Shown: piece by piece, positions 1 through 33,450 of the stretch
Position numbering within the stretch: the stretch's first letter is position 1
How the letters are laid out: the number at the start of each line of letters is the position of its first letter
Virus record (IMG/VR): IMGVR_UViG_3300042303_000041
Location: 134,648-168,097 of that record
Source of the DNA: a virus
Reading direction: 5' to 3' (one strand)
Length of the DNA: 33,450 bases
Notes under the pieces: generated by a model
What the model was told of the DNA's origin: nothing
The model's database searches: none
What the model saw: the letters and a program-made list of their open reading frames with translations, nothing else
Program-made: the position numbers and the translations under genes

Positions 1-378
1 ATAAATTTCCCAAGAACCATCCCATTTTGTCATTGCAGTACACACAGCGCTGCTTATTCTTAACCACATTGACATAGTCATACCGTTTTGACATAAACAA
101 TCTTTTAAAGTAGCACTGTTTGCTATATTAACAACATTGTTTGATGCTCCATCAGATCCTCCTAAATGTCTATCAAACATCATCCATTTTGTGTTTGTGT
201 CATATCCACTTACAGATCCTGCTGAAGGACCTGTAAAATTGCTCATAGTACCATGATTATTATTTCCGCTTATATCAAACCAAGTATTTCCAGTTCCTGG
301 ATAACTTTTAGAATTCATCGAATCTAATAATACCGTAAGTCCATTAGTAACAATTCCAGGACTATAATTAACTGCCAT
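1..378 (-). CDS. LamG/concanavalin-like tail adhesin, N-terminal part (3' end outside window)
   Basis: The frame is open from an ATG at 378 to the left window edge (126 codons, no stop), so only the N-terminus is present. The start MAVNYSPGIVTNGL, then LLDSMNSKSYPGTGNTW, then DISGNNNHGTM matches the opening of LamG/Laminin_G_3 (concanavalin-like jelly-roll) domains that are frequent in phage tail adhesins. A jelly-roll domain of this kind would bind a glycan or other surface ligand; that role is inferred. The stop TGA of the giant fibre shares its A with this ATG (TGATG), which implies translational coupling. A second in-frame ATG lies at 381, but the GGAG Shine-Dalgarno is better spaced for 378. 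Two cysteines in a DCLC motif are visible. It is probably a further tail or decoration adhesin; the ligand is unknown. Confidence 0.8.
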   Translation of the reverse strand, partial: MAVNYSPGIVTNGLTVLLDSMNSKSYPGTGNTWFDISGNNNHGTMSNFTGPSAGSVSGYDTNTKWMMFDRHLGGSDGASNNVVNIANSATLKDCLCQNGMTMSMWLRISSAVCTAMTKWDGSWEIY

Positions 379-716
379 CATTTCTCCAATAATTTATTTA
401 AAACACTCTCAAGGTTTGCTATGCGTTCTTCCAATGAAGCGATCTTAGCATCTTGACTCACTACTCTCTTAGCCAATTCAATGGCAGAAACTAAAGCAGC
501 ATTACCATAAGCTAAAGCTAGAGTACCGTCAGCGTTATCGCTAGTGACAACAACTTCTGGAAGTAGTTTTTGCCAATCTTGCGCACTCGCACCAGCTTGT
601 CGAACATTAGTATCTATACGAGTATAAGTACCAGATTTAACGTTAGCTAAATCTTCAACAAAAGTTTCTGGTAATGTATTCCAATCAGTTTTTAATCTTT
701 CGTCTGAGAAAGCTGT
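378..716 (-). other. Peptidase S74 self-cleaving chaperone domain of the giant fibre
   Basis: Residues 1741-1852 of the fibre. The TAFSDERLK motif supplies the Ser-Lys dyad (Ser1744, Lys1749), with the same five-residue spacing as Ser911/Lys916 of endosialidase NF. ASAQD replaces the more usual GVLAQD of the 727-aa fibre. The last 30 residues are heptad-like (IASLEERIANLESVL) and should form a trimeric coiled coil. Confidence 0.88.
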
Positions 717-3700
717 GACGTTACCCGCAGCAGTGAGGTTACCTGTGCTTGGTTGGAATGATATTTTTGTAGTAGATATTATAGTACCATCATTACCAGA
801 AGTAGCATCATGCATCGAAATATAATGCGTTGAAGTGCTTGTAGTATTGTCTGTTAACCCTACGTTGATTGCGTTGACGGCGGTGCTGGCGGTGGTGGCG
901 TTGGTGGCGGTACCAGCGGTAGCAGAAGATCCACTTACGTTGCCTGTTACGTTGCCTGTTAGTGGTCCATTAAAACCAGCAGCAAATACTGTGCCGCTGA
1001 CACCAACACCACCAGTTACTCTTAAAGTTCCTGTTGTGGTGCTGGTGGATGTGATGTTTGCACGAGCAAATACTTGACCAAGACTATCTATTTCAAGCCT
1101 AGATGTGTGCGTCTGTAATCCAGCCCCTGAGGTTGTTACACCAGATGTATAGAATCTCATTGTGCCGCCAACACCAGTGCCAGTACCTCGACCAGCAAAA
1201 AGCATTAAATCGGCACCAGCTATGTTAGTGCCCTTTGAATCGCCACTATAAAGTCTAGCTTGACCACCATCACCAAAAGCAGCAGTGCCTCCTGGTAGTG
1301 ACAAACTAGCACCAAAACCACCTGATGCAGAAGTATTATTACCACCAGAGATTGTTACAGCACCACCATTCTTGCCAGCTGTTGTAGAAGCTGAAGTTCC
1401 TCCAGTAACTGTTACAGCACCGCCAAAGCCGCTAGAAGAACTATTACCGCCTCTAAAAGAAATAGCACCAGCATCACCAGTGGCATCTGTACCAGTAGAT
1501 GCAGCTGGTGTAAATCCAAGAGCAGTTGTTACTTGACCAGATGTCAGAGTGAGTGTGCCACCTAAGGTAAGGTTGCCTGATCCAGTGACCGTACCAGTTA
1601 GTGTTAAACCGCTAACTGTTCCTGTGCCACCTACGCTAGTTACAGTACCTGTGTTGGTTGTGTAACCACTAGGGTTTGTTGCAGCATAGGCACCAATCTC
1701 AGCTAGTGTCCAAGAGACATCAGCGCTGTGGTCAACTGCCTTTCCAGTATTACCAATTGTTAATGTTCTAGAAGTAACAGTACTTGCTGTGCCTGATAAT
1801 GCGCCACTAAACGTAGTTGCATAAGCAACACCAGCTGCCATACGTAAAGTCCAATTACCAGCTTGATCTAAAAAGCCAATTTCATTACTAGTATTAGCAT
1901 ATACATATCCACGCAAAGCGCCTAGATGGCTTCCAGTATAAAGTCTTATGCCACTAAAGGTAGTTGTGCTAGACGCATCCCAATAACCATTAGTTTGAGA
2001 AGACCAATGTTGTGTTGTGTTTTCATTGTATAAGCCAGTATTATTGGCATTGTTTCTAAACCAATTATTAGCATATACTTGGTTAAATGACGGACTATCG
2101 CTAGTTCTAACTGCTTGATTTAAATAACTAGCAAATTGATAACCGTCCCACAAGTCTGCGTTAAGGTTTGGAACTACAGTTATTGATGATACCGTTAACG
2201 GAGCAGTTCCAGTTGCAACAGTAGAAACAAGAGTACTACCTTTAATAGAAGTACCTAAGATTGAACCGTTAACCTGTAGCTTATCAGTGCCATTATCTAT
2301 TCCACTACCCAATACTAAGTTACCAGAATACTGAGCGATTTTAACAAGACCTGTGTCAAGAACTTCAATGCTAGGTATACCCGAAACATCGTTGGCACTA
2401 AAGATAGTACCAGTCATTGAATCTGTTACAGAGAACAGCTGACCACTGGTACCAACAACTTCAAATGGTAATTGTGGAATTGATGTATCTGTTTCTCCAC
2501 CACCAACACGAATGCGTCTAGCAACAGTTAAGTAACCATTTGTAGTAAGCGCCATTGCGCCTTGGGATGTGTTGTGATTAGAATCGCCCCACCAAAAGCC
2601 ACGATCGTCTTCATCGTTAAACTGGAAAGTCATAGCATAATCGCTAAGACCACCATATTGAACATCTGCCTGCATGCCAATTGAATATAAATTGCTATCC
2701 CAAACTCTTAATTTATCTCGTGTACTGGCTGTACCAACAGATAATCCACCAGAGAATGTTGAATATGTACTAGTAGTAGCACCACGACCAGTTACACTTG
2801 ACAGCGTGTCTGTTTCAGAATACGAAGTTAGATAACTTACATTTGATCCACTAGTTACGTGACCTGTAGCATTAACTGTGACGTTATTGTAAGTTCCAGC
2901 TGTTACACCAGATGTAGCGTGGCTCAACGTCACTGCACCAGTAGATGCACTTGCCACTATTGGTGACGTAGCTGAAATAGAATCTACTTTAGTACCAGTT
3001 AAATATGTGCTAGTATCAATAGAATAAGTGTCTGCCGTTGCTGTTCGTCTAATGAATCCCGCACCAGCAGTAGCCATTAGTGTGGCAAGGTTTGTAAGTG
3101 CTGGACCTACAACTGCTTTAATAGTTCTATTGGTAGAAGTGTTTGCACTATACGCACCACTCAATTCAAGAGTGACGTCAGTATTAGTTGCGCCAGCAGT
3201 CTTAGTGGTAACAGAAAGAGTACCATCACCAACCGTAGGTTGAGATGCTGCAATTGTGTAGTCAGTACCACTTTGAGTTATTGTTACGTTTGAACCAGCA
3301 AGTAAAGTAAGATCACCTGAGTTATAAGTGCCTGATGCAGTTCCTCTTAAACGAGTAACCGTGTTCGTGTCGGTGTCGGTATCAGTCCAAGGTACGTTAA
3401 CAACCATCTGATTTGCAGAATTGAACTGAACGCCATATGTTCTAGAAGCTGTTGCTGAGACCGCATTGGCAGCAACGGTCTGCACTGTATCGCTGAATAG
3501 TTCTACTCCACCTAAAGCAGTTGACGTAGCTGTTGGTAAAGTATAAACAGTATCAGTCCAAGGTACATTTATTACACCTTGGCTAGCCGCATTTAGTTGA
3601 AGCCCATATGTTCTAGAAGCTGTTGCTGATACTGCGTTAGCTGCAACTGTTTGAGCTGTGTCACTAAACAATTCTACTAGACCAAGAGTTGTAGAAGTTG

Positions 3701-5936
3701 CGGCACTATATGTAGTGTTTGTGTCAACTACGGTTTCAGTACCAGTAGTATATGCAGTGACGTGACCGAATGTATCGAATGTTAAACCAGTTACATAAGT
3801 TCTTCCAGAAGCTGTTAAAGTTGCAGCACTCGAAGTATCAGTATGACTAAACTGTGTACCGTTTAAAGTTAATCCAGAACCAGCAGTGTATGTTCCAGCA
3901 CCAGAGAATTGGGAGAATACTACTCCAGTTGTGCCAACCGTAGTAACAGGGTCAGGCAGAACCCAACCAGTGTCGTTATACAGTGTACCTTGTTGAACGA
4001 ATGTAAAATCACCGCCGCCCATTTCGGCAGATGTATTGAAATCTTCAGCTCTTGTTAATACAGTGCTGCTTGTGTAAGTGTAAATACCATTGTGCGCAGT
4101 ATTGGCTTCAGCACGAACAAGGATTCGAGTTCCTACTGTTGCGATATTAACGCCATCGATAACACCATATGTTCCACCTGATACTGTGAGAGTTGCACCA
4201 ACTCCACTTGTTCCATTGGCATATGTTATTGTTCCGCCAGTAATAGAAGTTAGCGTTCCAGGAGTGGCTACAAGACTTGGTGCATGTACATGCAAACCTT
4301 GGGCGATACTATCTACGTATTGTTTTGTTACAGCATGTAGCGAACTTGTTGGGTCTGCATGCAAGGTTAAGAACCCTGTCATGGTATCACCAGCAGTGTT
4401 CACGAATCTTGAATCTGCTTCTGTCTCAGTATAGTATCTACCGTCAAGATCAAGTGACGTAATTGCAGTAATGTGCCCAAACGTATCAAGAGTGATATCC
4501 TGTATAACGTTACCGTTTGCATTATCTACAGAAGCCTGTGAAGACGTATCAGCATGGGCAAGACCAGATGCTTCTTGTACTAAACCGCTGCCTGCAGCAA
4601 CACTAAACACCGTGCCTGTAAGAGCTATACCGTCACCATCTGTATACGTAGTATTGGTATCAACCCAAGGTACGTTAACAACCATTTGATCAGCTGCATT
4701 AAGCTGAACTGCATATGAGCGAGATGCTGTTGCACTAACTGAGTTAGCTGCAACAGTTTGAACAGTGTCTGATCCTAATTCTACTAATCCTAGTGAAGTA
4801 GTAGTTGCTTTAGAATATGTTGTGTTAACAGATGTTATTGTAAAGTTTGGATAAGTGCCAGTAATTGACGTTGCACCAGCACCAGTTAGAGCAACTGTTT
4901 GATCTGGTGCACTATTGGTAATAGTTGGGTTTCCACTTACACCATCACCGTTTGAAATAGTAATTCCAGTGCTGGCAGTAAGAGTTCTACCAGCAAATGT
5001 ATCTGCGCCTGTGCGAGCTATAATACCATTCGTGGCAAGATTATGCAACGCTAATGCTTGACCAGTTAAACCTAATGTACCAGTGGTTGTGATTGTACCA
5101 CCAGTAATACCGTTATTAGTAGCAATTGATGTAACTGTACCAGTGTTAGATGTATAACCGCTAGGATTTGCTGCAGCATAAGCACCTAAATTCGTTAATG
5201 CAGCAGCTGCAGAAGTCGCACCAGTACCACCATTGGCGATAGCAACTGTTCCAGATACATTGGCTGCTGTACCTGATGTATTTTGATTTAACGTTGGTAC
5301 ATCTGCAGCTTGAATCGCTGACATAACAACGTCTGTTCCATCTCCACGCAAATATTGACCAGCAGTAACTGAACCCGCAAGGGCATCTATAGCAGCCTGT
5401 CGAGTTGTCTGACCAGTACCACCATTGGCGATAGCAACTGTTCCAGATACATTTGTTGCATTACCTGTTAATGCTCCAACAAACGTAGTTGAAGTTACAG
5501 AAGTTAAACCAGCAAGAGTTGTGGAGGTTGCACCAAGAGCGATAGCGGTAGAACCAACAGTAACGGAACTGTTTGCTAAGTTGGCGTTGGTTATTCCAGC
5601 AGTACCAGAAAGGTTGCTGTTAGTTAAACCGCTGATGGTGTTTGAACCAGCAGCGATTGTTTTGTTTGTTAGAGTTTGTGTGCCATCGAGTGTGACAACA
5701 GATGAGTTAATCGCAACTGTGACTGCAGAAGTTCCATTGTAGAAAGATCCAGATAAGCCAGTACCGATTGTTAGATTTGCTTGTGTTACATTGAACGACT
5801 TGATTGCGTTCGATGTATTTTTAAAATACAGTTTCTCATCAACATAGTTTAATGCTAACTCACCATATTCCAAATCTCCTGCGACTGGAACTTTAAGAGC
5901 CACAGAGGACTTCTTAAGGATAATTTTATTTGGCAT
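378..5936 (-). CDS. Giant tail fibre (1852 aa) with C-terminal S74 intramolecular chaperone
   Basis: Long tail fibre, presumably trimeric, that reaches for the host surface. The N-terminus (IILKKSS, then GDLEYGELALNY) is the anchor type seen at the start of many phage fibres and in Mtd-like proteins. The body is Ser/Thr/Gly/Ala-rich with repeats: two AIANGGTG linkers, three VELxSDTxQTVAAN units (about residues 377-427, 746-794, 801-851), a module of about 150 residues at 546-698 shared with the 700-aa fibre, two NPSGYTxNTGTVTS units, and a NNWFRNN module. Residues 1741-1852 are a Peptidase_S74 chaperone: TAFSDERLK with Ser1744 and Lys1749 five residues apart, SAQD, LLPEVV and LAYGNAALV, ending in a coiled coil. 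In this family the domain drives trimer folding and then cuts itself off at the Ser-Asp. The gene has its own TATAAATA box and an AGGA ribosome site. Confidence 0.92.
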   Translation of the reverse strand: MPNKIILKKSSVALKVPVAGDLEYGELALNYVDEKLYFKNTSNAIKSFNVTQANLTIGTGLSGSFYNGTSAVTVAINSSVVTLDGTQTLTNKTIAAGSNTISGLTNSNLSGTAGITNANLANSSVTVGSTAIALGATSTTLAGLTSVTSTTFVGALTGNATNVSGTVAIANGGTGQTTRQAAIDALAGSVTAGQYLRGDGTDVVMSAIQAADVPTLNQNTSGTAANVSGTVAIANGGTGATSAAAALTNLGAYAAANPSGYTSNTGTVTSIATNNGITGGTITTTGTLGLTGQALALHNLATNGIIARTGADTFAGRTLTASTGITISNGDGVSGNPTITNSAPDQTVALTGAGATSITGTYPNFTITSVNTTYSKATTTSLGLVELGSDTVQTVAANSVSATASRSYAVQLNAADQMVVNVPWVDTNTTYTDGDGIALTGTVFSVAAGSGLVQEASGLAHADTSSQASVDNANGNVIQDITLDTFGHITAITSLDLDGRYYTETEADSRFVNTAGDTMTGFLTLHADPTSSLHAVTKQYVDSIAQGLHVHAPSLVATPGTLTSITGGTITYANGTSGVGATLTVSGGTYGVIDGVNIATVGTRILVRAEANTAHNGIYTYTSSTVLTRAEDFNTSAEMGGGDFTFVQQGTLYNDTGWVLPDPVTTVGTTGVVFSQFSGAGTYTAGSGLTLNGTQFSHTDTSSAATLTASGRTYVTGLTFDTFGHVTAYTTGTETVVDTNTTYSAATSTTLGLVELFSDTAQTVAANAVSATASRTYGLQLNAASQGVINVPWTDTVYTLPTATSTALGGVELFSDTVQTVAANAVSATASRTYGVQFNSANQMVVNVPWTDTDTDTNTVTRLRGTASGTYNSGDLTLLAGSNVTITQSGTDYTIAASQPTVGDGTLSVTTKTAGATNTDVTLELSGAYSANTSTNRTIKAVVGPALTNLATLMATAGAGFIRRTATADTYSIDTSTYLTGTKVDSISATSPIVASASTGAVTLSHATSGVTAGTYNNVTVNATGHVTSGSNVSYLTSYSETDTLSSVTGRGATTSTYSTFSGGLSVGTASTRDKLRVWDSNLYSIGMQADVQYGGLSDYAMTFQFNDEDDRGFWWGDSNHNTSQGAMALTTNGYLTVARRIRVGGGETDTSIPQLPFEVVGTSGQLFSVTDSMTGTIFSANDVSGIPSIEVLDTGLVKIAQYSGNLVLGSGIDNGTDKLQVNGSILGTSIKGSTLVSTVATGTAPLTVSSITVVPNLNADLWDGYQFASYLNQAVRTSDSPSFNQVYANNWFRNNANNTGLYNENTTQHWSSQTNGYWDASSTTTFSGIRLYTGSHLGALRGYVYANTSNEIGFLDQAGNWTLRMAAGVAYATTFSGALSGTASTVTSRTLTIGNTGKAVDHSADVSWTLAEIGAYAATNPSGYTTNTGTVTSVGGTGTVSGLTLTGTVTGSGNLTLGGTLTLTSGQVTTALGFTPAASTGTDATGDAGAISFRGGNSSSSGFGGAVTVTGGTSASTTAGKNGGAVTISGGNNTSASGGFGASLSLPGGTAAFGDGGQARLYSGDSKGTNIAGADLMLFAGRGTGTGVGGTMRFYTSGVTTSGAGLQTHTSRLEIDSLGQVFARANITSTSTTTGTLRVTGGVGVSGTVFAAGFNGPLTGNVTGNVSGSSATAGTATNATTASTAVNAINVGLTDNTTSTSTHYISMHDATSGNDGTIISTTKISFQPSTGNLTAAGNVTAFSDERLKTDWNTLPETFVEDLANVKSGTYTRIDTNVRQAGASAQDWQKLLPEVVVTSDNADGTLALAYGNAALVSAIELAKRVVSQDAKIASLEERIANLESVLNKLLEK
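3386..4808 (-). repeat. Three 50-residue fibre repeats (VELxSDTxQTVAANxVSATASR)
   Basis: Copies lie at about 4656-4808, 3556-3700 and 3386-3537. Each encodes TSLGLVELxSDT, VQTVAANxVSATASR and a closing QMVVNVPWxDT or GVINVPWTDT. The second and third copies share an exact 26-bp stretch around 3431 and 3604 (starting ccatatgttctagaagc). Known fibres carry this unit as a shaft element; here it appears three times at unequal spacing. Confidence 0.85.
5220..5453 (-). repeat. Perfect 42-bp direct repeat in the giant fibre gene
   Basis: Bases 5220-5261 and 5412-5453 are identical and 192 bases apart in register. They encode the VSGTVAIANGGTG linker twice, near the N-terminus of the 1852-aa fibre. 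This is long enough to serve homologous recombination or slippage within the shaft. Confidence 0.9.
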
Positions 5937-5962
5937 GTAATGTCCTAAAAAGGAGAAAGAAA

Positions 5963-5984
5963 AGGGAGAGTATAGACTCTCCCT
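5963..5984 (-). terminator. Hairpin with T-rich tail between the two largest fibres
   Basis: A perfect 9-bp inverted repeat (agggagagt at 5963-5971 against actctccct at 5976-5984) with a 4-base loop. On the minus strand it is followed by TTTCTTT and further T-rich sequence, as in a rho-independent terminator. It lies in the 74-base gap downstream of the 700-aa fibre and directly abuts the TATAAATA box, so it could end upstream transcription while the box restarts it. Confidence 0.65.
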
Positions 5985-5985
5985 A

Positions 5986-5993
5986 TATTTATA
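5986..5993 (-). promoter_or_regulatory. T4-type late promoter box TATAAATA before the giant fibre
   Basis: A perfect TATAAATA on the minus strand, reading from 5993 to 5986, in the short gap upstream of the fibre start at 5936. By T4 late-promoter geometry transcription would start near 5980, inside the adjoining hairpin, giving a leader of about 43 bases with AGGA before the ATG. Confidence 0.65.
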
Positions 5994-6010
5994 CTACTTT
6001 TATAATAAAT

Positions 6011-8113
6011 TTAATATGTGCCACCATCAATGTTGAAACCGTCCAATGTTGATATAGCTGCGCCAGCGCCGTAGATACTTCCACCGACACCAACACCACC
6101 AGTTACAATAACAGCACCAGTTGTAGAACTTGAAGAAGCAGTAGCTGCCGTAAAGGTTGTAGCACCATTAGAAGTTAGTGTAGTAAATGCACCAGTAGAT
6201 GCAGTAGCGGCACCAATTGTAGCATTATTAATACTTCCACCATTAACTGTAGGAGAAGTAAGAGTTTTGTTCGTAAAGGTCTCTGTACCATCTAAAGTAG
6301 CAAGAGTACCTGTAGTTGGTAATGTTATTGAAGTAGTGGCAGTAGTAGTTAGAGATAAACTATGCGCACCAATGTGAGCGAAATTACCACCTAATGTTAT
6401 GGTCTTACTACCGTTATTAACACCAGTACCACCATATGTTGGTCCAACTAATGTACCCTGCCATACACCAGTAGCAATAGTACCAAGAGTTGTGATTGAT
6501 GTTTGACCAACGTAAGTTGATGCAATATCTACACTATCAATACCAACAGTAATACGATCTGCTGTACCATTAACATTAAACTCTGTTCCTGAAATGGTTA
6601 AACCAGCACCAGCAGTAAATGTTCCAGTACCAGAGAACTGTTGCCAGATGACAATATCTACACCAACAGTTAGTACTTCTTCTGTTTGTACCCAACCAGT
6701 ATTTCCGTAAAGAGTACCATTTTCTACGAAAGTAAAGTCACCACCAGCCATTTCGGCAGCAGCATTAAAGTCATCAGAACGAGTAAGAACTGTCGCACTA
6801 GTGCGAACATACATACCGTTGTGTGCTTGATTTGCTTGATTTTTAACAAGGATTCGATCACCATCAGTTAATGTGTGTCCATCAATCGCTGCTATACCAG
6901 CAGAAAGAGTAAGAGTAGCACCAACACCTGCAGTTCCATTAGCATATGTTACTGTACCACCAGAAAGAACAGCAAGAGTATCAGTAGTTGCACAATGTGC
7001 AGCTTCATGTATATGTAAACCTTCAGCAACAGTATCAACATAACTCTTTGTTGCCGCATCAGATGCATTTACAGGCTCAGCAATACCAGTAATAATAGAA
7101 CCAGCAACATCAACTCTACCAGTACCATTTGGGGATAAAATAATATCACCATTGTTATCTGTAGATGTAATTGTATTACCATTAAAGTTTAAATTATCAA
7201 CTGCTAATTCAGTAATACCAGCAATAGCAGTGGTAGTGGAACCATTGGTTAGTGTTGAAGAACCTAATGTAATAGTCTTAGTAGAAACTGCACCACTAGT
7301 AACTGTAAAGTTATTGGTGTCAAACGAAGCAACACCTTTATTAGTAGTAGTAGCATCTTCTGCTGCAATAGTGATAGTATTTGTACCTGCATTGATACTA
7401 GTATCAATACCTTCACCACCAATGAATGACAGTGTATCTGTTGCAAGAGCAATAGAGTCTGTACCAGAATCAGAAGCAATACCAAGAGTAGTAGTAATTG
7501 ATGCTGTTGTTACAGCAGTTAATTGACCTTGTGCATTAAAGGTAATAACTGGAATAGCCGTAGAAGAACCAACAGCAGTTCCTGCACCAGTAACTGTAGT
7601 ATTAGTTATAGAAACTGTAGAGGTATTAGTGCCATCATTGTTAGTGATAGTGATACCAGTGCCACCAGTAACTGCTCCACCAACTGTGTCATAAATAAAT
7701 TCCGCAATGCTAGTATTTGCATCGTTAATGTGCAAATTAGTAATAACAGTCTTACCAGTACCATTTGGAGTGATTGCCAGATCACCATTAGTATTTGTGG
7801 TACTTAGTGTACTACCATTAAGTTGTAGATCGTCAACTAATAAATCATCAATCTTCTTATTAGAATCTACCAATAAAGCAGAGGTAGCAGTTAGAGTGCC
7901 TGGTGTGTGATCTAATAAATCAGTAAAGTACTTACCACCAATAACTGATATGTTTGCAGCAATTCCACTGGTTTCGTTTCCATGTCCAATGTATAGTCTG
8001 TCGCCTCCATTATTAACTGTACCTGTACCGTATGTATATCCTAATTCACCGTTGGATAATCCACTTGGTGCGCCAGTGTTTGGTGATCTTTTAATTCTAA
8101 TTATTGATGCCAT
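6011..8113 (-). CDS. Tail fibre, 700 aa, no S74 chaperone
   Basis: Fibre-type structural protein. The N-terminus (IIRIKRSPNTGAPSGLSNGELGY) is the same anchor class as the giant fibre. Two copies of a unit ending NGDxxxxPNGTG follow. Residues about 364-515 hold a module (AATKSYVD just before it, then GLHIH, DRILVKNQAN, HNGMY, DFNAAAEMAGGDFTF, NTGWV) that is clearly paralogous to residues 546-698 of the 1852-aa fibre. Residues about 542-618 (TGVWQGTLVGPTYGGTG to TLATLDGTETFTNK) match the 727-aa fibre. The C-terminal STTGAVIVTGGVGVGGS motif precedes S74 domains in many fibres, but here the protein stops soon after, at GFNIDGGTY, with no chaperone. The ribosome site is GGAG. It may be a short side fibre or one needing a separate chaperone; either is inference. 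Confidence 0.9.
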   Translation of the reverse strand: MASIIRIKRSPNTGAPSGLSNGELGYTYGTGTVNNGGDRLYIGHGNETSGIAANISVIGGKYFTDLLDHTPGTLTATSALLVDSNKKIDDLLVDDLQLNGSTLSTTNTNGDLAITPNGTGKTVITNLHINDANTSIAEFIYDTVGGAVTGGTGITITNNDGTNTSTVSITNTTVTGAGTAVGSSTAIPVITFNAQGQLTAVTTASITTTLGIASDSGTDSIALATDTLSFIGGEGIDTSINAGTNTITIAAEDATTTNKGVASFDTNNFTVTSGAVSTKTITLGSSTLTNGSTTTAIAGITELAVDNLNFNGNTITSTDNNGDIILSPNGTGRVDVAGSIITGIAEPVNASDAATKSYVDTVAEGLHIHEAAHCATTDTLAVLSGGTVTYANGTAGVGATLTLSAGIAAIDGHTLTDGDRILVKNQANQAHNGMYVRTSATVLTRSDDFNAAAEMAGGDFTFVENGTLYGNTGWVQTEEVLTVGVDIVIWQQFSGTGTFTAGAGLTISGTEFNVNGTADRITVGIDSVDIASTYVGQTSITTLGTIATGVWQGTLVGPTYGGTGVNNGSKTITLGGNFAHIGAHSLSLTTTATTSITLPTTGTLATLDGTETFTNKTLTSPTVNGGSINNATIGAATASTGAFTTLTSNGATTFTAATASSSSTTGAVIVTGGVGVGGSIYGAGAAISTLDGFNIDGGTY

Positions 8114-8134
8114 TTATTTTTCTCCGTTGATCCG

Positions 8135-8347
8135 TTAAAAGAATCCACCTTCCATGGTTTGGGACTCAAGTGTTGTTGTAGAAACCCACTTTTGCGTTAG
8201 TGTAGAATATACTAATACAGAACCATTTTGTAGATTAGTTACGTTTATGTCTGGTAGCGTTGCAAGTGTAGCATTTGGTCCAGCTGGACCTTGTATACCA
8301 ATGCCAATAACTTGGCTAGTGCCTGTTGTATTAACTTTTACTTTCAT
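8135..8347 (-). CDS. Small tail-fibre-associated protein with GPAGP motif (70 aa)
   Basis: Starts at 8347 within an ATGA four-base overlap with the 113-aa gene, so the two are probably translated together. A GIQGPAGPNATLATLPDI stretch, collagen-like at its start, leads into LQNGSVLVYSTLTQKWVSTT and an EGGFF end. The LxxGSVLVYxxxTxKWV pattern occurs in phage tail and fibre proteins. It is too short for a fibre of its own and could be a cap or linker between the 113-aa protein and a fibre. No catalytic motif is visible. Confidence 0.78.
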   Translation of the reverse strand: MKVKVNTTGTSQVIGIGIQGPAGPNATLATLPDINVTNLQNGSVLVYSTLTQKWVSTTTLESQTMEGGFF

Positions 8348-8685
8348 GGTATCTTCGTGATTTCTGGGTTAATAGTTAATATACCTTCAACAACTCGTGT
8401 TTTTACGTTAGTCGATGAAACGATTTCAACATCGTATAGGTATCTTCCTGGTCTTATCAAAGATGAATTTGCGCCAGTAAGTTTCAATTGTAATTTACCA
8501 CTAGTGTTTGGTATGAGTATCAAAGTTTCAAAGGTAAACGCAGTGGCAGATCCATAACTTTTTCTAAATTGAGAATATGCACTAAATCCCGTGAGATTCA
8601 TAGGTGTACCATCATTATTTTCAAGGTCTAAAACAGATATAAATTCTGAGCCCTGATCAATATAGAGATTAGAAATCGTTGCCAT
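8344..8685 (-). CDS. Small beta-sandwich tail structural protein (113 aa)
   Basis: Conserved type of small phage protein starting MATISNLYIDQGSEF, with LENNDGTPMNLTGFSAYSQFRK and PGRYLYDVEI. This alternating hydrophobic pattern suggests an Ig-like or BppU-N-terminus-like beta sandwich used as an adaptor in baseplates. The start is backed by an AGAAGG ribosome site six bases upstream. It overlaps the 70-aa gene by four bases and follows the 727-aa fibre after 12 bases. The adaptor role is inferred from size, fold type and place. Confidence 0.78.
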   Translation of the reverse strand: MATISNLYIDQGSEFISVLDLENNDGTPMNLTGFSAYSQFRKSYGSATAFTFETLILIPNTSGKLQLKLTGANSSLIRPGRYLYDVEIVSSTNVKTRVVEGILTINPEITKIP

Positions 8686-8697
8686 GTTACCTTCTAT

Positions 8698-8976
8698 TTA
8701 TTTTATTTTATTTTCAAGATCTTTAACTTTTGCATGCAGTTCTTTAATAGCTTCAAAGATCAATCCAGCAAAGTTTCCATAAGCAACAGACATGTACGGA
8801 CCAGTAGCATCTACAACTTCTGGTAAAACTTTAATAGCATCCTGAGCCAAGACACCAGTCTGACGCTCACCACTATCAGTTCTAGTATAGGTATATCCAG
8901 TTAGCTGTTCTACCTTGGCCAATGCATCAGTGATAACGTTTAAGCTGCTCTTAAGTCTAGCATCCGAGAATGCAGT
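8698..8976 (-). other. Peptidase S74 chaperone domain of the 727-aa fibre
   Basis: Residues 636-727. Ser639 and Lys644 form the expected dyad in FSDARLK; GVLAQD, VLPEVV and VAYGNFAGL are the standard S74 signatures. The end (LHAKVKDLENKIK) is a short coiled coil. By family knowledge the domain folds the trimer and is then released at the Ser-Asp bond. Confidence 0.93.
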
Positions 8977-10881
8977 AACGTTTCCAGAAACAGTAAGAGC
9001 ACCAGTATCTGTTAATTGCAGAATAGCAGCATTATATGCATGGTTCATAACCTGCAGTGTACTAAGGTACGCTCTTATAGTTTTATTAGGACCAGGCTGT
9101 CCTGGTCCTACCGCTTCATTACCAATTAATCTAATATTAGCACCATTAATGCCACTGTCATTTACGTCCAATGTTGCCATCTCACCTGAAAACACATTAG
9201 GTACGTAGGGTGCTCCACCGTAGCCCGACGTAGTTATCACCACCCCTGTACTAAATGCCTTATTAGAGAATGTTTCACTACCATCTAATGTAGCAAGAGT
9301 ACCTGTAGTTGGTAGTGTTACTGCGGTATTACCAGTAGTAGTTAGACTTAGTGTATGTGCACCACTGTGCGTGAAGTTACCACCTAAAGTGATAGTCTTA
9401 GTGCCGTTGTTAACACCAGTGCCACCGTATGTTGGTCCAACTACTGTGCCCTGCCAAGTGCCTGTTCCAATAGTTCCAACCGAAGTTAGAGAAGAACCAG
9501 TAACACCAGAGCCAAGAGTGGTTGCACTTAGAACTGATGTTCCATTAATCTTATAAACTTTACTAGTAACAAGATTTAGATCTTCTGATGAGGTCCATGC
9601 AGTAGAAGCACTAAGCCAGCTAAATGTCTTATCTGTCGCACCCTTAAGTGTAATACCACCATTGTTGGCAGTGGCGTCAGTGACACCACCAACATTAAAA
9701 GTAATCGATCCTAAAGTCGCATGATTAACAGATGCAGTGAATTGAGTTAAACTTTCAATACTAGCAATTACAGGGCTTGCACCAAATGCACCAGCGCCAG
9801 ATGTTTTAGTTAATGCTTGCCCAGGGATTAATCCTGCAGTTGTTCCTGTAGTTAGTGTAACAAGTACAGTTCCAGTTGCTAGTGTTGCAACCAACCCTGT
9901 TACTGCAGTCACTGAGCCTAGTTCAATATTCTTATCATCTACTGCAACAGTAGAAGAATTTATTGTTGTGGTAGTTCCATTGACGGTTAAGTTTCCATTA
10001 ATGGTCAAGTCACCTGTTTTTGTTTGTGAACTTGCGCTGGTATCTAAGTAGTAACTACCATTTTGACCATCTAATAGATCAGCATCTAGACCAGATCCAG
10101 CACCATCAACTAATTTAATCTTTTCTAAAACATCGGCTGGTGAGTAAGCTGGTGGTAGATCTATACCCAATAAGGTAACTGAGCCAGAAGTAGAACTTGT
10201 AGGTGCTATCCAATTTGGTGCTGTTGTGTTAGTAGTTCCTGCAGTAGTCACCTGATAGTATCTAGTTACACGCTTGACAACACCAGAACCAATACCAGAA
10301 CCTGCTGATGTTGCTGTAAATACAGTTCCATCAAAGTTGCTTGGTGCTCCAGCAGTAGTAGTAGCAGATGTTCTGAAAACAGAGATCCCAGATGGAGTTC
10401 CTGCAGTAGTAGTAATTGCTGCACCGCCAACAGTTGCAGAAAGAGTAAACGAGGTAGTTCCGTTTGTTGCAGTGATGTAATAAACGTTTATTTCAGTATT
10501 GGAGTATCCTGTGATAGAACCAGTACCATTATTAAAACCTCTAATGTTAATAGCTTGACCAACAGAAAGTGAGGCAGAAGCACATGTAAAAGTTCCGCCA
10601 GTACCAGTTATAACTACACTAGTTAATGCTTGAGCAAAGGCAGATGTTATAACATAATTAACGCCAACTTTTAAGAAACCAAGACTTTCTGCGCCACCTC
10701 CAGGATACGCATTTTCATGAGTATATAATATTTGTCCTAATGTGTATGCTGTACTTGGAGCCCATGGCACAGCATTAGAAACTGCAAGTGTAGTGTCTCT
10801 TTGCAACGACGTAAAGTTGTTGTCTATCTGAGTGTTTGTCAGACCAAATGAAAGAGCTGTTCTAAGATTTAACTGTGCCAT
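8698..10881 (-). CDS. Tail fibre with S74 chaperone, built from shared modules (727 aa)
   Basis: Fibre for host contact. The N-terminal SFGLTNTQIDNNFTSLQ is an anchor of the same class as in the 664-aa fibre. Residues 40-55 (WAPSTAYTLGQILYTH) and 207-224 (RYYQVTTAGTTNTTAPNW) look like the two halves of a carbohydrate-binding-like module, separated by about 150 residues. Residues 89-170 match the tip of the gp7-like protein. AVDDKNIELG at 313-322 and TDATANNGGITLKGATDKTF at 401-420 are halves of a standard marine-phage fibre module, split by about 76 residues. Residues 470-539 match the 700-aa fibre. The S74 chaperone covers 636-727 (FSDARLK with Ser639 and Lys644, GVLAQD, LPEVV, VAYGNFAGLIFEAIKEL). 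The ribosome site is weak (AAAGAA). Confidence 0.92.
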   Translation of the reverse strand: MAQLNLRTALSFGLTNTQIDNNFTSLQRDTTLAVSNAVPWAPSTAYTLGQILYTHENAYPGGGAESLGFLKVGVNYVITSAFAQALTSVVITGTGGTFTCASASLSVGQAINIRGFNNGTGSITGYSNTEINVYYITATNGTTSFTLSATVGGAAITTTAGTPSGISVFRTSATTTAGAPSNFDGTVFTATSAGSGIGSGVVKRVTRYYQVTTAGTTNTTAPNWIAPTSSTSGSVTLLGIDLPPAYSPADVLEKIKLVDGAGSGLDADLLDGQNGSYYLDTSASSQTKTGDLTINGNLTVNGTTTTINSSTVAVDDKNIELGSVTAVTGLVATLATGTVLVTLTTGTTAGLIPGQALTKTSGAGAFGASPVIASIESLTQFTASVNHATLGSITFNVGGVTDATANNGGITLKGATDKTFSWLSASTAWTSSEDLNLVTSKVYKINGTSVLSATTLGSGVTGSSLTSVGTIGTGTWQGTVVGPTYGGTGVNNGTKTITLGGNFTHSGAHTLSLTTTGNTAVTLPTTGTLATLDGSETFSNKAFSTGVVITTSGYGGAPYVPNVFSGEMATLDVNDSGINGANIRLIGNEAVGPGQPGPNKTIRAYLSTLQVMNHAYNAAILQLTDTGALTVSGNVTAFSDARLKSSLNVITDALAKVEQLTGYTYTRTDSGERQTGVLAQDAIKVLPEVVDATGPYMSVAYGNFAGLIFEAIKELHAKVKDLENKIK

Positions 10882-10922
10882 TTTTGTTCTTTAAATTATA
10901 CTAGAATTATTTAGGTTGGGAT

Positions 10923-12350
10923 TTACGCATCATAGTTATATGCTGGTGCTGGATACTCAATAAATTGAACTTCTCTCCAAGAAGATCTTATAAATGGTTC
11001 ACTGCTTGCTGTTGTTGCTGCGGGTACGTTGTTACTGTACATATTAACCCATTCGTCGTTTTGTCTAACGTAAACGTTTTTAGGTTCTATCCATTGGTTG
11101 TTTTGTCTAATATAAACATCATTAATAGTTTTCCAATTACCAGAATATGTACTAAGTGAAGTGGTTTTAGAAGAAAATGCGGCATAACCACTAGTGCCAT
11201 TAGAACTTGCTGCACCAAAAGTTCCATAATCATTATTCATTGATCCGCCACCAGCACCTGCTGCAACTGTTATTCCATAATTTATACTAGTTCCGCGAGA
11301 GCCAGACATTGCGCCCCAGTCTGCATAACCAAAATATCCACTACCGTATATGTTATTGACATATCTAAGATCACCTGCAACATAACCGCCACGCCCACCA
11401 ATGTGTCCACCACCGCCACCACCTGCGCCACCACCATCATATCTGTGTTGCTGTCCGTCACCACCCATACCACCAGCGCTGCTTATATTGGGATTGCTTT
11501 TAGAACTCCAAACTAAAGTTCCTGAATTATTGTAAACTAATGCACCAAGGAATGCTGGACCACCAGAATTTGCACCAGATAATTTTAGTATGTTCAGTCC
11601 AGCATTCATACTAAATGTTGTTTCTACATAAGAATTGTAGTTAGATGCGCGAGAATCTTGTGGAGTGTAAAGAACTGCGGTACCATTCACAAAAAAACCA
11701 CCATAATTATCAACACTTAATCTAACTGTGTAATTTCCAGTATAAGGTGCATTAAATGCCCATGTAAAATTAGCCCATGCCCATTGATAGTATGTGGAAT
11801 CCCAAACACCGTAGTCATTACCAATACTATTCCAAGCTCCATTACTTCCTGCATCTAGATATGTAGATGGAATACTAGCTGTAGAAGATTCAAGATATGA
11901 GTCTCCAGAAAATACTCCAGCTACGCGATTTCCGCCGCCTCCACCACCAGCTCCTCCAGAAGCTACAGCAATTATTTGTCTTTGGCCATTAACTATTTTA
12001 TACAGTACCGTGGCTGCGCCACCACCGCCACCGCCACCTGAACTACCCCATGGACCAGCATTACCACCGTTACCGCCTGTAAATCCAATTAATGAAGCAC
12101 CACCTGCTCCACCAGCAGCATAACCACCACTTGCGCCAGCACCACCGCCACCGCCGACTGCAACGTATAAAGTTTCGTTTGCATTTACGTCTACAAACCC
12201 GCCAAGTTTATCCCCAGAAGTACCACGAGTCCCTCCAGCAGAATCAGAACCTCCACCACCGCCACCTGCGCCAACTAGAGTATAGTATATTCTAGATGCT
12301 GCAGTAACTGTGAGTTGTCTAACTTGACCACTATATGCTAATTGTAGCAT
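10923..12350 (-). CDS. Glycine-rich tail adhesin with a central beta domain (475 aa)
   Basis: Residues about 27-140 and 290-370 are dominated by Gly runs (GAGGGGGG, SGGGGGGG, GAGGGGGGG), the composition of polyglycine-type receptor-binding domains such as the gp38 adhesins of T-even phages and the Gly-rich domains of other tail proteins. Between them, residues about 145-285 form a non-Gly block (YTGNYTVRLSVDNYGGFFVNG) like a PA14 or carbohydrate-binding beta sandwich. Residues 411-437 hold a duplicated VYIRQNNQW / VYVRQNDEW unit typical of adhesin ends. The start lies three bases after the stop codon of the 664-aa fibre, with AAGG upstream. It could sit at the tip of that fibre; binding to a sugar is inferred. 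Confidence 0.87.
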   Translation of the reverse strand: MLQLAYSGQVRQLTVTAASRIYYTLVGAGGGGGGSDSAGGTRGTSGDKLGGFVDVNANETLYVAVGGGGGAGASGGYAAGGAGGASLIGFTGGNGGNAGPWGSSGGGGGGGAATVLYKIVNGQRQIIAVASGGAGGGGGGNRVAGVFSGDSYLESSTASIPSTYLDAGSNGAWNSIGNDYGVWDSTYYQWAWANFTWAFNAPYTGNYTVRLSVDNYGGFFVNGTAVLYTPQDSRASNYNSYVETTFSMNAGLNILKLSGANSGGPAFLGALVYNNSGTLVWSSKSNPNISSAGGMGGDGQQHRYDGGGAGGGGGGHIGGRGGYVAGDLRYVNNIYGSGYFGYADWGAMSGSRGTSINYGITVAAGAGGGSMNNDYGTFGAASSNGTSGYAAFSSKTTSLSTYSGNWKTINDVYIRQNNQWIEPKNVYVRQNDEWVNMYSNNVPAATTASSEPFIRSSWREVQFIEYPAPAYNYDA

Positions 12351-12352
12351 TG

Positions 12353-14347
12353 TTATACCTTAAACCAGATATCACCATTAACAGCACCTGATGGTTCTGA
12401 AGTTTGTACAAACTTTCTTGATCCACCCCATTTAGGAGCATTTGCAGCATCTCCAGTAATATTAATAGCCCATGTACCAGAAGCACCTGTACCTGTCTTT
12501 GATGGAACATAACCAGTATAGTTTGTATCATCTAGAACTTTCTTACCATATACATATGCAGATGCATCGCCAGTAAAACTCTCATCTGTTATCTTAAACC
12601 ATTCACGATCACCATCATCTGGTTCATAAATGATAAAGTTTTCACCTTGAACAGAAATAGCTAATTCTATTCCAGCTGCGCCAGCTCCAGTGGTGGTGGT
12701 GGTATCATCTAAGAATATTGTAGGGCTAGCGTTAGCAATTGTAATATTACCAGTAAGAGTTCCACCACCAGTGCCAAATTTATTACTGTCTGCAATTGTA
12801 ATATTTGCAGTACCATCAAAAGATACACCATTGATTGTTCTAGCTGTTGCTAGTTTTGTTGCACTAGCTGCTAGAGTAGCACTGCCTGCCGAGGTGGCAG
12901 TTCCAGCTGACGCAGCAGATCCACTAATACTAATTCCCCATGTTCCACTAGCACCTGTACCAGTTTTAGATGGCGCATAATCATTATAGTTGTTGCTTGT
13001 AACAATCTTATGCCAGGCACCCCACTCAGCCAAAGTGCCACTTCTAATGAATAAATTATTGTTATCTGTGAATCCAAGTTGATGTGATTTACCGCCAGTC
13101 CAATCTGTTGTTGAACCATATTTACGGAAAGTCATTAGACCGTGATATGTTCCACCATCAGTCAATCCACCTGCTAGATCATTTCTTTTAAAGTCAAAAA
13201 GAACACCAGGAGATGCTAAAGTACTTGGTGTAGTTACATCGTTTCTTGAATCTGTAGAGACTAATCGAGTGGTAGTTGCTGCAACTCCAGAGATGTTTAT
13301 ATCCCATGTTCCAGAAGGTTTAGCTGTAGTCCAAATAGAACCATTACTAATAAGAATGTTTCCTGAGGAACCAGGAGATCCCATTCCAGTGCCACCCTGA
13401 CTTGTAGCTAGTGCAGTAGTTAATCCTGTAATAGATGTTATATCAGAGTTAGCGCCAAGTTTAGCTGCATCTAACGCAGCACGACCTTCAGCCACTGTAG
13501 TTTTTCCAGTACCACCATTTGCAATTGCTGCAACGCCAGTAATATTACTAGAAGTTCCAGTTATACTTGAATCTGTATATGCAACAGTTTTTGTATTTCC
13601 GTTTATGTAGTTAAACTGCCCGACAGTAGTTGTCCAGATATCTCCATTTAGTGGAGTAGTAGGAGCAGTTCCGTGATTCAATCTAACACTTGCTCTAGTA
13701 GTAGTAGATGTCGCAAGGTTTAGTTTGTCTAGCATTACTGTTGAACATTTACCTGTTCCAGTACCTACAGCACTACAATAGAAAATAACACCAACAGCGT
13801 TTGCTGATGCTCCCATAGCAACCCAGTTTGTTGATCCTAAATCATCAATAATGTATGTTACACCTACAGTAACAGCAGTAGCTACAAACTGTGTAGTTAA
13901 GGGTAACTTTGTTTTATCAAAAATGGTGATTGCTGCAGTACCATCAAAGTCTACATCATTGATTTTTCTTTTAGTTACTAATTTTGTTGCTTGTTCAGCA
14001 ACACCAGATGTTGTAGATCTACCTTCAAAAGAAGATGCAGTTATGTAACGAGCAGTAAAGTCACCATTGGCATCGCGAAGTACAACTGAACTTTTATTTG
14101 TTGTACTAGGTAATACGTTATTTGGCTCGTGACCTTGCAAGTATCTAACATCTAAGTTAGACTCAAACCCTCTATTACCACCACTTGTTGGTGCAGCATT
14201 TAGGTTTGATCTGATCGTAAGATAGTTATAGTCAACTATACTAACTTTTGTAGCAGTATACGATTCTAGATACGTGAAGTTAGAATCCAACTCAGTGTTG
14301 GTTAAGGGAGTAGTTCTACCTACAGCGGTTCTTAATACTAATGGCAT
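12353..14347 (-). CDS. Tail fibre, 664 aa
   Basis: Fibre-type protein with the N-terminal anchor TTPLTNTELDSNFTYLE, also present in the 727-aa fibre. The body contains a GVTYIIDDLGSTNWVAMGAS element known from marine-phage fibres, an AIANGGTGKTTVAEGRAAL linker, and three related units, SGTWDINISG, GTGASGTWGISISGSA and GTGASGTWAINITGDA. The C-terminus (APKWGGSRKF, then NGDIWFKV) resembles the closing motif of other phage fibres. No S74 chaperone is present. The AAAGGTAAC ribosome site supports the start. The gene is first in the fibre block and follows a perfect TATAAATA box 160 bases upstream. With the glycine-rich gene directly behind it, the pair may act as shaft and tip. Confidence 0.9.
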   Translation of the reverse strand: MPLVLRTAVGRTTPLTNTELDSNFTYLESYTATKVSIVDYNYLTIRSNLNAAPTSGGNRGFESNLDVRYLQGHEPNNVLPSTTNKSSVVLRDANGDFTARYITASSFEGRSTTSGVAEQATKLVTKRKINDVDFDGTAAITIFDKTKLPLTTQFVATAVTVGVTYIIDDLGSTNWVAMGASANAVGVIFYCSAVGTGTGKCSTVMLDKLNLATSTTTRASVRLNHGTAPTTPLNGDIWTTTVGQFNYINGNTKTVAYTDSSITGTSSNITGVAAIANGGTGKTTVAEGRAALDAAKLGANSDITSITGLTTALATSQGGTGMGSPGSSGNILISNGSIWTTAKPSGTWDINISGVAATTTRLVSTDSRNDVTTPSTLASPGVLFDFKRNDLAGGLTDGGTYHGLMTFRKYGSTTDWTGGKSHQLGFTDNNNLFIRSGTLAEWGAWHKIVTSNNYNDYAPSKTGTGASGTWGISISGSAASAGTATSAGSATLAASATKLATARTINGVSFDGTANITIADSNKFGTGGGTLTGNITIANASPTIFLDDTTTTTGAGAAGIELAISVQGENFIIYEPDDGDREWFKITDESFTGDASAYVYGKKVLDDTNYTGYVPSKTGTGASGTWAINITGDAANAPKWGGSRKFVQTSEPSGAVNGDIWFKV

Positions 14348-14350
14348 TTG

Positions 14351-14575
14351 TTACCTTTTATCGAGTGCATCTAAAAGCATCTTTTTTATCTCAGCGATAT
14401 CACGTTTAAGACCTTCAATTTCTTGATCTCTAAAAATTGACTCTTGTTGCTTTTTCTCTAACAATTGTTTTCTTTTAATATATTCTGTATATGCTTTGCT
14501 ATTGTTATTTATAATAACATTAGTTAGAGGGTCTCTATAGAGACCCTCGTGGTTTTCAACCTTTAACAATTCCAT
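14351..14575 (-). CDS. Small coiled-coil protein following the VrlC-like gene (74 aa)
   Basis: A short protein starting MELLKVENHEGLYRDP, then NVIINNNSKAYTEY, followed by a charged helix (residues about 34-72, RKQLLEKKQQESIF to EIKKMLLDAL) with coiled-coil spacing. Small proteins with the LYRDPxTNxIIN start occur next to fibre and VrlC-like genes in T4-like marine phages. It begins two bases after the VrlC-like stop with no good ribosome site, so translation is probably coupled. A bridging or attachment role between the VrlC-like protein and a fibre is inference. The coding region also carries a palindrome and a TATAAATA box. Confidence 0.82.
   Translation of the reverse strand: MELLKVENHEGLYRDPLTNVIINNNSKAYTEYIKRKQLLEKKQQESIFRDQEIEGLKRDIAEIKKMLLDALDKR
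14506..14513 (-). promoter_or_regulatory. T4-type late promoter box TATAAATA before the fibre block
   Basis: A perfect TATAAATA on the minus strand (14513 to 14506), inside the 74-aa gene and 159 bases upstream of the 664-aa fibre start. It would give the fibre block its own late transcript. Because it lies in coding sequence (the Val-Ile-Ile-Asn-Asn stretch), chance is a real alternative. Confidence 0.45.
14528..14549 (-). other. Perfect 22-bp palindrome early in the 74-aa gene
   Basis: gagggtctc at 14528-14536 pairs with gagaccctc at 14541-14549 around a central tata: nine stem pairs. It encodes EGLYRDPL, 26-47 bases after the start codon. No strong T-tract follows on the minus strand, so a simple terminator is unlikely. 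It could slow transcription or translation between the 7.8-kb gene and the fibre block. Confidence 0.6.
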
Positions 14576-14577
14576 AA

Positions 14578-17500
14578 TTAAGCAAGAGCAATTATTCGCA
14601 GATCTGAAATTCTAGGTATTTGTGTAGAATCAGTCGAGGTCATAACAAGTTTAATTGTTATGGCATCAAAAGAAGGTAAGTCATCTAGATCAATCTCGTG
14701 TTCAAAGAATGATGAGTCTTTACTCTTTAGATTTGCAGGAACTGTTGTTCTGGCATTTTCATATTCTACAAAGTTAAAGTCTGTTTCAGTTCCAGATGGA
14801 TTTAATTTGTAGTATACTCCAATATTTGCTGCTGGTGGAACGTCAGCATCAAATTTAATCTTAACTGATGTGCATGGGTTTGCAAATTTTAGTTTACGAG
14901 TAACATATTTGTTAATGCTGGAACTGCCAACTGGTGTTCGCTCAGAGAAGAAACGATCCAATGCTTTAATAGTAATAGGCTCGGATGCTGCCTTGGCATT
15001 CAATACACCCTGAATAGTTAATGATTTTCCTTCTGGGTCAACATCAGTCACAAACCATGTTCCATTATTTTGAGTAACGCCAGAACCAGAAATTACAATA
15101 TACTGTCCAGAAATTATACCAGAAATAGCTTCATATAAAGCTGAATCTTGCACAACCATAACACCAGTACCATCAAACACAATTCCTTGATCTGCAGAAA
15201 CTACTTCTATGTAATCAATAGGATCGATATTCATAGAGGTGGATGGGTTGTTTGTCTTATTAGACACCGCAGTGATAGCCACGTTTTCAATATTAATAAT
15301 AGGTGACACATCTGGATTTGATGTGATTAGTTCTGCATTAATAATCGCTGTATTTCTTAAAGATGTCAATGTAGATAAATTCAAATCTTTCGCAACAGAG
15401 TTTTCCTTAGAAGCAATAACCATTGGAACTGGAGTATAGTTATCCTCACCAGGAGTGATACTAAAGGTGTTTGTATATGGTAGGTTAGCCTGTAAGAATG
15501 TTTGGTAAGGAGTTTGCGCTCCGTCCATGCTCTTTCCTGTAACACCCTGATATGTAATAATGCTATTAGTTCCAGTATAATTTTCAATGTTTATAGATGG
15601 ATTAAACATATCATATGGAACGTCTCTAGATGCTAGTACACCATCGCCACCACGTTCACCAGTTACGTTAGGAATATCACCAACAGAGAACACAATAGCG
15701 CCATTAGTAGTTGGGGCTGCACTTAACACGAATGTACTAGAGTTTGTTATAGAAGCAACTGTAGTGCTGTCAGCAAAGACTCCAGTGCCGCTTGTCTTTA
15801 TAACTGGTTGTCCAACAAACATATTAGAAGTATCGCCAGTAGATAGTGTAACTGATGTGGTAGAAGTATTTAAAGTTGTCTGTAAATTTTCGCTACCAAT
15901 AGTGATAACATAACTATCAAGCTCAACAGAATCTATATTATGATTTAGATAGTTTCCGTTGCTATCCAACTTAAAGATCTCATTAGGAGAAACACCATTT
16001 AATGGGTTCATGAATCTAAATGGCTCAGTGTTTGATATAATACCATAGTTAGAGTTTGATGTGCTTTTTAGAGTAAGCTGAGTATCGCTGGCGACAGATA
16101 AAACTTCGCCGATAACTTTGCCATCTTCTCTGTAGATAACAGCGCCTGGAACAATTGCGTTTGTAGTTGCAAACTTTGTACCAATACCTGAAACGATTGC
16201 AGAATTCTTTGCACTATAAATTTCACCAATTGCTACAGGTGGTAGTGCTTTAATAGCTACAACAGATTCTGTATTCATGCCATGGTTGTCGTGCGAAACT
16301 CTAACCTTTCTAGAACCTGCTGTGAATAGCAAAGGATTGTTCTGTAGACTAGAATCTGGAACATTAGCATTTTCAAACGCTACGCTACCTACAGTATTAG
16401 TTGTAAATGCAGCTTTGTTTAGTTTGAACTTCATATCTGTCATTTGCTCTGCTGTCCAAGTAGAAGCATTTTGCGACTTGAAGAAAACACCCATATATGG
16501 CTGCTTGTCGATCTGTCCACCATTCTCTTTAGATAACTCGCCTTGTTTAGCAACAAAGACTTCGGGAACATCAGAGTTAGACAATAGAACTAAACAGTAT
16601 TCAGTATTACCATTTAAATACGTAGGTGATGGGAACTTGATATTGGTCGCCAAGCTAGAATTGTCAGAAGTTTTAATTTCTGAGGCTGCAATCTGAGTTT
16701 TAGATGTTGTTAGTACAGTCTTACCTGGATATCCATTAACAACTTCTCTGATCTCAATCATAACTGGAGCAGAAACATCTTTCTTATAGAAGTATAAGTC
16801 TACAGATGTTACAAATACACCATTGGTCTCTTGAACCAAGAATGTCTGAGCTAGTGGGTCATACCATCCAGGTGAGTTTGAGAATCTAGTTTCTGTTGTT
16901 TTATCGATGTCGCTATCACTAACTTGTCTTGTTGCCAACTCACCATTGCGGATTCGTTGAATCTGATTTTGTCTTTCTTGGTAAATACCACTGGCAGTAA
17001 ATGCCTTTGTAGCAGATGACGTAGATGACTTTTTATCATATGTTTCAAAGTCTAGTAATGCAAGCTCGTTTGAACCTGTGTTGAATTTAACAGCAGTCGT
17101 GTTCGGCACATAGAATATAAAGTTTAAAGATCCCTGTAAAGAAGTTCTTAATTCACCACCTGCACGAGTAGTTGTTGCAGAAACAACAGCACCTTCAGCT
17201 TCGCTCAATGTACCCTTTATAACATTACCTGCAACGAAACCAGTAGTAGTAGCATTAACTGGATATTTTCTATTAACTACATATACAGCAAATTTTCCTG
17301 CATCTGGACCTGCATCATATTTTTCCCATCCAACAACTATAGCTGTAACACCAGTTGCAACAGTACCTGCTGAATTATACTCAATTAGAACATCACCAAC
17401 GCTGATAGATAAATCTGTAGAGTCGCCTGCAAATAATCTTGCAGTTTCAGAATAATTATTACCTGCACGGCTAACAGTATCAAAAATAGAGGACTTGCCA

Positions 17501-20500
17501 GTTCTTGCATTAAATATAATCTTTTCTGCAGGAGTGCAATACTCTTGTATGTTTCTTCCATCAAAGAATGGATAGAATACGGTATCACCCTTTAGACCCT
17601 TTGTCTGAACTGTCAAACGACGAGATCTCATATATGGAAGAATAGTAGTACTTAAAATCTTATCTTCTAAGACTCTTTCATCATAGATAGTCTTCACATA
17701 AGTTTCTGTTCCTTTTCTTGACTTAGGCACAGAAACTTGAACAGTAGAAACTGTAAATGACTGACTATTGACACCCCATCCACCAGCAAACCCACCACCA
17801 CCTACCGAGTATGCAGCGTATGTTTGTGAACTTGTAGTCTTTTCTGAACGACCTGCCCAATTCTTTTCCCAAGAACCCCATATAGTACCAAGTACACCTG
17901 CTTTCTCAGCAAGATTCTTAATAGTATTATAGTTACCTTCTTTTTCTTCAACAATAATATCTGGGCGACGCTTAACTTCAAACCATGTGTCACTTGCTGG
18001 AGTTATAGTCATGTTACCCAAGAATGTAAAGAACGCAAATGGGTTAATTTTTTCACTAGATGAAGATCTCACCTGTTCAATATACGTGGTTTCTGTAAAT
18101 GGTAATGTAATATACTTACCAGTCAAAGCATAGTTACGTGCAGTTCTATCGTTAGTTGATGATGCTACTTCTACGAATGGAATTTGGTCTTGGACAAAGA
18201 ATGGACGTAACATTCTAGATTCAAAATCAATAGAATTTAGATAATCTGGATTTGTAGTATCTCCAATGGCATGACCAGTAAAGTTATCTACAACAAAACC
18301 ATTTTTAAATTTCTCAAGACCATCAGCATCGCGTATCGTTAAATTCTGAGTTTCAGATTCAAGTAATGATAGAGATGTATAATATTCTAGGTTGTTAATT
18401 CTTTGCTCTAACTTACCAATATCAGCCATTGTATAACGTTTATTATCTACACCCTTAATCAAGATATTTGTAGAAGAAGTGCCGAACGTGTATGGTTGCA
18501 GTTGAATATCATACAACAAAACGTTGTCACTAATTTCTGGTGCTGCTGGTTGATTGACAAGTGTAGATACACCTTCGCTGATAGTAACTTTACCGTTACG
18601 ATCCATAAAGACTTTACACTTCTTGCCAAGATAATATTCTAGATCAAGAACCATGTCTGTGCCAAATTTAGGCATTAATGTTTCATCGTCTGTGAACACG
18701 ACAGCGCCTGTAAAGTTATCTGTTACTTTAGGTCTAAAGTCAATACAGTCTGCCAAGGCAAATCCGTTGTACACTGGAATTGTCTGGTAAGGAATACCAT
18801 CATATGATTTAACTGAGAAAAAGTCTCCAGATCCACTATGCTCATAATGCTCAAATACTATTCTAATAGGTGCTGTAGGTTTTGACTTACCATCCTTCAA
18901 TTGAATGAAAGAAATTCCATAGTATGAATCAGTTTGGTTTGTTATAAAGTTAAATCTATCTGTAATATTTGTGGTATATTGTCCAGATGGCTGACCCCAT
19001 GATCCAGTATCCATATTGACACTAACTATTCGAATACCATCAGCTTTACCTGTGTAGATAGCGTTAGATTCTCCAATAGATTTAGAAGTAACTGTATGCG
19101 TTACGCTCTTTAGAGTTTTGATCTTAGGGCTAGTAGTAACAGATGCATCTAATGTAGTTTGTATAACTACTTGTTGTCCGTTGTTAGAACCTAGTCCAGT
19201 GAATTCTATGGTAGTATTGTTATTAGAACGTGTTGCTCCAGAATATGTAAGATTCTGACCAGTTGCTCTGCTTACTAATTGATAAGACCCAATAGCTAAT
19301 GGATTTGCGAATTGGTATGGAGTATCGCAAGAAACAGCAACAGAGCCAGAAGCTATTGTGCCAATATACGTTCTTGTTGATGTGTATCTAACATCAGAAA
19401 CATTCTTGATTACAGGATATGGAAGTTTAAATATCAAGCTAGTTGCACCAGCATTGACAAGAGGACGGTACGCCTTTTCTATCTTTACACCTGATGTAGT
19501 GTTTCTTGTAAATATGTGAGCAGTTCCTGTGCCTACTGCAGTTATATCCATTTTACCAAGTGACCCACCAGTTTCTGCTCCAGTACGAGAATTATACAGA
19601 ACAAAAGAGTTTGGTGTTGGTGATGCACTAGTTCCTGCATAAACAAAGTAAGATCCACCGTCAACTAAGCCACCAATAGCATTAGCATCAAAAGATAGAG
19701 ATGATGTCTTTGTAACTACAGCATCCGCCATAGTCATAGAAGTAACTACAGTGTTAAGTGTAACTGTCATAGATCCTGATGCAGTATTCGCAAACACTAC
19801 AGCTGTACCACCACTAGAAGTAGAAATTGTAATCTTTTTCGCAGCAGTATCAATAGATCTAATAAAGTATGTAGTAGCTGCCAGCCCACCAAAAGCTGTA
19901 CCACTTAGTGTAATAGTATTACCCACTGCCATGCCAGCAACACTAGAAACAACTACAAAGTTTGTAGTCTTTTCTACACCAGTTGCTGTAGTAGTAACTG
20001 CAGTGATATCAAACTCTGTACCACCACTAGAAGTAGAAATTGTAGCAACATTAGCTGCAAGAGTTTTAATGAAGTAGTTAGTACCTGCTACAATACTGCC
20101 AAAAGTCGTGCCTGCAAAAGTTACTTTATCGTTAACAGCAATGTTAGTTGCATCAGAAAGAACAATAGTATTTGTAGAAGGAACGATACTGGTTACAGTT
20201 TTGGTTACTTCTGCTGTTAGATCAAGTGTTGCGCCACTAGGGGTTTCAGAGATAGTGAACGTTGTTCCGTTTGGAACAGTTTTCACATAGTAAGATTTAT
20301 TGGCTGAAATTCCAGCAATATTTGCACCGAATTTAATAACCTTTCCAGCACTTAACCCTGTAGTTGATGGAACTGTAATTACATCAGTTGTAGTATCTAC
20401 AGAAATAGAATCACCAGAAGAAGTTGAGATGGTACCAGCGTCATAGCTAACTTCAACGCCAGTGCTAAATCCATGAGCAGTTGAAGAAATCACATCAGTG

Positions 20501-22374
20501 CTAGTATTAACCACGCTTGCACTGGAAGCATCTATTACAATTGATGTTGTTCCTGCCACGTTCGTGTTAAGAGTCATAGCAGTGTTTGAAACTACAGTCT
20601 GCACTCTAGAATAGGTACCATTAATGTAAACATATTCACCAGCTTCATATTCTGTTAAGAATGATGTTCCTGTGCCAAATATAGATTTACCACTAATTAT
20701 AACTGTTCCTGAAGTTTGAACTGCATTTAATGCCAGATCAGCGGTGAATGTTGCTGATGTAGAAGCCGCAGGGATAACAATTTGTTTAATTCTGTTTGTG
20801 ATAGAATATCTTCTACCATTACCACTTGGAACCAAATCCATAACTACATTAAACAAGAACACTTTGTATCTTGCTTGTGAAGTACCCATAGCCCCTGATT
20901 CATATTCAATGGCTCTGATTCTAGCAGTTCCACGCTTGAGACCAGAAGATACGCCTAATGTTACTGTAGGATCTTCATAAAGTAGAACTTCAGGATATGT
21001 AGAAACGTCTGGGAATGAGTTTAGATTTTGAACAACAATATATTGCCCAAGATCAGTAGAAAACTGTAAGTCTTGGTCATTGCTAGTAGCTCTTGCCTTT
21101 AATAGTGGCGTATAGAATGTTGCTTTGGTTTCTACTTCATATCCAAAAATATAACCTTTACCAGCACCAAGACCGACAGCTAATTTAGCCTCGTCAGCCT
21201 CATGTTGGGTTGTAGTTGTATATGTAGTTGATGCAGTATAGACACCATTGTTATATGGAGGAACTGAGACTTCCTGCCACACAACAATACCAGTAGAACC
21301 AGCAGTGCTTCTTGGAGTTGTGTTTGAGTCTGAGAATCCAGTATTTAATGCACGATAGAAATTTTTAACACCACCAGCTGTTGTGTGCGCAACGATATCA
21401 TTTGCTAGATATGGTTTGTTTACAACATATGTTCCACGATCATTATTGCGGAACTCTTTAATGTTGATTGGGAAATTTTTAACTACGTAATTTCCAGACT
21501 CATCATATGTTCTGCGTGCCAGCGTGTGTTCTAATTCATTATAAAGAGTCTTGTTCACCAAATACTCTATGTTACCATTTTTGACTCTAAGAATTTCAAT
21601 AAAGTTAGTACCCTCACCAATCGTGAAATCATAAGACTTTTTAACAAGGTTTAAAGAAATAGTATAACGATGAGCGCCAGGAGCAGAATAGTTAAATGAC
21701 CCAGCAGCATTGTCTAATAAAGTCTCATCTTCTTCTGGTGTGACTGTATCTTCTACAATCTCTAGACAAATCTTTGCAGTAGGTGTTTTTGAGTATTTGT
21801 CGATAACGATTGTTTGGGCGTCAACTAAAACAAAGTTCTTCTTTACATAGAATACACCCTGCTGTATTGTAGCTCCAGAACTAACACCAGTAGCAGCACT
21901 AGACTGAACTGTTACACTAACGCCAGTTTCTTCAGACACTAAAGTTTCTGCAGCAGCAAACACTTTAGTTGTTCCATTAGTTCCAGAGTTAATATACTTA
22001 ACATAAACCATTGACGGATCGGCTGAGGTCTTAGTTGTATATGTTAAAACCTTTGCTCGCACACCTGTAGTCTGTCCAACTAAGATGTTACCGACTAACG
22101 CTGGTAAAAATCCATCCGTACCAGAAGTTCCAACTGTTGCTGTTAATTTAACATAAGAAAGCGCATTATCGAATCCAATTTCACCTGGAATGATAACAGA
22201 ACCTTCTTTAAATAAGTGGTCGCCGACTCTAGAGATTTGCGACTGCAGAATACTTTGAAGTTGATTTAGCTCTCTTGCTTGTACACCGTAACCAGGACGG
22301 AATAATATCTTTAAGAACTTCTTGTTTTCGTCAAAATCATCATAGTATGGTTCTGCATTGAAGTTGATTGTCAT
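14578..22374 (-). CDS. vrlC: Giant VrlC/DUF4815-type baseplate-tail protein (2598 aa)
   Basis: The largest gene of the window. The N-terminus (NAEPYYDDFDENKKFLKILF, then RPGYGVQARELNQLQSIL and GDHLFKEGSVI) is the DUF4815 start found in large tail proteins of many phages; the WYDPLAQTFLV and GVFVTSVDLYFYKKD motifs near residues 1838-1868 and IEIREVVNGYPGKTVL are those of VrlC-like proteins of T4-type marine phages. Residues about 615-960 are five degenerate repeats of about 72 residues. Residues about 2162-2232 hold a module shared with the 727-aa fibre. The remainder is beta-rich with no catalytic motif. It stands where T4 encodes gp9-gp11, so it may be the baseplate periphery to which fibres attach; this is inferred. 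The start has AAGAAGG upstream and a TATAAATA box 32 bases before the ATG. Confidence 0.9.
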   Translation of the reverse strand: MTINFNAEPYYDDFDENKKFLKILFRPGYGVQARELNQLQSILQSQISRVGDHLFKEGSVIIPGEIGFDNALSYVKLTATVGTSGTDGFLPALVGNILVGQTTGVRAKVLTYTTKTSADPSMVYVKYINSGTNGTTKVFAAAETLVSEETGVSVTVQSSAATGVSSGATIQQGVFYVKKNFVLVDAQTIVIDKYSKTPTAKICLEIVEDTVTPEEDETLLDNAAGSFNYSAPGAHRYTISLNLVKKSYDFTIGEGTNFIEILRVKNGNIEYLVNKTLYNELEHTLARRTYDESGNYVVKNFPINIKEFRNNDRGTYVVNKPYLANDIVAHTTAGGVKNFYRALNTGFSDSNTTPRSTAGSTGIVVWQEVSVPPYNNGVYTASTTYTTTTQHEADEAKLAVGLGAGKGYIFGYEVETKATFYTPLLKARATSNDQDLQFSTDLGQYIVVQNLNSFPDVSTYPEVLLYEDPTVTLGVSSGLKRGTARIRAIEYESGAMGTSQARYKVFLFNVVMDLVPSGNGRRYSITNRIKQIVIPAASTSATFTADLALNAVQTSGTVIISGKSIFGTGTSFLTEYEAGEYVYINGTYSRVQTVVSNTAMTLNTNVAGTTSIVIDASSASVVNTSTDVISSTAHGFSTGVEVSYDAGTISTSSGDSISVDTTTDVITVPSTTGLSAGKVIKFGANIAGISANKSYYVKTVPNGTTFTISETPSGATLDLTAEVTKTVTSIVPSTNTIVLSDATNIAVNDKVTFAGTTFGSIVAGTNYFIKTLAANVATISTSSGGTEFDITAVTTTATGVEKTTNFVVVSSVAGMAVGNTITLSGTAFGGLAATTYFIRSIDTAAKKITISTSSGGTAVVFANTASGSMTVTLNTVVTSMTMADAVVTKTSSLSFDANAIGGLVDGGSYFVYAGTSASPTPNSFVLYNSRTGAETGGSLGKMDITAVGTGTAHIFTRNTTSGVKIEKAYRPLVNAGATSLIFKLPYPVIKNVSDVRYTSTRTYIGTIASGSVAVSCDTPYQFANPLAIGSYQLVSRATGQNLTYSGATRSNNNTTIEFTGLGSNNGQQVVIQTTLDASVTTSPKIKTLKSVTHTVTSKSIGESNAIYTGKADGIRIVSVNMDTGSWGQPSGQYTTNITDRFNFITNQTDSYYGISFIQLKDGKSKPTAPIRIVFEHYEHSGSGDFFSVKSYDGIPYQTIPVYNGFALADCIDFRPKVTDNFTGAVVFTDDETLMPKFGTDMVLDLEYYLGKKCKVFMDRNGKVTISEGVSTLVNQPAAPEISDNVLLYDIQLQPYTFGTSSTNILIKGVDNKRYTMADIGKLEQRINNLEYYTSLSLLESETQNLTIRDADGLEKFKNGFVVDNFTGHAIGDTTNPDYLNSIDFESRMLRPFFVQDQIPFVEVASSTNDRTARNYALTGKYITLPFTETTYIEQVRSSSSEKINPFAFFTFLGNMTITPASDTWFEVKRRPDIIVEEKEGNYNTIKNLAEKAGVLGTIWGSWEKNWAGRSEKTTSSQTYAAYSVGGGGFAGGWGVNSQSFTVSTVQVSVPKSRKGTETYVKTIYDERVLEDKILSTTILPYMRSRRLTVQTKGLKGDTVFYPFFDGRNIQEYCTPAEKIIFNARTGKSSIFDTVSRAGNNYSETARLFAGDSTDLSISVGDVLIEYNSAGTVATGVTAIVVGWEKYDAGPDAGKFAVYVVNRKYPVNATTTGFVAGNVIKGTLSEAEGAVVSATTTRAGGELRTSLQGSLNFIFYVPNTTAVKFNTGSNELALLDFETYDKKSSTSSATKAFTASGIYQERQNQIQRIRNGELATRQVSDSDIDKTTETRFSNSPGWYDPLAQTFLVQETNGVFVTSVDLYFYKKDVSAPVMIEIREVVNGYPGKTVLTTSKTQIAASEIKTSDNSSLATNIKFPSPTYLNGNTEYCLVLLSNSDVPEVFVAKQGELSKENGGQIDKQPYMGVFFKSQNASTWTAEQMTDMKFKLNKAAFTTNTVGSVAFENANVPDSSLQNNPLLFTAGSRKVRVSHDNHGMNTESVVAIKALPPVAIGEIYSAKNSAIVSGIGTKFATTNAIVPGAVIYREDGKVIGEVLSVASDTQLTLKSTSNSNYGIISNTEPFRFMNPLNGVSPNEIFKLDSNGNYLNHNIDSVELDSYVITIGSENLQTTLNTSTTSVTLSTGDTSNMFVGQPVIKTSGTGVFADSTTVASITNSSTFVLSAAPTTNGAIVFSVGDIPNVTGERGGDGVLASRDVPYDMFNPSINIENYTGTNSIITYQGVTGKSMDGAQTPYQTFLQANLPYTNTFSITPGEDNYTPVPMVIASKENSVAKDLNLSTLTSLRNTAIINAELITSNPDVSPIINIENVAITAVSNKTNNPSTSMNIDPIDYIEVVSADQGIVFDGTGVMVVQDSALYEAISGIISGQYIVISGSGVTQNNGTWFVTDVDPEGKSLTIQGVLNAKAASEPITIKALDRFFSERTPVGSSSINKYVTRKLKFANPCTSVKIKFDADVPPAANIGVYYKLNPSGTETDFNFVEYENARTTVPANLKSKDSSFFEHEIDLDDLPSFDAITIKLVMTSTDSTQIPRISDLRIIALA
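19500..20530 (-). repeat. Five degenerate 72-residue tandem repeats in the VrlC-like protein
   Basis: Units follow the pattern (ST)xxVIxVxxxxGxxxGxxxxFxGxxxxGLxxGxxYFVxxxxxxxFxIS, and the last ends MDITAVGTGTAHIFT. Two neighbouring units share an exact 29-bp stretch (19803-19831 and 20016-20044) encoding TISTSSGGT. One copy of the same unit sits inside the gp8-like protein (residues about 629-713). The first unit begins with AHGFSTGVEVSY, matching NHGFQTGAAVVY in gp8. Confidence 0.8.
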
Positions 22375-22405
22375 TTCTTAGCCTTCTTAATAACTTTAGC
22401 TATTA

Positions 22406-22413
22406 TATTTATA
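22406..22413 (-). promoter_or_regulatory. T4-type late promoter box TATAAATA before the VrlC-like gene
   Basis: A perfect TATAAATA on the minus strand, 22413 to 22406, overlapping the TAA stop of the gp8-like gene. The VrlC-like ATG lies at 22374 with AAGAAGG in front, so a late transcript starting near 22400 would carry a leader of about 26 bases. Position in the only sizeable gap of this region supports function. Confidence 0.65.
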
Positions 22414-25400
22414 ACTTGAATCTAGTTGTTATCACCAGTGGCTGCTCATCACTTGGTGCAAATGGTGTTTTATTGTCAATAAAAATTAAGTCACCAGAGA
22501 ATCTATCGACATCTGGTTTTTCCACATACGTTATTGCATGGAAAACACCAGTAATGCTTCTCATAAAGTTTCCTGATTTTATTAGTTCGTCATTGTTATC
22601 TATTGCCTGCAAGATTAAAGAATTTGCAGCTTTTGCAATAACTTTGAATTTAACCGCAATGGAAGATGAAGTTACCGTTTGCGATGTGTATACAGTAACT
22701 ACAGAATTTAATGCTGCCGTAGTAGGTGTAGTTGCCACAGTAATTTTATAGCAGGTGCTGCCAGTAAAGTTATTGTAATTAAATACACTATTGAATTGGT
22801 TTGGTGACTTCAATACACAAACTTGACGTACACTAGTCAAAGCATCAAGTGGAACTGCCTTTACCGCAAGTTGAGACAAACGATTATACATTATAACTGT
22901 GCGACCGTTTAGCTCATCTACGCTGCTTTTTCCATGACCACCAATTGGTCCAATTATTGCTCTAGTTTGTGCACCAGATCCAACACCATTAATTGTTACA
23001 GTAGCATTAGTGTAATCTTTACCACGAGTTATAATGTTTATCTTTGTAACTACACCAGACTGTACGGTGGCAGTAGCAGTAGCACCTGTACCATCACCAA
23101 CTATAGAAACTGACGTACTTGCTTGAACATATCCAATGCCGCCAGAAACAATTTGGAAGTTGTCTATTGAACCATTGACTGCAGTAAGCTCAACCTGCGC
23201 TTGAACCGAGTTAACAGCACCAATAGACGTATCAATTGTTAATTGAGCATCAAATCCTGTTCCAGATGTTGGTGGTTTATTTCTTTTGACCTCGCATGCT
23301 GCATACGTATACCCAGTTCCACCATCAATAATAATAGCACCATGAATCTCACCGTTAGTTACATCTACAATAGGTTCGATATATGCCTTTGACTTTTCTG
23401 CAACAGATTGTAATGTTGGAATAGATGCAGTAGACAAATATGTAAGTGTAGCATCTCCGTTGGCTACTGCGCCAGTTGTATGTGATGGTGCAGAAGTGCC
23501 TAAATTATAAGGGTTTGTTACCGCAGTTACTTTGTAAATTCTATTTTGGTGTGTGATTTCTTGATTCAATGTAACAACAGCACCAGCCACCCATCCATTA
23601 GTGAATGATAAAAATGGGGTAGGAATAACGTTATAGCCATAACCAGGGTCAGTCAATACAGCACTCTTTATATATCCTGAAGATACTACACTATTTGCAG
23701 TAGCCTGAAATCCAACTGTCGTGTTGGTTAGAGTATGATTCGAACCAACACCAGCAGCTGTTATGTCAATTAAACCAGTTGCACCGCCAGCGAGTGCATT
23801 TGTTTGATTATTATATAACTTAACGACATTAGCAGATACTACGTTTGCGTAATATGTAGTTCCATTAGTCAATCCTGCTATAGCAGTTCCAGTACCGTTA
23901 GAATAAACTACAGCAGCACCTGTTTGAAAACCATGATTATTGTAAGTTATTGTATCATTGGCAACACTTACTGCAGTGGAACCATTAAATGTAATAGTTG
24001 GAGGTATGACAGTAACAGTTGGTGCTGTTGTATAATTTTGTCCAGCAGTCAATAATGTTATACTTTTGACAGATCCATTAGTTGGAGATAGAGAAGCAAT
24101 TGCTTCTGCGGGAACAATAGTTGCACTGGCGTCTAATCCATATGGAGTTATTACAACTAATGGTACTGTTGTATAACCAGTACCTTGATTAGTAACAACA
24201 ATAGAAGCTACAGAAGCATTAAGTACTGCAGTACCAGATGCTGGTGTGTCTGGTGTACCACCACTAAATGCAACTGATGGAGCATACAAGTATCCAGAAC
24301 CTCCAATAAGAGAAACACTTTGAACCAAACCGTTGAATATAGTTACTATACCAGAAGCTGCTACTCCAGCATATGCTAGTGTTGCAGTTCCATTGGTGGC
24401 AGAACCGCTGGTATGAGTTGGTGCAACTGTCCCTGTAGTTCCAGCGCCAGTAACTGTATACAATCTACCATCACGTGCTATTTGTTGATCCACTGTTAAA
24501 GCAGTAGTTTGTGCCCACTGCACTCCAATTGTGATTGTAGGAGCAGTATCATATCCTTCACCTGTAGTGCCAGAAGTAAAGTCTATTGATTCAATAGTAC
24601 CAGATAATCTAGCTGTAGCTGCAGCACCTGTTCCATTACCACCATTAAATGATATGGTCGGTGGTAAGCTATACCCAGAACCAATAACAGGAATACTAAT
24701 TATTGAGCTTATTGGAAATCCCAATGTGGCAGACGCTGTTGCGCCTGTACCACCTCCAGAAGTTATTGATACTGTAGGAACTTGAGTGTATCCAGAACCT
24801 GCGCTAGATAATGCAATATCAAGAACGTTAACGTTCACCACAACAGTTCCTGATGCAACGCTACCAGTTTGATATGGTGCTGGGAAATTAACTACCAATC
24901 CTTCGTTGCTAGTGTACCCAGATCCACCATCAACTACCGAAATCCCTGTCATTACATAAGGGTTTGCTTGTCTGTAACCATCACCAATAATTTCTAGTTC
25001 GGTGTTTAATTTTTTCGCTGGAGATAAAGATGTTACTCTCAATAGAGGTTCATTGTTTGCAATTGTTATTACATAATATGTAACACTTTCTACAACTTCA
25101 GTAGCTACAGATGCTACTGATCTAACTTCACCATTGACTTCAACTCTGTCTGTAGCAACTAGAGAAAGGATTGCAGAATTTGTACCATACAACTTTCTTA
25201 AGTTGGTTACACCACTAACAGTCTTAGTTGCTATACTTCCAAGACTTGTGTTTTCATGATACTTGGTTCCTTTAAGATTAAAGACAACCTGAGATAATCT
25301 ACCATCACTGTAGTATCCAGTTTGTAAAGCATTTACAACTGGCATCTGTGATGAGTTTAAAAATTTGTTTCGAAGATATAATGGAATGTTATACATGAAT

Positions 25401-25864
25401 TTCCACACATAACCATCTTCTACGATATTAATAAAACCTGTGGACTGACCTGTAGGCTTTACAGCCGACGAACTGTTTCTGTTATTTGAGATACATTTAT
25501 ATACATTAAATTCATCTGTTAAGATATAAAAATTTGATGTATCTAGTGAAGTAGCTCCAGAAAAAGCCACATTAGTTTCGCTGTAGTTATCGTATTGATC
25601 GTATACTGCGCCCAAGACCCAGTTGATACGATCAATAACTAAACATACATCATTTGATAAAATCTCTTGACATGTAACTATATTACTTCTGGTAGTATAT
25701 TCATATTCTAAAGTATCAATAGCCGATTGTGGAGTCTCCGCAAGATCCCATGGATCTGTTTTACCGAACGTATAGTAATACTTGTTCTTCTTGCTAAGAA
25801 TCTCATCTAAAAGAGTCTTAGCTAAAGAAGAATGTATCGCATTCTTTAGAATTGAAGTTGCCAT
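22409..25864 (-). CDS. gp8: Baseplate wedge protein gp8-like, with a large repeat insertion (1151 aa)
   Basis: The N-terminal 200 residues follow T4 gp8: YYTFGKTDPWD (29-39), CLVIDRINW (74-82), FNVYKCI (119-125) and EDGYVWKFMYNIP (149-161) correspond to ITFGRSEPW, VIPRRDW, WLVYRC and DGYVWEYLFEIP of T4. The C-terminus (RFSGDLIFIDNKTPF at 1121-1135, ending VITTRFKL) corresponds to the T4 end with SGEMIYMENRPPI and LFTF. T4 gp8 has 334 residues; here about 680 extra (293-975) are inserted, made of a dozen GxGYxxxPxV units, two carbohydrate-binding-like modules and one HGF-type repeat. gp8 is a dimeric wedge component in T4; the insertion probably projects from the baseplate. The last codons overlap a late-promoter box. 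Confidence 0.87.
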   Translation of the reverse strand: MATSILKNAIHSSLAKTLLDEILSKKNKYYYTFGKTDPWDLAETPQSAIDTLEYEYTTRSNIVTCQEILSNDVCLVIDRINWVLGAVYDQYDNYSETNVAFSGATSLDTSNFYILTDEFNVYKCISNNRNSSSAVKPTGQSTGFINIVEDGYVWKFMYNIPLYLRNKFLNSSQMPVVNALQTGYYSDGRLSQVVFNLKGTKYHENTSLGSIATKTVSGVTNLRKLYGTNSAILSLVATDRVEVNGEVRSVASVATEVVESVTYYVITIANNEPLLRVTSLSPAKKLNTELEIIGDGYRQANPYVMTGISVVDGGSGYTSNEGLVVNFPAPYQTGSVASGTVVVNVNVLDIALSSAGSGYTQVPTVSITSGGGTGATASATLGFPISSIISIPVIGSGYSLPPTISFNGGNGTGAAATARLSGTIESIDFTSGTTGEGYDTAPTITIGVQWAQTTALTVDQQIARDGRLYTVTGAGTTGTVAPTHTSGSATNGTATLAYAGVAASGIVTIFNGLVQSVSLIGGSGYLYAPSVAFSGGTPDTPASGTAVLNASVASIVVTNQGTGYTTVPLVVITPYGLDASATIVPAEAIASLSPTNGSVKSITLLTAGQNYTTAPTVTVIPPTITFNGSTAVSVANDTITYNNHGFQTGAAVVYSNGTGTAIAGLTNGTTYYANVVSANVVKLYNNQTNALAGGATGLIDITAAGVGSNHTLTNTTVGFQATANSVVSSGYIKSAVLTDPGYGYNVIPTPFLSFTNGWVAGAVVTLNQEITHQNRIYKVTAVTNPYNLGTSAPSHTTGAVANGDATLTYLSTASIPTLQSVAEKSKAYIEPIVDVTNGEIHGAIIIDGGTGYTYAACEVKRNKPPTSGTGFDAQLTIDTSIGAVNSVQAQVELTAVNGSIDNFQIVSGGIGYVQASTSVSIVGDGTGATATATVQSGVVTKINIITRGKDYTNATVTINGVGSGAQTRAIIGPIGGHGKSSVDELNGRTVIMYNRLSQLAVKAVPLDALTSVRQVCVLKSPNQFNSVFNYNNFTGSTCYKITVATTPTTAALNSVVTVYTSQTVTSSSIAVKFKVIAKAANSLILQAIDNNDELIKSGNFMRSITGVFHAITYVEKPDVDRFSGDLIFIDNKTPFAPSDEQPLVITTRFKL
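22940..24988 (-). repeat. GxGYxxxP repeat insertion inside gp8-like protein
   Basis: Residues 293-975. Twelve units start GDGYRQANP, GSGYTSNEG, GSGYTQVPT, GSGYSLPPT, GEGYDTAPT, GSGYLYAPS, GTGYTTVPL, GQNYTTAPT, GYGYNVIPT, GTGYTYAAC, GIGYVQAST and GKDYTNATV. Most are followed by GTGAxAxA and a short beta strand, with 30-50 residues per unit unless another module is inserted. Two paralogous modules (residues 449-500 and 757-810, with GRLYTVTGAGTTGTVAPTH and NRIYKVTAVTN) resemble carbohydrate-binding modules. Confidence 0.85.
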
Positions 25865-25871
25865 TTGAATA

Positions 25872-26348
25872 TTAGCTTACAGTGATTGTCCAAGTGATAG
25901 TGATAGTATCAGAAGTGGTTTTTGTAACTACACCGAATACGGTACGACATAACATTGTACCACTAGTCAATGCATTAAAAATACCAGCTTCTGTAATAGC
26001 ACCAGAATAAGCACCAGCAAAAGTTGCTTTATAGGTAACTTGGTTACCAGTAGAACTAACTTCTGTAAATGTAACACGTGCGCCGTTAGCAGTTCCTAGT
26101 GTCGTGTCGGTGCCAGCGTTAACGGCAACAACACCAGTACCGATACCCATGTGAGTCATGGCAGTTGGTGTGTTGGTAGTAGTCTTAATCATAGAGCCAG
26201 CAATAAAAGTCTTGCCAGTGGCAACAACTGTATTCTTAACTTTACGAACATCGACTAATTTACCGTCGGCATTAAATTTTTCGATTGTCAAGTAACCTAC
26301 TGGACTCAGTAGATCTTCAACATCATTTTTGTTTTCATTTTGGGTCAT
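25872..26348 (-). CDS. Conserved small phage structural protein between gp7 and gp8 (158 aa)
   Basis: Residues about 15-40 (VGYLTIEKFNADGKLVDVRK) are followed by a small beta domain with HMGIGTGVVAVNAGTDTTLG, TYKATFAGAYSGAITEAGIF and TITITWTITVS. The GTG...DTTLG...EAGIFN...TWTIT pattern recurs in small proteins of many tailed phages, usually beside tail genes; its exact role is not known to me. T4 has nothing between genes 7 and 8. It starts ten bases after gp7 with an AAGGAA ribosome site and ends seven bases before gp8, so all three are co-expressed. It may decorate the wedge or cap one of the inserted domains. Confidence 0.85.
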   Translation of the reverse strand: MTQNENKNDVEDLLSPVGYLTIEKFNADGKLVDVRKVKNTVVATGKTFIAGSMIKTTTNTPTAMTHMGIGTGVVAVNAGTDTTLGTANGARVTFTEVSSTGNQVTYKATFAGAYSGAITEAGIFNALTSGTMLCRTVFGVVTKTTSDTITITWTITVS

Positions 26349-26357
26349 ATTAATTCC

Positions 26358-29081
26358 TTAAAAAGTTCTTGTTCTTGCAAGGTATGTTTCATCAGCAAAA
26401 TAGCTAAAATCATCATTGTATTGGTTGAAAAACACATTCCCGCTATCACTATTTATTACGAAAGATTGGGATGGGGTTAAGTTTAAACTTGAGTTGTTTC
26501 TGGTGAATGTTAATCCAGTTAGAGTGCCTGCAGTTGTTGCAATAGGTACGTTTGTTCCATATTCAGCTAACGTAAATGTATTGGGGGTAACACTACCATT
26601 TGTAGCGAGTAACTCATATAAATTAATAACACCAGGAATGTATCCAGAGATACTACCAGTACCTGTATTTGTTCCAGTAACTGATATAGTAAAGACATTT
26701 TGACCAAAGTAAATCTGATTACAAGTAAATGTTCCTGCAGTTCCTGTTACTTGTACATTAGCTAAAACGTTTTCGATAGTAGGTGGTACCACACGACTGA
26801 ATAATTTATCAATCAATAGTGGAACAGTATCTGTTGCTGTTACTGGTGGCGAACTGAATGGCGCTTGTACATAATCTAGCGATGGACTACTACTAGGAGA
26901 GAATGAACTTAGAAGCTGATAGAATTGCTCTATATTTACTGAATGAAGGAATAGTCCTGCTTGTAAAATACTTGTAAATGCGGGATTGGGATCTGTAGCT
27001 GGGAATTCGTTTAAAACGATATCACGAGCGGCAGAAAATGTTTGTTGTGGTAAAACAGTAGTGAATGCGGGATTAGGATCTGTAGCTGGGAATTCGTTTA
27101 AAACGATTACTTTAGGCAATTCATGTACAAATAGTTCCGCTTGTAAAATACTTGTGAATGCGGGATTAGGATTAGTAGCTGGGAATGCGTTTAAATTGAT
27201 TTCTGATACAAAAATTGGGTCACCAAAAGATATAGTAGATGCTCTAGAATCTTTCAGTTCTATATCAAACAAGTACGTTTTAAATGAACCCTTTACTCTT
27301 CCAGATACTGAATCCAGTAAAGTAGGATCATCAAAAGAAGTTAACAATGTAGGAGAATCTTCCTTCTCAAACAAATAGCGGTTAGCAGATTCTACACCTA
27401 TCATCGGTGTCTGTACATCTTTTTCAACAACCAGTTCTACTAATTGTGTGATAGGAATTACCTTTGATACGTTCGGTTCATTTAACGCATTTGGTGATCC
27501 CAGAGGTTGTTCAAATAAGTATCGTCTATCAAATTCTTGAGGGTCTAAAGTTGATGCCTTTATAGATTCAAACAAGTACGTTTTAAATGAACCCTTTACT
27601 CTTCCAGATACTGAATCCAGTAAAGTAGGATCATCAAAAGAAGTTAACAATGTAGTTGTAGACTGTTCAAATAAGTAGAAATCATCATCTGATGTTAGCT
27701 GAACTGAAGTTACTGGTTTGTCGAATAACAAATTAAACTCAGACAAGGCATTAACAACAGTAGGAATACCTGCAAATAATGGCAGCAAGATTCTAAATAC
27801 TGGTTCTACGACTTCATAGTTTAATTCAAATATGTTGTCTACTACATACTCAGCAAATAACTTTCTACCAATAGGATGCAACAAAGACATCACTGTTTCT
27901 TTGTATGATGATAATGCTTCATCTATACGCAGTACATATGAGTATTTTTGATAGTAATTATTATCTTGAATAACGCTATCTGGTGATGATACTAAGCCTG
28001 TTGAATTTTCGTAGTATCCTTGGTATTTTGCTAAAGTACCTAACACAACTTCTAACTCTGCAGAGTTTGCTGTTATTTCTTCGGCTACAGTAACTGAATT
28101 GAAGGAAGTCATAACTTCACCAACATAATCAGTACTGTAATCGCTAGTATAATAATTTTGTTTCGATATTATACCAGAATCTATGTAACGTTGTATCGAA
28201 GAGAATGCTGATATTTTAATAGGTGTGCCTAATGTAGTTTCTACTACATCACCTATTAAAAATGTAGATGGTAAATCAAAGGAAAACGAAGACTTATAAT
28301 TTATACCATAATTTATAATCTGTGTACTTTTTATACCACCAAGAGCAGTAACTTCAATCACTTTGAACGTTAATCCAGAACCAACATCTGATTCTATATT
28401 AAAAACTTGGCCAACTTTAAAACCAAACCCTGCTTTTTTAATTTTTATAGAAGTTGTGGTATTTACTACACTTGCAACCACGCCATCTTGGTTTATGGTA
28501 TCGCCAAATAATACTTTACCATAAACGTCTTTATTGATAAACAATTCATAGATAGACTCTGATGTTAAAACACTCTCTACACGTTTAACATAGATTCTAT
28601 TTTTAGTTGAAATTCCGTTAACTATAGTGTTTAAAAACACTACGTTGTTCTGTAATGATAGAATATCACCAGAAGTTAACTTAACGAAAATAGAAAAATC
28701 TTGAACCCATTTAGAGTCTGAGATAGTTAATAATTGTTCTCTAGGATAACGAATATCAACTTCTTTTTGGAACATCTTTCTAAAAAGAAATTTATAAGAT
28801 TCTTCACTTCCATGCGAAACTGCAATATGTGGAGTATTTTTAAGAAATTGACGATCTCTAGCAAACTGCGGGAAATCTACAGCAAACTCTTTCTTTAATT
28901 GATCTATAAAAATGTCTATTGTTTCGTCAACATCTCTAATCGTTTCTAAATTTCTATAAACATTTTGAGTTTCTAAAAATTTGTAGTATGCTTGAAGAAA
29001 TTCTACAAATGTTGGATAACTCTCCCTGATATGATCAGGGAGTTGTATAGAGATAAGATCTGATAATTTATTTTTTATCAT
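26358..29081 (-). CDS. gp7: Baseplate wedge protein gp7-like, rearranged (907 aa)
   Basis: It takes the gene 7 place, between gp6 and gp8. The N-terminal 420 residues resemble the C-terminal module of T4 gp7: YPTFVEFLQAYYKFLE at 22-37, GSEESYKFLFRKMFQKEVDI at 91-110 (T4 has GIEASYKFLFKVLYNEEVEI) and ETVMSLLHPIGRKLF at 395-409 (T4 has FVHPVGFGF). The first 600 or so residues of T4 gp7 have no counterpart. Instead, residues 430-907 form a new C-terminal extension: two copies of a 28-residue SFDDPTLLDSVSGRVKGSFK unit (around 480-504 and 581-605), repeated YLFE motifs, three FPATxPNPAFT units (633-703) and a module at 776-861 shared with the 727-aa fibre. The gene overlaps gp6 by four bases (ATGA). 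Confidence 0.8.
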   Translation of the reverse strand: MIKNKLSDLISIQLPDHIRESYPTFVEFLQAYYKFLETQNVYRNLETIRDVDETIDIFIDQLKKEFAVDFPQFARDRQFLKNTPHIAVSHGSEESYKFLFRKMFQKEVDIRYPREQLLTISDSKWVQDFSIFVKLTSGDILSLQNNVVFLNTIVNGISTKNRIYVKRVESVLTSESIYELFINKDVYGKVLFGDTINQDGVVASVVNTTTSIKIKKAGFGFKVGQVFNIESDVGSGLTFKVIEVTALGGIKSTQIINYGINYKSSFSFDLPSTFLIGDVVETTLGTPIKISAFSSIQRYIDSGIISKQNYYTSDYSTDYVGEVMTSFNSVTVAEEITANSAELEVVLGTLAKYQGYYENSTGLVSSPDSVIQDNNYYQKYSYVLRIDEALSSYKETVMSLLHPIGRKLFAEYVVDNIFELNYEVVEPVFRILLPLFAGIPTVVNALSEFNLLFDKPVTSVQLTSDDDFYLFEQSTTTLLTSFDDPTLLDSVSGRVKGSFKTYLFESIKASTLDPQEFDRRYLFEQPLGSPNALNEPNVSKVIPITQLVELVVEKDVQTPMIGVESANRYLFEKEDSPTLLTSFDDPTLLDSVSGRVKGSFKTYLFDIELKDSRASTISFGDPIFVSEINLNAFPATNPNPAFTSILQAELFVHELPKVIVLNEFPATDPNPAFTTVLPQQTFSAARDIVLNEFPATDPNPAFTSILQAGLFLHSVNIEQFYQLLSSFSPSSSPSLDYVQAPFSSPPVTATDTVPLLIDKLFSRVVPPTIENVLANVQVTGTAGTFTCNQIYFGQNVFTISVTGTNTGTGSISGYIPGVINLYELLATNGSVTPNTFTLAEYGTNVPIATTAGTLTGLTFTRNNSSLNLTPSQSFVINSDSGNVFFNQYNDDFSYFADETYLARTRTF
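26958..27200 (-). repeat. Three LNxFPATxPNPAFT repeats in the gp7-like gene
   Basis: Copies at about 26958-27020, 27061-27107 and 27138-27200. The two left copies share gggaattcgtttaaaacgat exactly; the third differs at a few bases. Spacing is about 87-93 bases. They encode LNEFPATDPNPAFT twice and LNAFPATNPNPAFT once, each reached through a short beta-like linker (SILQAGLF, TVLPQQTF, SILQAELF). Confidence 0.9.
27265..27655 (-). repeat. Perfect 88-bp direct repeat in the gp7-like gene
   Basis: Bases 27265-27352 and 27568-27655 are identical over 88 positions and lie 303 bases apart, which is in frame. They encode LLTSFDDPTLLDSVSGRV followed by KGSFKTYLF. No drift, even at third positions, points to a recent duplication or continuing gene conversion. 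The 303-base unit could be gained or lost by recombination without breaking the frame. Confidence 0.95.
29022..29042 (-). other. Inverted repeat just inside the gp7-like gene
   Basis: ctccctgat at 29022-29030 pairs with atcagggag at 29034-29042 across a 3-base loop. It lies 39-59 bases after the start codon and encodes LPDHIRE. There is no T-tract after it. It may affect translation or transcript processing, or be a coincidence of codon choice. Confidence 0.5.
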
Positions 29082-30910
29082 TTTCTATTTGGAGTAAATA
29101 CATATGCAGAACCACCACGAGCACTACCTGAAGAGATAGGATCAATAACAGTTATGATTTTCATCTCGCTTTGTTGAATTCGAATAACTTGATCTCTTAG
29201 TGCGACAACATCATAAGAAGATGGTTTAAAGTAAAACATAAAATTATCTGAAGCAAGTGCTATTATATTTAGCCCTTCAATAGAAACAATACCTTTACTA
29301 TAGTCTATTGTGCCTATTGCTGCGTTTATAATAATTTCTTCTCCAGAACTAATATAATACATGTAAACAGTGCCTGCTCCATTATCTTTTAGATAGTAGA
29401 CTAAGTCACTATTTTGTATATAAAATCCAGTAGAAACAAACGCTGATTCTTTTGCACCAGTAAAGTAAATAGGATTGCCAATATCTACTTTATATTGCGC
29501 TGTTATATTAAATTTGGGGTAAAGCTCTCTAGATAATGAAACATTAGTCACGTTGTTTTGTATAGACTGATCTGCAGCATCTATTAAGCGAACAACCTTT
29601 GAGTGTCTGAAAACACTATCAAACTTCATTAGTTCAGTTTCACTGTAGTTATTAAGAACTTCTGCCACATAACCACTTATAGACGATGCTGATCTAGACG
29701 TAGATTTTGGATTATAATAAACAGTCGATTCTAGTATGATGTTCAAATATATTGGATCTACAATCTCAGCAACTGTTGTAACTATAGACTTTGGCTTTAG
29801 TATAACATTCTTAATGAAATCTTTTTCATTGTCGTTTAAGTAATCTTTAGTCTTTGGTTGGATTGAAATAAAAACTTTACCAAACTGCTGCGGTACATTA
29901 TCTTCTCCACCCCAGACTTGGATAGATTTAACGTTACTAAAGTTCTTAAAGATAAGATTCTTATAATCGCTTTCTGTAACTGCTCTATTTTGGGTAGAAA
30001 AATGACGTGGCGCATTAAATTTAATACTAGGTAATTCTTCTGCATTTTCTCCACCCATAGCCATACTGTTAGTGGTTAGTGTTATTGTACCATTAGAAAA
30101 TACAGAGCCATCTAACTTAAATGTTTTAGAACCATTAGAATCAGTACCAGAGGATGTTCTGTAAATAATACGTATATAATTACCAACACTTAATGCCTTA
30201 CCAATAACACCATCACCAAATTCAATTTGATAATTTCCGTTTTCGATTTCCTTTAGGTAATATACATTACTTTCAGGTGTTAATGCAATAACATCGTCCG
30301 ACAAAGAATATAAAGTCGATTCAGCTGAAGCTATTGATGGGTGAACATAAACTTCTAGTGAAGAAGTATCACATGGTGAGTTGTTCAATATAAACTTAGT
30401 ACCAATTTGGTATACATACTGTTCTGTGTGATAAATGCCTTCCATAATATCAAAGCTATCAAATGTATAAACCCCATCTGACAATGACACAGTCATTTCA
30501 TCTTTATTTGAAAAGTAATAACTACTACCATCGGTTGCGCTTGCTGTAAATACTGTTCTTGCTGGTAATGTTGCTAACTGCGGGTCTAAAACTAAACCAG
30601 AAACTATCAATGTAACGTTGGCTTTTGAACTGCGTGCAGAACGTGGCGTATATCCTAGCATTTTAGCTATTGATAGAATACTTTCTCGTTTGCTTGCAGA
30701 ATCTAAGAACATCTCATTCAATGCCATGTTGGTATACAACGCATTATAGTGAGTATTATATGCTAATAAATCCACCAAAACAGAAAGACCAGAACCTTCA
30801 AAATTGTAGTCTTTGAATGTATCTTGCCCACTCAAAAAACTCTTAAGGTTAGTTCTTATACCTTCGTAGCTTAATTCATCTACCTTAATTTTTTTATTTG
30901 TTTCTGCCAT
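29078..30910 (-). CDS. gp6: Baseplate wedge protein gp6-like (610 aa)
   Basis: The central wedge protein; in T4 two gp6 copies and one gp7 per wedge close the inner baseplate ring. The N-terminus matches the T4 gp6 signature: KSFLSGQDTFKDYNFEGSGL (residues 23-42), VLVDLLAYNTHYNALYTNMA and MLGYTPRSARSSKANV. The middle has VYYLKEIENGNYQIEFGDGV and, further on, the baseplate J-like PRHFSTQNRAVTESDYKNLI segment and YLNDNEKDFIKNVILKPKSI. At 610 residues it is slightly shorter than T4 gp6 (660). It shares the A of its ATG with the stop codon of gp25 (TAATG) and overlaps gp7 by four bases, so the wedge genes are translationally coupled. Confidence 0.94.
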   Translation of the reverse strand: MAETNKKIKVDELSYEGIRTNLKSFLSGQDTFKDYNFEGSGLSVLVDLLAYNTHYNALYTNMALNEMFLDSASKRESILSIAKMLGYTPRSARSSKANVTLIVSGLVLDPQLATLPARTVFTASATDGSSYYFSNKDEMTVSLSDGVYTFDSFDIMEGIYHTEQYVYQIGTKFILNNSPCDTSSLEVYVHPSIASAESTLYSLSDDVIALTPESNVYYLKEIENGNYQIEFGDGVIGKALSVGNYIRIIYRTSSGTDSNGSKTFKLDGSVFSNGTITLTTNSMAMGGENAEELPSIKFNAPRHFSTQNRAVTESDYKNLIFKNFSNVKSIQVWGGEDNVPQQFGKVFISIQPKTKDYLNDNEKDFIKNVILKPKSIVTTVAEIVDPIYLNIILESTVYYNPKSTSRSASSISGYVAEVLNNYSETELMKFDSVFRHSKVVRLIDAADQSIQNNVTNVSLSRELYPKFNITAQYKVDIGNPIYFTGAKESAFVSTGFYIQNSDLVYYLKDNGAGTVYMYYISSGEEIIINAAIGTIDYSKGIVSIEGLNIIALASDNFMFYFKPSSYDVVALRDQVIRIQQSEMKIITVIDPISSGSARGGSAYVFTPNRK

Positions 30911-31302
30911 TATCGTGTTCTTTCTAGTGTCATCTGGAATGACTGTAGAGCCGTAGAGTTTAGTATGTAGTAATAGATACTTATCTCTAAAGAATTATTA
31001 GAGTCGTTTGGTGTTATTATAACATCCTGCAATGATATTCGTGGCTCAAAATTTTCAATAGTTTGCTCAACGACAGTCTTAAGCATTATTCTAAGCATAG
31101 GTGAATATGGCTCAAACATAAGACCACGTATAGGAGAACCAAGATTACTATTAAATGGACGTTCGTAATTTGCAGTTAGTATTAGATTTCTTAGTGCTTG
31201 ATTGACTGCAGCAGCATCGGTTTTTCTCGAGATATCATCTGTTATTGGATGTCTCGTGAAGTTTAAATCTATATCTGAAAAAATTGCTTGCTTTATAGCC
31301 AT
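30910..31302 (-). CDS. gp25: Baseplate wedge protein gp25 (130 aa)
   Basis: Member of the GPW/gp25 family: T4 gp25 has 132 residues and is a building block of the wedge that joins the sheath start to the baseplate. DIDLNFTRHPITDDISR at the N-terminus, ALRNLILTANYERPFNSNLG, RGLMFEPYSPM and the FEPRI motif (EPR at 86-88) are the family hallmarks. The EPR residues sit at the gp25-gp6-gp7 core contact in known structures. Overlaps with PAAR and gp6 are one base each. In T4 gene 25 lies apart from genes 5 and 6; here they are together. Confidence 0.96.
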   Translation of the reverse strand: MAIKQAIFSDIDLNFTRHPITDDISRKTDAAAVNQALRNLILTANYERPFNSNLGSPIRGLMFEPYSPMLRIMLKTVVEQTIENFEPRISLQDVIITPNDSNNSLEISIYYYILNSTALQSFQMTLERTR

Positions 31303-31616
31303 TATGCCGCCATTACTTTAGTGCTGCCTGATGTTATTATATTATCGCCATAACTATCACCAATTCTACCAACAGGGCTACCAGCTGCATATACCTTAGA
31401 TGAGCCTCCACCTAGTGAAGATGTGTCTGGTGAGCATCCAGATTTTAAATGCGGTGCAACGGGATCTCCAACGATAACGACAAATACGCCTTCAGCTCGT
31501 ACTTTACTTTGACCTGGTGCTCCAGTTCTAGTCTTCACTGGAAATCTACACTTCTTTCCAGTGCCATCAGGTGACATAACACCGTCGGTTCCAGATGATC
31601 TTGCTATTGCTGGCAT
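31302..31616 (-). CDS. gp5.4: PAAR-domain spike tip protein (104 aa)
   Basis: A small PAAR-type protein like T4 gp5.4, which caps the central spike with a metal-bound cone. MPAIARSSGTDGVMSPDG at the start, VGDPVAPHLKSGCSP in the middle and SKVYAAGSPVGRIGDSYGD with a GSTKVMAA end are typical PAAR repeats; His and Cys in the APHLKSGC region are plausible metal ligands. It lies in the same operon as the needle protein it should sharpen, one gene downstream. One-base overlaps join it to its neighbours on both sides. Confidence 0.95.
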   Translation of the reverse strand: MPAIARSSGTDGVMSPDGTGKKCRFPVKTRTGAPGQSKVRAEGVFVVIVGDPVAPHLKSGCSPDTSSLGGGSSKVYAAGSPVGRIGDSYGDNIITSGSTKVMAA

Positions 31617-32284
31617 TATTTAATCCCCTTACCCACTTCGACAGAAAAGCTAGCAAGTGATATTGCATAGTTCCAGTAGAAGTATTGCTGTATGTTTTTA
31701 GTTGCAGTTTTTGGAATTCCAGAAGAATCTGTGTAATTAATATTAAAACTGTAAGTTCTAGAAACCTCTTTTGATGCAGGTTCTTGATAGTTAACAACTG
31801 AGAAGAATTCATCAACTTCAGTATTATTTATCGCAGATAAAGTTACAGTTTCGTTAGGTTTTAATAAGTATGTATAAAATTCATCTTGAAACAAACGTAA
31901 TGCAGTTCCAGATAAAATCATAGAACTAGCTGAACTGCTTTCCGCAGTAATACCAAACGCTACAGTATTTGTAGTGCATGTAACTGATGTGGCAAAAACA
32001 TATACAGGAACTTCCTCTGTTGATAGTAATTCATCTAATACCTTAAATGATAATTTAACAGAAAATGTAGTCCCCTGATATACAGATTTTATTAAGTTGG
32101 ATGGTAAAGCTAATCCATCCTCTGAAAATGTTGGATATCTATCGCCTGGAATTCCAGAGGGGAATCCAACTTCTTCTGAGTAAGATACAGTGACTTGTCC
32201 GCCAGTTGATATGTTAGGAACTATTAGATTGACATCATCGCCATCTATAACATCAACTATAGAATTAAATACAAGTTCAGCCAT
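31616..32284 (-). CDS. Unknown baseplate-operon protein (222 aa)
   Basis: I do not recognise this family. The protein has a beta-rich composition with ISTGGQVTVSYSEEVGF near the start, a FSVKLSFKVLDELL segment, and an aromatic NIQQYFYWNYAISLASFSVEV stretch near the C-terminus. No signal peptide, transmembrane segment or catalytic motif is visible. It overlaps both the needle gene (32284) and the PAAR gene (31616) by one base, so it is made together with the hub and tip. The placement suggests a hub or spike accessory, perhaps an adaptor between needle and tip or a tail-completion factor. It lacks clear similarity to T4 gp53 or gp27. Confidence 0.8.
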   Translation of the reverse strand: MAELVFNSIVDVIDGDDVNLIVPNISTGGQVTVSYSEEVGFPSGIPGDRYPTFSEDGLALPSNLIKSVYQGTTFSVKLSFKVLDELLSTEEVPVYVFATSVTCTTNTVAFGITAESSSASSMILSGTALRLFQDEFYTYLLKPNETVTLSAINNTEVDEFFSVVNYQEPASKEVSRTYSFNINYTDSSGIPKTATKNIQQYFYWNYAISLASFSVEVGKGIK

Positions 32285-33450
32285 TACTTAGGACCAAATA
32301 AGAAGAATCCCTTTGTTCCTGGAGAAGGAACACCTTGAGCATTAACAGTCTTATCATTATACATCGTGAATGCTTGTTTCAATCCACCTTGTTTATATGC
32401 AATATGAATCCAGTTTTGCCATGCGCCCTTAGATGCCGATGGATCTCTATATTCTAAAATCATTTGATGATACGGCAAAATCTTTTCTAGTTGAGCTGCC
32501 AGATCCAATGTTTCTAGGTAACGACCTCCTGGCCAAAGTTGGAAGTCCAACGCACGACCTTTATTGTGGTCAGAAGTATCTCCAGACTGTTTGACATTGC
32601 CTGGATTACGCAAGCCTGACGTAATAACCCAGCGCCCAGTTTTACTAGAAACTCTGTGCACACCAGCTGGTGGACCAAGAATATCCCAAATAGGTTCACA
32701 GATATTCTGAGCCAAGTCTGCCATGTTTGCCACAAGATCTGCTTGAGTAAACAGCTTGTAACCAGAGAACGAATCGCCTTTACCTGGAGGTAATTCAGTA
32801 TCTCTCAACACTGTTTGAGCACTCATTAAGTGACCAATTGTAAAGTTCTTAGACAGCTTGTAATCTCTAGTGAATGCCTTTGGATCAGCATTCTTATAGG
32901 TCTCACGATTAACATCTGTACCCGTTACATTATTACCTGGAGCTGGTTGAGCCAGCTCGGCATTAGCGCTAGAAGACGGTGCATTTGCTGGATTTGCGGC
33001 TTGTGGGTTTGAACTAATAACACCTGCTTGGGATTTACCTTCTTCACTATTCCACTCATCTGGAGTTTCAAACTTCGTGGAAGGCTGACCAACACGAGCA
33101 GGCGGCTCTAAGTTTTCCATAGCACTACCACCTGGTTCTGCCTTTTCAGGTGGTGTCAACTCTAGCCCTTCAATTGCTTCTGGTGCTTCTGCTTTTTCAA
33201 CATCTCCAACTGATGCTCCATTACCCAAATCAACTATTGAACCATCAATACTAGCAACACCACCAGCGGCAACATCAACGCTACCGCCTGCACCTAATCC
33301 AGCATCGCCACCAGCTTTAATAGTTACATCACCAGAGGCACCAATACCAGTGTCTCCGTCAGCAAACATAATAGCATCTCCAGATGCAGCAATGTTTGTA
33401 TCGCCTTCAGATGCAATTAAATTATCACCAGAAGTAACAATACTTGCATC
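32284..33450 (-). CDS. gp5: gp5-like baseplate needle with C-terminal M15 peptidase (5' end outside window)
   Basis: The frame is open to the right edge, so 388 C-terminal residues are visible; a Met at 33369 is internal. Fragment residues 8-71 are eight octads with Gly first (GDNLIASE, GDTNIAAS, GDAIMFAD, GDTGIGAS, GDVTIKAG and so on), the periodicity of the T4 gp5 triple beta-helix. After a Pro/Ala/Glu-rich linker (about 75-185) comes an M15-type peptidase: ITSGLRNPGN, then SDHNKGRALDF with His295 and Asp302, and WIHIAY with His349, the HxxGxAxD and downstream His that hold zinc in D,D/L-Ala endopeptidases. It should cut peptidoglycan crosslinks while the tail penetrates. T4 gp5 carries a lysozyme before the helix; here the enzyme follows it. 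Confidence 0.88.
   Translation of the reverse strand, partial: DASIVTSGDNLIASEGDTNIAASGDAIMFADGDTGIGASGDVTIKAGGDAGLGAGGSVDVAAGGVASIDGSIVDLGNGASVGDVEKAEAPEAIEGLELTPPEKAEPGGSAMENLEPPARVGQPSTKFETPDEWNSEEGKSQAGVISSNPQAANPANAPSSSANAELAQPAPGNNVTGTDVNRETYKNADPKAFTRDYKLSKNFTIGHLMSAQTVLRDTELPPGKGDSFSGYKLFTQADLVANMADLAQNICEPIWDILGPPAGVHRVSSKTGRWVITSGLRNPGNVKQSGDTSDHNKGRALDFQLWPGGRYLETLDLAAQLEKILPYHQMILEYRDPSASKGAWQNWIHIAYKQGGLKQAFTMYNDKTVNAQGVPSPGTKGFFLFGPK
33238..33429 (-). repeat. Octapeptide repeats of the needle beta-helix
   Basis: Eight successive 8-residue units, each opening with Gly and mostly Gly-Asp, with a hydrophobic residue at position five (I, I, M, I, I, L, V, I). The run enters from beyond the window edge, so the true count is higher. 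The pattern corresponds to the VxGxxxxx octads of the T4 gp5 C-terminal needle. Confidence 0.85.

Follow-up and report, generated by a model that had tools for sequence, protein, structure and literature searches.

A probable mobile all-beta module in a phage tail fibre and in other virion proteins

Genomic Setting of the Tail Fibre Gene

The window, by which we mean the whole stretch of 33,450 nucleotides analyzed here, forms the end (positions 134,648–168,097) of a 168-kb IMG/VR virus record. Its minus strand carries a T4-like structural block comprising a gp6-like baseplate wedge protein (29078–30910, minus strand), two further baseplate proteins and a series of fibre-like proteins. One of these is a 727-aa tail fibre (P0001; 8698–10881, minus strand), recognized from its open reading frame and translation together with PHROG matches to tail fibre and virion structural families. 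It has a C-terminal Peptidase_S74 chaperone (residues 639–690; 8812–8967, minus strand; Pfam PF13884, E 9.7e-13), which identifies it as an S74-chaperone tail fibre. The block also includes a 2598-aa VrlC-like protein with a DUF4815 domain (P0002; 14578–22374, minus strand; Pfam PF16075, E 3.2e-57; phrog_358).

In the middle of the 727-aa fibre, a module recognizable by alignment with its relatives is split in two. The upstream part (residues 283–322; 9916–10035, minus strand) ends in the motif VDDKNIELG at residues 314–322, and the downstream part (residues 401–450; 9532–9681, minus strand) starts from TDATANNGGITLKG, with TDATANNGG beginning at residue 401. The 78 residues between them (323–400; 9682–9915, minus strand) constitute an insert, delimited by a gap in relatives that lack it and by membership in a family defined by a hidden Markov model (HMM). 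The initial annotation had proposed a 76-residue insert at 9685–9912; we confirm that this interval encodes residues 324–399 of the reading frame, and each of its borders lies no more than one residue from ours. A folded core of six strands is predicted for residues 327–397 (9691–9903, minus strand) in an AlphaFold2 model of residues 285–456.

Other segments also recur among the structural proteins of the window. Residues ~81–158 of the fibre (10408–10641) have a counterpart towards the C terminus of the 907-aa baseplate protein (26442–26801), both having the pattern TGTxGTFTC ... GTGSITGY (Smith-Waterman scores of 131–134); this is a second module common to two structural genes. The fibre-like proteins at 8698–10881, 6011–8113 and 378–5936 have long segments in common, with scores of up to 282, and the pattern GTWQGTxVGPTYGGTGVNNGxKTITLGGNF is found in both the 727-aa and the 700-aa fibre-like proteins. 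The 1151-aa baseplate protein (22409–25864; P0007 from about residue 641) shares a segment with the VrlC-like protein (14578–22374; score 111), and beta modules of the AHGF/NHGFxTG type occur in both. The 907-aa baseplate protein (26358–29081) is internally repetitive, containing LLTSFDDPTLLDSVSGRVKGSFKTYLF twice and a NEFPATDPNPAFTSILQ-like unit three times.

Empty and Filled Sites in Three Virion Proteins

A scan with the fibre module from which the insert had been left out returned 80 loci. The two motifs are separated by 10–11 residues (SVASPTDVTAD and similar spacers) in 44 distinct copies and by an insert of 74–96 residues in 13 fibre-site copies, counts that come from pattern-based, query-dependent scans and represent neither a census nor frequencies in nature. 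In the fibre of the window the motif spacing is 84 as against 11 in the empty form, a net gain of 73 residues, and when the fibre is aligned with its relatives the difference appears as a single uninterrupted gap, located between SV and TD. The suggestion that other fibres do without the insert is thus borne out, most of the sampled homologs of the VDDKNIELG module lacking it. Among named phages, the fibre site is empty in S-CBS2 and AG-345-D19 and filled in the cyanophages S-WAM2 (AOV61889.1), S-RIM44, S-PM2, ACG-2014h and Sf-CH11. In these five the homologous insert, of similar length, occupies the same site between VDDK..EL and GGG(I/L); it belongs to diverged subtypes, and the proteins are annotated as virion structural, tail-fibre-like or hypothetical, with the insert not named in the records consulted.

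The module appears to sit in a loop of the VDDKNIELG module, an assignment made because the spacer of empty relatives, 11 residues in most of them, is short and rich in G, P, T and D. The picture of one domain invading another at a loop is accordingly upheld for the insertion itself, the loop being the likely setting as judged from that spacer.

Besides inserts of the KTSGxGAFG type, the fibre site also holds diverged subtypes of the IPANTTVTAV type and the GSLGGSGSYIVTSI type. These were seen in four further records (L154, 2420–2941; L150, 3086–3613; L155, 2423–2977; L158, 2420–2974), as if different versions filled one loop.

Empty and filled forms of a site were likewise found in two other proteins. 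The VrlC-like protein carries a second copy of the module at residues 2163–2234 (15673–15888, minus strand), a site that is filled in the window and in two other records (L212 and L213) and empty in S-BM3, Pelagibacter phage Mosig, BUCT-ZZ01 and Pseudomonas phage pf16, whose sequences align with the flanks on both sides. The third host is a small protein whose sequence starts with MALWSNTD, in which one record (L016) is filled and eleven distinct relatives have a short turn (DAQGNTR or similar) instead; the MALWSNTD protein of P-SSM2 is also empty at this position. The same site therefore exists with and without the domain in the fibre, VrlC-like and MALWSNTD proteins, as is expected of a mobile domain. 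Empty relatives were also sought for host proteins of 256 aa and 251 aa, and none was found.

Relationship Between the Fibre and VrlC-Like Copies

In a BLASTP comparison among the nine proteins of the window, the fibre insert and residues 2163–2234 of the VrlC-like protein are 43% identical over 72 residues (E 2.5e-7). Fibre proteins in the window have a biased composition and produce numerous weak cross-matches, so that chance or convergence among beta sequences rich in T, G, S and A might be invoked for such a similarity. We regard this as exceedingly unlikely. The insert has a Smith-Waterman score of 140 against the VrlC-like protein, whereas 500 composition-preserving shuffles average 66 and never exceed 88, which rules out chance and composition as the source of the match at the sequence level; the reversed insert scores 53. 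Profiles built from seven fibre-site copies and three VrlC copies align over 69 ungapped columns with a probability of 98.1% and an E value of 1.2e-13 (hhalign), and the two copies have the motif KTSGxGxF in common and identical strand spacing. The homology between the insert and VrlC-like residues ~2162–2232 that the initial annotation had recognized is hence backed by pairwise identity, shuffling and a significant profile similarity, all in agreement.

A Module Family Spread Over Many Phage Proteins

An HMM of eleven copies finds a match in every one of the 21 records tried, with two or three matches in some, and places the module in about a dozen phage protein contexts whose host families differ, that is, in nonhomologous hosts. 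Apart from the three proteins described above, these include a fibre with an Mtd_N domain (L012), proteins of 251 aa (L005), 256 aa (L103) and 477 aa (L106), a fibre combining collagen and a carbohydrate-binding module (CBM; L164), and other proteins. Two copies are present in each of two further hosts, an 1871-aa protein (L101), where they are in tandem, and a minor-tail-like protein (L105). For most contexts other than the fibre, VrlC-like and MALWSNTD proteins, the matches establish the presence of the module rather than its insertion. KTSGxGxFG, a loop motif, is conserved from one context to another. Among the hosts are virion-surface proteins of the fibre, minor tail and collagen/CBM kinds, while several others carry no functional assignment. 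Since the VrlC-like copy, too, is an insertion, and about a dozen contexts hold members of the family, the VrlC-like protein is one more acceptor, neither a special partner nor an obvious donor.

The diverged cyanophage subtype is linked to the family through the fibre-site profile (probability 97.5%, E 5e-12); against the VrlC profile alone the link is weak (8%). In one filled fibre (L102), residues ~639–697 of a 1114-aa reading frame contain an additional segment, GIKVGATISGNANIPGGATVTAI, which is similar to the diverged subtype and falls below HMM significance.

Sequence searches of Pfam, NCBIfam and the PDB returned no family or match that recognizes the module; in Pfam-A, nothing matched the eleven copies at E values up to 1 or the diverged modules at E values up to 10. 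PHROGs 6005 and 6002 do include it inside much longer profiles. Used alone as a tblastn query against named phages, the insert had no match, relatives being found only with longer or diverged queries. A consensus scan of bacterial and archaeal genomes, a kind of pattern scan that misses diverged copies, found no relative. The 168-kb record contains a third weak match (E 0.04), which is partial, includes a stop and was taken as chance.

Predicted Fold

The AlphaFold2 model of fibre residues 285–456, based on an input alignment of 58 rows, has a mean pLDDT of 92.6, with insert block means mostly of 95–98 and six strands within the insert. In the model of the VrlC segment only the insert is confident, the flanks not being modelled confidently. 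The structural comparison proposed in the initial annotation gives the same relative strand starts (0, 13, 29, 44, 53 and 64) for both copies, in models that are not independent of each other since their alignments share rows. The insert is thus predicted to be a compact, self-folding, six-stranded all-beta domain of ~72 residues, the prediction of a confident beta fold holding even where the flanks are not modelled.

A Foldseek search of solved structures returned no match with an E value below 0.05. The best resemblance is to chain 1 of 8eci from Arthrobacter phage Bridgette (probability 1.00, rmsd 2.8 Å over 81 columns), and the phi92 endosialidase (4hiz_B; E 0.13, probability 0.87, rmsd 4.9 Å) and ubiquitin-activating enzyme E1 (6o83 and others; E 0.16 or higher, probability ~0.8) were also matched. 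Foldseek gives no target coordinates; on our reading, the E1 match corresponds to the FCCH half-domain (E1_FCCH, Pfam PF16190) and the endosialidase match to its beta-barrel domain (PF12195). Neither of these two family profiles matches the module in Pfam, and a literature search on FCCH and phage yielded nothing relevant. In all three proteins the resemblance would be to small beta-barrel domains, none of them related to the module in sequence. Among predicted viral structures, the fibre of S-WAM2 ranks first (E 1.7e-12), ahead of other phage proteins.

History and Selection

Among all copies of the module, the inserts at the fibre site fail to group as a single clade (AU p = 0.0095), and at least eight changes between fibre and other contexts are needed, in trees of 81 columns that have few strongly supported branches. 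The history of the domain thus differs from that of its hosts, and the module has repeatedly passed from one context to another, the trees showing that such moves took place rather than how many there were or which way they went. The tree of the fibre flanks requires at least seven changes, and a single clade of filled fibre sites has an AU p of 0.0675; this tree is unrooted and gives no direction of change, and filling of the fibre site in just one event is neither demonstrated nor rejected. The three VrlC copies group together as a clade (98/87), away from the fibre copy of the window, which rules out that either of the two genes recently gained its copy from the other by duplication. The two copies in the window are independent, each being nearest to copies in other phages. 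The insert is under purifying selection somewhat looser than that on its host, with dN/dS values of 0.27 for the fibre copy and 0.20 for the VrlC-like copy, compared with 0.11–0.17 for the fibre flanks.

Interpretation

We consider it highly probable that residues 323–400 are a self-folding all-beta domain belonging to a widely shuffled family of virion modules, a related member of which entered a loop of the VrlC-like protein in a separate event. Such a domain would move between phages by ordinary recombination, either illegitimate or guided by short homology, and its insertion would be tolerated if, as seems likely, its two ends lie close together. Three copies would be displayed on each fibre trimer as a side-facing decoration, which may add weak contact with glycans of the cell surface or the environment, as has been proposed for the Ig-like domains of phages. 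We give this adhesive role an even chance. A broader view, in which the family, inserting promiscuously into loops, is the aquatic-phage counterpart of the Ig-like domains found elsewhere and the VDDKNIELG loop is a standing site where each phage may place its own subtype and so vary its surface properties, is tentative and falls slightly short of even.

Two other readings of the insert deserve weight. It could be a neutral, spacer-like beta domain that is stable enough to be tolerated in loops and lengthens or stiffens proteins, binding nothing. That very different host proteins carry the module, that its dN/dS is looser than that of the flanks (as given above) and that many relatives do without it would all fit this reading; set against them are the persistence of purifying selection and the conservation of KTSGxGxFG across contexts, though folding alone could account for both. 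On balance we judge a spacer unlikely, while taking it seriously. Alternatively, the insert could be ancestral to the VDDKNIELG module, in which case empty copies would represent repeated loss and this fibre would never have been invaded. The filled sites of diverse cyanophages with their diverged subtypes are compatible with such a history, as is a flank tree that is neither rooted nor directional. It is nevertheless improbable, more so than a spacer, given that the empty state is the commoner one in our sample, that the module occurs in unrelated proteins having empty relatives, which shows that insertion happens, and that the fibre-site inserts are not one clade. The reading we prefer remains that of a mobile module, and the failure of fibre-site inserts to form one clade leads us to conclude that it moved between contexts several times.

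Ig-like domains occur on several kinds of virion protein and have been proposed to bind surfaces weakly. BACON domains are also carried on phage proteins (PMC6949934), and both resemble the module in being small beta domains found in such a setting. The Ig and BACON models of Pfam give no match to it, no Ig-fold protein is among the 50 Foldseek matches listed, and sequence-profile matches to immunoglobulin chains reach E values of only 1–2. Domain mosaicism is established for phage receptor-binding and tail proteins (Smug et al. 2023; PMC10684548). The part of that study considered here describes homologous fragments, of up to >50% identity, common to otherwise unrelated virion proteins including tail fibres, and the same is seen with this module. 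Its approach, in that part, relies on domain presence and common fragments, whereas here one domain is traced to internal loops through empty and filled versions of a site. Domain shuffling in phages is hence already known; the module is a new and unnamed example of it in which the empty and filled sites are unusually clean.

The occurrence of both states of a site in three unrelated virion proteins is exceptionally clear evidence that small domains move between phage proteins within loops and not only via the exchange of protein ends. The absence of the family from Pfam and NCBIfam, as searched here, means that annotation misses the module, including in the isolated cyanophage S-PM2. With its borders and relatives described, the module provides a defined unit for asking what such fibre decorations do.

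Follow-up and report, generated by a model that had tools for sequence, protein, structure and literature searches.

Genes at the Baseplate Locus

The window studied here comprises 33,450 nucleotides and forms the end of a virus record of 168,097 bp (IMGVR_UViG_3300042303_000041; positions 134648-168097). A gene for a gp8-like baseplate wedge protein was found in it at 22409-25864 as a single intact open reading frame (ORF) of 1151 aa, supported by PHROG 438 and by Foldseek searches of the PDB. A preliminary description of this DNA had already placed the gene there, and we add that it lies on the minus strand. The same ORF was recovered from other public contigs. Residues 1-1151 are encoded at 100% identity in a separate contig (L007), two more (L005 and L006) carry partial gp8 copies that are 100% identical, and an intact gp8 with 84% identity across its full length is present in L004. 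Because these contigs reproduce the ORF, its origin as an assembly fusion is very unlikely.

The neighboring genes also belong to the baseplate. The series starts with gp25 and gp6, followed by a protein of 907 aa in the place of gp7, one of 158 aa, gp8 itself, and a large protein in the position of VrlC; the succession gp25-gp6-gp7 position-gp8 is shared with T4 and cyanophages. On the minus strand, the gp25 wedge gene occupies 30910-31302 (PHROG 261, E 9e-46; GPW_gp25, 1e-14), the gp6-like wedge gene 29078-30910 (PHROG 219, 3.9e-168; Gp6-like_1st, 1.6e-21), and the gene at the gp7 position 26358-29081 (PHROG 17744, 6e-34; Pfam Baseplate_wedge, 4.8e-9). Downstream of gp8 on this strand, a structural protein of 2598 aa (14578-22374; PHROG 358, E 0) sits where VrlC does in cyanophages, judged by synteny with S-SM2 and P-HM1. 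Two further minus-strand genes, at 12353-14347 and 8698-10881, were assigned to tail fibres by tail-fibre PHROGs. The major capsid protein shows about 65% identity to those of cyanomyoviruses such as S-WAM1, but the cyanophage marker psbA was not found in the 168-kb record.

Identity of the 1151-aa Protein

The 1151-aa protein matched PHROG 438 (baseplate wedge subunit) with an E of 9e-78 and PHROG 977 (T4 gp8) with 3.5e-5; the match to Pfam Gp8 was weak by itself (E 0.01). In HHalign comparisons, the family of short forms aligned with the gp8 of T4 and VH7D at 99.7% (E 5.5e-27) and reached the C-terminus, and the family of long forms aligned with T4 gp8 at 98% (E 1.5e-13) in its N-terminal part only. 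The predicted structures gave the same assignment. An AlphaFold2 model of a natural relative of 506 aa (L029; mean pLDDT 87) had five significant Foldseek matches in the PDB (E <= 0.001), all of them T4-type gp8, the best being 1n7z (E 2.8e-9, prob 1.00). For the window protein itself, all significant matches, including the top five, were again T4-type gp8 (1n7z: E 4.5e-5, prob 1.00). The TM-scores against 1n7z, by target length, were 0.56 for L029 and 0.38 for the window protein, values that are lowered by the insertions.

The model of the window protein was confident in the core, at residues ~11-180 and ~890-1151, where pLDDT was mostly 75-91. It reached 80-91 across most of residues 11-180, with a dip to 61-69 around residues 91-110. 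From HHalign and pLDDT, the N-terminal core comprises residues 1-206 (25247-25864, minus strand; T4 residues 1 to ~221). From pLDDT and the alignment with the C-terminus of T4 gp8, the C-terminal core comprises residues 914-1151 (22412-23125, minus strand), including the last repeat unit or units also found in ordinary cyanophage gp8. The preliminary description had recognized gp8 by aligning both ends by eye with those of T4 gp8; the motifs that it named are present, the ends do align, and both models confirm that they fold as a gp8 core. Its expectation that no other clear gp8 is encoded elsewhere also holds, as a search of the 168-kb record, which is possibly incomplete, with both gp8 families found no second one.

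Could the protein instead be a tail fibre or adhesin whose ends resemble gp8 by chance, or a fusion made during assembly? The weak Pfam match would fit such an origin, and so would the fact that repeat modules make up most of the protein's length. However, PHROG, HHalign, and Foldseek all give gp8, the protein is the sole gp8 of the record and stands in the syntenic position, and intact copies, identical or 84% identical, exist in independent contigs. We consider this explanation scarcely credible, and the 1151-aa protein is almost certainly a T4-type baseplate wedge gp8.

Anatomy of the Insertion

In a multiple alignment with the gp8 of cyanophage S-RIM2 (510 aa), the window protein differed by a single insertion of 707 residues at about T4 residue 221. 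This insertion, here called port B, spans residues 207-913 (23126-25246, minus strand) and consists of GxGY...P units together with two CBM5/12-like modules and one HGF module. An insert of about 680 residues at 291-975 had been proposed earlier; a large insert does exist, but its length and borders are those given here. The last units of the array belong to normal cyanophage gp8. The GxGY motif occurs 10 times in the 1151-aa protein against 0.49 expected from shuffled sequences (maximum 4 in 2000 shuffles). A unit profile trained without the window protein and its closest relative, L004, detected 10 units, each scoring at least 12 bits; including both in training raised the number to 11, all with 21 bits or more, whereas the scores of 200 shuffles did not exceed 8.5 bits. 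The array of repeats is therefore present as first described, with 10-11 units in place of the twelve reported.

All three of the nonrepeat modules noted at first reading could be located, and each lies on the minus strand. The CBM5/12-like modules occupy residues 450-500 (24365-24517; recognized by the profile match to 7eea) and 758-811 (23432-23593), and the HGF-type module occupies residues 623-714 (23723-23998; recognized by related modules in non-gp8 ORFs). The profile of the CBM-like modules matched 7eea, a receptor-binding domain of a cyanophage tailspike, over its full length of 51 positions (E 9.9e-5). With Pfam CBM_5_12, 5 of 13 CBM-like modules gave matches that were below Pfam significance (best E 0.026), and none of the 13 reached the curated cut-off. 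The two modules of the window protein are thus called CBM5/12-like, and their assignment to carbohydrate-binding modules is weak.

A sequence search of the PDB found no match for the HGF module, and no credible relative of the GxGY unit was found by sequence among solved structures. BurrH-type repeats were the top structure hits for this unit, but no single domain fell below an E of 4 and we regard them as spurious. The Pfam family Flg_new_2 was matched by one member only (0.0079) and was rejected as inconsistent. The array region of the full-length model had a pLDDT of about 25-50 through much of its length, too poor to tell a solenoid from a sandwich arrangement.

A Graded Family with Three Module-Accepting Loops

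Among the relatives of the window protein, three loops of the gp8 core, at T4 residues ~112, ~221-235, and ~285, take modules. The first (port A; residues 95-108, 25541-25582, minus strand) is short here and holds no GxGY units, but it carries 73-133 extra residues with such units in L010-, L013-, and L020-type proteins. Port B, at T4 ~221-235, is the site of the main array. The third (port C; residues ~1029-1108, 22541-22780, minus strand) bears a small insert that T4 lacks and cyanophage gp8 shares, and which CBM-like modules extend in L010, L036, and L038. The two additional loops, and the fact that port B expands an existing insertion, had been missed in the preliminary description.

The number of units was graded across the family. 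T4-type gp8 proteins (334-340 aa) contained no GxGY units, and those of isolated cyanophages (494-534 aa) contained 0-2 detectable units at the port B loop. In 102 distinct complete environmental gp8s collected by two IMG/VR scans, lengths were continuous from 292 to 1276 aa, which is a range and not a census since both scans favor relatives of the query. Length and the number of GxGY motifs were strongly correlated in these proteins (Spearman 0.86). Judged by these alignments, the insertion in the window is an enlargement of one that is already present in many cyanophage gp8s. In a tree built from core columns, the long gp8s fell mostly into one large clade near the cultured phage BUCT-ZZ01, and at least 8 changes between long and short forms were counted, branch support being left aside. 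BUCT-ZZ01, which grows on Synechococcus elongatus PCC 7942, was the closest cultured relative found; its gp8 has 525 aa and 3 GxGY motifs. About 2 kb per genome was retained throughout the clade of long gp8s. Within the annotated collection, neither the window protein nor the L036 gp8 was covered to 80% by any phage record.

Across its three loops, one gp8 core thus tolerates inserts that may be all but absent or exceed 700 residues. Because sites that accept such a range are unlikely to be buried, the array is likely to form a surface arm, and from the sequences compared we consider it highly probable that the insert is exposed on the baseplate.

Module Turnover and Selection

Close relatives differed by discrete segments. 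The L004 gp8, 84% identical to that of the window, has a module of 49 residues that the window protein does not; one site accounts for a difference of about 61 residues between the L026 and L023 gp8s, which are 92% identical to each other; and L025 has 88 extra residues. These segments recur outside gp8. The L004 module was found in the tail-fibre protein encoded at 12353-14347 of the window phage (phmmer, 5.3e-6), and the L025 module both in the tail-fibre protein at 8698-10881 (phmmer, 1.8e-16) and, at 3e-9, in the protein at the gp7 position, with 18 non-gp8 ORF matches among related loci (best 8e-35). Modules related to the HGF type were found in 18 ORF matches outside gp8 at related loci and also at G000:71005-71631. 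The kinship of the modules with a receptor-binding domain, and their exchange with tail fibres, favor an auxiliary contact with the host.

In nine pairs of gp8 genes, dN/dS was 0.14-0.28 for the array and 0.07-0.16 for the core, and the array had the higher value in all nine. The array is therefore maintained by purifying selection, under a constraint looser than that of the core and at about twice the core's rate. Positive selection on the array was not found in these pairs (dN/dS < 0.3), nor was any sign of an arms race. These values bear on a near-neutral origin, in which a permissive loop would gather units by unequal recombination with no positive function beyond harmless folding. Such accretion would agree with the continuous lengths, the repeated long/short changes on the tree, the indels among near-identical relatives, and the higher dN/dS of the array. 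Nevertheless, the dN/dS of the array shows maintenance, and the additional 2 kb is held clade-wide; we consider near-neutral accretion improbable.

The GxGY units are not confined to gp8. We found 9 of them in the gp7 of P-HM1, whose gp8 has 1, 5 in the gp7 of S-RIM2, and 2-4 in the gp7-position proteins of L010, L036, and L044. A trade-off, with the repeats placed in gp7 in marine phages and in gp8 here, held only in part and is not claimed, as the giant gp7 proteins of P-SSM2 and ACG-2014f score 0 and the L010-type phages have units in both proteins.

A Possible Auxiliary Adhesion Arm

In T4, gp8 is a dimer present in 12 copies per virion and a chaperone for gp6, and it lies in the upper dome of the baseplate, where it touches gp10, gp7, and gp6 (PMC3004832). 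The gp8 core of the window protein would dock in the wedge in the same way, in 12 copies contacting gp7, gp10, and gp6. From this core the array would project like an arm along the outside of the baseplate, with the GxGY units acting as spacers, and the CBM-like and HGF modules may provide weak, multivalent (up to 12-fold) contact with a host surface glycan beside the fibres. Gain, loss, and exchange of modules with tail-fibre genes would retune this arm while leaving the assembly core untouched. An exposed, possibly glycan-binding arm had been suggested at the outset. The likeness of the modules to those of tailspikes and tail fibres fits exposed contact, but the CBM_5_12 matches, being below significance, do not carry the glycan part equally far. 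On the sequence evidence we put auxiliary adhesion as the role of the array at roughly even odds, and a glycan as the ligand of its modules is a more tentative proposal. A non-synonymous mutation in the gp8 of S-PM2d during coexistence with Synechococcus (PMC9910659) is suggestive only.

The main rival is a purely structural role. The array would then be a skirt or strut that ties gp8 to large tail proteins, such as the VrlC-like 2598-aa protein, the gp7-position protein, and the fibres, within an enlarged cyanomyophage baseplate and with no host contact. A double-layered baseplate has been proposed for phages of the cyanomyophage/pelagimyophage type (PMC7029224), and T4 gp8 sits high in the dome, away from the host-facing rim (PMC3004832). 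The occurrence of GxGY units in other baseplate proteins (gp7 of P-HM1 and S-RIM2; L010, L036, and L044) and the purifying selection on the array also agree with a strut. On the other hand, similar cores carry arrays of anything between almost no residues and more than 700, and even close relatives are set apart by entire modules, neither of which a load-bearing interface would easily tolerate; the modules also resemble those of receptor-binding and tail-fibre proteins. Taking both sides together, we regard the strut as a serious but rather unlikely explanation.

The adhesion reading has a precedent in another core tail protein. In the evolved Dit of 936 lactococcal siphophages, carbohydrate-binding modules inserted in a core baseplate protein were shown experimentally to bind hosts (PMC6669499). 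As in the window gp8, a core tail-tip protein carries an inserted module; Dit and T4 gp8 are each present in 12 copies, and in both systems the module is present or absent among relatives (PMC6669499). The window protein has the corresponding trait: one of its loops bears extra modules that vary among relatives and would lie on the surface. The two differ in the core protein and phage type, in the extent of the insert (a single BppA-like CBM in Dit, a mixed array of ten units in gp8), and in that host binding has been demonstrated for evolved Dit whereas it is a prediction for the window gp8. The array may thus work like evolved Dit, by analogy and with no claim of membership in the Dit family, as the core is gp8. 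The reading that we favor is that this gp8 may have 'evolved' into an auxiliary adhesion arm comparable to CBM-bearing Dit, a proposal that we think could fall either way.

Comparison with Known gp8 Proteins and Implications

T4 gp8 (1n7z) and the gp8 of Klebsiella phage Lilla1 (9f4a) share with the window protein the fold of the end core, the gene order, and presumably the place in the wedge. In contrast, T4-type gp8 has 334 aa, no GxGY units, and none of the three insertions. The gp8s of Kyanoviridae (such as S-RIM2, P-SSM2, and P-HM1; PHROG 438) have the same core with the second, C-terminal insertion, and in several of them one or two units of the GxGY type occupy port B, the loop that carries the array of the window protein; they differ in being about 500-534 aa long, with no CBM-like or HGF modules seen and no long array. 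Similar in length (719-1330 aa) and of the same fold are three proteins of uncultured Caudovirales in the UniProt-derived BFVD (A0A6J7WV88, A0A6J5QRE4, and A0A6J7WV12); one of them is annotated as a baseplate wedge subunit and the others as uncharacterized. The tailspike domain 7eea can be aligned with the CBM-like modules at all 51 positions of one module, but it belongs to a dedicated receptor-binding protein and is no wedge component.

Both gp8 and CBM-decorated tail-tip proteins are already known. In the openly licensed literature we found no description of a more than threefold enlargement of gp8 by a mixed modular array, of three loops of one gp8 core serving as ports, or of the array and modularity of the long BFVD gp8-like proteins. 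A broader proposal would be that gp8 has become, among T4-like phages of one large aquatic clade, a three-port display platform that draws on the pool of fibre modules and provides about a dozen or more retunable arms per virion, which together with the fibres set host range; we hold this to be possible but doubtful. As judged from its modules, the assembly-essential gp8 probably also helps the phage to touch its host. If the arms do bind hosts, predictions of host range from tail fibres only would miss an adhesin hidden in an assembly protein. Moreover, gp8 is among the five proteins common to all compared pelagimyophages and cyanomyophages and has been used as a phylogenetic marker (PMC7029224). 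Since the window gp8 consists mostly of modules with fast turnover, trees and annotations should use only the gp8 core. With members that span 292-1276 aa, the family is also a natural series of lengths in which to locate where the baseplate tolerates insertions.

Baseplate modules elsewhere in the phage

The module types of the baseplate wedge protein gp8 were also found in other genes of the phage. In its 168-kb record, the HGF module recurs in gene G000:C1:71005-71631, and the GxGY unit is found in a gene at 128727-128984. Within the window, the protein encoded in the T4 gp7 place (907 aa, 26358-29081) carries, close to its C-terminus (residues 774-860), a module of the type gained by the gp8 of the relative L025. 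Internal direct repeats also occur in this protein, namely a LNEFPATDPNPAFT-like stretch present three times and a YLFE...SPTLLTSFDDPTLLDSVSGRVKGSFKTYLF-like stretch present twice. The gp7-position proteins of five marine cyanophages (P-SSM2, P-HM1, S-SM2, S-RIM2, and ACG-2014f) were compared and measured 1713-5195 aa. The GxGY unit profile detected units in those of P-HM1, S-RIM2, and S-SM2, and none in those of P-SSM2 and ACG-2014f.

Neighboring genes

Between the gp7-position gene and gp8 lies a gene for a 158-aa protein (25872-26348), which matched PHROG 5417, a family of unknown function, and, weakly, the Pfam Gp80 fibre family (E 0.036). Near the T4 gp5 place, a 361-aa protein (32284-33369) begins with a repetitive N-terminal stretch, and an endolysin PHROG was matched by its C-terminal region; the protein's GLRN...SDHNKGRALDF motif presumably resembles those of M15-type peptidases. 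Amid the tail-fibre genes, a 475-aa glycine-rich protein (10923-12350) had no PHROG match.

Variation of gp8 in other phages

In one locus (L011), gp8 is divided into two overlapping open reading frames of 761 and 186 aa (7989-10272 and 10190 onward), which may reflect a frameshift, a sequencing error, or a programmed event. T4-type gp8 (L080) has an insertion of its own at T4 residues ~137-162, bounded by two cysteines, whereas cyanophage-type gp8 lacks it. This segment is a further variable loop of the gp8 core.
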